A stretch of DNA of 64,000 nt from Hujiaoplasma nucleasis (GTDB taxonomy: Bacteria; Bacillota_I; Bacilli_A; Izemoplasmatales; Hujiaoplasmataceae). Shown in pieces: positions 1-64,000 of this stretch. The position numbers and the translations under genes were made by a program. The DNA lies in NCBI RefSeq assembly GCF_013745115.1, contig NZ_CP051151.1:868001-932000 (forward strand), read 5' to 3'. The notes under the pieces were generated by a model. It was given only the letters and a program-made list of their open reading frames with translations. It had not been told where the DNA came from and did no database searches. Numbering within the stretch: position 1 is the first letter of the stretch; each line of letters opens with the position of its first letter.

Positions 1-1970
1 GTTTTATTGGTATAGAAATGGCTGAAAATTTACATCATTTAGGAATGGAAGTTTCAATTGTAGAAATGGCAAACCAAGTTATGGGTCCAATTGATATTGA
101 AATGGCTGAGATTATCCACCAACATATTAGAAATAAAGGTGTTGATTTAATCTTATCTGATGGTGTTAAATCTTTTAATAATGAAGGTAAAGAAATCGAA
201 CTGACTTCTGGCAAGAAAATCCAAACAGATTTAATTATTTTCTCAATTGGCGTTAGACCAGAAAATCTGCTAGCCAAAGAAGCTGGGATTGAATTGGGTA
301 AATTTGGCGGGATTTCTGTCAATGAATATTTACAAACATCAGATCCTAATATATATGCTATTGGTGATGTTATTGAAGTCAATGATTTTGTTACTAAAGA
401 TATAACCATGATTCCTCTAGCAGGGCCAGCTAATAAACAAGGAAGAATCGTCGCAGATAACTTATGCGGCATTGAATCTGTATACACAGGTTCTATGGGA
501 ACTTCAGTAGCTAAGGTCTTTGATTATACCGTTGGTTCAACTGGTAATAATGAAAAAACATTAATTAAAAAGAAATTGAAATATAAAACCATTCATATCC
601 ACCCAGGATCTCATGCGGGCTATTATCCAGGTTCTACAACCATAGCTATGAAACTCTTATTTGATCCTGAAACTGAAAAAATTTATGGTGGCCAAGCTGT
701 AGGTATGGATGGGGTAGACAAACGTATTGATGTTATAGCAACCGCTATCCGTGCTAACCTAAAAGTCACTGAACTAAAGGATTTAGAATTATCATATGCA
801 CCACCATTTTCTTCAGCCAAAGACCCAGTGAATATGCTTGGATTTGTTGCAGAAAATATCATCAACCATTTGGTTAAAGTCATCGAATGGAATGATGTCA
901 ATGAACTCATTAAATCTAAATCATTTATCTTAGATGTTAGAGATGAAATTGAATATCAATTAGGATCAATTCCAAGTGCTGTCAATATTCCCTTACCACA
1001 ACTAAGAAATAGATTAAATGAACTTCCTCTAGATCAAAAAATATACATCTATTGTCAAACTGGTATCCGTGCGTATAACGCATATAGGATATTAAGTCAA
1101 AAAGGTTTCGATGTTTACAACTTAGATGGAGCCTTTAGAACCTATCAATGCGTCTTTAACCCAGGCGAGACTTCTTCTTGCCAAGAAACAGATGATTCAG
1201 GTGTTATGATTATTGATCAACCTCAAATCGATCTAAATGATATTAAATCAGACTTACAAGTAAACGCCATTGGTTTACAATGTCCAGGACCAATTGTAAA
1301 AGCATTCAAAAGTCTTGAAAGCCTTAAAGATGGGCAAATACTAGAAATATCAGCAAGTGATCCAGGTTTTGAAAAAGATGTTGTAACATGGGCTAAAAAA
1401 GGTGGACATCAACTATTAACTGTTAATAAAGAAAATAAAAGCATGACTGCTTTTATTCGTAAAGGAACCCATCATATTCCATCTTCTCCTGCAGCCGCAA
1501 AAGATGGATCTACCATTGTTGTCTTCTCTCAAGATTTAGATAAGGCATTAGCTGCTTTCATTATCGCTCAAGGTGCTAAGGCCATGGGTAAAGATGTATC
1601 ACTATTCTTCACATTCTGGGGATTAAATATCTTAAGGAAAGCTAAAAAACAAAAAGTTAAAAAAGCATTCTTAGAAAAAATGTTTGGCAAAATGATGCCA
1701 AGAGGTAGCAAAAAATTACCTATTTCTAAAATGAATATGGCTGGAATGGGTCCTCTTATGATGAAACATATTATGAAAAAGAAAAATGTTGATTCATTAG
1801 AACTCATGATAGAAAAAGCAAAAGAGTTAGATATCAAGCTTACTGCTTGTGCAATGAGTATGGATATTTTAGGTATTAAAAAAGAAGAATTAATCGACGG
1901 TATTGAAATCGCTGGAGTTGCGACTTACTTAGGTGATACCGCTGATTCAAATCATAATTTATTTATTTAA
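1..1970 (+). CDS. CoA-disulfide reductase-like protein with rhodanese, TusA and DsrE domains (5' partial)
   Basis: The reading frame is open from the first bases and enters inside an NAD-binding Rossmann fold (GIEMAENL), so the N-terminus lies outside the window. Visible order: FAD/NAD(P) disulfide oxidoreductase of the CoA-disulfide reductase/NADH oxidase type (to about nt 850, FAD motif IYAIGDV near 350); rhodanese domain (about 870-1155, active loop CQTGIR); TusA/SirA-like domain (about 1250-1470, CPGP motif); DsrE-like domain (about 1510-1960, Cys in LTACAMSM). All are known sulfur-handling folds, so the inferred role is low-molecular-weight thiol reduction and persulfide or polysulfide relay in the cytoplasm. 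Rhodanese and TusA fusions to this reductase are known in anaerobic Firmicutes. The stop is followed directly by a strong terminator. Confidence 0.88.
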   Translation, partial: FIGIEMAENLHHLGMEVSIVEMANQVMGPIDIEMAEIIHQHIRNKGVDLILSDGVKSFNNEGKEIELTSGKKIQTDLIIFSIGVRPENLLAKEAGIELGKFGGISVNEYLQTSDPNIYAIGDVIEVNDFVTKDITMIPLAGPANKQGRIVADNLCGIESVYTGSMGTSVAKVFDYTVGSTGNNEKTLIKKKLKYKTIHIHPGSHAGYYPGSTTIAMKLLFDPETEKIYGGQAVGMDGVDKRIDVIATAIRANLKVTELKDLELSYAPPFSSAKDPVNMLGFVAENIINHLVKVIEWNDVNELIKSKSFILDVRDEIEYQLGSIPSAVNIPLPQLRNRLNELPLDQKIYIYCQTGIRAYNAYRILSQKGFDVYNLDGAFRTYQCVFNPGETSSCQETDDSGVMIIDQPQIDLNDIKSDLQVNAIGLQCPGPIVKAFKSLESLKDGQILEISASDPGFEKDVVTWAKKGGHQLLTVNKENKSMTAFIRKGTHHIPSSPAAAKDGSTIVVFSQDLDKALAAFIIAQGAKAMGKDVSLFFTFWGLNILRKAKKQKVKKAFLEKMFGKMMPRGSKKLPISKMNMAGMGPLMMKHIMKKKNVDSLELMIEKAKELDIKLTACAMSMDILGIKKEELIDGIEIAGVATYLGDTADSNHNLFI

Positions 1971-1974
1971 ATTT

Positions 1975-2010
1975 AAAAATCCCTAGTTCATGAAAACTAG
2001 GGATTTTTTT
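1975..2010. terminator. Bidirectional intrinsic terminator
   Basis: A 14-bp inverted repeat (1975-1988 with 1995-2008, core ATCCCTAGTT) is flanked by A-rich and T-rich tracts on both sides. It can end the sulfur-protein gene on the plus strand and tpiA on the minus strand. Confidence 0.85.
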
Positions 2011-2015
2011 TATGT

Positions 2016-2789
2016 TTATTTAATAAATTTTTTTATTTTCAAAGGTGCATTGGCCATTTCAATAAATTGATCTGGGTCCAAAGAAGCACCACCGATTAAG
2101 GCTCCGTCAATATTTTCTTTAGATATTAATTCTTCAATATTGGCAGGCTTAACTGAACCACCATACTGAATTCTAATACCTTCAGAAACCACTGGACCAT
2201 AAAGTTTCTTGATTTGTGAACGAATAAAACCACATGCTTCGTCTGCTTGTTCAGCACTTGCAGTTTTTCCAGTTCCAATTGCCCAAATCGGTTCATAGGC
2301 AATCACAATATCTTTCATTTCAATGGCTGGAATATCTTTAAAAGCATTTTTGATTTGCCTTTCTAAAACATCATTTGTTAGGTTGTTTTCTCTTTCTTCT
2401 AGTTTTTCTCCTACACAAACAATTGGCAACAAGTCATTTCTTATCGCTGCTTTTATCTTCTTATTAACATCTTCATCAGTTTCGTGAAAGTACTGTCTTC
2501 TTTCACTATGACCAATAAGGACATACTCAACATTGTATGATTCTAATAAAGGACCAGATATTTCACCTGTATAAGCGCCTTCATCTTCATAAAATATATT
2601 TTGTGCCCCAATTCTTAATTCTTCACCTTGTCTTGTAATTAAACATCTTAATAAAGGTGCTTGAGCAAAAACAACTGTATCAACTTTTTCTTTTTCTGGC
2701 ATTTTCTCTGAAACTTTCAAGATAAAGAATAAAGCTTCATCTCTTGTTTTAAACATTTTCCAGTTACCAGCGATAATAGGTTTTCTCAT
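2016..2789 (-). CDS. tpiA: Triose-phosphate isomerase
   Basis: Cytoplasmic glycolytic enzyme interconverting dihydroxyacetone phosphate and glyceraldehyde 3-phosphate. The 257-residue protein begins MRKPIIAGNWKMFK, the canonical TIM start containing the catalytic Lys. It also carries the catalytic His in LIGHSERRQ, the catalytic Glu in AYEPIWAIGTG, and the phosphate-binding YGGSVKP and GALIGGASL motifs. Start 2789 is chosen over upstream in-frame codons because AAGGA precedes it and the family begins there. It lies 25 nt downstream of pgk and is probably cotranscribed with it. Confidence 0.97.
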   Translation of the reverse strand: MRKPIIAGNWKMFKTRDEALFFILKVSEKMPEKEKVDTVVFAQAPLLRCLITRQGEELRIGAQNIFYEDEGAYTGEISGPLLESYNVEYVLIGHSERRQYFHETDEDVNKKIKAAIRNDLLPIVCVGEKLEERENNLTNDVLERQIKNAFKDIPAIEMKDIVIAYEPIWAIGTGKTASAEQADEACGFIRSQIKKLYGPVVSEGIRIQYGGSVKPANIEELISKENIDGALIGGASLDPDQFIEMANAPLKIKKFIK

Positions 2790-2814
2790 AAAATCATTCC
2801 TTACGTTTATTTTC

Positions 2815-4041
2815 TTAGTGTCCACAGTGTGAATCACCACATCCACAATCCACTGAGTCATCGATAGAATCAATACCAGGTAGAGGCTTGCCTTCTAAGA
2901 ATTGAAGTGATGCCCCACCTCCAGTAGATATATGTGTAAATTTATCTTTATAGCCCATTTGAATAGCTGCGGCTGCAGAATCTCCTCCACCAATAATGGT
3001 TCTTGCATTTTTTAAATGAGCAAGAATCTCACAAATGGCTTCGGTACCTTTAGCGAAATTTTCAAATTCAAATACACCAAGAGGTCCATTCCATACAACA
3101 GTCTTTGCGTGTTTCAAATGTTTTTTAAATAATTTAATTGTTTTAGGGCCAACATCTAAACCTTCTTCAGTATCTTTTATACCCTTATAATCAGTTACCC
3201 TAAATGGTGCACTAGCTGAAAACTCTTCCGCTACAACTAAATCTTTAGGTAAGATAATTTTACCCTTAGCTTTTTCTAAAAGTTCATTTGCTAAATCCAA
3301 CTTATCATTTTCAACAATAGAATTACCAATATTATAACCCTGTGCTTTCATAAAAGTATAAGCCATACCGCCACCAATTAACACTTTATCAGCGACCTTT
3401 AATAAGTTTTCAATAACACCTATTTTATCAGAAACTTTAGCACCCCCTAAAATAGCCACAAAAGGTCTTTCAGGTTCTTCGACTGTAGATCCTATATAAC
3501 GAATTTCTTTTTCCATTAAATAACCAGCAGCTGTTTCTAAACGACTAGCTATTCCAACATTTGAAGCATGAGCCCTATGAGCAGTCCCGAAAGCATCATT
3601 AACAAAGACATCACCTAAGCTTGCCCAATATGCACCTAAATCATCATCATTCTTAGATTCTTTCTTACCATCTAAGTCCTCGAATCTAGTGTTTTCAACC
3701 ATAACAATATCTTTTGCTTTCATATCATTAATGGCTTTTTCTAATTTTTCTCCCCTAGTTTCAGGAACAAAAACGACTTCTTTACCCAATAATTCACTTA
3801 ATCTCTCTGATACTATTTTCAATGAATTTTTAGCTAAATCTTCTTCTTTTTTTATTCTTCCTAAATGTGAAAATAAAATCACTTTAGCTGATTCATCCAA
3901 TAAATATTGGATGGTCGGTAAAGCTTGGACGATACGATTATCATCCGTAATCACACCATCTTGTATAGGTACATTAAAATCCACTCTTACTAAAACTTTT
4001 TTTTCAAAAACATTTATATCTTCTAAGGTTTTCTTTTTCAT
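2815..4041 (-). CDS. pgk: Phosphoglycerate kinase
   Basis: Transfers the acyl phosphate of 1,3-bisphosphoglycerate to ADP. The 408-residue protein has the RVDFNVP substrate motif near the N-terminus, the hinge/nucleotide segment [20 protein letters not shown], and the C-terminal GGGDSAAA and STGGGASL motifs. Start 4041 follows AAGGAGG at ideal spacing; a methionine six codons upstream has none. After the normal C-terminus ([10 protein letters not shown]) there is an extra tail with four Cys and two His ([12 protein letters not shown]), which could bind a metal. Operon with tpiA. Confidence 0.96.
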
Positions 4042-4135
4042 TGGATCCTCCTTTATCACATTCTTTATTATACTAAATTTATTGGTTTTTTTCTACAATT
4101 AATCATGTAAAATTAGATTTATTTTGAATTCGAAG

Positions 4136-4522
4136 TCATAAATTTAATATCGTTTTTACTTTGTCAATTTGCTTGATAAATATATCATACGAATAGACTT
4201 TCAGGCAATGTCCATCTTTAAAATAAATGATCACTGATTTGTGAGATTTTTCCCAATACAAAATTTGATGATAGTTAATATAAAAGGCTTGTTCAAGCCG
4301 ATAGGATTGAATACATAAAAAAGCCATCTCTTGATTGACCACAAGGGGTATTTTATTCTTAAAACCAAACTTTCTTTTTGTTAAATATTCTCTAGTCTTT
4401 AGATCAACCAAACCATCTTTTAAGATACGATTAAAAAAACGAACAATGGGTTCATCATATATTCTTATATTTTGATTTTGACATACATAGATTTTATAAT
4501 TGATTAATTTAATATAATCCAT
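4136..4522 (-). CDS. ComK-like transcription factor
   Basis: 128 residues. The pattern of the C-terminal two-thirds matches the ComK family: a basic stretch (LTKRKFGFKNK), then KIPLVVNQEMAFLC, an S-x-R element with a WI/YI-type strand (SYRLEQAFYINYHQI), then VIIYFKDGHCLKVYSYD and a closing helix. ComK is the competence master regulator of Bacillus, and short ComK-like proteins occur in relatives. No LytTR, HTH or membrane segment is apparent. The recognition is by eye and the protein is shorter than Bacillus ComK, so function is uncertain. It lies between pgk-tpiA and pstA on the same strand but is separated from pstA by a terminator. Confidence 0.5.
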   Translation of the reverse strand: MDYIKLINYKIYVCQNQNIRIYDEPIVRFFNRILKDGLVDLKTREYLTKRKFGFKNKIPLVVNQEMAFLCIQSYRLEQAFYINYHQILYWEKSHKSVIIYFKDGHCLKVYSYDIFIKQIDKVKTILNL

Positions 4523-4561
4523 CTTAATAAACCTTCAATTATTCCTAAATTTTTTCAAAGA

Positions 4562-4586
4562 AAAAAAGAAGGAAGCTCCTTCTTTT
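4562..4586 (-). terminator. Terminator of pstA
   Basis: On the minus strand AAAGAAGGA and TCCTTCTTT arms with a GCT-type loop are followed by a run of seven or more T, immediately after the pstA stop codon. Confidence 0.85.
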
Positions 4587-4909
4587 TATGTTTTTATGAA
4601 TTGTTCCACATCTAATACGAAGATAGTGGCACCACCTACTTGTACTTCAACGGGTGTAGAAGAAAAAATTCCAAATTCACTAGATATAGCATTAGGCACT
4701 AATTTTGTCCTTTGCTTAGAATGTTCTGAAATTAACTCAATGCATTCATCCATTCTATCATCTTGAACACCTATAATGATTGTGGTATTTCCGCTTTTTA
4801 AAAAACCACCTGTCGTTGCGAGTTTTGTTACAAAGAAATCTGATTGAATCAAAGTCTTGATGACTAAATTCGCATCATCATTTGATACAACCGCCATGAC
4901 TAGTTTCAT
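4586..4909 (-). CDS. pstA: Cyclic-di-AMP receptor PstA/DarA family protein
   Basis: 107-residue PII-like protein. It opens with KLVMAVVSNDDANLVIKTL and continues with the flexible loop FFVTKLATTGGFLKSGNTT and IIIGVQDDRMDECIELI, all typical of the PstA/DarA (DUF970) family that binds c-di-AMP as a trimer. It ends with VEVQVGGATIFVLDVEQF, the conserved family terminus. Length is normal. RBS AAGGAGG lies just upstream. The physiological target is unknown in the family; it is a cytoplasmic second-messenger sensor. Confidence 0.95.
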   Translation of the reverse strand: MKLVMAVVSNDDANLVIKTLIQSDFFVTKLATTGGFLKSGNTTIIIGVQDDRMDECIELISEHSKQRTKLVPNAISSEFGIFSSTPVEVQVGGATIFVLDVEQFIKT

Positions 4910-4971
4910 AACAGCCTCCTTTTACATATTTTAACATAAAAATATGAAAATGTATCAATATTTAAAAAATC

Positions 4972-5934
4972 TTATGAATTTTTAATGATTGCTGTCATAG
5001 GAATTAAGAAGAAAAACATCCAAGACCAATAATATCCATTGAAAAAATATCCAAATAAGAAAAATAGAGTAATTGCTACAAATGGTGATAAAGCAACCAA
5101 GGATATTTTTTGATTCATTCTTGCTGATGATAATAGAATTGAAGCAACAGGCACCAATAAGAAAATCAACCATAAAGGATGCCAGATATCATACAAGGAA
5201 CCAAAAACAATATAAACTGTCAATAAAGTTAAGACCAACATTCCAATCAACATTTCAATTCTTCTATCCCTTAATCCATTAATTCTGAAAGAAAAAATAA
5301 CATTAGAGTAAAAGGCAGGTAAAACCATAGCCAATAATATCAGCCAATTAAACCTAAATGGAAAGAAATAAAATGACAAGACGTATAAAATTGGTAATGA
5401 AATAAATACAATAAATGAAATAACCCTATAAGTTTGTCTTTTCTCTAAAATCGATAAAGCTGGAATTATAAAGAAAATAACCCAAGTCGGACGCCAAACC
5501 TTAAAAGATAAACCAATAGCTAAAAAGATAAGTAAGGAAATCAGTGGCGCTAACTCAATCAATGATTTCATTGGTGATTTTCTTTTAGATGAGATGATAC
5601 CTGAAATTGGAATTAAAAGAAAAGCTAACCAAGCAACATTCCACCAGCCTTTAGCAAAACCTAAACCAAAAAAGACAATCATTGCTATAAAAGGAGATAA
5701 GGCAACCAAACGATTTTTCTTGACTCTTTTTATAACCACTGTTTTACGTAGATGTCTAACCAACTCACGAGGTTGACCAATATGTTCTTCAAGTTCTTCT
5801 TCTAAAATACCATTATCAATTGCTTCATCAATAATCATGGTATATTCTTCTAAAATATCTTGAATTTCCTCACGATCAAAATTTGATTCCTGTAAATAAT
5901 ATTCTAACTTTTCTAAATACTTTTCCTTACTCAT
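4972..5934 (-). CDS. HAAS-domain membrane protein with five two-helix repeats
   Basis: 320 residues. The first 65 (LEKLEYYLQESNFDREEIQD, then EEELEEHIGQPRELV) match the cytoplasmic HAAS/DUF1700-type domain commonly paired with PadR regulators. The rest is membrane and is built of about five related hairpins near residues 76-114, 126-163, 172-208, 226-266 and 277-317. The common pattern is a hydrophobic helix, an aromatic W..W turn and an LIP(I/V)..II exit; the third copy is degenerate. The gene overlaps the upstream PadR gene by 8 nt, so the two are translationally coupled. Probably a PadR-controlled envelope-stress or lipid-related membrane protein; the biochemical role is unknown. Confidence 0.75.
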   Translation of the reverse strand: MSKEKYLEKLEYYLQESNFDREEIQDILEEYTMIIDEAIDNGILEEELEEHIGQPRELVRHLRKTVVIKRVKKNRLVALSPFIAMIVFFGLGFAKGWWNVAWLAFLLIPISGIISSKRKSPMKSLIELAPLISLLIFLAIGLSFKVWRPTWVIFFIIPALSILEKRQTYRVISFIVFISLPILYVLSFYFFPFRFNWLILLAMVLPAFYSNVIFSFRINGLRDRRIEMLIGMLVLTLLTVYIVFGSLYDIWHPLWLIFLLVPVASILLSSARMNQKISLVALSPFVAITLFFLFGYFFNGYYWSWMFFFLIPMTAIIKNS

Positions 5935-6244
5935 GATTTTCCCCCTTTAATATTTGATTCACTGAATGTGTAAACTCTTCCCACTCACCCATCAATAAAT
6001 TTAATTGTTCTAAACCCCTGTCTGTTAAATCATAATACTTTCTTGGTGCACCAACTTCATTATTAGCTTTCTCTTGTTTTAAAAAACCATCACTATATAA
6101 ACGTCTTAATATAGGATATATAGTATTCTCAGATACTTCTAAGTTTTTCATTTTTGAGAGAATTTCAAATGTTGATGATTTCTTATGTTGAATCAACTTC
6201 ATAATACATAATTCGACAATACCTTTTTTCATTTGGGTATTCAT
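5927..6244 (-). CDS. PadR-family transcriptional regulator
   Basis: 105 residues starting MNTQMKKGIVELC. The winged-helix signature is clear: LELCIMKLIQ-type first helix, FEILSKMKN, VSENTIYPILRRLYSDGFL recognition helix and wing, then GAPRKYYDLTDRG. Start 6244 is preceded by AGAGGTGATT; an ORF extension further upstream has no RBS. Cytoplasmic DNA-binding repressor, expected to control itself and the coupled HAAS membrane protein. The promoter lies immediately upstream and an inverted repeat lies at 6307-6327. Confidence 0.92.
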   Translation of the reverse strand: MNTQMKKGIVELCIMKLIQHKKSSTFEILSKMKNLEVSENTIYPILRRLYSDGFLKQEKANNEVGAPRKYYDLTDRGLEQLNLLMGEWEEFTHSVNQILKGENHE

Positions 6245-6257
6245 ACAATCACCTCTA

Positions 6258-6285
6258 AATATACAATACCACATAATTGTGTCAA
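6258..6285 (-). promoter_or_regulatory. Promoter of the padR-HAAS operon
   Basis: Minus-strand TTGACA (6280-6285), 16-bp spacer, TATATT (6258-6263), about 14 nt before the start codon. Confidence 0.7.
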
Positions 6286-6306
6286 ACGCAATAACTTTTT
6301 GTCTAA

Positions 6307-6327
6307 AACACAAAAAGTTTTTGTGTT
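6307..6327. promoter_or_regulatory. Perfect 21-bp inverted repeat upstream of padR
   Basis: Arms AACACAAAAA and TTTTTGTGTT around a single central base, about 22 bp upstream of the padR -35. Candidate regulator-binding site; as a hairpin it would be AT-rich with almost no loop. Confidence 0.45.
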
Positions 6328-6331
6328 AAAC

Positions 6332-6357
6332 AAAAAAAGACATATGTCTATGTCTTT
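6332..6357 (-). terminator. Terminator of the suf operon
   Basis: Minus-strand arms AAAGACAT and ATGTCTTT around a six-base loop, then seven T. It begins at the sufB stop codon. Confidence 0.8.
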
Positions 6358-7760
6358 TATCCGATTGAATCGGTCATTTCTAATTTAATTAATTGATTTA
6401 ATTCAACAGCGTATTCCATAGGTAACTCTCTAGCGAAAGGTTCAATAAAGCCCATGACAATCATTTCTTTGGCTTGGTCTTCAGTTAAACCACGACTCAT
6501 TAAGTAAAATAGTTCATCATCACTTACCTTGGAAACAGTCGCTTCATGTTCAATTTGACCCTTAAAATTCTTAACAATATTGGTTGGTATTGTATCTGAT
6601 GAAGAATCTCTATCTACTAAAATAGTATCACACTCAATGGTGGCTCGAGCATTCTCTGCCTTACCTTCTTGAGAAACAACACCCCTATAATTTACTTTTC
6701 CACCTTTCGTGGCTATAGACTTAGAAACAATCTTAGATGTGGTATTCTTACCAATATGGATCATTTTAGCCCCGGTATCTTGATATTGACCCTTACCTGC
6801 AAAAGCAATGGTAATGGTTGTTCCTTTAGCATAGTCTCCCTTTAAAATACAAGAAGGATACTTCATATTTAAACCTGAACCAATATTCCCATCAATCCAT
6901 TCCATATGGCCATAATCTTCAACTATAGAACGTTTAGTTACTAGGTTATAGATATTAGTAGACCAGTTTTGAACGGTAGAATAACGGCATTTAGCGTGTT
7001 TTTTTACATATATTTCAACCACAGCCGCATGCAAGGAAGAATTAGAATATATAGGCGCTGTACAACCTTCAACATAATTTAAAGATGCTTGATCATCAAC
7101 AATAATCAAGGTTCTTTCAAATTGACCCATACGCTCAGAATTAATTCTAAAATATGACTGTAAAGGTTTTTCTATTTGAACACCCTTAGGTACATATATA
7201 AAAGAACCTCCACTCCACACAGCAGTATTTAAAGCAGCGTAGCGGTTATCTATATATGGGACAGCCTTGGTAAAATATTCTTTAAATAAATCTGAATGTT
7301 CTTTCAAGGCAGAATCTGTATCCAAAAATATAACACCCAAATCACTTAATTCTTGAATCGTGCTATGATAAACTGCTTCAGATTCAAATTGGGTTGTGAC
7401 CCCAGATAGATATTTTTGTTCAGCTTCAGGTATTCCTAATTTATTAAAGGTTTCTTTAATTTCTTCAGGAACATCCTTCCAATCTTTTTCGACCTTATCT
7501 GAAGACTTAATGAAATATATAATGTCATTAAAATCAATATCAGATAAATCAGGTCCCCAATTAGGGTCACTAATTTCATAAAAGGCTTTTAAAGCATCTA
7601 ATCTAATATTCAACATCCAATCAGGTTCGTTTTTTATCTGAGAAATTTCTCTAACAACCTCTTCAGATAATCCTCTTTTGGTTTCTTTAACAGATTTAGT
7701 CTCTGTTTTAAAACCATATTTATAATCTTTATTGTAATCAAAATCTTGTTTTTGACTCAT
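6357..7760 (-). CDS. sufB: Fe-S cluster assembly scaffold SufB
   Basis: 467-residue core scaffold of the SUF system; with SufC and SufD it forms the complex on which clusters are built. The typical N-terminus ([10 protein letters not shown], then [11 protein letters not shown]) leads to NEPDWML and the beta-helix core, e.g. [20 protein letters not shown] and [13 protein letters not shown]. The C-terminal [20 protein letters not shown] followed by [11 protein letters not shown] is the family signature shared with SufD. Last gene of a sufCDSUB operon in the Bacillus order, 8 nt after sufU. Confidence 0.97.
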
Positions 7761-7768
7761 AATAACCT

Positions 7769-8191
7769 CTATTCTAAGCTATCTTTAAATGCAATCCAAG
7801 CAATGGAAGCACATTTAATTCTAGCAGGGAATTTTTTTACACCACTAAAAACTGCAGCTTCTTCTAAATCAACAGATTCATCAAATTCTTTATTGGTTAC
7901 CATATTGATATAAGTATCAACGATTTTCTTTGCTTCTTCCACACTTTTACCTATCATAATTTCCGATAAAACTGAAGCTGAAGCCACCGATATAGAACAA
8001 CCTGTTGCGACTTGTTTAACATCCTTAACGAATCCATCCTCAATTAATACTTGTATGGTGATATCATCGCCACAAGATGGATTTTTGATTCTATTTTTAT
8101 GGTAATGGTCATCATTAATTAACCCTTTATTTCTTGGGTTTTTATAATGTTCCATAATAATTTCCCTATATAAATGATCTAAATTATTCAT
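7769..8191 (-). CDS. sufU: SufU sulfur-transfer protein
   Basis: 140 residues, IscU-like fold. In Gram-positives SufU is a zinc protein that takes sulfur from SufS. The expected ligands are present: Asp and Cys in NPSCGDD, Cys in [10 protein letters not shown] and Cys in RIKCASIAW. The Gram-positive insertion between the second and third ligands ([14 protein letters not shown] onward) is also present, which separates SufU from IscU. Lies 10 nt after sufS and 8 nt before sufB. Confidence 0.96.
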
Positions 8192-8201
8192 GATTGACTC
8201 C

Positions 8202-9416
8202 TTAAAAACCTAGTTCTTTAAAATATTGAATGGCTTCCTTAATGGCTAATACCAATTGATCAACGTCTTCATAGGTATTGTAAAAATAGATGGTTCCTCT
8301 TAAGGAACTATGGATACCTAAATGATCATGGATTAACTTAGCACAATGCTGTCCAGCTCTCAAAGCAATATTTTTTTCAGCGAAAAATGATATGGCATCA
8401 TGAGAAGGTACATCGGTTAAATTGAAAGTGAAAATAAAAGTATCTGATTGATGATTATATAAGTCGATACCTTGAATAGATTCTAAAGATGTCATTAAAT
8501 AATGATAAAGTTTTTCTGAATATGTATGAATCTTATCAATTGTGGCCTTCTCTAAATATTCAATAGCAGCTTTCAAACCAATTGCTTCGGCAATCGGCAT
8601 GGTGCCTGCTTCAAATTTAAAAGGACTTTCTTTCCAAGAAAAACCATCTTTTTCAACATCCAAGGACATATCTCCGCCAAATTCTAAAGGCGTCATTTGA
8701 TTTAAAAGTTGCTTTTTACCATATAAGACACCTATGCCGGTTGGACCTAACATCTTGTGGCCAGAAAAGGCATAAAAATCAGCGTCTAAGGCTTTAACAT
8801 CAACCTTAAGATGTTGGATGGCTTGTGCCCCATCCACAACCACTAAGGCCCCATATTCATGGGCTATTTTAATTATTTCTTTTAAAGGTGAAGCATAACC
8901 TAATACATTAGATACATGATGAATCACCACAATTTTTGTATTATCATTAATGGCTTCTTTAAATGCTTCAAGACCGACTTTACCCTCTGGGCTTAAAGTA
9001 ATATATTTAAGAGTAGCTCCTTTTTCTTTTGAAACATTAAACCAAGGTAATATAGAAGAATGGTGTTCTGCCATATTGGTAAGAATAACATCACCTTCTT
9101 TGATATGATTCAATCCATAAGATCTTGCCACCAAATTTAAAGAAGCGGTCGTCCCTCTAGTAAAAATAACTTCTTCTTCTAAAGCATTGATAAAAGAAGC
9201 GACTTTTACCCTCGCCTCTTCATATAGTTCTGTAGCTTCTTGACTTTGTTGGTACATACCACGATGAATATTTGCAGACAACCTTTGATTATAATCATTC
9301 ACAGCGTCAATCACTGATTGAGGCTTTAAACTTGTGGCTGCACTATCGAAAAAGCGATAATTATCTTTAATTTGTGGAAAATCCTTAATCCAATGATTTT
9401 GTTCCAAAAATCTCAC
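8202..9416 (-). CDS. sufS: Cysteine desulfurase SufS
   Basis: 404-residue PLP enzyme releasing sulfur from cysteine to SufU. Family features seen: YRFFDSAATSLKP start, ANIHRGMYQQS, the His before the PLP site (ADFYAFSGHKMLGPTGIG, Lys as Schiff-base residue), and the group II catalytic Cys in LRAGQHCAKLIH. Length is normal. The stop lies 10 nt before sufU and the start lies 3 nt after sufD. Confidence 0.97.
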   Translation of the reverse strand: MRFLEQNHWIKDFPQIKDNYRFFDSAATSLKPQSVIDAVNDYNQRLSANIHRGMYQQSQEATELYEEARVKVASFINALEEEVIFTRGTTASLNLVARSYGLNHIKEGDVILTNMAEHHSSILPWFNVSKEKGATLKYITLSPEGKVGLEAFKEAINDNTKIVVIHHVSNVLGYASPLKEIIKIAHEYGALVVVDGAQAIQHLKVDVKALDADFYAFSGHKMLGPTGIGVLYGKKQLLNQMTPLEFGGDMSLDVEKDGFSWKESPFKFEAGTMPIAEAIGLKAAIEYLEKATIDKIHTYSEKLYHYLMTSLESIQGIDLYNHQSDTFIFTFNLTDVPSHDAISFFAEKNIALRAGQHCAKLIHDHLGIHSSLRGTIYFYNTYEDVDQLVLAIKEAIQYFKELGF

Positions 9417-9419
9417 CTT

Positions 9420-10304
9420 CTAAATTTTACTTTGAATGGTTCTTTTTAATAAAGACTCTATCTTTTTATTTTTGACTTTACTTATAAACGGGTTGATATA
9501 ACCAGATATGATTAAAGCCTTGGCTTCTTCTTGATTTAGACCTCGACTTAATAAATAGAATAATTGGCTTTCATCAATTTGACCAATCGCTGCCCCGTGA
9601 GACGCTTCAACATCATACTCATCAATAAGTAGGGTTGGCACCACGGTAATTTGTCCATTTTGCGAAAGAATAATTCCCTTATTCTTTTGTTGGCAAGATG
9701 ATTTCTCCTTGCCTTTTTCAATACTACCATTAACATGGTAATTTAACTTAGCTTGATCTTGACTAATCAACCAATTATGAATTTGTGAATAAGTCTTCTT
9801 AGCTTGGTGGTAGACATTTTGATGAACATAAGCCTGATCATCTTGAGAACCTACATTGAGTAAATCAATATCTAAATTGGCTAAAGATTCACTTAAATAA
9901 ATATTATCATCTAAATTAATCTCACCATGATAAGCTAGATGATTTAATAAAATCAAAGATCCTTTAGCTTTGACATTAAAATTTCTTTTAATAAATACTT
10001 TTGTCTTTCTTGTAGATTTAAAATCACTATAGAGTTTTAAAAGCCCTTGTTCTAAAATATCAATACTAATTTTATAATCTACTTGTTTTGAATTTCTTGA
10101 TAATAAGTATAATTTTATATTGGCAGATGCATCAATGACTATGTTTAATTCAGATTGGTAATTATCTAAGTATATAAATACTTCTTCTTCACCCTTAAAA
10201 ATAAATTGATTATCTTCCTGATGGGCTTGAGAATGGTTTATGATTTCTTGATCGGATAAAACAATATAAGATGAAGCGTTTTTAATGAAATTAGGAATCT
10301 TCAT
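9420..10304 (-). CDS. sufD: SufD-like assembly scaffold
   Basis: 294 residues, short for SufD (usually 400 or more), with a divergent N-terminal part. The C-terminal half is recognisable: HQNVYHQAKKTYSQIHNWLI, ILSQNGQITVVPTLLIDEYD, ASHGAAIGQIDESQLFYLLS and RGLNQEEAKALIISGYINP. SufD partners SufB and SufC in the scaffold complex. The ATG at 10304 lies two bases after the sufC stop without a good RBS, so coupling to sufC is likely; an in-frame TTG at 10331 is a weaker alternative. Confidence 0.9.
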   Translation of the reverse strand: MKIPNFIKNASSYIVLSDQEIINHSQAHQEDNQFIFKGEEEVFIYLDNYQSELNIVIDASANIKLYLLSRNSKQVDYKISIDILEQGLLKLYSDFKSTRKTKVFIKRNFNVKAKGSLILLNHLAYHGEINLDDNIYLSESLANLDIDLLNVGSQDDQAYVHQNVYHQAKKTYSQIHNWLISQDQAKLNYHVNGSIEKGKEKSSCQQKNKGIILSQNGQITVVPTLLIDEYDVEASHGAAIGQIDESQLFYLLSRGLNQEEAKALIISGYINPFISKVKNKKIESLLKRTIQSKI

Positions 10305-10306
10305 TG

Positions 10307-11113
10307 CTATACCATAGTTTTTGTAGCACAAGTGCCTAATGAATAGGGTTTTTTATTTTCATCAACAATGCCTAATTCTGCTTTAACCCAATCATAACCA
10401 TCTTGATCAATTTTAGCGATTAATTCTTTTGAACCTGTTTTTACAATTTGTCCTTGAATCATAATATGAACAAAATCAGGTTCAATATAATCCAATAAAC
10501 GTTGATAATGAGTGATTAAGACCAAACCTAAATCCTTAGATTTTTGTTTAGTGACTTGTTCACCCACAAGTTTTAAAGCGTCCACATCTAAACCTGAATC
10601 AATCTCATCTAAAAAAGCAAATTTAGGTTTTAACATCTTCATCTGCAATATTTCATTTCTTTTCTTTTCTCCACCAGAGAAACCTTGATTTAAGAAACGA
10701 TGGGCTAAACCTTTACCCATTTTTAATTCTGAAGCAACTCTTTCATATTCTAAAATGAATTTACCTACCCTTAAATGATTACCTTTTTCCATCCTTGTTT
10801 GTAAGGCAGATTTAATAAAGTCAAAATTAGTCACACCTGGGACTTCAATAGGATTTTGCATGGCTAGGAAAATACCTAGTCTTGATCTTTCATCCACAGA
10901 TTTATCTAAAATACTTTGACCATCTAATAAAATATCTCCAGATTCTACTTTATATTTAGGGTGTCCCATGCATATAGAAGCCAAGGTAGATTTCCCCGTA
11001 CCATTCGGGCCCATAATTGCATGTGTTTCACCACCAGAAACTTTTAAATTAATTCCATTTAAAATGGTGTTTCCTTCTACAGAAACCACCAAATCTATAA
11101 ATTCTAGCAACAT
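10307..11113 (-). CDS. sufC: Fe-S assembly ATPase SufC
   Basis: 268-residue ABC-type ATPase of the SUF complex. Walker A is IMGPNGTGKSTLAS, the signature is FSGGEKKRNEILQM and Walker B is FAFLDEIDSGLDVDAL, all with the SufC-specific wording. Start 11113 follows TGGAGGTG. First gene of the sufCDSUB operon; the promoter is at 11139-11167. Confidence 0.97.
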   Translation of the reverse strand: MLLEFIDLVVSVEGNTILNGINLKVSGGETHAIMGPNGTGKSTLASICMGHPKYKVESGDILLDGQSILDKSVDERSRLGIFLAMQNPIEVPGVTNFDFIKSALQTRMEKGNHLRVGKFILEYERVASELKMGKGLAHRFLNQGFSGGEKKRNEILQMKMLKPKFAFLDEIDSGLDVDALKLVGEQVTKQKSKDLGLVLITHYQRLLDYIEPDFVHIMIQGQIVKTGSKELIAKIDQDGYDWVKAELGIVDENKKPYSLGTCATKTMV

Positions 11114-11138
11114 ATTGCACCTCCAGATTTCCATAAAC

Positions 11139-11167
11139 ATTTTAACTTATTTTAGCCTTTAATGCAA
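11139..11167 (-). promoter_or_regulatory. Promoter of the sufCDSUB operon
   Basis: Minus-strand TTGCAT (11162-11167), 17-bp spacer, TAAAAT (11139-11144). No obvious regulator site. Confidence 0.55.
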
Positions 11168-11203
11168 AGTATATGAATGAATATTTTAGTCATTTTTCGC
11201 AAG

Positions 11204-11231
11204 AAAAAAAGAGATTCTATAAGAACCTCTT
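11204..11231 (-). terminator. Terminator of the MgtC-family gene
   Basis: Minus-strand AAGAGGTTC and GAATCTCTT arms (one GU pair) followed by seven T; the hairpin overlaps the stop codon. Confidence 0.8.
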
Positions 11232-11763
11232 AATCGTCTACTTTTTCTGAACCAATGATATTAGGACTCTCTTGATGTTTCAAAGATGTAATACCTAATA
11301 TTTTTCGGAAAACTGTTAGGAATAGGAAAGCAAATAATGATAAAACAATACCTAAGACATAGTGTCCCATACCAAAAATCAAACCGATCATGGCTGATAA
11401 GAACAAAGTCGAAGCTGTTGTAAGACCATAGATACCATTACGCGTTTTTAAAATCGTACCAGCACCTAAGAAACCAACACCAGTGATGACTTGAGCAATC
11501 ACTCTTTGTCTTTGTATTTGAACCTCTACCCCTAAGTTGATAGCGTCTTGAATAGCCGCAAAATATAAAGCATCTTGCAATATAGCTATGGCAGCGGCAG
11601 CGAAAGCTACCATTAAATGTGTTGTAATTCCAGCAATTTTATGTCTCATTTGTCTTTCAAGACCAATGATACCAACAAAGAAAGCGGTCAACCCCATTCT
11701 TAGTAATATTTCATATATGCCCGGTCCATAGTTTTCACCTAAAAAATTGTTTAAAAAATCCAT
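11230..11763 (-). CDS. MgtC/SapB-family membrane protein
   Basis: 177 residues. Contains the family signature GLERQMRHKIAGITTHLMVA, then a hydrophobic AAAAIAILQ segment, and VIAQVITGVGFLGAGTILK and GLTTASTLFLSAMIGLIFGMG, typical of the MgtC transmembrane region. The C-terminal ACT-like domain of some members is absent. Four to five membrane helices are expected. Family members are linked to magnesium homeostasis or ATPase regulation, but the exact activity is unknown. Start 11763 is preceded by AAGGGGTG; a methionine eight codons upstream lacks an RBS. Confidence 0.88.
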   Translation of the reverse strand: MDFLNNFLGENYGPGIYEILLRMGLTAFFVGIIGLERQMRHKIAGITTHLMVAFAAAAIAILQDALYFAAIQDAINLGVEVQIQRQRVIAQVITGVGFLGAGTILKTRNGIYGLTTASTLFLSAMIGLIFGMGHYVLGIVLSLFAFLFLTVFRKILGITSLKHQESPNIIGSEKVDD

Positions 11764-11887
11764 AGTGTCACCCCTTCTTTTATTCATGAAAATTTGGATA
11801 TAGTTTAATTAGATATTATATCATTTACAAATTCAATTTTCAAGTTAAAGAAAGAATAAGTCTTAATTAATAATAATTAATCCTACT

Positions 11888-12802
11888 TTATTTCTTTTTT
11901 CCGATATTTTTGTTTTTTTCTTCACACGGGTTGACATGAATCATACAATGAATCACATCAGGCATTTGTTCTTCGATTCGATCATGAATGCTTTCAGCAA
12001 TAGCGTGAGCTTCCTCTAAAGACAAATGAGCATCTAAAGCTATTTCTAAATCTACATAGAATGATATACCAAACATTCTTGTTTTAATTTCATCAATTCT
12101 TCTAACCTTGTCATTTTCATGAACAATTTCTTTAATTTTCACTATTTGTTCGTCATCAGCGGATGCATCAACCACTTGAGATACACCTGTTTTAATGATT
12201 TTTAACCCTAGCCTAAAGATAAAAACTCCAATAACAAAAGAAGCTAGGGGATCTAAAAAGCCAACACCATAAATAGCACCAACAATCCCAATGATCGCAC
12301 CAAAACTAACTATAGTATCTGAACGATGGTCCCAAGCCTGAGCCATTAAGGCTTGTGACTTGGCTTTTTTAGCATCTATTTTTGTAATTCTAAATAACAT
12401 TTCTTTAACAATAATAGTCACAATCGCAATGAACCATGTATACCACATAGGTGTAGAAAAAGGTAAACCTTCAATAACAATATCTATAAATCTTTCCACA
12501 GCATCTTTACCTAACTGGTAAGCTGTTATCAACAAAGCAAAACCCAAAAATATAGATATCATTGAATCAAATTTTTCATGACCATAAGGATGGGTTTCAT
12601 CCTTTTCTTTTTTAGAAAATTTCGCAGAAACAAAAACAACAATATTAGTCGCAATATCGCCTATAGAATTAACCGCATCCGCAACCAAAACAGCTGATCC
12701 ACCTAAAATACCACCAAATAATTTAGCAATAGCTAAGAGGGTATTCATAATAATGGTTAAAAATGTATTTTTTTTGATGATTTTTTCTTCTACTTTTTTC
12801 AT
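11888..12802 (-). CDS. Cation diffusion facilitator (CDF) transporter
   Basis: 304-residue divalent-metal/proton antiporter. Six membrane helices are predicted. The first metal site is seen in LVADAVNSIGD and HPYGHEKFDSM, and the second in AWDHRSDTIVSFGA (HxxxD). The cytoplasmic C-terminal domain (residues about 210-290) contains histidines in LDAHLSLEEAHAIAESI and HCMIHVNPC. Substrate (Zn, Fe or Mn) cannot be assigned by sight. It starts after the terminator of the lipoprotein gene upstream, so it probably has its own promoter. Confidence 0.93.
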   Translation of the reverse strand: MKKVEEKIIKKNTFLTIIMNTLLAIAKLFGGILGGSAVLVADAVNSIGDIATNIVVFVSAKFSKKEKDETHPYGHEKFDSMISIFLGFALLITAYQLGKDAVERFIDIVIEGLPFSTPMWYTWFIAIVTIIVKEMLFRITKIDAKKAKSQALMAQAWDHRSDTIVSFGAIIGIVGAIYGVGFLDPLASFVIGVFIFRLGLKIIKTGVSQVVDASADDEQIVKIKEIVHENDKVRRIDEIKTRMFGISFYVDLEIALDAHLSLEEAHAIAESIHDRIEEQMPDVIHCMIHVNPCEEKNKNIGKKK

Positions 12803-12814
12803 TGAAATCTCCGT

Positions 12815-12839
12815 TAAAAAAGCGCTAAAAGCGCTTTTT
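12815..12839 (-). terminator. Terminator of the parvulin-type lipoprotein gene
   Basis: Minus-strand AAAAAGCGC and GCGCTTTTT arms around a five-base loop, then T, directly after the stop codon at 12842. Confidence 0.85.
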
Positions 12840-12841
12840 CT

Positions 12842-15412
12842 TTATTTGTATTGTGATAACATTTGTCCACTGTAAGAAGCGCTTAAATTAGCAAAATAGG
12901 CAGTAATTTCAGTCATAGTATAGTATGAATAAATACCATTATCCATTAATTCACCTTCAACCAAGACATCCATCATACCCATATTTAAATAAGCAGTAAT
13001 ATAGTATGCATCATATAAGTCTCTAGCTAATAATACCATTAAATCTTGAAGACGAGATGGTAAATCAGGTTTTTCAAAATCAAAAATTGTTTCTAAATCA
13101 ACCACAGAACTTACGATATCGAAAACTCTATAAGAGAAATAGACTTGTAATTGTGATTCGTTCAATCTATATTCGTTATTGTTTAAAGCTTCAGGATAAT
13201 TAAATGAAGTGTCTTCAGGCACTGTAAATTCAGCGCTTTCTAATTCAAAATCATCACCTTTTTCAGCTTTAACAATATGTAAACCATATGATGTTTGAAT
13301 CCACTCATCATTATAGATAAAGGCTTCATCAATATTCTCTTCTAATAAGTATTGGTCATAAACGGCTTTTAAACCTGTCACAAAACCTTCTTCATAAGAC
13401 TTATAAGTATTCATATAAGTAAGTGATTTTTGAGCCGATAAGTTTTCAGTTAAAATTCTTAATCCAGTTCTTTTATAAATGCCCCATACTTCATCATCTC
13501 TATCAGCACTATTGAATTCAGCAACAACACCTGCTAAATCATCATCATTTTCTGATAAGTAAGATAAAATATCTGCTTTAAATTGATCAACTAAGTTATC
13601 AAAAGCAACTTGATCATCTAATTCATCATAATAATCATCAAAATCATCAGGTTTTCCATCTCCATTATCATCGATAAATATGAGAATGTGTCTAGCATCT
13701 AATGAGAAGTAATTATCATAATATTCATTTAAAATCGGCATGATTTGACTTGTTAAGTCATCCATGTTTTCTAACATGTAATTGAAAATGAAAATAGGTT
13801 CTAAGGTTCTTTGAACATAGTTATTCATCATTTCAACGTCATTTTTAACACCATAAGCTAAATATAAATAATCTTCAAAAGAATAATATGCAGCATATTG
13901 ACTATTTTTAAAACTTTCTTCTAACTCTTCATACTCAGCGATATGATTATTCATAGCTCCTGAGTTGTTTTGAGTATAGTCTAACTCACAATTACCTTCA
14001 TCATCACAGTATACATCTTCATAATGTTTTGTTCTTAGGATATCTAATTGAGCAGCATGTAATAAATATAATGGCGCTTTTCTTTCTAAGGCAAAAGCCA
14101 GTAAATCCTTGGCTAAAATATCTTCACCGTCCACAGAAGCAATCACATAATCAGATTGATTTAAATCAGTTGGTTCCATATCTTTAGGTACAACTGATTC
14201 ATAATCTAATTTTAAATAATAATCATAGATTTCTAAGTCATGCTCTTCTCTTAAATCTTTTAATGCAGCACCAACAAATCTAGATTCATTTAATCTCTCA
14301 TCAATTAAAGTATTTAACACTTGGTCATAAGCTTCTTGACCAATAAGATTAATCAAGTCACTTTCATTACCATCAAAACTACTCACATCAATAAATGAAC
14401 GGTCTAAATTTAATGCTAAATAATAATTATTAGCGTTAGAAACTCTCACTTCATAAGGTTTATAAGTATAGAAAATATTATCATCAGTTTGCATGGTCGA
14501 TAAACCAGTGAATAATAAGTTACCTAATTTCACATTAATGGTTTGTAGAGCTTCATAATCAAAAGTCAAATCTTCTAATTCTAACAAATCATTGACTGTT
14601 GCTGTTTCAGAAATAGGATCACGTTGACCATCATAAGCAGCATTGTAAAAACCAATAAAATAAGTCAATAATTCTTGATCACTTAAAGATCTAGTATTAT
14701 CATCATTTAAACGATGACTTGGTACTTCAGATAAAGGAATATTTTCATCAGTGTATAATCTTAATTCTCCATTATATTCAACCAAATTATTATTTCTTAA
14801 TAAAGTATTAACTTTAGAGATTGAATCATAACGAATCAAAATAGCATTGACTTGACCAATGCGTGAATCATGATATTCTTTGGCAACATCTAGAGGATCA
14901 ATAAATAAGTTATTGTCTTCAATATCAGGATTTGTTAATAAATCCTTAACATATAAATCTCTAGCAACCAATAATTCTAAGTAAGGTGTATCATCTTCAG
15001 AGAAACCTAAAACAACCATGCCATCTTCATAGGCTTTTTCCATTTGTTCTTTTTTGTCTTCTTTAATATCATCAAGGATTTCTTGGTCATTGCTACCATA
15101 AATCATTTTAATTCTTTTAGCGATAATATCTTCAGAAGTTACCAAAGGGAAATAATCTTTTAATAATTCTCTATCGACCATTTCAATTAATTGATCTGCT
15201 CCATCATTGGTTTTAATAGAATCAAATAATTCTTTATATGTGATTTCATAACCATCACCACGATAATAGACTGTATTAAAGTCAAAAGTGTGATTAATAG
15301 TTTCATCCGTCGTTGGTTGGTCGCTTGTGGCTTCTTCACCACATGAAATGATTGCCAGTGATGTCAAAAGCATCAAAGAAACCATTGTTAATTTTTTTAA
15401 TAGTTTGCTCAT
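12842..15412 (-). CDS. Parvulin-type foldase lipoprotein
   Basis: 856 residues. The N-terminus is a lipoprotein leader with lipobox LAIISC (Cys24). A SurA/PrsA-type N-terminal segment follows (YEITYKELFDSIKTND, then LIEMVDRELL). A parvulin-like domain sits near residues 570-720: it opens with LDARHILIF, closes with TSYGLHIVKAEKG, and is interrupted by an acidic insertion containing a calcium-loop-like DDNGDGKPDD. In PrsA-like proteins this domain catalyses proline isomerisation during folding of exported proteins. The protein is far larger and more acidic than Bacillus PrsA. It is paralogous to the 1092-residue protein at 53010-56288, sharing HIL.F, SRDDE.WG, SYGLH and KGDDF elements. Isomerase activity is inferred. 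Confidence 0.75.
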   Translation of the reverse strand: MSKLLKKLTMVSLMLLTSLAIISCGEEATSDQPTTDETINHTFDFNTVYYRGDGYEITYKELFDSIKTNDGADQLIEMVDRELLKDYFPLVTSEDIIAKRIKMIYGSNDQEILDDIKEDKKEQMEKAYEDGMVVLGFSEDDTPYLELLVARDLYVKDLLTNPDIEDNNLFIDPLDVAKEYHDSRIGQVNAILIRYDSISKVNTLLRNNNLVEYNGELRLYTDENIPLSEVPSHRLNDDNTRSLSDQELLTYFIGFYNAAYDGQRDPISETATVNDLLELEDLTFDYEALQTINVKLGNLLFTGLSTMQTDDNIFYTYKPYEVRVSNANNYYLALNLDRSFIDVSSFDGNESDLINLIGQEAYDQVLNTLIDERLNESRFVGAALKDLREEHDLEIYDYYLKLDYESVVPKDMEPTDLNQSDYVIASVDGEDILAKDLLAFALERKAPLYLLHAAQLDILRTKHYEDVYCDDEGNCELDYTQNNSGAMNNHIAEYEELEESFKNSQYAAYYSFEDYLYLAYGVKNDVEMMNNYVQRTLEPIFIFNYMLENMDDLTSQIMPILNEYYDNYFSLDARHILIFIDDNGDGKPDDFDDYYDELDDQVAFDNLVDQFKADILSYLSENDDDLAGVVAEFNSADRDDEVWGIYKRTGLRILTENLSAQKSLTYMNTYKSYEEGFVTGLKAVYDQYLLEENIDEAFIYNDEWIQTSYGLHIVKAEKGDDFELESAEFTVPEDTSFNYPEALNNNEYRLNESQLQVYFSYRVFDIVSSVVDLETIFDFEKPDLPSRLQDLMVLLARDLYDAYYITAYLNMGMMDVLVEGELMDNGIYSYYTMTEITAYFANLSASYSGQMLSQYK

Positions 15413-15489
15413 AATCGTATTTAACTCCTTTTTATGTCTTATCTATATATTATACAACATTATAGGCAATAATAAAAATAAATTTCAAA

Positions 15490-15529
15490 AGAAAAACCCT
15501 TAAATTGATGAAGACAATTTAAGGGTTTA
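15490..15529 (-). terminator. Terminator of the PFOR gene
   Basis: 14-bp perfect stem AAACCCTTAAATTG around a seven-base loop, followed on the minus strand by TTCTTTT. Confidence 0.88.
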
Positions 15530-15541
15530 TTTTATGGAATA

Positions 15542-18500
15542 CTATTCAATCACTTCTGAGAAATCAGCAGCGGCCATACGTTTATATGAAGCCCATCTAC
15601 GTTTAGCATCAATGATATTTTGATGTAATAATTTTTCAGCAGCTTGAGGATCTTTTTTAACCAATTGTTGATAACGATTTTCACTTAATAAGAAGTCATG
15701 ATATTTTTCCCATTTAGGTTCTTTAGAATCGATTTGCAATGGGTTTTTACCTTGAGCAATTAAGCGAGGATCATATCTAAATGTTGGCCAATATCCACAT
15801 TCAGTAGCTAACTTAGCTTGTTGGTGAGAATTTCCTAATCCACCATCAATACCATGAGCAATACAAGGTGAATATGCAATAATTAATGATGGTCCTGGAT
15901 ATGCTTCAGCTTCTTTCATAGCTTTAGTCACTTGAGTTGGGTTCGCACCATGTGATATACACGCTACATAAACTGACTCATAAGTCATGGCTAAAGCAGC
16001 CAAGTCTTTTTTCTTACCAGGTTTACCAGCAGCTGTAAATTTAGCAATTGAACCAGAACGTGCAGATTTAGATGATTGTCCACCAGTATTAGAGTAAACT
16101 TCTGTATCTAAAACAAGAATGTTTACATCTTCTGCGTTGGCTAAAACATGGTCTAATCCGCCATATCCGATATCATAAGCCCAACCGTCTCCACCAATAA
16201 TCCAATTAGATTGTCTTACAAATTGACCCTTAAGTTCTAACAATTCATCTTTGAATTCTGATTTAGATTTTTCTAACAATGGAATGATTTTTCTTGATAA
16301 CTCTAAAGTCTTATCTCCATCTTCACGGAATTCAATCCATTCTTTAAATAATTCTTGTAATTCTTCTTCAAAAGTATTCATATTTTCAAAGATAATTGTT
16401 TGCATTCTATCTCTCATTGTATCTACAGCGATTTTCATACCGAAACCATATTCAGCATTATCTTCGAATAATGAGTTAGCCCATGCAGGACCTCTGCCTT
16501 CAGCGTTTGTTGTGTAAGGTGTTGCTGGGAAAGAAGCACCATAAATAGAAGAACAACCTGTTGCATTAGCAATCATCATTCTTTCGCCAAATAATTGCGT
16601 TGCCATACGGATATAAGGTGTTTCACCACAACCAGCACAAGCACCAGAGAATTCAAATAATGGTTGGTTAAATACTGCATTTTTATAAGTATTTCTACCA
16701 ACTAAGTCACCCTTATAAGGTACTTCATTGTATAGGTAATCAGCTAAAACGTGTTGTTTTTCTTCAACGTTTTCTTCTAATTTAGTCATATGTAAAGCTT
16801 TGTTAGGTGCAGGACAAGTATTAACACAAACCATACATCCAGTACAATCTAAGACTGAAACTTGGATACGATATTTCATACCTTCTAAGCCTTTACCTTT
16901 AGCATCTAACCATTCTTTATCAACAGGCGCATTAGCGACTTCTTCTTCAGTTGCTAAAATAGGTCTGATACATGCATGAGGACAAGCATAAGCACATTGG
17001 TTACATTGGATACAATTTTCAGAAATCCATGTAGAAACCACATCAGCTACACCACGTTTTTCATAACGAGCTGTACCAGATGGCATTTGCCCATCTTCAA
17101 TACCTTCAAATGCTGAAACAGGTAAATCATAACCATTAATAGCATTAACAGGATCTGCGATATTTTTAACGAAGTCTGGTCTATCTTCAACTTCAACTTT
17201 TTCCACTTTTAAGTCTTTCCATTCAGGTTTAACTTCAACTTTAACTAAACCATTAGCACCTAAATCAACAGCCTTGTAGTTCATCTCAACGATATCTTCA
17301 CCCTTGCTTGAGAATGATTTTTTCGCATAAGATTTCATAGCTTCTTGAGCAGTTTCATACTTCATGATTTGTTCATTAAGTTTGAAGAAAGCAGATTGCA
17401 TAATGGTAGAAACCATTTTTTCACTACCAATTTCTCTTGCTAATTTATAAGCATCAATGATGTATAGTTTTACATCTCTTTCAGCCAATATTTTAAGCAT
17501 TTTATTTGGTAATAAGTCTTCGATTTCATTTGCATTTTTATGAGTTGCTAGTAAGAATGTACCACCCTTACGAATACCCTTAATTAAATCAAAACGACTT
17601 ACATAAGCTTCTTGTGAACATGATACAAAATGAGGATGGTTTACTAAATAAGTTGAACGAATTGGGTTTTTACCAAAACGTAAATGCATTCTTGTAACCC
17701 CGCCAGATTTTTTAGAATCATATGAAGCGTAAGCTTGACCATATAAATCAGAATAATCACCAATAATTTTAGATACATTTTTAACAGCACCTACAGTACC
17801 ATCTGAACCTAAACCAAAGAATAATAATTCTGTTGTATCTTTATCAACAGTATCAATATGGTCTTCCAAATCTAATGAAGAGAAATTAACGTCATCTACA
17901 ATACCGATTGTAAAATTATCTTTCATTTCATTATCTAAGTTTTTATAAACAGCTAAGATTTGATCAGGCGTTGTATCTTTACTTGATAAACCATATCGAC
18001 CACCAATAATAGCAGGTTGTTTTTCTCTATTATAGAAAATAGATTTAATATCAACATATAAAGGTTCACCAGCAGATCCTGGTTCTTTAGTTCTATCTAA
18101 AACAGCAATTTTTTCAACTGTATCAGGTAATACATTAAAGAAATATTTGCTTGAGAAAGGACGATATAAATGAACAGAAATTAAACCGACTTTTTCTCCT
18201 TTTTCCATTAAGTTATCAACAACTTCTTTAATAGCTTGAGTTACTGAACCCATAGCCACAATAATTTTTGTTGCTTTTGGATCTCCGTAATAGACGAAAG
18301 GTTTATATTCTCTACCAGTTTCCTTAGAAATTTCTTCCATATATTCGTTAACAATATCAGGAATAGGTTTGTAATATTTTTCTTGGATTTCTTTTGCTTG
18401 GAAATAAACGTCATCATTTTGAGCAGAACCCATAGTTTTAGGTGTCGCTGAATTCAAACCTCTTTGACGGAATTTCTTAACAGCTTCACGATCAATTAAA

Positions 18501-19084
18501 CGATCAAAAACATCATAATCCATGACTTCAATTTTATTAACTTCATGAGATGTTCTAAAACCATCAAAGAAATGCATGAATGGAATAGAAGATTTAATAG
18601 CTGCTAAATGAGCAACCCCACCTAAGTCCATGGTTTCTTGAACAGAACCTGAAGCTAACATACAGAAACCTGTTTGTCTTGTAGCATAGATATCTTGATG
18701 ATCTCCAAAAATACTCAATGCATGAGCTGCAAGTGAACGTGCTGCTACATGCATAACTCCTGGTAATAACTCACCAGCAATTTTATACATATTTGGAACT
18801 TTTAATAGTAACCCTTGAGATGCTGTAAATGTTGTTGTTAATGCTCCAGCCATTAAAGATCCGTGAACAGTCGCTGCTGCGCCTGCTTCAGATTGCATTT
18901 CAACAACTTTAACCGGCATACCGAATAAATTCTTTTTGCCTTGTGCTGCCCAATTATCCACATGTTCTGGAATTGGTGAAGATGGTGTAATTGGGTAAAT
19001 ACCAGCCACTTCAGTAAAAGCATAGGCTGTATAAGCTGCTGCTTGATTACCGTCCATAGACTGGAATACTTTCTTTTTAGACAT
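15542..19084 (-). CDS. nifJ: Pyruvate:ferredoxin (flavodoxin) oxidoreductase
   Basis: 1180-residue single-chain PFOR that decarboxylates pyruvate to acetyl-CoA, CO2 and reduced ferredoxin. Domain order is normal: N-terminal pyrimidine-binding domain (YPITPSSPIPEH), gamma domain, two 4Fe-4S motifs (CIQCNQCAYACPHAC and CTGCMVCVNTCP), and the TPP-binding domain (GGDGWAYDIGYGGLDHVL, SNTGGQSSKS) with ACAGCGETPY supplying further Cys ligands. Indicates anaerobic pyruvate metabolism. ATG follows TAGGAGG. Monocistronic between a promoter at 19134-19162 and its terminator. Confidence 0.98.
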   Translation of the reverse strand: MSKKKVFQSMDGNQAAAYTAYAFTEVAGIYPITPSSPIPEHVDNWAAQGKKNLFGMPVKVVEMQSEAGAAATVHGSLMAGALTTTFTASQGLLLKVPNMYKIAGELLPGVMHVAARSLAAHALSIFGDHQDIYATRQTGFCMLASGSVQETMDLGGVAHLAAIKSSIPFMHFFDGFRTSHEVNKIEVMDYDVFDRLIDREAVKKFRQRGLNSATPKTMGSAQNDDVYFQAKEIQEKYYKPIPDIVNEYMEEISKETGREYKPFVYYGDPKATKIIVAMGSVTQAIKEVVDNLMEKGEKVGLISVHLYRPFSSKYFFNVLPDTVEKIAVLDRTKEPGSAGEPLYVDIKSIFYNREKQPAIIGGRYGLSSKDTTPDQILAVYKNLDNEMKDNFTIGIVDDVNFSSLDLEDHIDTVDKDTTELLFFGLGSDGTVGAVKNVSKIIGDYSDLYGQAYASYDSKKSGGVTRMHLRFGKNPIRSTYLVNHPHFVSCSQEAYVSRFDLIKGIRKGGTFLLATHKNANEIEDLLPNKMLKILAERDVKLYIIDAYKLAREIGSEKMVSTIMQSAFFKLNEQIMKYETAQEAMKSYAKKSFSSKGEDIVEMNYKAVDLGANGLVKVEVKPEWKDLKVEKVEVEDRPDFVKNIADPVNAINGYDLPVSAFEGIEDGQMPSGTARYEKRGVADVVSTWISENCIQCNQCAYACPHACIRPILATEEEVANAPVDKEWLDAKGKGLEGMKYRIQVSVLDCTGCMVCVNTCPAPNKALHMTKLEENVEEKQHVLADYLYNEVPYKGDLVGRNTYKNAVFNQPLFEFSGACAGCGETPYIRMATQLFGERMMIANATGCSSIYGASFPATPYTTNAEGRGPAWANSLFEDNAEYGFGMKIAVDTMRDRMQTIIFENMNTFEEELQELFKEWIEFREDGDKTLELSRKIIPLLEKSKSEFKDELLELKGQFVRQSNWIIGGDGWAYDIGYGGLDHVLANAEDVNILVLDTEVYSNTGGQSSKSARSGSIAKFTAAGKPGKKKDLAALAMTYESVYVACISHGANPTQVTKAMKEAEAYPGPSLIIAYSPCIAHGIDGGLGNSHQQAKLATECGYWPTFRYDPRLIAQGKNPLQIDSKEPKWEKYHDFLLSENRYQQLVKKDPQAAEKLLHQNIIDAKRRWASYKRMAAADFSEVIE

Positions 19085-19133
19085 ATTGACCTCCTATATA
19101 AATTATTATCAAATCTAAATTTCATACATTGAT

Positions 19134-19162
19134 ATTATAACGCATTCAACTAATAAAAACAA
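19134..19162 (-). promoter_or_regulatory. Promoter of the PFOR gene
   Basis: Minus-strand TTGTTT (19157-19162), 17-bp spacer, TATAAT (19134-19139). The leader to the start codon is about 45 nt. Confidence 0.7.
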
Positions 19163-19220
19163 CGCTATTTTTAGATAATAATCAATACAAAACAAAACAG
19201 TCGTAATATTTAAAAATAAG

Positions 19221-19256
19221 AAAAAAATCACTCAATGATAAGCTCATTAAGTGATT
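19221..19256 (-). terminator. Terminator overlapping the end of walJ
   Basis: 13-bp stem (one GU pair) formed from the last codons of walJ, including the TGA stop, followed by seven T. It closes the c-di-GMP-riboswitch operon that starts at 27984. Confidence 0.8.
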
Positions 19257-20019
19257 CATATTGTTTGGCTATAATGACATTATATTTATCTAATTCTTGC
19301 TTTTTCAACTTAAAACATTCTTCATAAGTTCCTTTAGCCACTAAGGGTAAGTTACAATCTTCAGATATATGAGCCAGAATAATATGTTTGGTTTTCTCCC
19401 CCATAATATCTAAAATTAAATTGGCCGAATCTTCATTAGATAAATGACCGGTATCTTCAAGAATCCTTCTTTTTAATAACCAAGGCCTTGAAGATTCTAA
19501 TAACATTTCTGATTCATAATTACTTTCCACCATATAAGCACTAGCATTTTTAATTAAATCATACTTTCTTAAAGGAAAATAACCAGTATCTGTCATGTAA
19601 ACAAAAGATTCATCATTTTCTATAAAACGAAAACCCAAAGGCTCAATAGCATCATGATATGTATAAAAAGGTAAAACTTGAAAATGCTTAAAATCTATAA
19701 TTTCTTCTTCTCTTAAAAACACAAGACTAGATTCTTTAATATCCCCAGTAAACCTTTTATCGAAACCCTTATAAGTCCCTTCACTTAAATATATAGAAAT
19801 ATCATGTTTATTTAACAATACTCTTAAACCTGAAACATGGTCTCTATGTTCATGGGTAATAAAAATACCCTTTAAATTATTCAAATACTTGCCTTGTTTT
19901 TCTAATCTATAAGTTAATTGTTTGTAGCTTAAGCCACAATCAATTAAATATTGGTCTTCTTGAAATTCAATTAAGGTTGCATTACCTTTTGATCCACTTG
20001 CCACCACTGTAATTTTCAT
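19228..20019 (-). CDS. walJ: WalJ/YycJ-family metallo-hydrolase
   Basis: 263-residue metallo-beta-lactamase-fold protein. It begins KITVVASGSKGNATLIEF, then LIDCGLSYKQL, the metal-binding FITHEHRDHVSGL, and later VYMTDTGYF and IILAHISEDCN, typical of the WalJ/YycJ family, a predicted cytoplasmic nuclease. In many Firmicutes it sits with the walRK operon, whose genes are absent here. Its start overlaps the signal peptidase stop by 4 nt (ATGA), so it is cotranscribed with the export operon. It may be a passenger rather than part of that system. TGA is its stop codon. Confidence 0.9.
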   Translation of the reverse strand: MKITVVASGSKGNATLIEFQEDQYLIDCGLSYKQLTYRLEKQGKYLNNLKGIFITHEHRDHVSGLRVLLNKHDISIYLSEGTYKGFDKRFTGDIKESSLVFLREEEIIDFKHFQVLPFYTYHDAIEPLGFRFIENDESFVYMTDTGYFPLRKYDLIKNASAYMVESNYESEMLLESSRPWLLKRRILEDTGHLSNEDSANLILDIMGEKTKHIILAHISEDCNLPLVAKGTYEECFKLKKQELDKYNVIIAKQYESLNELIIE

Positions 20020-20621
20020 GCATCATCCTCTTTTTCTCTTAGTTTTTCTTTAGCTTCATTAATCAACTTTTCTTTTTCATCTTTTTGCTTATGTTCTTGA
20101 ATTTGTTTAATTATATTTATGGCTTCTAAAACCATAATAACTACAAATATTAAGATAATCAATAAAAATAAAATATTAAAATTACTAGAAAATAGAGCTC
20201 CATAAATTCCCCCTATAAAAGCAGACTTTGAACCCCTATAGACACCTATAATATTATCTTTACTGATATTTTTTTCCCAATCATAAATAATATCATTATT
20301 ATCACCCTTAGTGGTGAAAACATCACCATTTATTGCAATAATTCTATGGGTGATACTCACTCTCTTCCCATCAACATTGGCATAAAAAGAAACGATATCA
20401 CCTTCATATACTTGGTCATAGCTCGTATCAATAATAATCATATCTCCAGCCATGATTTCATCTTGCATAGATTTTGTTGGAACATAAGCTATAGCCTTAC
20501 CAAAAATTGTAGGAACTTCTCCATTGGCTAAAGAATAACCCAATTGCATAATTAACAAAAGCGTTATAGCAAGTAATACAAAAGGCATATATGATAATAT
20601 TTTTTTAAATTTACGTTTCAT
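20016..20621 (-). CDS. SipW/ER-type signal peptidase I
   Basis: 201 residues. An N-terminal membrane helix (about 9-32) is followed by the catalytic region. Ser51 lies in VPTKSMQDEIMAGDMIII, and His92, which replaces the Lys of ordinary bacterial enzymes, lies in ITHRIIAI. TTKGDNND and IIGVYRG follow, the order typical of SipW and the eukaryotic/archaeal enzymes. A second helix lies near 146-168, with a charged cytoplasmic tail (KEKLINEAKEKLREKE). SipW processes TasA-type fibre proteins in Bacillus. Here it lies 11 nt after two candidate substrate genes and is the second such peptidase of the operon. Active site outside, inferred from topology. Confidence 0.9.
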   Translation of the reverse strand: MKRKFKKILSYMPFVLLAITLLLIMQLGYSLANGEVPTIFGKAIAYVPTKSMQDEIMAGDMIIIDTSYDQVYEGDIVSFYANVDGKRVSITHRIIAINGDVFTTKGDNNDIIYDWEKNISKDNIIGVYRGSKSAFIGGIYGALFSSNFNILFLLIILIFVVIMVLEAINIIKQIQEHKQKDEKEKLINEAKEKLREKEDDA

Positions 20622-20632
20622 AAGTAAAGCCT

Positions 20633-21193
20633 CTATCCGTTAAAATCTATACTCGTTAAATCGGTCCATTCTACATGGTCTGCTTGTTTGACTTGAATGA
20701 GAACATAAAGACTCACTTGATTTGTTGCATATTCATTACTGGCTTTAAATCCATCATAATAGATAAAATTGATTAAAGCAATCACACCTGTATTGCTTAT
20801 AGCATGGTCACTTGCTATATAATACCAATAATCTCCATCTAAAACAAATGAACTGCCAAATTCAACAAACAAATCATCACTTGCTTCATTTTTATAGGTC
20901 TTAAGACTAATGACTTCTTCTACTAAAGTATAATCTATTTTAAGTCTTAAAGAAGTATCTATATTGGATTGATTATTAACAAAGATATCTTCATTTAATA
21001 ATTCTTTATCAGGAAAAATAATCTCACTTTCATCAATAAAAGAACCATGATAGGTATAAGAGATTTGCCCAGTATTGATTTGAACACTTCCTGCAGATTC
21101 ATACAAAGAAATCCATGCATAAGTGGCTGTAATGGTTAATAAAAAAGCAAAAATTAATAATAACAAGGATTGTATAAGTCTATTTTTTTTCAT
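20633..21193 (-). CDS. SipW-type exported protein (minor subunit candidate)
   Basis: 186 residues. A basic N-terminus (MKKNR) and one hydrophobic helix end in ATYAWISLYES, resembling the SipW-dependent leader (A-x-A-W/F-F/I-S/T just outside the helix). The mature part is small, beta-rich and acidic, without Cys or sorting signal. No enzyme motif seen. It is likely cleaved by a neighbouring SipW-type peptidase and exposed outside. It shares the leader style with proteins at 21202, 25956 and 51969 but little obvious sequence elsewhere. Confidence 0.6.
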   Translation of the reverse strand: MKKNRLIQSLLLLIFAFLLTITATYAWISLYESAGSVQINTGQISYTYHGSFIDESEIIFPDKELLNEDIFVNNQSNIDTSLRLKIDYTLVEEVISLKTYKNEASDDLFVEFGSSFVLDGDYWYYIASDHAISNTGVIALINFIYYDGFKASNEYATNQVSLYVLIQVKQADHVEWTDLTSIDFNG

Positions 21194-21201
21194 AAAACCA
21201 C

Positions 21202-21765
21202 CTACTCAGCATTGAAATAGATTCTAATATCATCTATTTCAATCTCTAATCCTTGATATTCATTTCCAGCACTCGGTAAAACCCCTAAAGTAAAATCTAT
21301 GGTTTCACTTCCACTGCCTTCTATATCAATATGGTTAATTAAAGGAGCCATACCACCCGACATTAAGTTTTCTAAGGTATCATCTCTATTCACAAGTCCA
21401 TCTACAGTAGAAGTCACCTGAATTACCTCGATCAATGATATTGATCCATTGGTAAGGACATCATTGATTGAAGATAAGTAAACAATCACATCATAGTTCC
21501 TGCTTGAAGGATTGGATAATACCAAACGAAAATATTTTTCATCACCAGGAACCTGCATAGACATTTGAATAGAATCTATTTCATTATAAACCAAGCCATC
21601 AGTAGATTCATATAAGGTATAATCAATGCTATAACCAGATACCGAAGATTGAAACATACCTACATTAACCCATTCAGATACTGAAAACCAAGCCAAAGAG
21701 GTGACAATGAACAAAAGGACTGATCCCACTAAAGCTGCTAGTGAAAGATGTAGTCTTCTTTTCAT
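21202..21765 (-). CDS. SipW-type exported protein (minor subunit candidate)
   Basis: 187 residues. MKRR start, hydrophobic helix, then SLAWFSVSEWVN, again matching the SipW-type leader. The mature region (SGYSIDYTLYESTDGL, MSMQVPGDEKYFRLVLSNP) looks like a beta-sandwich of the TasA/camelysin style; PGDEKYFRLVL resembles the PGD element before a strand seen in such proteins. No anchor or Cys. Located between the DUF2357-like gene and the 186-residue paralogue with short gaps, so it is cotranscribed. Confidence 0.6.
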   Translation of the reverse strand: MKRRLHLSLAALVGSVLLFIVTSLAWFSVSEWVNVGMFQSSVSGYSIDYTLYESTDGLVYNEIDSIQMSMQVPGDEKYFRLVLSNPSSRNYDVIVYLSSINDVLTNGSISLIEVIQVTSTVDGLVNRDDTLENLMSGGMAPLINHIDIEGSGSETIDFTLGVLPSAGNEYQGLEIEIDDIRIYFNAE

Positions 21766-21783
21766 AATATCACCTCTCGTTTT

Positions 21784-23322
21784 CTATTTGTTTTTCTTTT
21801 TTTGTCTTTCTTTTTTGGCTTCTTCAAGAATCCTTTTAGCTTCTTGAATTTTCTCTTGTTTTAAGACTTCTTCTCTGGCTTTTTCATCTAAAGCAGCTAA
21901 TCTTTGTCTTCTTTCTTCTTCTTCGATTTCTCTTTGTTTTTGTTTCTTAGCTTCTTCAATAGCCTTTAACTCATCACGATAATTCTTTAAGTTTAATAAG
22001 GCCAAAGCCTTATTGGTTTTAAAATCTTTATTGTTTTCAGCTTTAACCTTTTCAATATCACGATAAACATCCATAACTTGTCTTTGAACCTTAATACGTT
22101 CATGTATATCATCAATTTCATCAGGCTTATAATTACTTTCTATAAAATCAACAAAAGCATTATCAGCGATTTCTTGTAATTTTCTATAAACAATTTTAAT
22201 AGATTCTTCTTCAGCAATACCAGCGTCTTTTAAAGTCTTAAATCTTTCAGTATTCGCTTCTTTAATTTTATCTAGAAAATACTGATTTAAAGTATGGTCT
22301 TCTAAAAGATATTCACCAGCTTGTAAGTATTGGTCTTTATCAATACGTTGAAGAACCTTAGCTTTTTTCTCCCTTAAATAATTAAGTGGTCTAGCAAAAT
22401 CTAAATCTTCAATTTGTGAATTAGATACCGTCGCATAAAGAATCATTAAAGCTTCTTTTAATTGATCTTCATACTTTTTATCTAATAAAACATCTCGATC
22501 AAAAACATCTGATTCATAACCGACTCTATCGACCCTATCCAAGGTTACCCATAGATTATAACACTTATTAAAATCTACATTTTTACGAATAATATTGGTC
22601 ATCATAATAGGACTTCTAACCGGAGGAAAACCTTTCATTTCTTGCATAAAATGAGACATTTTATAATTGGTAATGGCTTTTCTTACTTCAGTCATTCTTT
22701 CCAATAACTCTTGGTTTTTTTGTCCCATTTCATCATCATCAATATCACGATGAATATTTAAAGATATATCATAATCGATATAAGTTTTTTCCCATTCTAA
22801 TTTTGATTTAACATTTAACACATTGGCGTATTCCGTATGCATTTTTTCAACAATTAAATTATATCTTAACTCAATAAATGTAAACAATTTATTGACTAAA
22901 GACATTAAAAACCTATTTTCATAGGTTCCTAAATCTTGATCATAATAAGATGTTAATACCTTTGAAGGAATCACATTCCCAAAGCGATCTCTTTCTTTAA
23001 TGTTTTGAGTATTGGCAGCCAAATGGCGAATGGTATCTGAGTCAATCTTCTTAGCTCTTTCAACTGCGACAACCTCAGATACTTTTTTTAATGATTCTCT
23101 TGGATTCCTGGTTAACTTATCAATGATAGGTATAATATCTTCAACTTCATCCATCCAAGAATCATCAAAAACACGTTTTTCTCGTCGTTCTTTTTGATAT
23201 AGTTCCATATCAGAACTATTCAAAAGTTTTCTAAACTGCTTAGCAAATTCATCAACTTTATTTAAACCTTCAATGGTTGTATTTAATTTTTTATAATAAC
23301 GCTTAGCAGTGCCTTCTTTCAT
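21784..23322 (-). CDS. DUF2357-like partner of the AAA+ ATPase
   Basis: 512 residues, no membrane helix or signal. Around residues 124-140 TSYYDQDLGTYENRFLMSLV resembles the core of DUF2357 proteins, which accompany McrB-type ATPases in McrBC-like modules. The nuclease (PD-(D/E)XK) part normally seen in McrC is not visible. Residues about 440-512 are instead a highly charged helix (QKQREIEEEERRQRLAALDE), probably a coiled coil. It lies 8 nt after the ATPase gene, a tight pair. I infer a non-nucleolytic adaptor of the membrane-bound ATPase. The family assignment is by eye and needs a profile search. Confidence 0.5.
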   Translation of the reverse strand: MKEGTAKRYYKKLNTTIEGLNKVDEFAKQFRKLLNSSDMELYQKERREKRVFDDSWMDEVEDIIPIIDKLTRNPRESLKKVSEVVAVERAKKIDSDTIRHLAANTQNIKERDRFGNVIPSKVLTSYYDQDLGTYENRFLMSLVNKLFTFIELRYNLIVEKMHTEYANVLNVKSKLEWEKTYIDYDISLNIHRDIDDDEMGQKNQELLERMTEVRKAITNYKMSHFMQEMKGFPPVRSPIMMTNIIRKNVDFNKCYNLWVTLDRVDRVGYESDVFDRDVLLDKKYEDQLKEALMILYATVSNSQIEDLDFARPLNYLREKKAKVLQRIDKDQYLQAGEYLLEDHTLNQYFLDKIKEANTERFKTLKDAGIAEEESIKIVYRKLQEIADNAFVDFIESNYKPDEIDDIHERIKVQRQVMDVYRDIEKVKAENNKDFKTNKALALLNLKNYRDELKAIEEAKKQKQREIEEEERRQRLAALDEKAREEVLKQEKIQEAKRILEEAKKERQKKKNK

Positions 23323-23330
23323 CTAATCAC

Positions 23331-24986
23331 CTATAACATTTTTTGAAGATTATCAATGAATTTTTGAGACTCCTCAAAAGAATTTTTACCAAATGTTTTC
23401 TTGATTTGTTCTTTCAAATCTTTTAACTCATCTTGTAAAAAGGCTAGATTTAAACTTTCAAATTTACGTAAGACCTTATTAGCAAAAATATAATCCATGC
23501 CATCTTCTTCAGTACCGCCACAAGCTACATAAACAGGAACAAATTTATGTACTTGATTCATAATACGGTTACCAAAAGCAACTTTAAATTTATTTTGAAC
23601 AAATTTATCTAAGATATCAAATTTCTTTAAAACATCATCAGATACTGGATATTTATAATGTGCTTCATCAAATAATTCTTGTAAGTAAGCATGAGACATA
23701 TGAATAGGCTCTTGTTCAGGCGCATCAAATGCTTCAGCTTTATTTTCAAATTCAAGAGACATGGCTCTATCATATACCTTATCTGTAATGGTGAATGTTG
23801 AATCATCTTTATTGGCTGTACCAATAAACCAAACGTTTTCTGGTACAGTAATCTTACCGTTAATCACTTTTAATGGATCTGATGGTTTAGCATCAGGCAC
23901 TAAGTCTATCTTCCATTCAGAAGGATTTGGCATTTCCATAATTGATAAGAATTCAGCAAAATAATACTCAATTCTCGCTAAGTTCAACTCATCTAAAACG
24001 ATGAAGTTAACATCTTTACGATAAATTGATTCATACAAGGCTTTTAAGAAATCAGTTTCATTAAATCGTTTGGTAAACTCATTTAAATAACCAATAATTT
24101 CTGCCCTATCTCTCCATGAAGGTTGAACAGAGATAATTTCAGCTTTATTACCAAAAAACTTAGCCATAGCATAAGGTAAAGAGGTTTTCCCTGTACCAGA
24201 TATACCTTCTAATAAAACAACCTTAGAAGCTGCCATACCAGAAAAGAATAAGGAAATCATTTTTGGTGTGTAATAAAGTTTTAATTGTGAAGCTGAATAA
24301 TTAACAAATCTTGTGACTAACTCAGGTAAAGCAATATAATCTTCATCTTCCATAAAGATATGGGTATCTTTCCCAGCATATCTTTCATCCACTTCAATTA
24401 ACTTAACAAATCTTGAAGGACCACTAGGTTTTTGAGTTTGTGGTGCTTGTGGAGAAGATTGAACGTCAGAAGTAATAGAACTTGGTCTTGACCCATACCT
24501 GCTTCTACCATCAGCTAAATAAATGGTTTGACCTGATCCAGCTGAAGCAGCAGGTGGAATATAATTTTCACCAACTTCTGATCTTGTTGTTGCATTAATA
24601 CCTAATTGAGAAACCTTCATAGCCATGATTTGGTTTTTCTCATCGGCTAGTTCAACGACTCTATCGTTTAACATCGCAATTTCATCAATTAGCTCTTGTT
24701 TTTCTATTTCTACTGATCTAAAACCAATATACTTTCTTAACCATAAGAATGTTCTAATCAAGATAAAGACAAAAAGAGAAATATTGATAACACCCGCAAT
24801 CACAACCATAAACCATGAAACAACAGTAAAGTCTTGCGATTCTTGTATTAAAATTTCCCAATAATCGCCAATATTTCTAAATAATCTAACAATAATACCT
24901 TCCCAGAGAATATCTCTGAAAAAGAATACTATATGTTGCCAGATTGCTGTAAACAATCTAACATAATATCTTGAAAATTCATTCAT
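23331..24986 (-). CDS. Membrane-anchored McrB/MoxR-like AAA+ ATPase
   Basis: 551 residues. A membrane segment at about 55-82 is followed by a predicted coiled coil (92-120), a low-complexity linker rich in Ser, Pro and Gln (140-192), and an AAA_5-type ATPase domain. Walker A is GISGTGKTS (261-269) and Walker B is NFIVLDELNLARIEYYFAEF. Sensor 1 is WFIGTANKDDSTF and an Arg-finger candidate is in DRAMSLEF (Arg407). The DELN wording is closest to McrB and other dynein-like AAA ATPases. It is coupled to the DUF2357-like gene. Context among signal peptidases and exported proteins suggests an assembly or secretion motor rather than restriction; this is inference. Confidence 0.8.
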   Translation of the reverse strand: MNEFSRYYVRLFTAIWQHIVFFFRDILWEGIIVRLFRNIGDYWEILIQESQDFTVVSWFMVVIAGVINISLFVFILIRTFLWLRKYIGFRSVEIEKQELIDEIAMLNDRVVELADEKNQIMAMKVSQLGINATTRSEVGENYIPPAASAGSGQTIYLADGRSRYGSRPSSITSDVQSSPQAPQTQKPSGPSRFVKLIEVDERYAGKDTHIFMEDEDYIALPELVTRFVNYSASQLKLYYTPKMISLFFSGMAASKVVLLEGISGTGKTSLPYAMAKFFGNKAEIISVQPSWRDRAEIIGYLNEFTKRFNETDFLKALYESIYRKDVNFIVLDELNLARIEYYFAEFLSIMEMPNPSEWKIDLVPDAKPSDPLKVINGKITVPENVWFIGTANKDDSTFTITDKVYDRAMSLEFENKAEAFDAPEQEPIHMSHAYLQELFDEAHYKYPVSDDVLKKFDILDKFVQNKFKVAFGNRIMNQVHKFVPVYVACGGTEEDGMDYIFANKVLRKFESLNLAFLQDELKDLKEQIKKTFGKNSFEESQKFIDNLQKML

Positions 24987-25029
24987 TATATAGCCTCCAG
25001 TAATTGAATACTAGTAAATATTAAAAACG

Positions 25030-25725
25030 TTATTCTTTATCTTCTTCTTGTTTTTTTTGCTCTGCTTCTAATTGTCTTTTAGCTTCAGCAATCGCTTCTT
25101 CTTGCATTTTAACTCTATCTTCCATTGTCTTTTTATTATTATATTCAGCATATATTTTAACAAAACGAACAACTTCATAAGCTAAGAATCCAACTGCAGG
25201 TAAAACAATTAATAAAAAGAATCCTAAACTTGATTTTAAAAATCCAGTAAATCCATCAACAAATGATCCAAAGTTAGACCAAGAACGTCCATTCCATACC
25301 CCAACAATATCATTTAAATCATCACTAGAAACTCTTAACAAAACTCTATCGTTATCTGGATTTCCATCACCTTTTGTTGTTAAAAAATACACCCCTTCCC
25401 CAGCATCAAAAACATTAACAATTCTATGTGTGTTATACTCTTCTAAAGTACTATCCCAATAAGTTATAACAACACCTTCCTCTTCAACAATATCAGATAA
25501 ATTAAAATCCGTAGAAATAAAAATCAAATCACCCTTATCAAAAGTAGGACTCATTGAATCTGATTGAACAGCTAAAGACGTTATACCAAAGAAAGAAATT
25601 TGGTTTTCTTCTTTCTTAGAAAATAAAGCGAATATTGCATATAATAACACAATTCCTAACACAACATAAAAAGCAATATTGCCTATTTTTTTAAGTAAAT
25701 CATTTTTCCCTTTTACATTCTCCAT
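25030..25725 (-). CDS. SipW/ER-type signal peptidase I
   Basis: 231 residues. Helix at about 15-35, then Ser57 in VQSDSMSPTFDKGDLIFI, His100 in NTHRIVNV, then FLTTKGDGNPDNDR and DIVGVWNG: the Ser-His arrangement of SipW. A second helix lies near residues 160-185, with a highly charged tail. Start 25725 follows AGGAG; the upstream in-frame extension has no RBS and no leader logic. It follows the major exported protein gene across a 230-nt gap with a hairpin. Two such peptidases in one operon suggest different substrates. Confidence 0.9.
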   Translation of the reverse strand: MENVKGKNDLLKKIGNIAFYVVLGIVLLYAIFALFSKKEENQISFFGITSLAVQSDSMSPTFDKGDLIFISTDFNLSDIVEEEGVVITYWDSTLEEYNTHRIVNVFDAGEGVYFLTTKGDGNPDNDRVLLRVSSDDLNDIVGVWNGRSWSNFGSFVDGFTGFLKSSLGFFLLIVLPAVGFLAYEVVRFVKIYAEYNNKKTMEDRVKMQEEAIAEAKRQLEAEQKKQEEDKE

Positions 25726-25881
25726 TAATCTCACTCCTAAAATAAAATAGATACTCTCTTTATTATATATTATTATGTAACATTTTTCATTATTAAATTT
25801 AATAAAATAAACAAATACCACTATTTATCTTATAAAAAAGACTTTATTTTACCTTAGAACTAAAATTATACCCTATAAGGT

Positions 25882-25914
25882 AACATAACTTAGGGATAAA
25901 CCCTAAGTTATGTT
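25882..25914 (-). terminator. Perfect 14-bp hairpin between subunit gene and signal peptidase gene
   Basis: Arms AACATAACTTAGGG and its exact complement around a five-base loop, 40 nt after the stop of the 321-residue exported protein. There is no long T tract after it on the minus strand, so partial termination or mRNA stabilisation is more likely than a complete stop. A TATAAT follows at 25865-25870 without a good -35. Confidence 0.55.
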
Positions 25915-25955
25915 TTAATAGTTAATTTCAAATAACTTTAATTAATATTTCGATA

Positions 25956-26921
25956 TTATAAGTCAGTTGTTCCAATTTGGAAACCGAATGAAATGTCGAA
26001 TTGAGCTAATGAAATATTATTTGTTGCGTCTGCATCCCAACCTTCAACAAAGATATATACTGTAACTAAAGTAGGTACGTTTGCATCAATAATCATTAAA
26101 TCAGTAGGATTTCCAGTAGTTGTATATGAAGATAATTCAAAATGATCAATCACTGATGAGTTTAAGTTTGTTAAATTTTCTAAATCTCCAGCTGTAGCTT
26201 CTAAATCAGATAAGGTATTATTTGATGTCCCTGCAAAGTCGCCAGTAAAAGTATATGAATAATCAATGCCATTACCGAAAACAAATGCATCTCCAACTGT
26301 TGAACCTCCAAAGTCTGTGTTATCTCCCCAAACTACTAATCTTACAGCATTTGCAATATCTGCTTGGTTTGCTGAGTTACCAGCATTTGAAGCGATTGAT
26401 GAAGTATCAATTAATTCTAATGCAGCAGTGTCTCCATTATCCCCTTGTAATAAAACCCAGAATCTTAATTCTAAATATTGGCCATCAGCATTATTTTTTG
26501 TAGCTGAAGCAAGTGTTCTATTTTCAAAGTCACTTAAATATGTTAAATTTTTAGCATCATATGCTGCATATCCATTTGAGACTACAGATGCCGGTGATAT
26601 TCTCCAAGGTGTAGCTGCGCTAGGTCCAATTTGATATCCATCAGAATATAAATCAGCAACTTCAATCACTGTCATATAATTTCCAGCTGTTTGTAAATCA
26701 TTAGGATTGCCAGAATTATCATTAACGAAATCTCCTGCAGTTTCAGTCGGTGTCAAAGGCATAATAAGTAAAGAATCTGCTGAAGTTACATTTAACGTCA
26801 TTGTATCAACAGTTGCAGTTTGACTTACTGTAAACCAAGCAAATGTTGTACCTATTGTTGCGATAAACGCGAATACTAATACGATTCCTGAAAGAATCAC
26901 TTTTGTTTTTAAAGCTTTCAT
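25956..26921 (-). CDS. SipW-type exported protein, major subunit candidate
   Basis: 321 residues. MKALKTK, a hydrophobic helix, then TTFAWFTVSQTATVDTMTL: the clearest SipW-dependent leader in the window. The mature part is rich in Asn, Asp, Thr and Ala with few Lys/Arg. It ends in the strand VTVYIFVEGWDAD (near residue 290), a motif shared with the preceding protein and common near the C-terminus of TasA-like SipW substrates. Strong RBS (AAAGGAG) and a stable hairpin after the gene suggest high expression. It is a good candidate for the structural fibre subunit; no enzyme motif seen. Confidence 0.7.
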   Translation of the reverse strand: MKALKTKVILSGIVLVFAFIATIGTTFAWFTVSQTATVDTMTLNVTSADSLLIMPLTPTETAGDFVNDNSGNPNDLQTAGNYMTVIEVADLYSDGYQIGPSAATPWRISPASVVSNGYAAYDAKNLTYLSDFENRTLASATKNNADGQYLELRFWVLLQGDNGDTAALELIDTSSIASNAGNSANQADIANAVRLVVWGDNTDFGGSTVGDAFVFGNGIDYSYTFTGDFAGTSNNTLSDLEATAGDLENLTNLNSSVIDHFELSSYTTTGNPTDLMIIDANVPTLVTVYIFVEGWDADATNNISLAQFDISFGFQIGTTDL

Positions 26922-26965
26922 AAATTTTTTCTCCTTTTATTTTTTTTATTTTTTTTACTTTCTAA

Positions 26966-27748
26966 TTAAGATGTTTCTTCGTCAATTAAGACGATGTTTG
27001 TTACTGTGAAATTCATTGCTAATTTAACTCCACCACTCCATAAGTTGATGGTATGGTCTGGATCATAGCCTTCGTACCAGATCACTACTGATACTTTTTT
27101 AATATCTCCTGGAAAGAAATTAGTAAATGTTTGCCTCATTATTGTTGAGGGACCAAAGAAACTTTGATCTACATAAGGTTCTAATTCTCCAGGGTTTTGC
27201 CCGTTCTCTGATTGTCTCTTAGCATATACTGTTGCTTCACCATCAATAATGACTTTGACTCTTAATGCTTCTTCTGCCCCTTTTGATGTTGAAATGACAT
27301 CTATTTCAGCAAGCAAATCCGCGGCGTAATTTCCATTGGATTGCATTTCTACATAAAAGGTATATGCGATGTAAGACTCTCCGTTGTTTGATCCTTCTAC
27401 TGAATGGATTTCTTCATTAGGTGGTATACACGATGGATGTCCAGGATCCCTATCAGGCATGATGCCACAAAGGTCAGTCATACCATCAGCGTTATCGACT
27501 TTATCGGCTAATAATCTTGTTGAAAATTGTTTATTATCTAAGTTCTCATAAAGTGAAACACCAATTTGATAAGCTCTTTGATCCACGGTAAATGTAAAGT
27601 TCCCTGCTTCCATTCCGTAAAACGAGATAGCGAAGATTAAGAAGGATAAGATTGCTGTGACGATGATTCCGAACCTGGCAGTTTTTGTTAGTCTAAACGC
27701 TTTGGAAGCAAATAATACTTTATCAGCTAATCTTACTTTGCGTCCCAT
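26966..27748 (-). CDS. Exported TasA-like protein, first gene of riboswitch operon
   Basis: 260 residues. A longer basic N-terminus (about 30 residues), one helix (FGIIVTAILSFLIFAISFYG) and then EAGNFTFTVDQ, which differs from the AWF(S/T) leader of its neighbours, so cleavage is less certain. The mature part has two Cys (LCGIMPDRDPGHPSCIP), possibly a disulfide. Near residue 218-231 it has VVIWYEGYDPD, matching the VEGWDAD motif of the next protein. It may anchor or initiate the fibre, in the role TapA plays in Bacillus; that is inference. A very G-rich Shine-Dalgarno (GGGGAGGGG) lies about 13 nt before the ATG, unusually far. Confidence 0.6.
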   Translation of the reverse strand: MGRKVRLADKVLFASKAFRLTKTARFGIIVTAILSFLIFAISFYGMEAGNFTFTVDQRAYQIGVSLYENLDNKQFSTRLLADKVDNADGMTDLCGIMPDRDPGHPSCIPPNEEIHSVEGSNNGESYIAYTFYVEMQSNGNYAADLLAEIDVISTSKGAEEALRVKVIIDGEATVYAKRQSENGQNPGELEPYVDQSFFGPSTIMRQTFTNFFPGDIKKVSVVIWYEGYDPDHTINLWSGGVKLAMNFTVTNIVLIDEETS

Positions 27749-27793
27749 ATTCGAATACCATCCCCTCCCCCTATCTTCATAATTGGCTTTTTG

Positions 27794-27813
27794 TTTTAAA
27801 AAAAGCCATCATC
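27794..27813 (-). promoter_or_regulatory. Second terminator-like 3' arm in leader 1
   Basis: On the minus strand GATGATGGC followed by seven T, an exact repeat of the 3' arm of the riboswitch terminator 50 nt upstream (27855-27863). It could pair with the same 5' arm (27870-27878). A matching copy occurs in the other leader at 52661-52676. Confidence 0.5.
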
Positions 27814-27840
27814 TTTTGATTTCGACATTCTTTACTCCCT

Positions 27841-27878
27841 AAGAAATAAAAAATGCCATCATCACTCAAGATAACGGC
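27841..27878 (-). terminator. Riboswitch expression-platform terminator 1
   Basis: Stem GCCGTTATC (27870-27878) with GATGATGGC (27855-27863), nine pairs with two GU, followed on the minus strand by ATTTTTTATTTCTT. The 5' arm overlaps the 3' strand of aptamer helix P1, so folded aptamer and terminator exclude each other. Ligand is therefore predicted to turn transcription on. Confidence 0.75.
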
Positions 27879-27947
27879 AACTGGCTACCATCGATTATCG
27901 AAGGCCCTATAGCTTTGCGTCACTAGCTTTCGCTAGTTTTGCTATTT
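27873..27947 (-). promoter_or_regulatory. Cyclic-di-GMP-I (GEMM-I) riboswitch 1
   Basis: On the minus strand the conserved order is present: P1 strand AAATAGC, GCAAAAC, a P2 hairpin with GAAA tetraloop (CTAGCGAAAGCTAG), GTGACGCAAAGCTATAGGG, a variable P3 stem (CTTCGATAATCG), then ATGGTAGCCAGTTGCCG. These are the hallmark elements of the GEMM-I class. It lies between a consensus promoter and the gene for an exported protein (start 27748). With promoter, terminator and arms it fills most of the 312-nt gene-free stretch 27749-28060. Confidence 0.93.
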
Positions 27948-27955
27948 ACGAGTTT

Positions 27956-27984
27956 ATTATAAACTATCAAGCTTTATTTGTCAA
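27956..27984 (-). promoter_or_regulatory. Perfect consensus promoter of riboswitch operon 1
   Basis: Minus-strand TTGACA (27979-27984), 17-bp spacer, TATAAT (27956-27961). Transcription would start a few bases before the aptamer. Confidence 0.92.
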
Positions 27985-28025
27985 TAAAAATACCTTGAAT
28001 TTATTAATTTTTTTATTTTTTTTAT

Positions 28026-28051
28026 TTGGAGGGCTAATTTAAGCCCCCCAA
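28026..28051 (-). terminator. GC-rich hairpin at the end of the acyl-CoA operon
   Basis: Ten-position stem TTGGAGGGCT/AGCCCCCCAA with one mismatch and six-base loop, 10 nt after the stop of the 293-residue hydrolase. It lacks a T tract on either strand, so termination is only probable. Confidence 0.45.
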
Positions 28052-28060
28052 AAATGTAAA

Positions 28061-28942
28061 TTATTTTATAAAATCAAGAATTGTCTCTGTTAATTGATCT
28101 GCTTTATCAACTAAAGGTGAGTGTCCACACTGATCAAATTTTACATAAGTTGAATCATTTATCTTCTCTATATTGGCTTTAACCATCGATTCAGGAACAG
28201 TAATATCATGACTTCCCCAAATATGTAGGGTTGGTGCTTTAATATTTTGAATGCTATGATCGCCTTCAGAATATAAATTGTGGGTGTCCCCCATATTTAA
28301 AGAAGCTAAGGCAAAATCAACATCGACTAAATTTCTTTGTTTTAAAGAATCTTCTATATATAAAGCATAGTCTTCTTCATTTGGTTTATTAACAGTATAG
28401 ATTGTCATATTATAAATGGTTCTTAATAAATCTCTGTTCTTGGTTTGATAAGCCATTAATAATGGTAAAACTTGAACTGGATCTTTTGCCATTTCTTCTC
28501 TTGTTTCATAAACTTGGCCAATAATCATTTGATTCTTATCATCTTTTTTAAAGACTGGATAGCCATTATGAGAAGCTGAGTTCAGTAAAATAAGCTTATC
28601 TAACTTATCAGGGTACTTAACCGCAAATTCCATAACTACCCCACCACCTAAAGACCAACCTAATATATCAGCCTTAGGAATATCTAGTTTTTCCATAAAT
28701 AAATATAAATCATCCGCAAAGTCTTTTAAAGACTTAATAGGTTGATCATATGATGAGTCACCAAAACCTCTTAAATCAGGTGCGTAAACATGGATATGGT
28801 CAGGTAATCTTTCTAGTAAAGGTTTAAAATAAACAGAAGATGATACATTACCATGAACTAAGATTAAATACTTTGATCCTTTTCCTTGTTCTAAATAAGC
28901 AATTGTTTCATTATTATTGATTTGAATAGTTTTCTTTTCCAT
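28061..28942 (-). CDS. Alpha/beta hydrolase
   Basis: 293 residues, cytoplasmic. Oxyanion region ILVHGNVSSSVYF, then VYAPDLRGFGDSSY, nucleophile elbow LGWSLGGGVV, catalytic Asp in HIWGSHDITVP and His in DQCGHSPLVDK. Full triad present. Last gene of the long operon containing thiolase, LivHMGFK-like importer and CoA-transferase, which suggests an ester or thioester linked to short-chain acyl-CoA metabolism; the substrate cannot be told. RBS AAGGAG. Confidence 0.85.
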   Translation of the reverse strand: MEKKTIQINNNETIAYLEQGKGSKYLILVHGNVSSSVYFKPLLERLPDHIHVYAPDLRGFGDSSYDQPIKSLKDFADDLYLFMEKLDIPKADILGWSLGGGVVMEFAVKYPDKLDKLILLNSASHNGYPVFKKDDKNQMIIGQVYETREEMAKDPVQVLPLLMAYQTKNRDLLRTIYNMTIYTVNKPNEEDYALYIEDSLKQRNLVDVDFALASLNMGDTHNLYSEGDHSIQNIKAPTLHIWGSHDITVPESMVKANIEKINDSTYVKFDQCGHSPLVDKADQLTETILDFIK

Positions 28943-28955
28943 AAAGTTCTACTCC

Positions 28956-29780
28956 TTATATTTGATAAGTTTCTTGTTTAACTAAGAAAAACCCTGTAAT
29001 CAATGATGTAAACAATAATGGATTTTCATACATTGAGGCATGACCTACCCCCGGTATGGTCATCCAATGGGCGTTTTTAATATGTTTAGCTAAATATTCT
29101 TGTTCTTTTCTAGGTGTTAAGAAATCTTCATCAGCGGTAATAATCAATGTATGTATGTCTAAATCTTTTAACTGATCTCTTACATCAAAAGATTCAGCTG
29201 ATAAAGTCAATCTCTCCATAGCATCTAAAAATTCTGGATTAGAAAAAATAGGTGTTAAGATTTCTTCTCTTTTTTGCATCCATTCTAACTTAGCTTCATA
29301 ATAAGATGGTGAATAGATGATTGGAATGGTTGTTTTATAATATAAAGAACCGTCTCTGGTTTGACCTGCTTTAATCCAAGACCTTCCTATATCTTTTAAT
29401 AAAGGATTTGTATAGGCTGATGAATTAAATAAAATTAATCTTTGAACATAAGTTTGATGTTTCAAAGCAAAAGATAAAGCAACTTCCCCGCCATAAGAAA
29501 TCCCAACTAAATTTATTTTCTTGATCTTTAATTCATCTAATAAAGCTTTTAATAAGTCAATTTGCATGTCTTGTTTATAGTTGTCAGTCATTTTATCTGA
29601 TTGACCTTGGTCAAGGAAATCAACCCTTAAAACGTGAAAATGTTCAGTTAATGTTTCCATAAAAGGTTGCCAAGACTTAGTAGACATCATAATACCGTTT
29701 AAAATTAATAATTTTGGATTATCTTTATTCCCATCTAACTGATAAAAAACATTTTTATCTTTATACTTAAAAATGCTCAT
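28956..29780 (-). CDS. Alpha/beta hydrolase
   Basis: 274 residues, distantly related to its downstream neighbour. LILNGIMMSTKSWQPF, LRVDFLDQGQSDK, nucleophile in VGISYGGEVAL, Asp in IITADEDFLTP and His in PGVGHASMY. Cytoplasmic, no leader. The start overlaps the end of the CoA-transferase gene by 14 nt, indicating translational coupling. The substrate is unknown; thioesterase or lipase-like activity is possible. Confidence 0.84.
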   Translation of the reverse strand: MSIFKYKDKNVFYQLDGNKDNPKLLILNGIMMSTKSWQPFMETLTEHFHVLRVDFLDQGQSDKMTDNYKQDMQIDLLKALLDELKIKKINLVGISYGGEVALSFALKHQTYVQRLILFNSSAYTNPLLKDIGRSWIKAGQTRDGSLYYKTTIPIIYSPSYYEAKLEWMQKREEILTPIFSNPEFLDAMERLTLSAESFDVRDQLKDLDIHTLIITADEDFLTPRKEQEYLAKHIKNAHWMTIPGVGHASMYENPLLFTSLITGFFLVKQETYQI

Positions 29781-31083
29781 GTAAAAAACCTGCTTCTATG
29801 GCTTCTTTTCTTAAAGCATCTCTAAATTTAGGATGGGCAATGGAAATTAATAATTCAGCTCGTTCTCTAATGTTCTTGCCTCTTAAATTAACAATACCAT
29901 ATTCTGTAACTACATAATCAACGTCATTTCTTGATAAAGAAACTGCAGCCCCTGCTTTTAAAGTAGGAACAATTTTTGATACTTCTTCATATTCACCAGT
30001 TTCTTTATTTTTTAGGGTTGTTGTTGAATATAGAGAAATAAATGAACGACCGTTCTTAGCATTTTGAGCCCCAATGGCTGTATCGGCTTGTCCACCAGTT
30101 CCTGAAATTTGCATGGTTCCTATTGATTCTGAACAACATTGTCCAGTTAAGTCAACTTCAATGGTTGAATTAATAGATACTTGATTGTCATTCAAACCCA
30201 TGACAGCTGGATCATTAACATATGATCCAGGTAAAATCATGACTGAAGGATTGTTATCAATATAGTCATAAAGTTCTTTTGAACCCATGGCAAAACAACA
30301 AACGTGTTTTCCCTTGTGTAAGGTTTTCTTTTTACCAGTAATGACACCAGCTTCGATTAAATCAATCATCCCAGATGTAAACATTTCTGTGTGAATACCT
30401 AAGTCTTTTTTATCTATCAACGACTTAGCCACTGCATTTGGTATACCACCAATGCCCAATTGTAAATTATCACCATCATGAATATGTTCAGCTATTAACT
30501 GACCAATTTTTAAGTCTTTTTCATTAGGCTCTACATTTGGTAGTGTTGGTACAGGATAATCCACTTCAACTAAATAATCAACATCTGAGATATGGACTTC
30601 CATATCACCAAAGGTCCTTGGAAAATTAGGGTTGATTTCAAAGACGACGATGTCGGCAGCTTCAACCATTTCTTTTTCATAAACATTAGATGTTGATAAG
30701 GACATAAAGCCATGTTTATCCGGTGGTGTCGCAGCTGTAATAAATATATGTGGTTTTCTATAATCTAATCGTTTTTTTCCTGCAAAATGTAAATGATTAG
30801 GAATAAACGAAATATTTCCATGTTGACTTGCTTTTCTTAATGTTTTTGTATAAAACCATGAATCTAAAAAGAATGAATCCCTATAGTCTCCATTCATAAA
30901 AAAGTCTGCATTTGTTATAGGCAAACAATTGGTCACTGTGACAGACTTAACACTGTCAGCAATGGTATGTAGGTTTTTCATAAATTCTTGAGGTTCATTG
31001 GCAGCCATACCAACAACAATTTCAGAATTTGATTGGACTAAATCATAAATCTTGTCTATCGTTACCTTTTTTGCTTCTTTCAT
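29767..31083 (-). CDS. Acetyl-CoA hydrolase/transferase family CoA-transferase
   Basis: 438 residues. LQLGIGGIPNAVAKSL, VCCFAMGSKELYDYI, the SINSTIEVDLTGQCCSESIG region that carries the catalytic Glu in this family, SGTGGQADTAIGAQNAKNGR, and the C-terminal VVTEYGIVNLRGKNIRERAE. These fit the butyryl-CoA:acetate or 4-hydroxybutyrate CoA-transferase type, which moves CoA between short acids. Start 31083 follows GAGGG; an in-frame ATG four codons upstream has none. Preceded by a hairpin after the binding-protein gene. Confidence 0.9.
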   Translation of the reverse strand: MKEAKKVTIDKIYDLVQSNSEIVVGMAANEPQEFMKNLHTIADSVKSVTVTNCLPITNADFFMNGDYRDSFFLDSWFYTKTLRKASQHGNISFIPNHLHFAGKKRLDYRKPHIFITAATPPDKHGFMSLSTSNVYEKEMVEAADIVVFEINPNFPRTFGDMEVHISDVDYLVEVDYPVPTLPNVEPNEKDLKIGQLIAEHIHDGDNLQLGIGGIPNAVAKSLIDKKDLGIHTEMFTSGMIDLIEAGVITGKKKTLHKGKHVCCFAMGSKELYDYIDNNPSVMILPGSYVNDPAVMGLNDNQVSINSTIEVDLTGQCCSESIGTMQISGTGGQADTAIGAQNAKNGRSFISLYSTTTLKNKETGEYEEVSKIVPTLKAGAAVSLSRNDVDYVVTEYGIVNLRGKNIRERAELLISIAHPKFRDALRKEAIEAGFLHEHF

Positions 31084-31109
31084 ATTGTCCCTCATTTCTC
31101 ATAGATATG

Positions 31110-31133
31110 AAGGGAGAGAATGAACTCTCCCTT
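31110..31133 (-). promoter_or_regulatory. Intercistronic hairpin between binding protein and CoA-transferase
   Basis: Nine-bp perfect stem AAGGGAGAG/CTCTCCCTT with six-base loop and only a short T run. It could partly terminate or protect the mRNA for the abundant substrate-binding protein upstream. Confidence 0.5.
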
Positions 31134-31157
31134 TTATCTGAAATTTTAATGATTGTT

Positions 31158-32399
31158 TTATTCTTGTCTTGCTAATATTTGATCAACTGCTTCCATTGAT
31201 TCAGCAATTTCAAAATAACCAACTTCGTCTTCAACTTTCATTTGTAAGAAAGACATAATTTGTGTTCCAACACGTTTTCCTCCAGTGAAGTCTAACGGGC
31301 TTCCTAATCCATAATTAAATACTGATTCTTCCATCGCTTCAATAAAGTTTTCCCATGAAATTGCTTCATCAGCGTCCATACGTTCTAAACCTTTTACAAA
31401 TACCATGGCAGCTATCCAACCAGCTATCGCAAATGAATTGTTTTCATATTCAGGATATTGCTTAACAATTTCAGTTTGATATAATTCAAATTCAGGTGTG
31501 ATATTCCCTTCATCGTCAATTGTGTTAACCCATGCATTTGCATAAACATCAAATGCTGTTGCAACTTGTTTAACTTGCGCAATTACTGAAGCATCTGCCG
31601 CAACATAACTCATGATTGCAGGTTTTGTATTTCCGTTAGCAAACAACTCTAATAAAGCAGAAACAACGCTCCATTGATTCATCCCTAGAACAACTACATC
31701 AACATCAGCATCGATGATTGTTAAAGCAGCTGAAGCAAAATCTGTTCCTGACACTTGAGCTGATACAACAGTTACCCCTTGGGCAGAGGCAACTCTCTCT
31801 AAACCAGTTTTAATTTCAAAACCATTTTCATTAGCGGTATAGATTAACCCAATTTTTTGAGCATCAAAAGAATCGATACTTCTTGCAGCCATCATTTCAC
31901 CTTCATACTCATAAACCGGTTGTACAGGGAAACTTGCACTACCTTCTACATCTTCTTCGTATACTAGTGAAGTACCAGTGCCGTAATATACTCTAGGAAC
32001 GCCTAAAGTTTCTAGATATTCTGCGGTAGCACCAACAGTAGGTGTACCAAAATGACCTACCATAGCAAATACTTTGTCAACTTCGACTAGCGTTTGAGTA
32101 TGTGTTAGACCAGTTTCTCCATCGAAACCATCACTATAGTGAATTAAACGAATATCGCGGCCAAGGACACCGCCAGCTTCATTCACCATACTAAAGTATG
32201 TTTCCATACCTGCTAAGAAAGGCGCACCAACAAAACCTAGTGGCCCATCATTCACTGCAGTATTTCCGACTATAATTTCAGTATCTGAAACACCTTGAGC
32301 ATGTACCAATGGTTCTTTCGTCCCTTCTTCTGTTCCACCGCAAGCTACTAATGTAGCTGCTAGCATAAATAAAGTAACAACTAATAGAATTTTTTTCAT
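31158..32399 (-). CDS. ABC importer substrate-binding lipoprotein (LivK type)
   Basis: 413 residues. Lipoprotein leader with lipobox ATLVAC followed by GGTEEG; it then begins like the Peripla_BP_6 family (TEIIVGNTAVNDGPL, GMETYFSMVNEAGGVLGRDI). This family binds branched-chain amino acids, amides, or short and aromatic acids. Located directly after livF of the same system. The neighbouring CoA enzymes make a carboxylic acid a reasonable guess for the ligand, but sequence alone does not decide. On the outer face of the membrane. Confidence 0.9.
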   Translation of the reverse strand: MKKILLVVTLFMLAATLVACGGTEEGTKEPLVHAQGVSDTEIIVGNTAVNDGPLGFVGAPFLAGMETYFSMVNEAGGVLGRDIRLIHYSDGFDGETGLTHTQTLVEVDKVFAMVGHFGTPTVGATAEYLETLGVPRVYYGTGTSLVYEEDVEGSASFPVQPVYEYEGEMMAARSIDSFDAQKIGLIYTANENGFEIKTGLERVASAQGVTVVSAQVSGTDFASAALTIIDADVDVVVLGMNQWSVVSALLELFANGNTKPAIMSYVAADASVIAQVKQVATAFDVYANAWVNTIDDEGNITPEFELYQTEIVKQYPEYENNSFAIAGWIAAMVFVKGLERMDADEAISWENFIEAMEESVFNYGLGSPLDFTGGKRVGTQIMSFLQMKVEDEVGYFEIAESMEAVDQILARQE

Positions 32400-32459
32400 A
32401 CTTCTCTCCTTTTATTCTTCTATTTTTTTTATGTAATTTCTGTAATACAGAATAATTAC

Positions 32460-33275
32460 CTATCCTAAATAAGCTTCAATTAAACTATGATCTTTGATTA
32501 AATCTTTTGCCTTACCTTCTTTAACCACCTTACCAATTTGTAATACATAAGCATAATCAGCGATTTTTAAAGTTTGTAAAGCGTTTTGTTCAACGATTAA
32601 AATTGATAAACCTTGTTCTTTTAACATGGTAATCGTTTCAAAGATACTCTTAATGATTAATGGGGCTAATCCTAATGATGGTTCATCTAAAATTAATAAT
32701 TTGGGACTCCCCATTAAGGCTCTACCAATCGCCAACATTTGCATCTCACCACCGGATAAGGTGGTTGCAATTTGTGATTTTCTTTCTTTTAGTACAGGGA
32801 ATAAACGATATACAAAAGATAAATTTTGCATGAATGCTTCTTGTTTATTCAAAATCACTGTAGGATTATCTTTGATACTTAATTGTTTTAATCTTTGAAT
32901 AACCAATTTTTGAACATCTGAATCTAAATTTTGGAACTTCATTTCTTTTTTTTCAGTTGAAAACGCACCAATTTTGAGGTTTTCAAAAACTGATAAATCT
33001 TCAAATATTTGCCTTCCTTCTGGAACATGTAAAATACCGTTTTTAACAATCTTTTCAACCGGCGCTTTGGTAATATTATTGTCCAAATATATAACCTTGC
33101 CTTGTTCTGATTTAACCAGACCAGAAATAGTTCTTAAAAGCGTTGTTTTACCTGCACCATTGGCTCCAAGAATAGCCACAATTTCCCCTTGAGGGATATT
33201 GATATTCACACCTCTTAATGCGCGAATGCCACCATAGGAAACATGAAGGTCTTCTGTTTTTAAAATCATGTTCAT
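32460..33275 (-). CDS. livF: ABC importer ATPase (LivF type)
   Basis: 271 residues. Walker A GANGAGKTTLLR, HVPEGRQIFEDLSVFENL, signature LSGGEMQMLAIGRAL, Walker B KLLILDEPSLGLAP. LivF is usually about 235 residues. The surplus is an insertion of roughly 35 residues between ENLKIGAF and the FPVLKER segment just before the signature, in the helical domain that contacts the permease. Two nt after livG; start chosen from AAAGGATG. Confidence 0.93.
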   Translation of the reverse strand: MNMILKTEDLHVSYGGIRALRGVNINIPQGEIVAILGANGAGKTTLLRTISGLVKSEQGKVIYLDNNITKAPVEKIVKNGILHVPEGRQIFEDLSVFENLKIGAFSTEKKEMKFQNLDSDVQKLVIQRLKQLSIKDNPTVILNKQEAFMQNLSFVYRLFPVLKERKSQIATTLSGGEMQMLAIGRALMGSPKLLILDEPSLGLAPLIIKSIFETITMLKEQGLSILIVEQNALQTLKIADYAYVLQIGKVVKEGKAKDLIKDHSLIEAYLG

Positions 33276-33277
33276 AA

Positions 33278-34063
33278 TTATTCATCCTTTCCCAAGTAAG
33301 CTTCTTGAACCAAAGGATTTGATTTAATGCTTTCTGGTATATCATAGGCTAAGAATTTACCAAAACTAATTGCACATACATGATCGGAAATATTCATCAC
33401 AAAACTCATATCATGTTCAATTAATAAAATTGTCATATTCCATTCAGATTTTAATTTTCTAATTATTTTAGCTAGTTCATCAGTTTCTTGCTCATTTAAT
33501 CCTGCAGCTGGTTCATCCAATATTAATAATCTGGGTTTGGCAATTAATGCTCGTGCCAGTTCAATTTTCTTAAGAATCCCATAAGGTAAGCCAAATGCAT
33601 ACATATCCTTAATCATTCCAATATTTAGAAAATTTAAAATTTCTTCTGCCCTATGATATAGGACTTTTTCTTGTTTTACCATTCTTGGTGATTTGAAAAT
33701 ATGTTCAAAAACGCTTGATTTGATTTCTTTATGAGCACCAATCAAAACATTATCAATAATTGATAAATCAGGAATCAACTCTATATTTTGAAATGTTCTA
33801 GCAATACCTTGATATATTACATCGGTTACTTCATAATCACGTAAATTAATAGCTTCACCAGAATTATTGTAATAGATTATGTCACCAGTATAGTGATCGT
33901 AAAAGCGTGTCACACAATTAAACACTGTGGTTTTCCCGGCGCCATTTGGTCCAATTAACGCCACTATTTCCCCTTCCGGAACATTAAAACTAAGTTCGTC
34001 AACAGCTTTTAAACCACCAAAAAACAAGGATAAATCTTTGATTTGTAAAATTGGATTACTCAT
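33278..34063 (-). CDS. livG: ABC importer ATPase (LivG type)
   Basis: 261 residues. Walker A LIGPNGAGKTTVFNCVTRFY, GIARTFQNIELIPDLSIIDN, and Walker B LLILDEPAAGLNEQETDEL. The signature segment reads LPYGILKKIELARAL, as in other LivG proteins that lack a strict LSGGQ. C-terminal ISFGKFLAYDIPESI matches the family. Overlaps livM by 8 nt. Energises the LivHM permease at the inner membrane face. Confidence 0.95.
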   Translation of the reverse strand: MSNPILQIKDLSLFFGGLKAVDELSFNVPEGEIVALIGPNGAGKTTVFNCVTRFYDHYTGDIIYYNNSGEAINLRDYEVTDVIYQGIARTFQNIELIPDLSIIDNVLIGAHKEIKSSVFEHIFKSPRMVKQEKVLYHRAEEILNFLNIGMIKDMYAFGLPYGILKKIELARALIAKPRLLILDEPAAGLNEQETDELAKIIRKLKSEWNMTILLIEHDMSFVMNISDHVCAISFGKFLAYDIPESIKSNPLVQEAYLGKDE

Positions 34064-35141
34064 TATTTTTCACCAACCTTGCTTTTATTCTGGTTTTAAT
34101 CTTATAGTATATTTTTTTTATGTCGTAGTAAATATGCGCCAACCCATAAGGATAGAAAATTATTACGAGAACTAACAATAGTCCTGTCATGATACTTTCA
34201 ACACCTTTAAACCACTCTAAATCTTGCAAATACAATGAAGGTACACCAAAGATAATGAAGGCACCCAGAAGCATACCTAACACAGACTTCATACCCCCGA
34301 TGACAACGACAGCTAAAATCAATAGTGACAAATTCAATCCCCATTTATCAGCGGTACCTGTTGTTTGAGAAAAAATGACATGAGAAATCCCGGCAACAGA
34401 TGCGAAAATAGTCGCAATTACAAAAGCCATTATACGATACTTTTTCACTTTTATTCCCATAGCTTGAGCCGCATGTTGACTCCGACTAATCGCCATTAAA
34501 GCTCTACCCGTGGGACTTTTAATGATGTGATGGGTTATAATAAACATAAGCACCAACATCACTACGACAATATTATATAACACGATTCTATCTGCTGGTA
34601 AAATATTATTCAAAACTACATCACCATAAAGATTTACTGCACCTATTCTAACTGATCTACCATTGTTAAAAATCTCTGTTGCAGTGAAGAATTGAGTTAA
34701 GATATAACCCACAAACAATGTCGCGATAGCAAGGTAAATACCTTCCATCTGTAAAGATAAAAATCCAATCAATAAACCAAACAAAGCTGAAATAATTATC
34801 ATAATGATTGCAGATAAAATAAAACTATATTCGAATGTATTGATTAATAAATTCATTCCATTGGTTGTTACACCAATAAAAGCTGCGGTACTTAGAGAAA
34901 CCAACCCGCTAAATCCCAATAGTAAATTTAGCCCCAAAGCAGCAATTGTATATATAAGTACCTCAGCCATAAAGTTAATATTAGGTGCTTTAGGTCCATT
35001 TACAATACTCCTACCAATATACAATAACAATATACCAACAAGAATATAATGTACCTGAGGCATAGAAAGTACTTTTAATATAACTTCTTTTGACTTGATA
35101 ATAAAATTAGAAAAATTTAGTTGTTTTTCTTGTTTATCCAT
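34056..35141 (-). CDS. livM: ABC importer permease (LivM type)
   Basis: 361 residues with about nine to ten hydrophobic segments. The characteristic LivM elements are LLLGFSGLVSLSTAAFIGV, SPTGRALMAISRSQHAAQAM (the ATPase-coupling EAA-like loop) and VVIGGMKSVLGMLLGAFII. The N-terminal 30 residues are cytoplasmic and polar. Between livH (8 nt) and livG (8-nt overlap). Confidence 0.94.
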   Translation of the reverse strand: MDKQEKQLNFSNFIIKSKEVILKVLSMPQVHYILVGILLLYIGRSIVNGPKAPNINFMAEVLIYTIAALGLNLLLGFSGLVSLSTAAFIGVTTNGMNLLINTFEYSFILSAIIMIIISALFGLLIGFLSLQMEGIYLAIATLFVGYILTQFFTATEIFNNGRSVRIGAVNLYGDVVLNNILPADRIVLYNIVVVMLVLMFIITHHIIKSPTGRALMAISRSQHAAQAMGIKVKKYRIMAFVIATIFASVAGISHVIFSQTTGTADKWGLNLSLLILAVVVIGGMKSVLGMLLGAFIIFGVPSLYLQDLEWFKGVESIMTGLLLVLVIIFYPYGLAHIYYDIKKIYYKIKTRIKARLVKNNE

Positions 35142-35149
35142 GACGTCAC

Positions 35150-36073
35150 CTAAACCTTTCTAGTTGGTTTTTTACCAAACAAACCATACGGTTTAAAATA
35201 TAAAATAACTAATATCAATAAATAAACAGCAACCTCAGCATACAAAGCATCTTTTCTCAAAACACTTGATGTAAAATAACTCGATATATTAATGACAAAT
35301 CCAATTAAATATGCAGCAATTACTGGACCATGGAAAGTTGTGAAACCTCCAAAAACACCGGCAAAAAAAGCCCCAACTTGAACACTTACAAGTAATAACG
35401 GATCCATTGCCACTCGAGAAGATAAGAATATCCCCGCAAGTGCGCCTAGCATAGCAGCAAATGCCCATGAAAACATGGTCACAGTTTTCGTTGGAACACC
35501 CATCAACATTGCAGTTTCTTCACTTGAAGCAGTAACTCGCGTTGCCAAACCCCATTTTGTTTTTTGTATAAACCAGAAAACAAATGCCAATAAAACCAAA
35601 GTAACTGTGAAAATAAATATGGTGTTCACTTCGATACCAGCACCTAAAATATTAACCCTTAAAGAAATCGGAAATAATGGTTCTGGCCTAATGGGTACTG
35701 AAGGAAATAAATCTTTAAATATCCCTTTATCAAAATTCATAATTCCAGTTAATATCATAATGATACCAAAGGTTAAAATTTGTTTGCCGACAATATTCGC
35801 TTTCTTTGCAGGTCTAATAAATAATTTATCAATCACAATTCCAGTAATAAAGGCAGCGACTAAAGCCAGTGAAACAGCAACCAACCAGTGATATCCTTTG
35901 ACCATTGTAAAATAAGCTGCCACATAAGCATTCATGGTTCCAATTGTACCCTGCGCAAAATTTGTTGCTTTAGAAGTTCTAAATATAAGCACAATTCCAA
36001 GGGCTGCTAAAGCTACGATTGACCCCAACCTTAAACTGCTAAAGAGCAAGGTTATAATTGTAGATAATGACAT
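35150..36073 (-). CDS. livH: ABC importer permease (LivH type)
   Basis: 307 residues with about eight hydrophobic segments. LGSIVALAALGIVLIFRTSK and NFAQGTIGTMNAYVAAYF match the LivH N-terminus; GLATRVTASSEETAMLMGVP is the ATPase-coupling loop. In the membrane with LivM. First importer gene, 44 nt after the KAS III-like gene. Confidence 0.94.
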   Translation of the reverse strand: MSLSTIITLLFSSLRLGSIVALAALGIVLIFRTSKATNFAQGTIGTMNAYVAAYFTMVKGYHWLVAVSLALVAAFITGIVIDKLFIRPAKKANIVGKQILTFGIIMILTGIMNFDKGIFKDLFPSVPIRPEPLFPISLRVNILGAGIEVNTIFIFTVTLVLLAFVFWFIQKTKWGLATRVTASSEETAMLMGVPTKTVTMFSWAFAAMLGALAGIFLSSRVAMDPLLLVSVQVGAFFAGVFGGFTTFHGPVIAAYLIGFVINISSYFTSSVLRKDALYAEVAVYLLILVILYFKPYGLFGKKPTRKV

Positions 36074-36117
36074 ATGTATTTCTCCTATCTATGTGTGGAC
36101 TATTTGTAAAATTTTCA

Positions 36118-37149
36118 TTAATGTTGTGTATTTCCCCATTGGATGATATTCGCTGCCCATACATAACCAATACCAGCAGCGATCATACAAACCACTGACC
36201 CATCTTTCACTTTCTTCTCTTCTAAAGCCTTATGTAAAGATAAAATTTGATCGACTTGACCAATATGACCATAATCTTCTAAATATATGGTTTGATCTTC
36301 TCTTAATCCAAGTTCATCTAGCATATATTGATGACCTGATCTTTTAATATGAAGAATGGCTAAATAATCTATATCTTTTCTTTCTTTACCAGATTTCTCT
36401 AAAGCTTTATCAATACATTCAAACCAATTAGGCATAGACACTTCATTTAAACGATTTTTCATTTTCACAGGATCCATCAATCTCAGAGATTTATAAGCCA
36501 CATCAACATTTTCTTTTGTGATAGGGTTTACAATACCACCAATTTCTACACCAGCTGTTCTCGCTAATGAACCATCAGCAATCACATGTGAACCCAATAG
36601 TAAATTCTTGCCATAATTCTTCTTTAAGATGATGGCACCACCACCTGCGCCAAGGTTATACATCATTGACATATGCTTGTCAGTAAAGTCAACGAAATCA
36701 CCGTTTCTATAACCACCAACAACCATAACCACATGTACATCATCATCAGCGATCAACATATCTTTAGCCATTTTCATAGCTGAAACAGTTGTACAACAAC
36801 GATTAGCAACATCAATACCCCAAGCGTTTTTCGCACCAATTTTATCTTGAATGTATAAGGCTGAAGTGGTTAATGGATACTCTTTCCATTCTTCACCTAC
36901 ACCAATAATGACATCAATGTCCAATGGATCCATTCCTGTATTTTCTAAAGCATTCAAAGCCGCTCTGACACCCATTTCTTGGGTGCCATCATTATCTCCT
37001 GGAATGCTTTTCTTTTTAATCCCTAACTTTTCAACTACAGCTTCTTCAGCCCAAACCCCATTGGTTTTTTCAGCGATTTCAGAAGCTGTCATCCATTGAT
37101 CAGGAATATATATACCTGTACCTACGATTCCCACCTTAGGTTTATTCAT
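36118..37149 (-). CDS. KAS III-like condensing enzyme of atypical active site
   Basis: 343 residues of the FabH/thiolase superfamily: PKVGIVGTGIYIPDQW, MTASEIAEKTNGVW, Cys in WGIDVANRCCTTVSAMKMA, a GAGGGAIILKK segment, and C-terminal IAAGIGYVWAANIIQW. Where FabH has HQAN this protein has ILHIKRSGHQYM, and where FabH has YGNTSAAS it has EDYGHIGQVD. The second catalytic residue (His) is kept but the Asn is replaced. Reaction is therefore uncertain: condensation, thioester transfer or hydrolysis are possible. Lies between the SDR and importer genes of one operon. Confidence 0.75.
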   Translation of the reverse strand: MNKPKVGIVGTGIYIPDQWMTASEIAEKTNGVWAEEAVVEKLGIKKKSIPGDNDGTQEMGVRAALNALENTGMDPLDIDVIIGVGEEWKEYPLTTSALYIQDKIGAKNAWGIDVANRCCTTVSAMKMAKDMLIADDDVHVVMVVGGYRNGDFVDFTDKHMSMMYNLGAGGGAIILKKNYGKNLLLGSHVIADGSLARTAGVEIGGIVNPITKENVDVAYKSLRLMDPVKMKNRLNEVSMPNWFECIDKALEKSGKERKDIDYLAILHIKRSGHQYMLDELGLREDQTIYLEDYGHIGQVDQILSLHKALEEKKVKDGSVVCMIAAGIGYVWAANIIQWGNTQH

Positions 37150-37174
37150 AATATCACATCTTTCTAATATAAAT

Positions 37175-37894
37175 TTATAATCTCATACCACCGTTAACAT
37201 TGATTGTTTGACCAGTAATATATGAAGCATCATCACTCGCTAAGAATAAAGCAACTTTTGCTATTTCTTCAGGTTGACCTAAACGTTTTAACATGGTTAA
37301 TCCAGCGAATTGGTCTAATAAGTCTTGAGGTACTGTTTTTAAAATATCTGTCATCACATATCCAGGTGCAATAGCATTCACTCTTACAGGAACACCTTTT
37401 CTTGCAAATTCTTTAGCCCAAGTCATGGTTAAACCTAATACACCGGCTTTAGTCGCTGAATAATTGGCTTGACCGATATTACCAAAGACACCCACTACAG
37501 AAGATATATTGATGATTGATCCTCCACCAATAGCTTCCATTTGTGGTCCAATATATCTGGTTAGATTAAAGACACCTTTTAAGTTAACATCAATAACCAA
37601 GTCCCATTGTTCATCAGTCATTTTTCTTGTCATAGAATCTCTAGTAATACCAGCATTATTGACCAATATATCAATACGACCATATTTTTCTATGGTTTGA
37701 TCATAGAATTTTTTACAGCCTTCAGTATCTGTAATATTTAACTTATAGCCTTCAACATTTTCGTGTTCATATTTTAATTCGCCCATATCGACAGCGATGA
37801 CTTTAGCACCTTCATTGGCTAAAGCTAATGATATTTCTTGCCCAATACCTTGAGCTCCACCTGTAACAACAGCGATTTTATCTTTTAATTTCAT
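37175..37894 (-). CDS. SDR-family 3-oxoacyl/acetoacetyl reductase
   Basis: 239 residues. VVTGGAQGIGQEISLAL cofactor motif, DILVNNAGITRDSM, catalytic Ser in GGSIINISSVVG and Tyr/Lys in NYSATKAGVLGL, then VNAIAPGYVMTDI and GQTINVNGGMRL. This is the FabG/PhaB pattern; the latter reduces acetoacetyl-CoA with NADPH. The thiolase gene 10 nt upstream favours acetoacetyl-CoA as substrate here, an inference. Confidence 0.92.
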   Translation of the reverse strand: MKLKDKIAVVTGGAQGIGQEISLALANEGAKVIAVDMGELKYEHENVEGYKLNITDTEGCKKFYDQTIEKYGRIDILVNNAGITRDSMTRKMTDEQWDLVIDVNLKGVFNLTRYIGPQMEAIGGGSIINISSVVGVFGNIGQANYSATKAGVLGLTMTWAKEFARKGVPVRVNAIAPGYVMTDILKTVPQDLLDQFAGLTMLKRLGQPEEIAKVALFLASDDASYITGQTINVNGGMRL

Positions 37895-37904
37895 ATTCTT
37901 CTCC

Positions 37905-39110
37905 TTATCGTTTAATTAAGATAGCAGTTCCCATACCGCCACCAATACACAAACTAGCTAAACCAGTTTTTAAATCTCTTTTGATCATTTCATGAATTAA
38001 AGTTACAACGATTCTATTACCAGAAACTCCAACAGGATGTCCTAAAGCAATGGCACCACCATTCACATTGGTTTTATTTAAGATATCTTCTTTTTTCACA
38101 CCATGTTCTTCAACTAATTCATGAATAACTCCTAATGATTGTGAAGCAAAGGCTTCATTCAATTCAATTAAATCAACATCTTTTAAAGACATATTAGCAT
38201 TATTTAATAAATGTCTAATAGCAGGTACAGGACCCATACCCATATAATTAGGATCTACCCCACCTTGACCAATATCAACAATTTCAGCCAAGACATTTAA
38301 GTTATATTTCTTAACTGCTTCTTCACTGGCAATAATAGTGAATGAAGCCCCATCATTAATACCAGAAGATGAACCAGCAGTAACACTACCATCTTTTTTA
38401 AAAGCAGTTCTTAATTTACCTAATATTTCAGGAGTTGTTGAACGATTCGGATATTCATCAGTATCAAAAATGATTTGACCTTTTCTAGTTTGAATTTTAA
38501 TTGGAACAATTTCATCTTTAAACTTACCTTGGTCAATAGCTTTAATAGCCCTTTGTTGAGACTCATAAGCAAAAGCATCTTGTTCTTCTCTAGTGATTTG
38601 ATATTTATCAGCGATATTTTCAGCAGTGATACCCATATGCATATCACCAAAAGCATCAGTTAAAGCATCATATAACATATGATCTTTCATTTCCATATGC
38701 CCCATTTTTCTTCCGCTTCTTATAGAACCATCTACCAAGAAAGGAGCCCCAGACATAGACTCTACACCACCAGCAACGACGATATCAGAAAAACCGGCTT
38801 GGATACCCATATAAGCATTCATCATCGTTTTCATACCTGAACCACAAACCATATTTAATGAATAAGCAGGTACTGTTTCAGGAATTCCTGCGGTCATTGA
38901 TATTTGACGAGCAATACCTTGGCCTAGATTTGCAGGTAAAATATTACCAACAATCACTTCAGAAATTTTTTCAACAGGTACTTTTGTTTCATCTAATAAT
39001 TCTTTTAAAACTTGAGCACCCATTTCTCTTGGATGAACATCTTTTAAAGATCCTAAGAATGCACCAATAGGACTTCTTTTAGCCCCAACAATAAAAACTT
39101 TCTTTTTCAT
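37905..39110 (-). CDS. Acetyl-CoA acetyltransferase (thiolase)
   Basis: 401 residues. Begins KVFIVGAKRSPIGAFLGSL. Nucleophile Cys in LNMVCGSGMKTMM, His in NGGAIALGHPVGVSGNR, second Cys in SLCIGGGMGTAIL; GGVESMSGAPFL is also diagnostic. Degradative/biosynthetic type II thiolase that joins or cleaves acetoacetyl-CoA. First gene of the TetR-facing operon; RBS AGGAGG. Confidence 0.95.
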   Translation of the reverse strand: MKKKVFIVGAKRSPIGAFLGSLKDVHPREMGAQVLKELLDETKVPVEKISEVIVGNILPANLGQGIARQISMTAGIPETVPAYSLNMVCGSGMKTMMNAYMGIQAGFSDIVVAGGVESMSGAPFLVDGSIRSGRKMGHMEMKDHMLYDALTDAFGDMHMGITAENIADKYQITREEQDAFAYESQQRAIKAIDQGKFKDEIVPIKIQTRKGQIIFDTDEYPNRSTTPEILGKLRTAFKKDGSVTAGSSSGINDGASFTIIASEEAVKKYNLNVLAEIVDIGQGGVDPNYMGMGPVPAIRHLLNNANMSLKDVDLIELNEAFASQSLGVIHELVEEHGVKKEDILNKTNVNGGAIALGHPVGVSGNRIVVTLIHEMIKRDLKTGLASLCIGGGMGTAILIKR

Positions 39111-39142
39111 TCAAAAACCTCCTATAAAATTTTAATAATGTG

Positions 39143-39164
39143 AATATGAATAATTGTTCATATT
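39143..39164. promoter_or_regulatory. Perfect inverted repeat, candidate TetR-family operator
   Basis: Arms AATATGAA and TTCATATT with a 6-bp centre, placed right at and after the predicted transcription start of the thiolase operon. Its size and position suit binding of the divergently encoded TetR-family protein. Confidence 0.65.
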
Positions 39165-39172
39165 TCATAATC

Positions 39173-39202
39173 ATTATAATCAAATTTACCCTAAAAAGTC
39201 AA
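39173..39202 (-). promoter_or_regulatory. Promoter of the thiolase-Liv-CoA-transferase operon
   Basis: Minus-strand TTGACT (39197-39202), 18-bp spacer, TATAAT (39173-39178), with the inverted repeat just downstream. Confidence 0.75.
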
Positions 39203-39292
39203 GCGCTTTCACTCATTTTGCCAACAATAAAAAATAAATCATAATTCTTTATCATTCAAATTGTCAATTTATATAAGATGTAAAGGATAGAC

Positions 39293-39321
39293 TTGTAATT
39301 TAAAGACTTATGCTTTACAAT
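39293..39321 (+). promoter_or_regulatory. Promoter candidate of the TetR-family gene
   Basis: TTGTAA (39293-39298), 17-bp spacer, TACAAT (39316-39321), about 15 nt before the chosen start. Confidence 0.45.
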
Positions 39322-39336
39322 AAAACCGGTGATAAT

Positions 39337-39930
39337 ATGAAAGAAACTTTTAGACGCGCAAAAACTAAAGTCGGTGAAAAATCATTTAATAAAATAATCA
39401 AAGCTGGTAAACAGCTTTTTGCTAAGTCTGGATATCATTCGACTTCAATCAATGATATTATTGCCAAAGCCAATGTGGCTGTAGGCACTTACTACATATA
39501 TTTCAATTCTAAATTAGCTCTTTATCATTACCTTTTAGATGAATACCAAGAAAAAATTAGACAAGCTGCTAGAATCGCCACTAAAGATTTAACATCAAGA
39601 AAAGACATCGAGAGAGCCGGTCTAAAAGCCTTCATTATGTATGTGATAAAAGAACCACTAGCCTATAAACTCATTTGGGAATCATTATTTGTTGATCAAA
39701 AATTATTCATTGACTATTATTCAACTTTCTCAAAATCATATGTTCAAAATCTACAAAAATACGGTGATGTTAGAGAAGACATCGATTTAGAAACAGTATC
39801 TTATATACTTATGGGTATTGCTAATTTTGTTGGTTTACAAATTCTCTTTAAAAACAAAGCAAATGAAAAAGATGTTGATTTTGTTGTTGAAGAATCCATG
39901 AAATTATTAGACAAAGGTTTATTTAAATAA
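39337..39930 (+). CDS. TetR-family transcriptional regulator
   Basis: 197 residues. N-terminal helix-turn-helix: FNKIIKAGKQLFAKSGYHST, then SINDIIAKANVAVGTYYIYF. The ligand domain contains LLDEYQEKIRQAARIA and DLETVSYILMGIANFVG, similar in style to fatty-acyl-CoA-responsive FadR-type members. ATG 39337 is preceded by GGTGAT; an upstream in-frame ATG has no RBS. Divergent from the acyl-CoA operon with 200 nt between them, so most likely its local regulator, with an acyl-CoA a plausible inducer. Confidence 0.92.
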   Translation: MKETFRRAKTKVGEKSFNKIIKAGKQLFAKSGYHSTSINDIIAKANVAVGTYYIYFNSKLALYHYLLDEYQEKIRQAARIATKDLTSRKDIERAGLKAFIMYVIKEPLAYKLIWESLFVDQKLFIDYYSTFSKSYVQNLQKYGDVREDIDLETVSYILMGIANFVGLQILFKNKANEKDVDFVVEESMKLLDKGLFK

Positions 39931-39944
39931 GAAAATATTAACAA

Positions 39945-39975
39945 AAGAAAAGAGCGATTTATCGCTCTTTTTTAC
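39945..39975. terminator. Bidirectional terminator
   Basis: Nine-bp stem AAAGAGCGA/TCGCTCTTT with a four-base loop. T-rich on both strands, so it closes the TetR gene (+) and riboswitch operon 2 (-). Confidence 0.88.
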
Positions 39976-41483
39976 TATTTTGTATATTCATCGAATGTAT
40001 CCATATTCCATGGACTTTTCCTAACCATCTCTTTAGCAGTATCCACATCTACAGGTTGTGAGAAATAAAAGCCTTGCATGAACCTAACACCCCATTCAGA
40101 CATCTTTTTAATCATCTCAGTATTCTCTACACCTTCAGCAATAACAATCTTATGATTGTCTTTAGCTGCTTTAACTACCCTGTATATATCTTCTGATAAG
40201 GGATCATTATCCATAACCATTAATAAGTCATTTCTTGGAATCTTATAGATATTTGCCGCAACATCTTGCATATGATCAGCCAATTCAAAATTATCTCCAT
40301 TATCATCAATAGCTACCCTAAAACCATATTTTCTAAATTCATGTAAATTAGTCATGGCTACGTGATTTTTGTTAATTGAAAAATAATCAAGAACTTCAAA
40401 TGCAAAATTATCTGGTTTCATACCATATTTACTGGTTAAATCATAAAACTTTCTAGCCAAATCATCAATATATAATTGCTTAGGACTTAAATTAATAGAA
40501 ATAAATAATTGCCTAATCCTAAACTCTTTTAACCAATCACTGTATTTCTTAACCACTCTCTCAAAGCCCCACAGACCAAACCAAGTAATATCTCCGGTTA
40601 AATCCATGACATTTAAGAACTTACCAGGAGGTAAAATTCCCATTTCAGGATGTTGCCATCTAAGTAAGGATTCTAAACCTATAATCTTTCCTGTTTTAAC
40701 ATCTACGATAGGTTGATAATATAGTAAAAATTCTTCATTATCAATGGCATTTTTAATTTCTTCATAATAAGAAATATTAAATCTTTCTTTTTCAATTAAG
40801 TCTTGTGAATATAAGTGATATCTCGCCTTACCTTCTTTTTTAGCAACATAAACTGCTAGATCTGCGTTTTTTAACAAACCATCTGCGTCAATCCCATCAT
40901 AAGGGAAAACCACAACACCTATGGACGCTGTCACAGAGATATCATCAACTTTTAAAGGTTCATTAACAACCGATAATAGTTGGTCACCCAATTGAGCAAT
41001 GACTTCATTGTTGACTTGTCCCATGTAATAATAAAGAAATTTATCTTTTTCTAAGTGTCCAGAAATATTCTTTTGATCAGAGAACTTATTTAATCGCTTA
41101 TCCATTTCGCTGGTAATCTTATCAATGGTTTTTTGGTCATATTTTTCAACCAATTGTCTAAAATCATCAATATCAATACTATATAGGATTCTTAAGTCCC
41201 CTTCTTTGGTTTGTTTGATATCTTCATTAATTCTATCCTTTAAATTTGATGAAGTCACAATTTTATTTTTAGAAAATAATTTAAATTCCTTCTTTTCTTT
41301 AATGGCCTTGGTTTCTTTGTTGATGGCTTGCCTTTCTTTTCTTTCCATACGTAAATGGTTAATAACATTTCTATATAAGAAAAATAAAGCTGCAGTTGAT
41401 ATAACCACGATTAAAATAGCCACCACAATTTCATATGGTTTAGCTTGTCCAACCGTTTGTTCTAAAGTATATAAGATGTTCAT
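39975..41483 (-). CDS. GGDEF-EAL protein with degenerate GGDEF
   Basis: About 502 residues. One N-terminal membrane helix (residues 18-38) and a charged linker are followed by a GGDEF-fold domain in which the active loop reads GHLEKDKF, so cyclase activity is not expected. The EAL domain retains most ligands: ESL in place of EAL (GLESLLRW), Asn in ISINLSPKQL, Glu in FEVLDYF, AIDDNGDNFE, AEGVENTEM and MQGFYFSQP. LKIDKSF is replaced by YKIPRND, so phosphodiesterase activity is doubtful and a c-di-GMP-binding or signalling role is possible. Two adjacent ATGs (41486, 41483) follow AGAGGTGG; the second has better spacing. Last gene of riboswitch operon 2. Confidence 0.88.
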   Translation of the reverse strand: MNILYTLEQTVGQAKPYEIVVAILIVVISTAALFFLYRNVINHLRMERKERQAINKETKAIKEKKEFKLFSKNKIVTSSNLKDRINEDIKQTKEGDLRILYSIDIDDFRQLVEKYDQKTIDKITSEMDKRLNKFSDQKNISGHLEKDKFLYYYMGQVNNEVIAQLGDQLLSVVNEPLKVDDISVTASIGVVVFPYDGIDADGLLKNADLAVYVAKKEGKARYHLYSQDLIEKERFNISYYEEIKNAIDNEEFLLYYQPIVDVKTGKIIGLESLLRWQHPEMGILPPGKFLNVMDLTGDITWFGLWGFERVVKKYSDWLKEFRIRQLFISINLSPKQLYIDDLARKFYDLTSKYGMKPDNFAFEVLDYFSINKNHVAMTNLHEFRKYGFRVAIDDNGDNFELADHMQDVAANIYKIPRNDLLMVMDNDPLSEDIYRVVKAAKDNHKIVIAEGVENTEMIKKMSEWGVRFMQGFYFSQPVDVDTAKEMVRKSPWNMDTFDEYTK

Positions 41484-41492
41484 CATCCACCT

Positions 41493-44033
41493 CTATTCAT
41501 TCTTGCTGGCTAAGACATCAACACGTTTGTTTCTAGCCACCTTGTAAAATTGTTCAATATATTCAACAGTTTCTTCAACTGTTAAAGGTTTACTCATTAA
41601 ATATCCTTGGAAAATATCTGTTGAAATTTGTTTTAAATACTCATATTGACTCTTATGTTCAACACCCTCAGCTATAACCTTCATATCCAAGTTATGTACC
41701 AAGTTAACGATGGTCCCAACAATTCTATTTTCCTTCTTGGTATCTAATATACCATCGATAAATGATTTGTCAATTTTAAGGTTATCGAAGGCTATATTTC
41801 TTAAATAAGTCAATGATGCATAACCCGTACCAAAGTCATCGAGCGAGAACCTAATGCCCATTTGATGTAATTCTTCAATTTTATCATCTAAGGCAATGGT
41901 TGATTTAATAAAAATACTTTCAGTAAGTTCTAAGGTCAAATAATTCGGGTTAATATCTGTTTCTTTAACAATAGATTTAACTATATCTACATAATCATTT
42001 TGAAGTATCTGTATTAATGAAACATTTACAGATATAACAAATTCTTTTTCAAATCTTTTTCTTAAAGCCACTTGCATCTTACAAGCTTCCCTTAATATCC
42101 ATGTACCAATAGGAATAATTAAATAGTTTTCTTCAGCATTGGCAATAAATACTTCTGGAGAAATATTTCCTAAGACAGGTGAAGCCCACCTAGCAAGTGC
42201 TTCAAAACCATAGATTTCAGATTGTTTATCGATTAATGGTTGATATTTTAAGAAAATCTCTTTTTTCTCTAAAGCTTGTGCCAATTGTTCTGATACTTCA
42301 GCTTGGTATGAAATTTCTTGTGAAATTTTATCATTATAGAAAATCACTTGTTTTTTATCTGTGTTTTTATCTTTAAATATGGATATATCACATTTCTTAA
42401 TTAACTCATCTAAATGATAATCATCAGTAGGATAAGTTGCTATACCTGCAAATATTTTAATTTCAGACTTAATATAGTTCACGACAATTGGTTGTTTAAA
42501 TCGTGTGACGATTCGACTAACTTTATCTCGAACCTCAGCTAAATTTTTGAAATTAGGAATAATATAAATTAACTCATTACCACCATTAGAATATAAATAT
42601 TCATCATCGGAAATAATCAATTGAATTTCTTCTGCGATGGCTTTGATTAAAGAATCACCCATCATTTGGCCTTTAATAATAATGATATCTTTTAAGTTAT
42701 CTACTTGCAATAAACAAACTGCTGTTTTTTTATCGCCCTTAAGTAAGGTTTGATTGATTTCTTTTGTCACTGCAGATTTATTTTTTAAACCCGTGAGTGG
42801 ATCATATGCGAAATTATCATAAATCAGTTTTACTTGTCTATCAATTTCCTCTGACATAAGGTTAATCGCGTCAGCGATTTCTCTAATTTCATTATTTTCA
42901 TAAACCTTTGCTTGGACTTGATAATTTCCATTTTTTATTTCATCAATTGAGTGAATGATATCATGTAAAGGTTGTAGGGCTTTTTTTACACGCACATTTA
43001 TTAATATACCCATAATCACAATTAAAAGCGAAACAACCGATAAGGCAATAATTAACAAAATCTCAAATGGTAAAACTTGAGAATCATGGACTAAAACAAT
43101 CACTTCCCAGTTAAAATCTTCTATTTGATTGTATGTAATAATGTAATTATTATCAAAAGCATCTAAAGATAAAAGTTGATCTGTTCTTCCATTAATAATC
43201 TTTGCGATGCCTTGATCATCAAAACCATTTTCTTGGTCAATCCTAGAAAAATCTTCAAGGTCTTTAAGTAAATAATCTTGGTAAGAATCATCTGTGAAAT
43301 AAACAAAATCAGCTTGATTATCTCTGTAAGATAAAACAAGAATATCATTATCACTTGCTTCAACTAAAGTATTGAAATAATCCTCAAAATATACCATGTC
43401 CAATGCGACACCTATATAAGCAATCGTTTGTCCTTGTAAATCAAAAATCCTTTGAACATAAGAAATTCGTGTGGTATTACTTAAGTCTTGACTATAAGGA
43501 TTGGTCAGGATATGACTTTGGTTCTCCATTTGGCTATACCATTCCCTATCAGCTAAAATCCATCCCTCATCAGCACCTAAGACTTGGCCATCACTGGTAA
43601 TCAAACAGCCTGTAGTCTGACCCAAGCAACTATCTTCTACAGCTATAAAAATAGAAGCGTAAGCTGAATCATTATGGTGATTTAGTGTATTGTTCATAAT
43701 TAACATAACTTTTTCATATAAAGAATAATTAGGGTCTGTTTCAGGAATTACAGGATCATTACCTGCATTAATATACTCAATATAATTAATCATATCTGTT
43801 GATAATGCCATAGCATTTGCATCCTGTTGGATACCTTGCAACATATGTTGACTCGAATTAAGAACAAAGTCGGTTTCAGTTTCAACATATCTTTCTTTTA
43901 AATCATTGGCAATCACAGAAAACAAAAACATTCCAATAAAGACGACTATAATGAGAAAAAGTGCGTCTATAAAAATAGTAAGACCCACAATTCTCCTAGT
44001 CAAAGAATATCTTTTTTGTGATTTATTATTCAT
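41493..44033 (-). CDS. Sensor c-di-GMP phosphodiesterase (Cache-like, HAMP, degenerate GGDEF, EAL)
   Basis: 846 residues. Two membrane helices (about 15-40 and 325-345) enclose a 280-residue extracellular Cache-like sensor with a pair of Cys (DSCLGQTTGCLI). HAMP follows (about 345-400), then a GGDEF-fold with GGNEL near residue 486 (the metal-binding Asp replaced), then a complete EAL domain: GFEALARW, SVNVSLIQI, LTLELTES, SLDDFGTGYA, LKIDKSFIDG, IAEGVEHK, FQGYLMSKPL. All known catalytic residues are present, so it should degrade c-di-GMP. Start 44033 overlaps the giant gene by 8 nt. It is cotranscribed under the c-di-GMP riboswitch at 52732. Confidence 0.93.
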   Translation of the reverse strand: MNNKSQKRYSLTRRIVGLTIFIDALFLIIVVFIGMFLFSVIANDLKERYVETETDFVLNSSQHMLQGIQQDANAMALSTDMINYIEYINAGNDPVIPETDPNYSLYEKVMLIMNNTLNHHNDSAYASIFIAVEDSCLGQTTGCLITSDGQVLGADEGWILADREWYSQMENQSHILTNPYSQDLSNTTRISYVQRIFDLQGQTIAYIGVALDMVYFEDYFNTLVEASDNDILVLSYRDNQADFVYFTDDSYQDYLLKDLEDFSRIDQENGFDDQGIAKIINGRTDQLLSLDAFDNNYIITYNQIEDFNWEVIVLVHDSQVLPFEILLIIALSVVSLLIVIMGILINVRVKKALQPLHDIIHSIDEIKNGNYQVQAKVYENNEIREIADAINLMSEEIDRQVKLIYDNFAYDPLTGLKNKSAVTKEINQTLLKGDKKTAVCLLQVDNLKDIIIIKGQMMGDSLIKAIAEEIQLIISDDEYLYSNGGNELIYIIPNFKNLAEVRDKVSRIVTRFKQPIVVNYIKSEIKIFAGIATYPTDDYHLDELIKKCDISIFKDKNTDKKQVIFYNDKISQEISYQAEVSEQLAQALEKKEIFLKYQPLIDKQSEIYGFEALARWASPVLGNISPEVFIANAEENYLIIPIGTWILREACKMQVALRKRFEKEFVISVNVSLIQILQNDYVDIVKSIVKETDINPNYLTLELTESIFIKSTIALDDKIEELHQMGIRFSLDDFGTGYASLTYLRNIAFDNLKIDKSFIDGILDTKKENRIVGTIVNLVHNLDMKVIAEGVEHKSQYEYLKQISTDIFQGYLMSKPLTVEETVEYIEQFYKVARNKRVDVLASKNE

Positions 44034-47000
44034 TGTTTTGACCCCATGTTCTAAAGAAATCAAACAAACCAAAAGGTTTATCCGTTGAAGGATTTTCAAT
44101 CGGATATATATAAACATTAAAACGTCTTGTTCTTAAGTTAACTGAATCTTGTATATAATAATACTTTCCTTGTAATCCAGGAACATAATCGCTAGCATCG
44201 TTTAAATCATAAGTATCTAAACCAATCTCAAATTCAATTGAGTAGTCATAAAGGTCATTTAAGTACTCATCTTTTGGCAACTCTATAGCAAAATTATAAA
44301 AGTATGATCTATTTCTAGCAAATCTATAGGTATAATCATCACTATCTGTGTAGAAAAATTGAATGGTTTTATTGACCAATCCAGAGACTTGTGAAAAAGC
44401 AGGATAATTGGCAGGGTCATCACTAGCAAAAGTTTGATTACCATCAGTTATTATATTTTGCACATTAATAATCACCAATTGTTGGTTAAAATCCACACTG
44501 TCTTTAGCAAGAACACAAGAACCTTCTAATCCTTCACTACAATAATAGATATCAAATATAAAAGTCACATTAAAGACAACATCAGTTACAGAAATATCAT
44601 AATAAACAATATTATTAACATTACCATCTTCAGGTACAACCCGATAACGTATGGTGACTTTATCATCTTCAGGGCCAGGTTCAATACCGGTTACAGGATC
44701 CTTAGTAAAGTCTGCAGATAAATCACTCACCCATACCCAAGCACTTCCATTCCAATCTCTTCTTTCAACGATGGCTCCAACTGGAATAAAACCATCAAAG
44801 ATAGGTTGATAATCATCTAAAGGAACATTAGAAACTTGACCATCAATTCTAAAATATCTTTCTAAAGCAATTCTAGATCCATCATAATCAAAACCATTAA
44901 AGTAAGCTTGTGGATCATATTGAGTATTTAAAAGACCACCATCACCATAACCAGGACTATCATATACAGCAAGTTCAGGGTAATTGGTTTCATTGGCAAA
45001 TTCAGAAAAACGAATATCATCTAAATATGCATCTGTCCCTTGAAGTTTTGTGATTTTTAAATTGCTTCCTAGACTTGTCTTAAATTCAATAAAATCAGTT
45101 AAATTCCTATAATACCTAATTTGAATGTAATAATCTCCAGGCAATGTTTCTATAGATACGTCTATATGTAGGTACTCATCATAATACCATGAAATACCCT
45201 CGTAAGTCTTTAAACTACCTAAATCATCGACGATTTGTATATCAAAAACTTGATCAGGATCTCCATAAAAGTAAATTCCATCATCATCTATGGCTTGATT
45301 TAATCCTAAATCAATTGTAAATGTGGTGTTATCATCTTCTCTAGTCGCGAAAACATCTTCTAAAGAAACCACATTGTTATTCTTTTCAACAGATTCAATT
45401 TCAGTTTGTCTTTCATAAATTTCATGGGTATATACCTGAGGACTTCCACTTTCTGAAGTTATGGTATAGGTTAACTCATGTACTTTATAACCAGATTCAA
45501 ATCTTTCACCTGTTTTTTCAGCATTTGTGACTGAAGCAAAAGGAGAAATGATTAAATTATTCATAAAACCAATATCATAAGTAGATGATAAATAAGTCGC
45601 AGGTCCAGCTTGCGAACTAATGGTAAAATCACCTAAAATTTCATTAATATCAATGAATGAATCAAAATCAATACCTATAACTTGAGGTACAGAATCATAT
45701 TCAGTATTGTAAGTAAAATCTATCAATTGATTATTAGGCGCTGCCCCTTTATCAAAATCAATTCTATATTTGGTTGAAACTGGAAAATATGAAAACTCGA
45801 AATAATAATCTCCCGATCTAATTAATTCAGAGAATGTAAAGGTAATAGAATAAGTCCCAGATAATGATGTAGGAATGGTGCTTACACTATAATAAGTTGA
45901 TGGTACCAAAGTATCGTCATTATAATATAAAGTAAATAGATCTTTAAAATCATAACCTGGTATCAATATGTCATTATTATCTACATAATTTAAGCTTAGA
46001 GAACCATTGTAATCAACAGTGCCATTAGTTCTTAAATCTACATTATTGGCTGATGTTATATTAAGATTAGAATCCCCATTAAAACTAACAGAAGTTATGC
46101 CTGTAGTATTTGATGCTTGACTTAAATCCGGCAAGAAATAAATATCAATTCGATAATCATTATAATAATTTGAATTAGAAAATTCATAAGTTTCATCTAA
46201 AGAATCCATATAAAAAGCTTCAGAATAAACGCTAAAATATCCTAAAGTTAATAAGGTCGGTTGGGTATCTGGCAAGTCCATAGTCAAAAGAGCTTTTAAG
46301 CTTGGGTCTGTTACAATATCATTGTATCTTTCCTCGTATAGCAAATCACTCATATGTTTATAATAATTTTCTTCTAAATAATCCTTATGATTACCTAGAT
46401 AATCAATTGTATCAGCAGGATAAACAACCCATTGACTTGAATCCCAAGAACTAGTTGGTCCCAAAGTAGTAAAGTCTCTTACTAAAGTTCTATTCATTGA
46501 ACTTCCTCCACCAGTCCAAGTCCACTCAGCACCAGGATCTTGGCCAATGACACCAAACACATCTATGTTTGTTGAACCTTTTGCTAAGGCAATAGCATCA
46601 TCACCATTGTATCTCATAGCAATGACTAAATCCGCAAGATTTCTCATCTCTTGAGTTGCTTGATCATTGACTATTACAAAAGTATCGCCATCTTGTAGTG
46701 TTCCGCTTAATGCTATACTAGTACCTATTGTCGTAGCACCACTTCTATATATCCTTAATGAATAGTTAGATAAATCTACTGCTTGTCCGGTACCATTATA
46801 GATTTCAATGGCGTTGTTTAAATTACTATTAGATCCTTCTATATATTCACTTATAATTAAATCGTCTAACATAAAATAATCTTCAATTCTAACACCAATA
46901 AGAGCATTTGCAGAACTTAAAGCTTTTGTTATATCATAACTAACAACATCTTGGTTAGGGTCAAATGACTCCATACTGACAGCAAGTGTAATAATATTAT

Positions 47001-50000
47001 TAACATAATCTATTCCTAAATTAACACCACTACCAAGATAATTATTGACTTCATTAGCTATTAATATACTTTGACTTAATGTTGATTCTTCAATAATAAA
47101 TTCTTGATTAATATCGTCATCAATTAAGTTTGCTTGATCAGAATAGGTTGTTTGTCTTAGATCGTTATATAAATCAACAGCAGTGAGACCTAATTGATCA
47201 TCAACTATAATCGATTGTAAAGAAAGTCGATAATCATCTATATCCCCATAAAAATCTAAGGGTGGTTGTAATCCTTCATCTAAAATTTCTGTTTCATTTC
47301 TATCGATGTTTCTAGGTAAGACCGCACCATAAGTTTGCCCTGCACTTGTTGATAAAACATACATTCCATTAGGTCTTGGATTTTCTCCTCCAGTTTGGAA
47401 CCTATCTGCTAACAAATCTTCTTCTGCATAATAAATATATTCTGTTAAACTAGAATTTGTTCTCATAGGAAAATTCTCATCATACATATATTGAGAATCA
47501 CTATCAGTAATATTAGGATCATTAGGTTCTTCAGTAATCCAAGGAATAGGTTTTGAATTAATATATACATCTCCTGGAGCAAAATCTCCTATGTTGTAAT
47601 TTGATCCTGGGTCTGTACTACTGCTACCAGTATTGATTGTTTCTATAAATGTATTAGAATATGATTCATCTAATTCAGAATCATAACTTGATTCAATTCC
47701 TTGTTGTAATAATTTCGAATTTATAGTGACAGTTATATTATACTCATGATAATATGTCCGCCAAATCCAACTACCAGTTGAATATGTTCTAATAAACTCT
47801 ACATCAGTGACAGTCCCACCTTCATATAAAAAACCTGTAAAAACCGTTTGTGTAGTATCATTTAATTTTGCAGAATAATATATTGCGTTATTGAACCTAT
47901 AAGCGGTCACTGTATTAGAGAAGTCATTTCCACTTGAATCTAAGCCTACTTGGTCTAACCTACCAATCAAATCTATATTTGGATTTGCGTTAACAATAAA
48001 ATCAAACTTACCTTGTTGTCCATTAGAGAAGGTTCCATTTGGAGTCATAATCCCCCTATTTCCTCTTTGTAAACGTCCAAAAACTCCTCCATAACCACGC
48101 TTAGACATTGGCCCTTCAGGTGAATAACCTGAAGGATATAAGAATGAATTTTGATCGTTAGTACTCATATATGGAAAATTATCAGCTATAAGCTGACTAT
48201 TTAATATCGTTGGTAAAGACCCAGAACTTAATCCTACATTCACTGTGTCACTATAAAGAGCCCGAATTTCTCCGTAATTTACCGCTGTAGATATATAAGT
48301 TAATGTTGTTGGAAAACCATTACTTCCGCCTAGAACAAAGGTAGCTCCAACAACTCCACCGGCAACATCTGTAGATGATATAGTACCATGATTCAGCATG
48401 TTTCTCATAAAAGATAAACCGTAGCCAATAACTCCACCGGCAGAGGCATAAACTGGTAACCTCACCCCAGAACCATTAGTGTCTGAATAATTATAAGGAA
48501 TCAACCTATAAGGATTATTTGATGGACTAACATTTATATTATTAGGATCTTGTGTTCCTACTATCAATGTAGTAGTCCTAGTAATTGCTGATGTTGGATA
48601 CTTTTCAATTACATGAGTTATAGCAGTGATATCACCAAGATTTAAACCATTTGATAATATTGATAATTCCACAGTTCCATCACTTGTATTTAAACCATGT
48701 GTGCTATTTAACCCACCTGCAATAGATTCTTGATAAAGACTTACACCTAAAATACCTCCAACTCTAGAAAAACGATGAGTTTTAACCGAAACATCACCAC
48801 TGTTACTTGAATCATATATTCTAGAATTATTATCAATAACCATAGCAGCAACGCCACCAGCAACGACTCCAGCTGAATAATTACCAATCAATCCTCCATA
48901 ATACTGACTAGGATCATAGTAGGGTTGACCACTAGAACTTCTTTGATAAAATTGAGAAACGCCAGATGAACTTGTATTGACAATAGCTATATCACCTAAA
49001 TTAGCTGAATCTTGAATAGATTTCTTATTTAACGTTACCAAGCCACCAACAAATGTATTATTGGTGCCATTAATACCATAATTACTAACAACATCATCAA
49101 CATAGTAAGTGGTTGAAATATTACCATAGTTCATAGAATTAATAATTCCTTTGGTCGCTTTTGGTTGAGCAGCATCTAAAGTAAAGTCTTCTAGATCTCC
49201 AGAAAAATTGGTGTTTACAAATCCACCAACAAAAATCAATCCACTTCCACTGATATCCGCAAAAGTGATATCACCAAAATTGATTGAGTTTTCTAAAACT
49301 TTTTCACTGGTTAGTTGTGGTGAAAAACCAGCAATATATAAGCTATATACACCTGTGTTAATATCTACAACTGATATTTGACCATAATTATGAACATTGT
49401 AATAGTCTACATTATTTTCACCAGTAATCGCGAAGATTTCAAGGTTCTTATTTAAGGTCACATTCATAAATGAAATATCCCCATAATTTGCTGAATACCT
49501 AATAATTATATCGTTATTATTTAAAGAAGAAACCATACCATAAGTTTCACTGTAAATTGAACTGCTATATGTATAATTTGCTTCGTTATAAATTCTCGTT
49601 AAAGTAAAATCTACACTACCTAAATCATTTACAAGAGAAGCATAATTGAAGTCTGATTCACTTGCACCAGTAATTATATAATTTAATGTTCCACTATTCT
49701 TCATTAAAGCCAATTCATAAACTTGAGTGTAATTTGTATTCATAACACCAGCAGCATAAACCTGAATGGCTCCTGAGTCAAAGTCATAATGAATAGATCC
49801 GCTATTAACAAAACCAGCGAACATAACTTGATCATTTAATTCCAATATTGGTGCATTTCCTTGACCTAGACCAATGACACCACCTACATATTGTTGTCCT
49901 GTACCACTTGTAGGCTGAGAAATAGGATAAATTGTAATTTGTCCTGAATTTGTAACGTCAACAACTTCATGTTTAACAACGCTAGTATTATTTATAAAAC

Positions 50001-51969
50001 CTATGACACCACCTGTGTGAATGCTTAAGGAAGATCCACTTGTTAAAGAAATACTTGCATCAGTTTGGAATGAATCTATATTCCCTCTATTAACGACTTC
50101 ATTAAGTGAAAGTTTTCCACTTGAAGTTCTCCCAACAATACCACCAATATAGTGCCTTGCATCAACAGGTAAGGTTGATGCTTGATATTGATGATTATTG
50201 ACATAAATATTTCCATGATTAGATACTCTTTCAATGACTCCAGAAGCTTGACCAACTATACCGCCTAACCTTATAGAACCTAAAGCTTGGTCACCTAAAT
50301 CAATATCTACATCCACATAAATATCTTCAATGCTGCCCGCAATCATTTCACCGGCAATACTACCCACAAAAAGCCCATATGAATAATATTGGTTGGTATT
50401 GGATAAAACAATACTAGATTGAGTAATGTTTAAGTCTTTAACTAAAGAACCATTACCCAAGACACTAAACAAACCAGCATATACTTTAGAGTTAATGGCT
50501 AAATAATCTCTTTGGTGTAAATTATAGATGTAATAATGGTCGCTTTGGTCTAAAGCTTGATCGTTGGTCCCTATCAATTGACCATTAAAAGTAATTGAAG
50601 GCGTTTGATATATTCCAGCTGCCAATATAGACATATCAATATCATTAATAAGTCTAAATGAAGCATCTCTATAATCTTCTGAAATAAACTCTATTAATTC
50701 AGGAAAGAAGGCTAAGTCTTTAGCATCTTCAATTTGATAGTATCCAGATAGAAAATCCATACCTTGGAGGATGGGATATCCATCCAATGGATAAAAATAC
50801 CAATCACCTGTATTTAATGAAGATTGATCTGATTTTATTAAAGATGTTGATTCACCGACGCCATGGGTAGGTGAATTAATAGTGAATACCGAAGACCCCA
50901 CAGTCACACTAAGTAAATATCTGCTTTGGTCATAAACTATTTTTGTGGTTGTTGCTGGAGAATTATTAGTATAGACAATAGGTTCTAAAGTAAATTTATT
51001 AATATAGTTACCATTTACAACAACTTTTGAAGCATAATAAACATTGGATAGATTAGCGTTATTTGTATGAACAATGCCCGCTGCTTGAAAAATAATTGGT
51101 GTATTACCTACACGATATCTAATCCCTGCTTCTGTTACTGACTCTCTTTCATCAACAACATAAACATGATCAATCGTACCGTTATTTTCTCCAACTATAT
51201 TTGCAAGTTTTGTTAAATCATCATTTAACTGAAGAATTTCTAAATTTGGATCAATTAACCCAAAATTCCTTATTTCTCCTCCACTCACATAGTTAAACAT
51301 TGCATAATAAGATGAAATAGGCACATCAATTGGCTCACCTATAGTATCTGTTAAAACAATTCTGTCATAACCAGATAAATATAGGTTAGAAATTTCAAAT
51401 CCCTGCCCATTGAAAGTTCCTGTAAAATGATTAGAATAACTTGTCCCTTGGAAGGTGAAATCATAGGCAATTGGATCAAATGATCTAGATTCCATAACAG
51501 AGTAATCGATATCTCTCCCTAAGACATAATTCAAAGATAAAAGTGTTTGCACTAAGGACTCATCAATAGATGCATTTAACTCATACATTTCGCTGATTGG
51601 ATTATAGGTTGTAAATTGTTCAATAAATGAAACATCCCTAGAAAAATTATACAAATCTTCAGCTGTATCAAAACGAATGAGTTTTCCTTGTACAGCTGTT
51701 TCTAATTCACTAATGCTTTTGGATGAATTTTGAATAGGCACAATATAATCAGTTCTTAAATCACTATATTTAATATAATCTGTTGAATCTATTTTAGTAT
51801 CAGGATCTACTTCCCAATCATATTCACCATCAAAGTCCATGTTTTGTTGAACTTGACTAGGTTTATTGGCTAATACCTTTGGTTCGATTTTGATAACATA
51901 AGCTGAGGTCATGAAAGTGAATATAAGAACCAAAATAAATAATGAAATTTTCTTAATAATCTTATTCAT
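44026..51969 (-). CDS. Giant surface protein with GLUG-like repeats and lamin-tail domain
   Basis: 2647 residues. An N-terminal hydrophobic helix (MNKIIKKISLFILVLIFTF) acts as signal or anchor. Residues about 170-1310 hold many irregular repeats of the GLUG/IgA-protease beta-helix type, e.g. GGIVGQASGVIERVSNHGNI and GGVVGATFVLGG, where G-G-(I/V)-(I/V)-G precedes N-x-G-x-I. Residues about 1700-1860 form a lamin-tail domain: ISEYIEGSNSNLNNAIEIYN, VDLSNYSLRIY and GDTFVIVND, closing with DYLGNH. The C-terminal third is beta-rich and acidic, with two Cys near IYYCSEGLEGSCVL. No LPxTG, protease or S-layer motif found. ATG overlaps the previous stop (TAATG) after GGGGAGGTG. Probably an adhesin. Confidence 0.8.
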   Translation of the reverse strand: MNKIIKKISLFILVLIFTFMTSAYVIKIEPKVLANKPSQVQQNMDFDGEYDWEVDPDTKIDSTDYIKYSDLRTDYIVPIQNSSKSISELETAVQGKLIRFDTAEDLYNFSRDVSFIEQFTTYNPISEMYELNASIDESLVQTLLSLNYVLGRDIDYSVMESRSFDPIAYDFTFQGTSYSNHFTGTFNGQGFEISNLYLSGYDRIVLTDTIGEPIDVPISSYYAMFNYVSGGEIRNFGLIDPNLEILQLNDDLTKLANIVGENNGTIDHVYVVDERESVTEAGIRYRVGNTPIIFQAAGIVHTNNANLSNVYYASKVVVNGNYINKFTLEPIVYTNNSPATTTKIVYDQSRYLLSVTVGSSVFTINSPTHGVGESTSLIKSDQSSLNTGDWYFYPLDGYPILQGMDFLSGYYQIEDAKDLAFFPELIEFISEDYRDASFRLINDIDMSILAAGIYQTPSITFNGQLIGTNDQALDQSDHYYIYNLHQRDYLAINSKVYAGLFSVLGNGSLVKDLNITQSSIVLSNTNQYYSYGLFVGSIAGEMIAGSIEDIYVDVDIDLGDQALGSIRLGGIVGQASGVIERVSNHGNIYVNNHQYQASTLPVDARHYIGGIVGRTSSGKLSLNEVVNRGNIDSFQTDASISLTSGSSLSIHTGGVIGFINNTSVVKHEVVDVTNSGQITIYPISQPTSGTGQQYVGGVIGLGQGNAPILELNDQVMFAGFVNSGSIHYDFDSGAIQVYAAGVMNTNYTQVYELALMKNSGTLNYIITGASESDFNYASLVNDLGSVDFTLTRIYNEANYTYSSSIYSETYGMVSSLNNNDIIIRYSANYGDISFMNVTLNKNLEIFAITGENNVDYYNVHNYGQISVVDINTGVYSLYIAGFSPQLTSEKVLENSINFGDITFADISGSGLIFVGGFVNTNFSGDLEDFTLDAAQPKATKGIINSMNYGNISTTYYVDDVVSNYGINGTNNTFVGGLVTLNKKSIQDSANLGDIAIVNTSSSGVSQFYQRSSSGQPYYDPSQYYGGLIGNYSAGVVAGGVAAMVIDNNSRIYDSSNSGDVSVKTHRFSRVGGILGVSLYQESIAGGLNSTHGLNTSDGTVELSILSNGLNLGDITAITHVIEKYPTSAITRTTTLIVGTQDPNNINVSPSNNPYRLIPYNYSDTNGSGVRLPVYASAGGVIGYGLSFMRNMLNHGTISSTDVAGGVVGATFVLGGSNGFPTTLTYISTAVNYGEIRALYSDTVNVGLSSGSLPTILNSQLIADNFPYMSTNDQNSFLYPSGYSPEGPMSKRGYGGVFGRLQRGNRGIMTPNGTFSNGQQGKFDFIVNANPNIDLIGRLDQVGLDSSGNDFSNTVTAYRFNNAIYYSAKLNDTTQTVFTGFLYEGGTVTDVEFIRTYSTGSWIWRTYYHEYNITVTINSKLLQQGIESSYDSELDESYSNTFIETINTGSSSTDPGSNYNIGDFAPGDVYINSKPIPWITEEPNDPNITDSDSQYMYDENFPMRTNSSLTEYIYYAEEDLLADRFQTGGENPRPNGMYVLSTSAGQTYGAVLPRNIDRNETEILDEGLQPPLDFYGDIDDYRLSLQSIIVDDQLGLTAVDLYNDLRQTTYSDQANLIDDDINQEFIIEESTLSQSILIANEVNNYLGSGVNLGIDYVNNIITLAVSMESFDPNQDVVSYDITKALSSANALIGVRIEDYFMLDDLIISEYIEGSNSNLNNAIEIYNGTGQAVDLSNYSLRIYRSGATTIGTSIALSGTLQDGDTFVIVNDQATQEMRNLADLVIAMRYNGDDAIALAKGSTNIDVFGVIGQDPGAEWTWTGGGSSMNRTLVRDFTTLGPTSSWDSSQWVVYPADTIDYLGNHKDYLEENYYKHMSDLLYEERYNDIVTDPSLKALLTMDLPDTQPTLLTLGYFSVYSEAFYMDSLDETYEFSNSNYYNDYRIDIYFLPDLSQASNTTGITSVSFNGDSNLNITSANNVDLRTNGTVDYNGSLSLNYVDNNDILIPGYDFKDLFTLYYNDDTLVPSTYYSVSTIPTSLSGTYSITFTFSELIRSGDYYFEFSYFPVSTKYRIDFDKGAAPNNQLIDFTYNTEYDSVPQVIGIDFDSFIDINEILGDFTISSQAGPATYLSSTYDIGFMNNLIISPFASVTNAEKTGERFESGYKVHELTYTITSESGSPQVYTHEIYERQTEIESVEKNNNVVSLEDVFATREDDNTTFTIDLGLNQAIDDDGIYFYGDPDQVFDIQIVDDLGSLKTYEGISWYYDEYLHIDVSIETLPGDYYIQIRYYRNLTDFIEFKTSLGSNLKITKLQGTDAYLDDIRFSEFANETNYPELAVYDSPGYGDGGLLNTQYDPQAYFNGFDYDGSRIALERYFRIDGQVSNVPLDDYQPIFDGFIPVGAIVERRDWNGSAWVWVSDLSADFTKDPVTGIEPGPEDDKVTIRYRVVPEDGNVNNIVYYDISVTDVVFNVTFIFDIYYCSEGLEGSCVLAKDSVDFNQQLVIINVQNIITDGNQTFASDDPANYPAFSQVSGLVNKTIQFFYTDSDDYTYRFARNRSYFYNFAIELPKDEYLNDLYDYSIEFEIGLDTYDLNDASDYVPGLQGKYYYIQDSVNLRTRRFNVYIYPIENPSTDKPFGLFDFFRTWGQNNE

Positions 51970-52649
51970 TACCAAGCACCTCCCCATGGTGGTGATACTA
52001 AATCCCAATTGTTTTCAGGGCCGCCTTCAGCTTGAACAGCTTCAACTGAAAAGGCCATTTGAAGAGAATAACCAGGAGATCTAGTGTCAAAGTTTTGATC
52101 TTGAAAATATGAATCTATTAATGGAATAACCAAGTTTTCACTTTGGCTTATTCTGGTGACTTTTTCAGTATAATAAATATAATTATCGAATATCCTATTG
52201 TCATACCAGTTGACAGTATTGTAATTTAAATCAACACCCTCTTCGTAAGGTACAGCCATTTCGATAACTTCATCATTAGAATTGGTATATATAAAAGTTA
52301 ATTGTTCATATATTTCAACCCTAAAATATGTATCAATATTAGATTTAACAATAATATTTACTCTTAAGTCTTCAATGAAATATTCTTGGGTATTTGATGT
52401 GATATTAATCCTATAAACTCCTTTTTTGAAAACACCAGGCGTAATCTCAACTTCAATAGCTTCAGTAGGTTGACCAAATTCATCAACAAAGAAAGCTTCT
52501 AAATCCACATCAACAAAACCCATTTGACCAGTATAATTATATTCTTCTTGGCTGGTGAACCATGACAAAGAAACACCAATGAAAAGGGTGCTTACTATCA
52601 ACAATATGAAAAAAATTAAGGGTAAAAATAATTTTTTATAATGCTTCAT
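51969..52649 (-). CDS. SipW-type exported protein, first gene of riboswitch operon 2
   Basis: 226 residues. Basic start (MKHYKK), hydrophobic helix and then VSLSWFTSQEEYNYT, the leader style of the proteins at 20633, 21202 and 25956. The mature part contains FKKGVYRINITSNTQEYFIE and VNIIVKSNIDTYFRVEIYEQ, beta-sandwich-like. The C-terminus is short and Trp/Gly/Pro-rich (SPPWGGAW). It is probably processed by the SipW-type peptidases of the other riboswitch operon and is translationally coupled to the giant protein, so the two may act together at the surface. Confidence 0.65.
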   Translation of the reverse strand: MKHYKKLFLPLIFFILLIVSTLFIGVSLSWFTSQEEYNYTGQMGFVDVDLEAFFVDEFGQPTEAIEVEITPGVFKKGVYRINITSNTQEYFIEDLRVNIIVKSNIDTYFRVEIYEQLTFIYTNSNDEVIEMAVPYEEGVDLNYNTVNWYDNRIFDNYIYYTEKVTRISQSENLVIPLIDSYFQDQNFDTRSPGYSLQMAFSVEAVQAEGGPENNWDLVSPPWGGAW

Positions 52650-52660
52650 ATTCCACCTAT

Positions 52661-52676
52661 AAAAAAAGCCATCATC
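52661..52676 (-). promoter_or_regulatory. Second terminator-like 3' arm in leader 2
   Basis: Minus-strand GATGATGGC followed by seven T, then the AGGTGG ribosome site. It can pair (with GU pairs) with the terminator 5' arm at 52729-52737, and is identical to the element at 27794-27813 in leader 1. Confidence 0.5.
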
Positions 52677-52701
52677 TTTTTGATAAGCACTTTTATCTCC
52701 T

Positions 52702-52737
52702 AAAAAATAAAAATGCCCTCGTCTTTAAGACAACGGC
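52702..52737 (-). terminator. Riboswitch expression-platform terminator 2
   Basis: Minus-strand GCCGTTGTCTT and AAAGACGAGGGC arms (one internal mismatch, one GU), then ATTTTTATTTTTT. The 5' arm reuses the 3' strand of aptamer P1, so ligand binding should prevent termination. Confidence 0.78.
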
Positions 52738-52806
52738 AACTGGCTACCATCCATATAGGAAGGCCCTATAGCTTTGCGTCACTAACTTTCGTTAGTTTTG
52801 CTATTT
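52732..52806 (-). promoter_or_regulatory. Cyclic-di-GMP-I (GEMM-I) riboswitch 2
   Basis: Same architecture as the copy at 27873: AAATAGC, GCAAAAC, P2 hairpin with GAAA tetraloop (CTAACGAAAGTTAG), GTGACGCAAAGCTATAGGG, a P3 stem with different sequence (CTTCCTATATGG), then ATGGTAGCCAGTTGCCG. P2 and P3 vary with compensating changes, as expected for a functional RNA. It accounts for much of the 360-nt gene-free stretch 52650-53009. Confidence 0.94.
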
Positions 52807-52814
52807 ACAAGTTT

Positions 52815-52843
52815 ATTATATAGAAAAGATGGTATTTTGTCAA
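52815..52843 (-). promoter_or_regulatory. Perfect consensus promoter of riboswitch operon 2
   Basis: Minus-strand TTGACA (52838-52843), 17-bp spacer, TATAAT (52815-52820), directly before the aptamer; same layout as at 27956-27984. Confidence 0.92.
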
Positions 52844-52946
52844 TAATTATCTTCTTTTATGCAATTTTCTAGATTTATTAGTTAATATCGTGATAAAATA
52901 TGCAGGAAATCTATCAAAACACGCTTAAATTTAAACAATCTTTTTA

Positions 52947-52975
52947 TTGTTTTTAATCGTAAATAATGATATGAT
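52947..52975 (+). promoter_or_regulatory. Promoter of the 1092-residue foldase gene
   Basis: TTGTTT (52947-52952), 17-bp spacer, TATGAT (52970-52975), about 35 nt before the start. No riboswitch on this side. Confidence 0.6.
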
Positions 52976-53009
52976 ATATATTGCGGAATTTATTAAGGAG
53001 TGAGAAACT

Positions 53010-56000
53010 ATGAAAAGCATATTAACGAAGAGAGTCATTGTTATTTTTTCTATTATTTTAGTGATAACAGTGGGCTCAGTTGTATTAGCATTTACACTAA
53101 ATAACACAAATATCCCAAGGGTTGAAAACGGAGATGAAATCGTTTATTCAAAACTTGATGATAATGGTGATGTCTTATATACCATCACCAAACAAGAATT
53201 ATTTGATGAAATGAAAAGAAACAATGGGATGAATCAAATCTTATCGATTTTAGATGAATCTTTATTAGCTTCTTATTTAGATCAAATTAGTCAAGATGAT
53301 ATCGATGAAAGGCTTGAATACTTGAAATATCAAACCAATGACCAAGAAGTGATTGATGGTTATTCTGATGATGTTAAAGAAGGTCTAGAAGAAAACTATA
53401 GACAATTAATTATTTTATCAGGCTATGAAGGCCATCCAGAAGATTTTGCTAAAATATTAATTGCTAGAGAAAACTTTGTAAGAGATTATCTTATTGACAA
53501 TGATGAAATCACTGAAAGTGAAATTGCTGAATATTACTTAAATGATTATTTTGAAGATATTGATGCTATTCGCTTAAGATTCTTAAATAAAGATGATGCT
53601 ATGAATATCTTATATCATTTTAATTTAGCTGAACTTGATGGATTATTAACCACTTATAATGGTTTTTCTTTCAAAGATGAGTCTTTAAAGGACTTAAACG
53701 GTGATATCATTGAAGCTCAAATCACTATCGATACTTACTACTTCCATTCTTCTGGTGATATTCTTGATTCTTATGGTAACTTAGCCTATGATTTTGATAA
53801 TGAAATTTACACCAATCAAGATGATGATGAATTTACTTTAGATGATAATGGAAATCTACTAGATGATGAAGAAAATATAGTTATTGAACATGATTTCATC
53901 TTTACTAACGAAGAAGATGCTGTAAACCATAAAGAAGAAAACACAACTTATTTTAAAGTTATTCTAAATAATGAAATAATTGAAGTTTATACCTTAGATG
54001 ATGTTTTAACTTATACTGTTGAAAATGATATTATCTATGATATTAACGATAATGATGTGACTGATTCTATTGATTTAAGATTCAATAAGGAATTCACAGC
54101 GATTGAAGATGTTAAAACATTTACATCTAACAATACTAGTCCATTAACAGAAGATGAAGTTTTATCATATTATATTCAAATGTACAATTACATTTATGGA
54201 AATTTCCGTACTGAACTAGATGAATTGGCTAGCATTGAAGACTTAATTGCTCTAGATAATGAATATTTACAATATAACTTCCAAGATATTAAAGAACTTA
54301 ATTCTACATTAGCTACTTACATGTTCTCAGATATTAGCCAACTAAATGACAAAGTATACTCAGCAGAACCAAAAACAATTGGTGATTATTCATACATGGT
54401 ATTTAAATTATCTGAAGGCACAAAATATGACATGAAAGATCACATCATTAATGTGATTAAACAATCTATTGAACTACCTAAAGAAACTATTACTGATTTA
54501 GAATTTCCAGCTGAAGGTCCTTATGATTCAACAATCACTTGGAGATCTTCAAAAACTTCTGTTATTGCTAATAATGGTGCAGTAACCATTCCTGAAGAAG
54601 ATTCTTTAGTAACTTTAACTTATACCATTAAAGTTTTAGGCATTACACAAACTGGTACTGTTCGTGTAGGTGTTAAAGCTAGTGGAAGTGCAAACACTGA
54701 AATTCAAGATTTAGTTGAAAATGATTTACCAGAAATCACCTTAACTGAAATGATTGGTGATGATACATTATATAACGATATTAAAGACCTTGTCTTAGAA
54801 GAAAAAGTTAATACTTCTTCTGTTATAGATGACTATATGAACCAAGCAAGAAAAGCTGCTAACTTCCAAGTATTTGACTACTATTTATCATTAGACTACA
54901 TTCAAAATTATGATTCAGCTTATGAATTTAAAGACGGTAAAGATAATACAATAGCTAGTATTGATGTTGATGGACAAACAATCAAATTGTCAGCTGAACA
55001 ATTCTATCAAAGAGGTTTAAATAGAAACCCATCATTAATGATTTTCTATGCAGCTCAATTTAAAGAAGGTTTAAATTCAGAATATTTCCAAGCATTATTT
55101 GGTTCTCAAAAAGACATAGATAAAAATAATTCAGACTTAATGGAAGTCTTAGAATACCGTTCATCTATGATTAAACAAGAGTATTCATATTTTGTTCAAA
55201 ACCCTGATATTTATAATTACTATAAAATGGTCTATGGTTATAATTTCAATTTAGATACTTATCAATCATATTTATACACAAGATACCATATTTACAATGA
55301 CGAACAATTATTACAAAATTTAATCCTTGGTGAATTAAGATTATCTTATGTTAAAGATGTATTGGAAACTGAAAACATAACTGATAAAATATATTCAATC
55401 GTTGAAACAAATTATGAAAACTTCTTCTCATTAGATACAGAACACATTCTTGTATTCTTTGATTTTGATGAAGATACTAAAACAGATGATTACTTTGAAT
55501 ACTATGATAATTTATCCGCAAGTGAACAAAGTGAATTTGATGCCCTTACTAAATCATTAGAAACTGCTATTAAAGAATCTGAAGATTCATTAGAAGATAT
55601 CGTTAAAGCTTACGAAAACGCAAGTAGAGACGACGAAACTTGGGGTGAGTTCAAACAAGTTGGTATCATATTAAAATATGAATCATTAAATCCTACATCA
55701 GGACAAGGCCAATCACAAACTGAAGAATCATTAACTTACAAACAAGTTAAAAATTCATTTGCAGAAGAGTTTACAGCCGCTTTAATAGATTTATATAATG
55801 AATATCAAAATCCATTAAATGCTGAAGAAGGTCATTTATTATCAAATGAATTTGTTGAAACAAGTTTTGGTTTACACTTAATTAGAGTTGAAAAAGGCGA
55901 TGACTTTGATGGTATTTCTTTAAAAGCTACTGAAGGCGTTTCTGATCCTTTATTAAATGACTTAGATAAACCATCTTTATCACAAATTGAAACATATTAT

Positions 56001-56288
56001 ACTTACAAACTTTATGAAACTTTCTATGATTTAGATAATGTTGATGTTGAAGATATTTATGGTATAGCCTTACCAGTGATTCCAAATGATATGTTAGAAA
56101 ACTTAAATTTCTATGCTGAAGAAACCTTAGAATCTATCTTTGGTACTTACATGGTAAATTATGCTTACATATTAGAAATCCAAGAAGGTCAAGTATCAAA
56201 TGCAATTACACAAGCAGAATTTGATACAAACATGGGCTTACTACTTGATATTTATTACTACAACACGATTGAAACACTTGAAGAATAA
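53010..56288 (+). CDS. Large membrane-anchored parvulin-type foldase
   Basis: 1092 residues. One N-terminal membrane helix (about 8-30) without lipobox. SurA/PrsA-like segment: VLYTITKQELFDEMKRNNG, then ILDESLLASYLD. A bacterial Ig-like (aBig_2-type) domain lies at about 490-557 (STITWRSSKTSVIANNGAVT). A parvulin-like domain follows at about 808-967, opening LDTEHILVFFDFD and closing with TSFGLHLIRVEKG. Paralogue of the lipoprotein at 12842-15412, longer by the Ig-like domain and an acidic N-terminal insertion. Isomerase/chaperone function is inferred. The gene diverges from riboswitch operon 2, so it may help fold the giant protein. RBS AAGGAGTG. Confidence 0.75.
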   Translation: MKSILTKRVIVIFSIILVITVGSVVLAFTLNNTNIPRVENGDEIVYSKLDDNGDVLYTITKQELFDEMKRNNGMNQILSILDESLLASYLDQISQDDIDERLEYLKYQTNDQEVIDGYSDDVKEGLEENYRQLIILSGYEGHPEDFAKILIARENFVRDYLIDNDEITESEIAEYYLNDYFEDIDAIRLRFLNKDDAMNILYHFNLAELDGLLTTYNGFSFKDESLKDLNGDIIEAQITIDTYYFHSSGDILDSYGNLAYDFDNEIYTNQDDDEFTLDDNGNLLDDEENIVIEHDFIFTNEEDAVNHKEENTTYFKVILNNEIIEVYTLDDVLTYTVENDIIYDINDNDVTDSIDLRFNKEFTAIEDVKTFTSNNTSPLTEDEVLSYYIQMYNYIYGNFRTELDELASIEDLIALDNEYLQYNFQDIKELNSTLATYMFSDISQLNDKVYSAEPKTIGDYSYMVFKLSEGTKYDMKDHIINVIKQSIELPKETITDLEFPAEGPYDSTITWRSSKTSVIANNGAVTIPEEDSLVTLTYTIKVLGITQTGTVRVGVKASGSANTEIQDLVENDLPEITLTEMIGDDTLYNDIKDLVLEEKVNTSSVIDDYMNQARKAANFQVFDYYLSLDYIQNYDSAYEFKDGKDNTIASIDVDGQTIKLSAEQFYQRGLNRNPSLMIFYAAQFKEGLNSEYFQALFGSQKDIDKNNSDLMEVLEYRSSMIKQEYSYFVQNPDIYNYYKMVYGYNFNLDTYQSYLYTRYHIYNDEQLLQNLILGELRLSYVKDVLETENITDKIYSIVETNYENFFSLDTEHILVFFDFDEDTKTDDYFEYYDNLSASEQSEFDALTKSLETAIKESEDSLEDIVKAYENASRDDETWGEFKQVGIILKYESLNPTSGQGQSQTEESLTYKQVKNSFAEEFTAALIDLYNEYQNPLNAEEGHLLSNEFVETSFGLHLIRVEKGDDFDGISLKATEGVSDPLLNDLDKPSLSQIETYYTYKLYETFYDLDNVDVEDIYGIALPVIPNDMLENLNFYAEETLESIFGTYMVNYAYILEIQEGQVSNAITQAEFDTNMGLLLDIYYYNTIETLEE

Positions 56289-56310
56289 ATAAAAAATTAA
56301 TATAAAAAAA

Positions 56311-56336
56311 TAGAGGACGAAAATTTCGTCCTCTTA
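56311..56336. terminator. Terminator between foldase gene and yhaM
   Basis: AAGAGGACGAAA-type perfect inverted repeat. The minus-strand side has a run of seven T and ends the cca-pulA-yhaM operon; the plus-strand side has only a weak T stretch. Confidence 0.8.
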
Positions 56337-57260
56337 TTCATTGGTTAAGTGATGTTTGTAATATCTTTCTCTATCTAAGACTGGCATAGATTTAGTTAAT
56401 TCCCCTTTATTAACTAGATCTAGCTCTTCGCCTAATACACAAGCTTTTGAATCTATGTTATCTATGAAGTGAATCATTAAAGCTTCTGCTATATTTGGCT
56501 TTTTAGGAGAACCAAAATTACCATAATAATGATGTGATATTAAAATATGTTCTAGTAACATCACTTCTTCGCTTTCTTCATAACCTAAATCCTTAGCTAC
56601 TTCATGAATTAAGTTAACACCCATAGATATATGGCCAATCAACTTACCTTTAATGGTATATTCACTGTTTTCATATGAAGTAAATTCAAATATCTTGCAT
56701 ATATCATGTAGAATAATGCCAGATACCATTAAATCTCTATTCAAAAAAGGATAAACTGCCATAAAACCTTCAGACAACCTTAACATTGAATGTGTATGGT
56801 AAGCTAACCCTGATATATAGGCGTGATGAAACTTACTGGCTGCTGGATAAAGATAAAAATCTTTTTGAAAGCGTTGATAAATTTTATCAGAAATATCCTT
56901 AATGACTTTGTTCTTAATTTGACCTATAGCCACTTCAATATCTTTTTTTATATCAACAATATTGATTGGAGCATATTCATAGAAAAACTTCATTAATTTT
57001 TCTCTGTTCTCATCTTCTATATCTGTATCTTCAATAGGAGTAAAATTAGAAGCTTCTAAGTGAATTTTATCTTTAAACTCAATTGCCTTTGTGTTAAAAA
57101 AATAAATTTTATTGAGTTCTACTTTTTTTGATTGTTTTACTCTAACAATCACAGTCTCATTATTTTCAGTTGTCACATTGACTGGATAAGATTCATAAGT
57201 TGAATCATCAATGAGATTAACTTTGCCAAAAAAATCGTATGTTTGTCCGACTTCTATCAT
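56334..57260 (-). CDS. yhaM: 3'-5' exoribonuclease YhaM
   Basis: 308 residues. N-terminal OB-fold (GQTYDFFGKVNLIDDSTYES) then an HD domain: FHHAYISGLAYHTHSMLRL, GIILHDICKIFEF, GHISMGVNLIHEV, LEHILISHHYYGNFGSP. This is the YhaM/CBF1 family of RNA/DNA 3'-5' exonucleases. Length is normal. Start overlaps the pullulanase stop by 4 nt (ATGA). Cytoplasmic. Confidence 0.93.
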   Translation of the reverse strand: MIEVGQTYDFFGKVNLIDDSTYESYPVNVTTENNETVIVRVKQSKKVELNKIYFFNTKAIEFKDKIHLEASNFTPIEDTDIEDENREKLMKFFYEYAPINIVDIKKDIEVAIGQIKNKVIKDISDKIYQRFQKDFYLYPAASKFHHAYISGLAYHTHSMLRLSEGFMAVYPFLNRDLMVSGIILHDICKIFEFTSYENSEYTIKGKLIGHISMGVNLIHEVAKDLGYEESEEVMLLEHILISHHYYGNFGSPKKPNIAEALMIHFIDNIDSKACVLGEELDLVNKGELTKSMPVLDRERYYKHHLTNE

Positions 57261-59266
57261 AATTCTTTCCTTTCTAAAATCAGAATACCTATACCATCAA
57301 TTAAATACTTTTGATTCATTTCTTGTAGCTTAAATGAAGATAAATATACAGGATAAGTATGATCAACCACCATAGTTCCTGCTTTTAATTGTATATAAAC
57401 ATCATATTTATCATAAGTTATTTTTAATGCAGAGTCAAACCATTCGATATTTTTAGGTATTCTAGAAGTCATTAGCTTCCTTAAAGCTATGATTTTTCTA
57501 AAGATTTGAATATCTTCATAGTATTCATCTACTGATTTCCATTCTATATGGTTGACTCCATCGCCAGAATTATAAGAATTTTCAACCATAGACTTACTTC
57601 TATAAAACTCTTGTCCCAAATGTATAAAAGGTGTTCCTGGTGCTAAGATGGTCAATAATGAGCCTATTAACTGATATTTTCTAACCAGTTCAGCATCATT
57701 ATAAATAGTCATAGCTTTATCAAAAAAAGTATGATTATCATGACATTCTATATAATTAATTGATTGATTTACATCTAATAAACTTTTGGCTTTCAAAAAG
57801 GCATCGACTACCTTTTTATATGACATATTGCCTAAGGCAAAACCCTTATCTAATACATTAAAGGTGGAACCCTTTAATGTATCTCTAAATTGATCATTAA
57901 AGAAGCCTATGTCCTTACTTACTTTTTTATTAAACATATGTGCCAATTGATTATTTTGATCAATACGCCATCCTTCACCATAGATTAAGCAATCAGGTCT
58001 TAATTCTTTTAATACTTGACTCGCTTCATTCATGGTATTTACATCAATCAATCCCATTAAATCAAACCTAAATCCATCCATTTGATAAAAACTTAACCAA
58101 TGTTTTAATGAATCAATAATGAGTTTTCTTATCATTGGTTTTGATGCATCTAAATCATTTCCACAGCCAGAATAATTGGTCATCATATCCTTATCATCTA
58201 ATCTAAAAGAATAGCCAGGCACAAGAATTTCATAGGGAAAATCAGCATATTCATCTACATGATTATAGACCACATCCATAATGACCCCTATATTTTCTTT
58301 ATGATAAGTGTCTATAACTTGTTTTAATTCATTGATTCTAGAATATGGATGATTAGGCTGACTTGCATAAGAGCCTTCTGGAACAAAATATTGGTTAGGG
58401 TTATAACCCCAGTTATAAGATTCGTTGGCTTTTAATTCATCAATACCTGTAAAATCATAAACTGGCATCAGTTGAATATGACTAATACCTAAGCCTTTAA
58501 GATAGTCAAAAGCGATAGGATGATTTTCTTTAGACATTAGACCTTCTTCAATCATCCCCAAATATTGTTTGGGATACTTAAATTTTATATTATGATCAGC
58601 TGTAAAATCCCTAACACTAAGTTCGTAAATAAGGTTGTCTTTATTATTTCGATAAGAATGCGACATAGCGTATGTTTGATCTAAATCAACGACATAGGCA
58701 AGTTCACCATTGGCTTTTGAAGCAAGAGCATAAGGATCTTTCACTTTTTTCCAAGAACCATTAACATACACGTGGTAAATATAGGCATAACCTTCATAAT
58801 TTCCATCTAGTTTTAAAGACCAAACTCCAAATTCTTCATAAGAAAGTTCATGTGTATAATTTTGACCTTGTGGTGATTCCATATATATATGAACTTTTTT
58901 TGCGATAGGTGCCCACAACTTAAAAATTGAATAATCAAAATGATAAGTAATACCCAAATCATTTTTTTGATAATGGTTTTCACTAAGAAATGATTTAGTT
59001 CTAACCACTTTACCACTCATAATCTCGGTTTCTAATGATTCGTCTAAAGTCAGTCTCCAATTTTCTCTTAAATTGATGGTTTTGTCTACTCTTAATGTAA
59101 GCTTATAATATCCATCATATAAATTCTCAGTATGTTTTTCAAAGTCAATCATTTCTTTTTCATGATATATTGAGAGTTGATTTTCATCATGATAGTATTT
59201 TTGATCAACAATAACTGTAATAATATCTGAATCATCCAAATATGCGCTTAATTTTTTATAGTTCAT
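57257..59266 (-). CDS. pulA: Type I pullulanase (GH13)
   Basis: 669 residues, no signal peptide, so intracellular. N-terminal CBM48-like region (GITYHFDYSIFKLWAPIAKK), then the pullulanase tag YNWGYNPNQYFVPEGSYAS. GH13 catalytic regions seen: VIMDVVYNHVDEY, GFRFDLMGLID (nucleophile Asp), LIYGEGW (acid/base Glu) and YIECHDNHTFFD. Hydrolyses alpha-1,6 branches of glycogen or limit dextrins. Overlaps cca by 11 nt and yhaM by 4 nt. Confidence 0.94.
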   Translation of the reverse strand: MNYKKLSAYLDDSDIITVIVDQKYYHDENQLSIYHEKEMIDFEKHTENLYDGYYKLTLRVDKTINLRENWRLTLDESLETEIMSGKVVRTKSFLSENHYQKNDLGITYHFDYSIFKLWAPIAKKVHIYMESPQGQNYTHELSYEEFGVWSLKLDGNYEGYAYIYHVYVNGSWKKVKDPYALASKANGELAYVVDLDQTYAMSHSYRNNKDNLIYELSVRDFTADHNIKFKYPKQYLGMIEEGLMSKENHPIAFDYLKGLGISHIQLMPVYDFTGIDELKANESYNWGYNPNQYFVPEGSYASQPNHPYSRINELKQVIDTYHKENIGVIMDVVYNHVDEYADFPYEILVPGYSFRLDDKDMMTNYSGCGNDLDASKPMIRKLIIDSLKHWLSFYQMDGFRFDLMGLIDVNTMNEASQVLKELRPDCLIYGEGWRIDQNNQLAHMFNKKVSKDIGFFNDQFRDTLKGSTFNVLDKGFALGNMSYKKVVDAFLKAKSLLDVNQSINYIECHDNHTFFDKAMTIYNDAELVRKYQLIGSLLTILAPGTPFIHLGQEFYRSKSMVENSYNSGDGVNHIEWKSVDEYYEDIQIFRKIIALRKLMTSRIPKNIEWFDSALKITYDKYDVYIQLKAGTMVVDHTYPVYLSSFKLQEMNQKYLIDGIGILILERKEL

Positions 59267-60425
59267 TGATTTCCTCCGCTAATTTCTTGGCGCGATTAAG
59301 TAATACTTCTTTTTTATTTTCAATTTTTGCTAATAAAACCTCTTCAATTAGCTTTTCTATAATCCGTCCTGTATTTGACTTATCATTCACAAGATTAGAA
59401 ATGGCTTGACCTGTAATATCTAAATCCTGGTAATTTGAAATCAGTAAGTGTTTATATAAATTAATAATTTTATCTTTTTGACTTTGATAATCATAAAAAT
59501 GGCTTAACAGTTTATCCGCAGATAAGATATGATTTTCTTGATAATGATAGGCTACCATAGGATTTATCCTATGTTTATATAAGAGTTCCATAAGATAGAC
59601 GATGGATTCTATATTTGATTTTTCTTTTTTAGATAATCGCCATTGTCGGTCATTTAACACCCCGGTAGGATAAATTGCTAAGGCAAAAAATTCTTCTAAA
59701 GAATAATTTTCTGTTTTATTATTAAGTTTTACAATGGCTTGACCTAGATCATCAAAGACTTTAAACAGTTGTATATCATTCATTAAGAGATATGACTTTC
59801 CAACATATTCTTGACTTAATATCAACTTAAATTCTTTGCTAATGCGTTCTCTTGCAAGTTTCTTTAGTAAATAGACATCATCCCTCATAGCTTTCATGGT
59901 ATCTTCTTCAATATTAAAATTAAGTTTACCAGCGAATCGAATAGCCCTTAATATTCTTAAAGCATCTTCTTTAAATCGTTGATAAGGATCTTGAATAGCC
60001 TTAATACGTTTTTCTTTAATGTCTTCTTGTCCACCAAACAAATCTATCAAAACTCCATCTATATCCATTGCCATTGCATTAATGGTAAAGTCTCTGCGTA
60101 TTAAGTCTTCTCTTAAATCTTTTGAAAAGAAAACTTGTGAAGGTTGACGATGGTTTTTATATTCTTGGTCAACACGGTAAGTGGTGACTTCAAAACTAAA
60201 ACCATCAAGCAAGACTGTGATGGTTCCAAATTTCTTACCAGTGGGTATGGTTTTTTCAAACAAGGCTTCTATTTGTTCAGGTAAAGCATTCGTTGTAATA
60301 TCGATATCATCAGATTCTATACCTAAAATTTGGTCTCTAACATAGCCACCAACAAAAAAAGCCTCATAAGCATGCTCATTGAGTTTTTTCAATATTTTTT
60401 TGCCAGATTTAACCAAATCTTTCAT
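59256..60425 (-). CDS. cca: CCA tRNA nucleotidyltransferase / poly(A) polymerase family
   Basis: 389 residues. Head domain with FFVGGYVRDQILG, the metal-binding DDIDITTNALP, TYRVDQEYKNHRQP and RRDFTINAMAMD, then KEDALRILRAIRFAGKL. Adds or repairs the CCA end of tRNAs. In this class CCA-adding and polyadenylating enzymes cannot always be separated by sight. ATG 60425 follows GGGTGAT at good spacing; the frame is open further upstream but without RBS. First gene of cca-pulA-yhaM. Confidence 0.94.
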   Translation of the reverse strand: MKDLVKSGKKILKKLNEHAYEAFFVGGYVRDQILGIESDDIDITTNALPEQIEALFEKTIPTGKKFGTITVLLDGFSFEVTTYRVDQEYKNHRQPSQVFFSKDLREDLIRRDFTINAMAMDIDGVLIDLFGGQEDIKEKRIKAIQDPYQRFKEDALRILRAIRFAGKLNFNIEEDTMKAMRDDVYLLKKLARERISKEFKLILSQEYVGKSYLLMNDIQLFKVFDDLGQAIVKLNNKTENYSLEEFFALAIYPTGVLNDRQWRLSKKEKSNIESIVYLMELLYKHRINPMVAYHYQENHILSADKLLSHFYDYQSQKDKIINLYKHLLISNYQDLDITGQAISNLVNDKSNTGRIIEKLIEEVLLAKIENKKEVLLNRAKKLAEEINEL

Positions 60426-60441
60426 AAAAATCACCCAATCC

Positions 60442-60471
60442 ATTATATCATAAATTAGGCAAAACCAACAA
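60442..60471 (-). promoter_or_regulatory. Promoter of cca-pulA-yhaM
   Basis: Minus-strand TTGTTG (60466-60471), 18-bp spacer, TATAAT (60442-60447). The leader would be only about 10 nt, just enough for the GGGTGAT ribosome site. Confidence 0.6.
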
Positions 60472-60513
60472 TCATCAAACATAAAAATAGTTTATAAACA
60501 AAAGAACATATGT

Positions 60514-60519
60514 TATAAT
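60514..60519 (+). promoter_or_regulatory. -10 element of the IMPACT-family gene
   Basis: TATAAT 16 nt before the ATG, with no clear -35. The predicted leader is below 12 nt and contains GGGTGAT. Confidence 0.5.
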
Positions 60520-60534
60520 ACTTTGGGTGATGAT

Positions 60535-61152
60535 ATGCAATCTATTTTGGGTCAAACGCTCTATGAATTTACTGAAAAAAAGTCTCGATTTATAGGTCTT
60601 ATTTTTCATGTAAGATCAGTTCAAGAAGTTGAAGACATCTTAATTAAAGTAAAAAAAGATTATCCTGGAGCCAATCACTATGTTTATGCCTACATCATTG
60701 ACCAAACAATTCAAAAAGCTTCCGATGATGGCGAACCTCAAAGAACTGCTGGTTATCCTGTTTTAGAAGTTTTAAATAAGAATGACTTAAACGATTGTTT
60801 GGCCATAGTTATTCGCTATTTTGGTGGTATTAAACTTGGGGCTGGTGGATTAATTAGAGCTTATTCTCATAGTATTGCTGAAGCTATAAAAAAAGCCACT
60901 TTTATTAAAAAAGTGACTCAATATTCTTGTTCTTTAACGATTCCTTATGAATCTTTAAATGATATAGAACGTTATCTAAGAGATCATGCTCATATTGATC
61001 ATATTGATTATAGTGATAAAGTTAATATTCACTTTAAAGTCTATAATCATAATGTTGACCAAGTTAGAAAACACTTATCTAATTTAACTGACTATGAAGA
61101 TAAGGTTAAGGTCATCGAAGAAAAAATAGTATACGCTAAAGTAAACGATTAA
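60535..61152 (+). CDS. IMPACT/YigZ-family protein
   Basis: 205 residues. EFTEKKSRFIGLIFHV, then the family hallmark YVYAYIIDQTIQKASDDGEP, GEPQRTAGYPVLEVL, and VIRYFGGIKLGAGGLIRAYS; C-terminal DUF1949-type domain. The family is linked to translation or nucleotide metabolism, but no reaction is established. The ATG at 60535 is preferred over an in-frame TTG at 60523, because GGGTGAT between them is the ribosome site. Divergent from cca. The 3' end overlaps the convergent DUF1146 gene by 17 nt. Confidence 0.92.
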   Translation: MQSILGQTLYEFTEKKSRFIGLIFHVRSVQEVEDILIKVKKDYPGANHYVYAYIIDQTIQKASDDGEPQRTAGYPVLEVLNKNDLNDCLAIVIRYFGGIKLGAGGLIRAYSHSIAEAIKKATFIKKVTQYSCSLTIPYESLNDIERYLRDHAHIDHIDYSDKVNIHFKVYNHNVDQVRKHLSNLTDYEDKVKVIEEKIVYAKVND

Positions 61153-61366
61153 GATTTTCGAATAATGAAATGATAGCATCCACGAATAAGTGTCCAAGAA
61201 TCATGGATATGACCATAAATAAAAATCTGATGTTATCCGCTGAATTCTTCTTAAAGATTTTACTTAGTTCTATGGATTGTAAGGCTATGTATATAAAATA
61301 AGTCGCCACAAAAAATAATAAAATTCTTGCGATTAAAAAAGGACTATCTTCAATTAAGGCTAACAT
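61136..61366 (-). CDS. DUF1146 (YwzB-like) small membrane protein
   Basis: 76 residues with two hydrophobic helices (ARILLFFVATYFIYIALQSI and FLFMVISMILGHLFVDAII) joined by the basic ELSKIFKKNSADNIR. This matches the DUF1146/YwzB layout (helix, LQ..KL..LFKK, helix with H..D). In Bacillus the gene lies near the ATP synthase; not so here. Function unknown. Start 61366 follows GGAGTGATT. Four nt after the NusG-II-type gene. Confidence 0.75.
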   Translation of the reverse strand: MLALIEDSPFLIARILLFFVATYFIYIALQSIELSKIFKKNSADNIRFLFMVISMILGHLFVDAIISLFENLNRLL

Positions 61367-61370
61367 ATAA

Positions 61371-61874
61371 TCACTCCAATACATCATCTAAATAGATATC
61401 ATCTATAGTTTCTGATGTGATGATTCTAATAACAACTTTATTAGGCAAACAAACAATTGGTTTTAAACTTGAATCCGTAGGTGGTTCTAATTGACATAGA
61501 TCTCTAGGACTTTCTTGATATAAGACAGAAATTTTACCATCTTTCACTTGTAATTTAATGCCAACCACTTGATTTTCTCTTGCAAAATCATCGGTTCGAT
61601 AAAGTTCGGTCATATCAGTTGTGACCTCGCCTGGCACATAAAATATTCCATCTTTTGCACGTGACGTAACAACATCATCTTTATAAACAGTGTTATAGAC
61701 TTGATATTGTTCTGGATTGTTTAAATTTATTTTTATAATGGGTTCTCCGGCATAAGTCACTTGAGCAAAAGTCTCTCCTGTCGAGTTTACTTTATCTATA
61801 ATGCCTAGAACACCTGTGCTTAAAATTGCGATGACTAAAATCACAACAATGAGCACAATATCTCGCTTTTTAAT
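61371..61874 (-). CDS. NusG domain II-containing exported protein (EetA-like)
   Basis: About 167 residues. One membrane helix (IVLIVVILVIAILSTGVLG) and an extracellular NusG_II-type domain: TFAQVTYAGEPIIKINL, then VGIKLQVKDGKISVLY, a Cys pair (RDLCQLEPPTDSS, PIVCLPNKVVIRI). Family members occur beside ApbE and Gx-transporter genes. The best ribosome site (AGGTGAT) points to an ATT codon at 61872-61874 giving the expected KKRDIVLIVV start; a GTG at 61856 is the conventional alternative without RBS. Both ApbE (divergent) and a Gx transporter lie nearby. Confidence 0.75.
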   Translation of the reverse strand: MKKRDIVLIVVILVIAILSTGVLGIIDKVNSTGETFAQVTYAGEPIIKINLNNPEQYQVYNTVYKDDVVTSRAKDGIFYVPGEVTTDMTELYRTDDFARENQVVGIKLQVKDGKISVLYQESPRDLCQLEPPTDSSLKPIVCLPNKVVIRIITSETIDDIYLDDVLE

Positions 61875-61944
61875 ACTATCACCTACTTACCAACATATTA
61901 TATAATATTTTATTCAATAATTAAAGAAATAATAAGGAGCTCAA

Positions 61945-63129
61945 ATGAAAAAAATACTGACAATGATGATGATTTTAACATTATCAATAATCTTAATGGC
62001 TTGTGATTTAAACGGAAATATCACAAGTGATACACAGCAAACCACTGACCTTAACTCAACTGAAGAAATATTTATTCCGAGTTATTGTGATACCACAAGA
62101 GTCAATGGGGTTTATAAATGTACCAAAGAATTCTTTGCTTTTGATACGGTTATTTCTACCACATTCTATATCAATGGTCAAGAAGACTATCAAATCGAAA
62201 ATCTATACGATATGGTTGAATCAATCATTTTAGAATATGATAAATTATTTGATCCCTATGAAGCCTTCCCTGACATGAATAATATTTATACCATCAACAA
62301 CAGCCAAGGACCAATTGTTATCGATCAAAAATTATATGATGCTATTGAATATGCTTTAGACAATCAAGATATTGACCCTAATAGTGAAGAACTATTATTC
62401 AACATTGCTTATGAACCCGTCTTAGAATTATGGCATGATGCCCGATATAGTGAAGATTGTCAAACAGGTTTATTTTATGATTTGTGTCCATTGCCTAGTC
62501 AAGAAGACTTAGAAGCAGACTACAATACAAATCCAGATGATATTCTTTTAAATAGAGATGACCAAAGCATCGAATTTTTAAAAGATAATATGGGCTTAGA
62601 TTTGGGTGGTTTTGCTAAAGGTTATGTTTCGATGATTATCCAAGATGCTTTAGCAAACTATGATGCTAATTATATTCTAAATCTTGGTGCCTCAAATGTA
62701 TTGGTTGCTGGTAAGAACATTTCTAATCCAAGTGCTGATACTTACGCTATTGGAGTTACAAGACCAGATTTTGAATCCTTATCAACATCTTATTATGGTG
62801 CAGCTATCATTGAAGACTCTTTTTCAGTAGTAAGTTCTGGATCTTATCAAAGATACTTTAAAAACATTAATGATTTGGATGATGAAACCATCTACCATCA
62901 CATCATCGACCCAAGAACTAACCAACCCGGGGGTCAAGCTTTAGCTTTAACCATTATTACGACCAATACAGGACAATCTGATATTTTATCAACTGCAATT
63001 TTCTTAATGGACTTTGACTATGCTTTAGATTATGTCAATAGTGTTGAAGGGCTTGAAGCAATTTGGTACTTCAGTGAAGATGATATTAGAGTATCAGAAA
63101 ATTTCATGGATTATTTTGTTTACTTATAA
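61945..63129 (+). CDS. apbE: ApbE-family FAD:protein FMN transferase lipoprotein
   Basis: 394 residues. Lipobox ILMAC (Cys20), then CTKEFFAFDTVISTTFYING, the flavin/metal region MGLDLGGFAKGYVSMII, ANYILNLGASNVLVAG, and YHHIIDPRTNQPGGQALALT. The C-terminal QSDILSTAIFLMDFDYAL matches the DALSTALF element. The enzyme moves FMN from FAD onto Thr/Ser of exported proteins, outside the membrane. It carries a longer N-terminal part than usual. Near NusG-II and Gx genes, the grouping of flavin-based electron transfer loci. Confidence 0.94.
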   Translation: MKKILTMMMILTLSIILMACDLNGNITSDTQQTTDLNSTEEIFIPSYCDTTRVNGVYKCTKEFFAFDTVISTTFYINGQEDYQIENLYDMVESIILEYDKLFDPYEAFPDMNNIYTINNSQGPIVIDQKLYDAIEYALDNQDIDPNSEELLFNIAYEPVLELWHDARYSEDCQTGLFYDLCPLPSQEDLEADYNTNPDDILLNRDDQSIEFLKDNMGLDLGGFAKGYVSMIIQDALANYDANYILNLGASNVLVAGKNISNPSADTYAIGVTRPDFESLSTSYYGAAIIEDSFSVVSSGSYQRYFKNINDLDDETIYHHIIDPRTNQPGGQALALTIITTNTGQSDILSTAIFLMDFDYALDYVNSVEGLEAIWYFSEDDIRVSENFMDYFVYL

Positions 63130-63168
63130 AAAAAATAATACCTTTGATCATTTCAAAGGTATTTTTTA
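63128..63168. terminator. Bidirectional terminator
   Basis: Eleven-bp perfect stem AATACCTTTGA with five-base loop, flanked by A and T tracts; serves apbE (+) and the Gx transporter (-). Confidence 0.88.
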
Positions 63169-63669
63169 TTTAGAAAAATATGTAAACTGATCTGTTAAAC
63201 TACCAATTATTTTGTTTGCAAGAAATGCAGTCAATAAACCAGTAGGTACCGATAACATAACTAAATATGGTAGTATAACCGCCAATGCGGGATCAGCCAA
63301 AGTCATTGCAGCTAAAACCTGACCAACCATATGCATGGTCGATCCTAGGACTGATATACCATAGATAGAAAAACTAAATTTCTTAATGATAATCATGGAT
63401 ACAATCGCAAATATACCACCCGTTAAAGAAATCCAAAATGAATTAGAAAACAATCCACTGTAAGTCAATGCCACTATTAATAATCGAGCTAAAACCACAA
63501 TAAATGCATCTTTTTCCGAAAAAGTTAATAAAATAATCAATGTAATGACATTGGCTAAGCCAAGTTTAACACCTGGAATAAAAATTACAGATATCATCGA
63601 TTCAACGATACTCAACACTACAGCCAATGCAATCATAATTGCTAAAAAAACTAATTTTCTTGTTTTCAC
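63166..63669 (-). CDS. Gx transporter family membrane protein (EetB/HepS-I-like)
   Basis: 167 residues with five to six membrane helices. KLVFLAIMIALAVVLSIVES and FIPGVKLGLANVITLIILL are diagnostic of the Gx/heptaprenyl diphosphate synthase component I-like family (PF07456), related to ECF-type S components. Members lie beside ApbE genes and in extracellular electron transfer loci. GTG start at 63669 after AGGGGA, nine nt after the stop of the HAAS-type gene. Confidence 0.82.
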   Translation of the reverse strand: MKTRKLVFLAIMIALAVVLSIVESMISVIFIPGVKLGLANVITLIILLTFSEKDAFIVVLARLLIVALTYSGLFSNSFWISLTGGIFAIVSMIIIKKFSFSIYGISVLGSTMHMVGQVLAAMTLADPALAVILPYLVMLSVPTGLLTAFLANKIIGSLTDQFTYFSK

Positions 63670-63678
63670 TAAAATCCC

Positions 63679-64000
63679 CTATTTCTTTATAAGTAAATAC
63701 CTGTATAGCATGGTGATCGGCCAAAATAATAAACCCAAACACACAATAACAAACCAAGGTATTTTAGCAAAAATTTCGAAAAAAGTAAAGTTAATAAATA
63801 TAGCTAAGCCTACAATAATTATATAACCCCAAATAGAGTACAAAAGTTGGTTTTTTCTCTTATTGATTAAAGAAGCTCGTTTTTGCTTATCAGGAAAGGC
63901 TTTTAAAACATCTTCAGTATCTCCAAATTCTTGAATAGACTTTTCAATTGCTTCGTCTCTAGGTGTCCCTTGTTCGACTAAATCTTCAACTTTTTCTTCT
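63679..64000 (-). CDS. HAAS-type membrane protein (5' partial at window edge)
   Basis: The last 106 residues of a gene entering from the right edge. EEKVEDLVEQGTPRDEAIEK and FGDTEDVLKAFP are the end of a HAAS/DUF1700-like domain. A basic linker (KQKRASLINKRKN) and two membrane helices follow (WGYIIIVGLAIFINFTFF and WFVIVCLGLLFWPITML), then the stop. It resembles one two-helix repeat of the protein at 4972-5934. The start and any PadR partner are outside the window. Confidence 0.7.
   Translation of the reverse strand, partial: EEKVEDLVEQGTPRDEAIEKSIQEFGDTEDVLKAFPDKQKRASLINKRKNQLLYSIWGYIIIVGLAIFINFTFFEIFAKIPWFVIVCLGLLFWPITMLYRYLLIKK

Follow-up and report, generated by a model that had tools for sequence, protein, structure and literature searches.

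A c-di-GMP riboswitch operon joining SipW-type signal peptidases to a membrane-anchored McrB-like NTPase and a DUF2357 protein

Two riboswitch operons in one window

The window is a stretch of 64,000 nucleotides. It contains two operons, A and B, each of which begins with a promoter and a c-di-GMP-I riboswitch. The features of operon A, in the order of transcription, are as follows.

27956-27984, minus strand: promoter A, TTGACA-N17-TATAAT, consensus match 12/12
27873-27953, minus strand: c-di-GMP-I riboswitch aptamer A, RF01051, 67.8 bits
27854-27879, minus strand: intrinsic terminator, its 5' arm overlapping the 3' strand of aptamer A
26966-27748, minus strand: S1, membrane-anchored beta-rich protein without a SipW leader motif
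25956-26921, minus strand: S2, SipW-leader protein (TFAWFT)
25882-25914, minus strand: perfect 14-bp hairpin in the gap after S2
25030-25728, minus strand: SipW1, ER/archaeal-type signal peptidase with a charged C-terminal tail, TIGR02228 68.3 bits
23331-24986, minus strand: membrane-anchored McrB-like AAA+ NTPase (TM, coiled coil, AAA)
21784-23322, minus strand: DUF2357 (McrC N-terminal type) protein, nuclease-free, with a long C-terminal helix
21202-21765, minus strand: S3, small SipW-leader protein (SLAWFS), TIGR04088 18 bits, cut-off 19
20633-21193, minus strand: S4, small SipW-leader protein (TYAWIS)
20016-20621, minus strand: SipW2 signal peptidase, TIGR02228 57.2 bits
19228-20019, minus strand: MBL-fold hydrolase, co-transcribed with operon A

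A terminator with a 14-bp stem closes the operon at 19257-19225 on the minus strand. Together with the promoter at 27984-27956, this places operon A at 27984-19225. The intergenic gaps range from -4 to 44 nt, except for 227 nt after S2; most relatives also have a hairpin at this place, of differing sequence. The RF01051 match lies well above the gathering score of 35, and both aptamers A and B cover the full length of the model (positions 1-87 of 87). Given its overlapping terminator, aptamer A is predicted from the sequence to be an ON switch. The same overlap is found in 14 of the 15 switches examined in family f1, where the stems vary and a promoter like A also precedes the aptamer in related loci. 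In the 12 related loci where an S1 gene is called, the aptamer is kept 69-191 nt upstream of it. Promoter, riboswitch and end terminator thus bear out the original prediction of a single transcription unit behind a c-di-GMP riboswitch.

The MBL hydrolase is probably peripheral to the system. Its gene is part of the operon in family f1 only, and nifJ, which follows operon A, is likewise a neighbour only there.

Operon B (39975-52843) contains the following features.

52815-52843, minus strand: promoter B, TTGACA-N17-TATAAT, 12/12
52732-52812, minus strand: c-di-GMP-I riboswitch B with overlapping terminator, 67.7 bits
51969-52649, minus strand: B_SW, secreted protein with an SLSWFT leader
44026-51969, minus strand: B_big, surface protein of ~2650 aa with a Lamin Tail Domain, candidate adhesin
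41493-44033, minus strand: TM-Cache-like-TM-HAMP-GGDEF-EAL protein, GGDEF degenerate and EAL intact
39975-41486, minus strand: TM-GGDEF-EAL protein with both domains degenerate, candidate c-di-GMP receptor

The genome has no c-di-GMP-I riboswitches besides A and B. Their promoter-aptamer-terminator layouts are alike, and each operon encodes SipW-leader proteins. The genome has 22 GGDEF matches, so c-di-GMP signalling is present. In other families the genes of operons A and B lie in a single cluster, which suggests that the two operons of the window are halves of a single system. For instance, GGDEF-EAL genes precede S1 or follow SipW2 in families f12, f16, f18, f7 and f2. The B_SW-B_big pair follows in f12, f16, f18, f7 and f3, and in a second f1 operon, and B_SW shares a cluster with the AAA gene at six loci (L042, L069, L082, L087, L116 and L118). 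A SipW surface system controlled by c-di-GMP is very probable.

Signal peptidases and exported proteins

Two Ser-His signal peptidases of the SipW type had been predicted. Both proteins resemble SipW and score above the curated TIGR02228 cut-off of 51.85 bits. Among aligned SipW relatives the catalytic serine is present in 98 of 99 and the histidine in all 99; in SipW1 these are Ser58 and His101 of the translated frame. The C-terminal tails are at least 25 aa long in 90/96 and have a median of 48% charged residues. Both SipW-type peptidases of the genome belong to operon A, and apart from them a single type-I peptidase was found, of the ordinary kind and located elsewhere.

Of the four small exported proteins expected, three were said to carry an AW(F/I)(S/T) leader. 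These are S2, S3 and S4, while S1 has a membrane helix and lacks the motif. Profile comparison shows S1 to be homologous to S2 (97.3-98.7%). Relatives have between one and five copies of S2. S1 and S2 are likely the main subunits, with S2 the probable main fibre subunit.

The comparison drawn with TasA-like substrates was borne out for S4 and not for S1 and S2. With its leader removed, S4 matches relatives of the TasA/camelysin family (PF12389) at 98.1% and E 9e-14 in hhalign, compared with 0.2% for a reversed control. Judged by this profile comparison, S4 is a TasA/camelysin homologue, called distant because it has no direct Pfam match. The mature domain of S3 reaches 47.9% and E 1.9e-4 against the same family in hhalign. 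S1 and S2 show no detectable homology to it in profile comparison (0.2-7%) and by the same measure are a separate family. A PDB sequence search with the S1 and S2 profiles gave no meaningful match, nanobody chance matches being the only ones, and an NCBIfam scan of 25 S2 proteins found no common family. The structure model of S2 is poor (pLDDT 51). Of the 50 matches listed for it, the one with the highest TM-score is TasA (0.31/0.40), at E 1.7; since the model is weak and the match stands at this E value, a TasA-like fold of S2 is unproven.

The NTPase pair and its neighbours

The AAA+ protein scores 22.3 bits with AAA_5 (cut-off 22), and a profile search of the PDB finds only E. coli McrB (E 3.5e-5). 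It had been described as a membrane-anchored McrB/MoxR-like ATPase. The anchor and the likeness to McrB hold; MoxR membership was dropped, McrB being closer in the PDB profile search. A membrane helix and a coiled-coil-like stretch precede the AAA domain. An alignment of 18 sequences places the helix at about 50-90 and the heptad-like stretch at 99-125, and no known DNA-recognition domain is found by Pfam. The protein has a Walker A motif (GISGTGKT), a Walker B motif (LDELN) and an N-x-D-D motif (GTANKDDS), and the motifs are intact in 70-72 of 72 relatives. The N-x-D plus second D occurs in 70/72, and NKDD also fits NxxD. The motif is of the McrB NxD type, for which use of GTP is predicted, and the enzyme is more likely a GTPase.

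The neighbouring protein matches DUF2357 (PF09823) at 32.1 bits, above the cut-off of 23.3. As predicted, it lacks a nuclease: none of the 26 members (this protein and 25 relatives) contains a nuclease family, the PD-(D/E)xK nuclease of McrBC included. Its structure model contains a predicted beta hairpin (164-192) and a C-terminal helix of 79 residues (433-511), the helix at moderate confidence. The layout of helix, beta hairpin and helix is that described for the McrC finger. The model has no significant fold match (pTM 0.38), and its profile gives only coiled-coil-type chance matches in the PDB. A McrC-like finger thus rests on the Pfam match and the predicted order of helix, hairpin and helix.

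The gene neighbourhood was compared at 72 related AAA loci. A SipW gene lies on the same strand as the AAA gene in 67 of them, across at least 11 bacterial families, as the predicted linkage requires. The DUF2357 gene is present on that strand in 69/72 and a W-type leader in 60/72. The order S1-S2-SipW-AAA-DUF2357 recurs among relatives; a paralogous operon (L042) is without DUF2357. The bacteria carrying the cluster belong to a mostly wall-less group. Five of the 72 loci have no SipW gene. There, the AAA-DUF2357 pair lies beside a GGDEF-EAL-like protein and a surface protein of 2000-2500 aa, cadherin-like where scanned. Finally, family f3 of the Izemoplasmatales has c-di-GMP switches near SipW genes without AAA, so the pair is not needed for every such system.

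The McrB-family AAA domain raises the question of whether the pair belongs to a CoCoNuT-like defence module directed against phages or RNA. Such a module would merely share the operon with surface genes, for example acting at the membrane when a phage binds the surface protein. The AAA core matches the PADLOC candidate defence family PDC-M26A at 4e-41, a match to the core alone and not full-length (best stretch 228-353 to 306-432 of 724), and the literature places CoCoPALM systems near CoCoNuTs (PMC11090510). A defence role is nevertheless improbable in view of the missing nuclease, the predicted c-di-GMP control and the neighbourhood: in 11 families the pair lies with surface, SipW and c-di-GMP genes and not with DNA-defence genes, so the arrangement that would have refuted the original prediction, a pair beside DNA-defence genes only and unlinked to SipW, is not what the relatives show. 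Moreover, nearly all f1 genomes carry the operon at 65-76% identity with its order kept, which is not island-like.

The pair could also be a passenger, transcribed along with the surface genes but serving some other function at the membrane. Neighbours can indeed be unrelated, as operon A also holds the MBL hydrolase gene and nifJ is next to it. Those two genes adjoin in f1 only, whereas SipW stays with AAA across the 11 families and through rearrangements, making a passenger very improbable. It is likely that the NTPase pair acts on the surface system rather than on nucleic acid.

A possible mechanism and related systems

The overall explanation, held with moderate confidence, is that operons A and B encode one c-di-GMP-induced surface-structure system with NTPase-driven hand-over, assembly or release. 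High c-di-GMP, a signal for cells to settle down, would stabilise the aptamers and block the overlapping terminators, so that both operons are read. Sec would export S2, S3, S4 and B_SW, and the SipW peptidases, as suggested by their family, would cut the AW(F/I)(S/T)-type leaders. The mature beta-rich proteins may then polymerise on membrane-anchored S1 into a fibre, which may carry or cooperate with B_big. The McrB-like protein would form a membrane-tethered AAA+ ring at the inner face. DUF2357, with its long helix in place of a nuclease, would enter this ring and stimulate hydrolysis as McrC does. Movement driven by NTP could act through the coiled coils and charged SipW tails on the peptidase/anchor complex, leading to hand-over, assembly or release of subunits. 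At the membrane, the GGDEF-EAL proteins would read c-di-GMP, break it down and gate the process.

That the pair specifically powers assembly or export is suggested tentatively. No NTPase takes part in the assembly of TasA fibres (PMC9674648, PMC10903470); one is thus not obviously needed, which counts against an assembly motor. A serious rival is control of processing or anchoring. Here the pair, bound to the membrane, would be no assembly motor and would regulate signal-peptide processing, anchoring or the output of c-di-GMP; it might, for instance, hold SipW inactive or release fibres. In favour of this, the charged SipW tails could make contact with the coiled coils, and in the SipW-less subtype degenerate GGDEF-EAL proteins directly adjoin AAA. 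Solved complexes also show the pore of McrB plugged by McrC (PMC7680126), which argues against substrate threading. The SipW-less subtype, however, suggests that the pair works without SipW, and the Walker A and B and sensor motifs are strictly conserved, which suggests turnover and not scaffolding alone. Such a regulator is considered rather unlikely.

An evolutionary reading, likewise tentative, is that a McrB/McrC branch gave up nucleic-acid defence and turned into an NTP-driven machine of the inner membrane, gated by c-di-GMP, with SipW-processed fibres and giant adhesins as the structures it assembles or releases. Relatives of McrBC are generally interpreted as restriction or anti-phage systems. 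Should a whole branch serve to assemble the surface under c-di-GMP control, some "defence" annotations would have to be revised; PDC-M26A already picks up the AAA core. The machine would power surface-protein assembly in a new way, as an energised counterpart to the TasA pathway, controlled both at the RNA level by the riboswitch and at the protein level by GGDEF-EAL proteins next to the ring. CoCoPALM, until now just a name, would gain a function, and the finding would suggest that c-di-GMP controls adhesion in Mollicutes-like lineages. Because the operon is clear and present in complete genomes, the question can be tested by simple deletions.

Several known systems share parts of this arrangement. 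LapD-LapA is a c-di-GMP-controlled adhesin system with a membrane GGDEF-EAL protein that has an extracellular domain and HAMP. A protein of this kind adjoins a giant surface protein here too. Among the neighbours examined, neither a LapG-type protease nor type I secretion was identified; the McrB/DUF2357 pair and SipW peptidases are found instead.

TasA-SipW-TapA and CalY-CapP of Bacillus and BsaA-SipW of Clostridium perfringens likewise combine a SipW-type peptidase with small secreted SipW-leader proteins, of which S4 is a distant homologue. The Bacillus fibres form from secreted subunits with no NTPase and under SinR control, and BsaA-SipW is under a two-component system. S1 and S2 are a different family from the TasA-type subunits.

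McrBC type IV restriction shares the DUF2357 partner and the AAA domain, for which E. coli McrB is the nearest PDB match. Here, a membrane anchor replaces the DNA-binding domain, and both the nuclease and DNA-defence neighbours are absent.

The closest description is that of CoCoPALM. The original prediction did not recognise the union of McrB/DUF2357 with signal peptidases, which had already been named in 2024, in one paragraph and without cargo, regulator or function in the main text (eLife, PMC11090510). CoCoPALM systems have an NxD-type McrB fused to an FtsB-like TM and coiled coil, a DUF2357 partner with a coiled coil and signal peptidase genes (PMC11090510). The locus shares the NxD-type McrB, the coiled-coil DUF2357 partner and the linked signal peptidases; the TM helix and heptad-like stretch of its McrB-like protein are a candidate counterpart of the FtsB-like segment. 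No paper joining SipW with DUF2357 was found in the literature searched. Going beyond that description are the SipW-leader cargo with its TasA relative, the S1/S2 family, the predicted c-di-GMP-I ON switches, the GGDEF-EAL proteins, the giant surface protein and the SipW-less subtype; the text of PMC11090510 makes no mention of TasA-like cargo, a riboswitch, GGDEF-EAL proteins or an adhesin.

The SipW-AAA unit and its riboswitch

Operon A is encoded on the minus strand; the genome is a single contig of 1.81 Mb. The original prediction of one unit joining a c-di-GMP riboswitch, SipW-type signal peptidases (SipW1, SipW2), small exported proteins (S1-S4), a membrane-anchored McrB-like AAA+ NTPase (AAA) and its partner of McrC N-terminal type (DUF2357) is borne out: the elements were located on this strand, with leaders in S2, S3 and S4.

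Elements of operon A, in order of transcription
27984-27956 (-), promoter TTGACA-N17-TATAAT, 12/12 consensus
27953-27873 (-), c-di-GMP-I aptamer, 67.8 bits
27879-27854 (-), terminator of the switch, 5' arm within the aptamer
26966-27748 (-), S1, membrane helix, without leader motif
25956-26921 (-), S2, leader TFAWFT
25030-25728 (-), SipW1
23331-24986 (-), AAA
21784-23322 (-), DUF2357
21202-21765 (-), S3, leader SLAWFS
20633-21193 (-), S4, leader TYAWIS
20016-20621 (-), SipW2
19228-20019 (-), MBL-fold protein
19257-19225 (-), terminator closing the operon

The 5' arm of the switch terminator starts 7 nt inside the aptamer, taking in the UGCC of its last helix. This overlap puts the two structures in competition, so an ON switch is predicted. 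Among 18 switches compared, 15 come from the window's own family, f1 (those of operons A and B among them), and three from family f2. The f1 switches all have a TTGACA promoter, and 14 of the 15 an overlapping terminator with varying stem sequences; this form is absent from all three f2 switches. The switch precedes S1 by 69-191 nt at 12 related loci where that gene was called, and in two f2 genomes it lies within the operon, ahead of SipW1. The whole genome has two c-di-GMP-I switches, both inside the window, and 22 GGDEF matches.

Tandem c-di-GMP-I aptamers also occur: three at G017:C10:77844-78344 and two at G040:C2:225505-225659, the pair preceding S1 of the SipW/AAA system. In Izemoplasmatales family f3 (L152-L159), where AAA is mostly absent, such switches often have SipW genes close by, along with small proteins that lack a W leader; this may be another kind of surface system.

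Intergenic gaps in operon A run from -4 to 44 nt, the sole exception being the 227 nt between S2 and SipW1. This gap holds a perfect 14-bp hairpin without a U-run (25882-25914, -), and in most relatives it has a hairpin of other sequence. Such hairpins would fit a surplus of S1-S2 message relative to the machinery genes.

Conservation and the second operon

AAA occurs in 43 of the 120 relatives; among the 33 other genomes from its family, 30 have a close form, and across the class 134 of 395 genomes have it at E <= 1e-60. About 80 neighbourhoods were read, a non-random sample picked for spread across families. At 72 standard AAA loci from 11 labelled families, a SipW gene lies on the AAA strand in 67, and DUF2357 is present in 69, a W-type leader protein in 60, S1 in 51 and a GGDEF-EAL gene in at least 24; these counts are lower bounds because many contigs end early, and are not independent because the genomes, mostly MAGs, share descent. 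The linkage of SipW and AAA is conserved across these families.

The five SipW-less loci (L043, L083, L091, L094, L095) all share one order: a giant surface protein of 2000-2500 aa with a TM at its C-terminus (cadherin-like in both loci scanned), a GGDEF-EAL-like protein (a very weak match in L091), AAA and DUF2357. Remoter types, with an AAA of about 900 aa or an AAA-DUF2357-AAA order, are in several cases neighboured by large proteins that carry LTD, Big_2, LRR or YDG domains. The factor common to AAA loci is a surface protein and c-di-GMP, not DNA defence.

Other arrangements were seen. Tandem AAA-DUF2357-AAA genes adjoin large proteins with YDG, BspA-type LRR or transglutaminase-like domains (L099, L111, L121). 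One relative carries a degraded AAA copy with many stops ahead of nifJ (L076, G002:C45) and, on a second contig, an intact copy cut by the contig end (G002:C39). The candidate defence model PDC-M26A of PADLOC scores the AAA core of surface-linked proteins at E about 1e-40, and so may wrongly label them as defence genes.

Operon B is the second riboswitch unit of the window, and its last two genes encode GGDEF-EAL proteins.

Elements of operon B
52812-52732 (-), riboswitch B, same perfect promoter as operon A
within operon B (-), B_SW, leader SLSWFT
within operon B (-), B_big, about 2650 aa, Lamin Tail Domain
41493-44033 (-), larger GGDEF-EAL protein: TM, weak Cache, HAMP, degenerate GGDEF (GGNEL), EAL with usual catalytic motifs
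39975-41486 (-), smaller GGDEF-EAL protein: one TM, both domains degenerate

In the smaller protein DDNGDN replaces DDFGTG and KIP replaces KID; with both domains degenerate, it is a candidate receptor. A divergent gene beside riboswitch B (53010-56288, +) encodes a protein of 1092 aa whose N-terminus has a signal-like helix.

GGDEF-EAL genes lie directly upstream of S1 in families f12, f16, f18, f7 and f2, and downstream of SipW2 in two f2 genomes. B_SW and B_big follow the McrB part in f12, f16, f18, f7, f3 and a second f1 operon. The latter (L042, G001:C1:421000-440000) is a paralogue with its own riboswitch, S1, S2, SipW, AAA, S3, S4, B_SW and B_big, without DUF2357. Since other families join these genes to the McrB cluster, the favoured reading is that operons A and B are halves of a single system.

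Cargo, NTPase and proposed mechanism

Profile comparison after trimming of the leaders pairs the S4 family with relatives of PF12389 (TasA/camelysin) at 98.1% probability (E 9e-14; reversed control 0.2%); S3 gave an intermediate probability of 47.9%. The S1 and S2 profiles match each other at 97-99% and do not match PF12389. A poor structure model of S2 has the TasA fibre as top TM-score among 50 PDB matches listed (0.31/0.40), which is not significant. None of 51 S1 proteins has a SipW-type leader motif.

Walker A (G.SGTGKT) is kept in all 72 AAA proteins, and LDE.N and GT.N.DDS in 70 each. The sole match of the AAA profile among solved structures is E. coli McrB. The last motif has the pattern of the NxD clade of McrB-like GTPases, N-x-D then a second D (PMC11090510), though NKDD is also compatible with NxxD. 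By family, AAA should hydrolyse GTP.

In McrBC, hydrolysis is stimulated by a finger of McrC lodged in the pore of the ring (PMC7680126). The low-confidence model of the window's DUF2357 suggests the same layout, a helix (133-160), beta hairpin (164-192) and helix (198-221), with a 79-residue helix apparently at the position of the McrC nuclease. No nuclease family was found in any of 26 DUF2357 proteins.

The computations show which genes are present, their leaders, that the catalytic motifs are intact, that the linkage is conserved and how the switch is built; export, leader cleavage, polymerisation and force are inferred. An AAA ring and DUF2357 shaft would act on the inner membrane face and use hydrolysis to hand over, assemble or release subunits processed by SipW. 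Contacts may be made by coiled coils and by the charged SipW C-terminal tails (median length 48 aa, 48% charged), and the GGDEF-EAL proteins could serve as local gates. The ring might instead thread cargo; lever or rotary action is more likely, because McrC blocks the McrB pore.

Comparison with known systems

TasA and CalY fibres assemble with no NTPase involved (PMC9674648, PMC10903470, PMC13082335). The union of ATPase, DUF2357 and signal peptidase, originally taken as unrecognised, has already been named CoCoPALM (PMC11090510), so it is not itself new. Compared with the main text of that paper, the present analysis adds the cargo identity, the riboswitch, the GGDEF-EAL proteins, the candidate adhesin and the SipW-less subtype.
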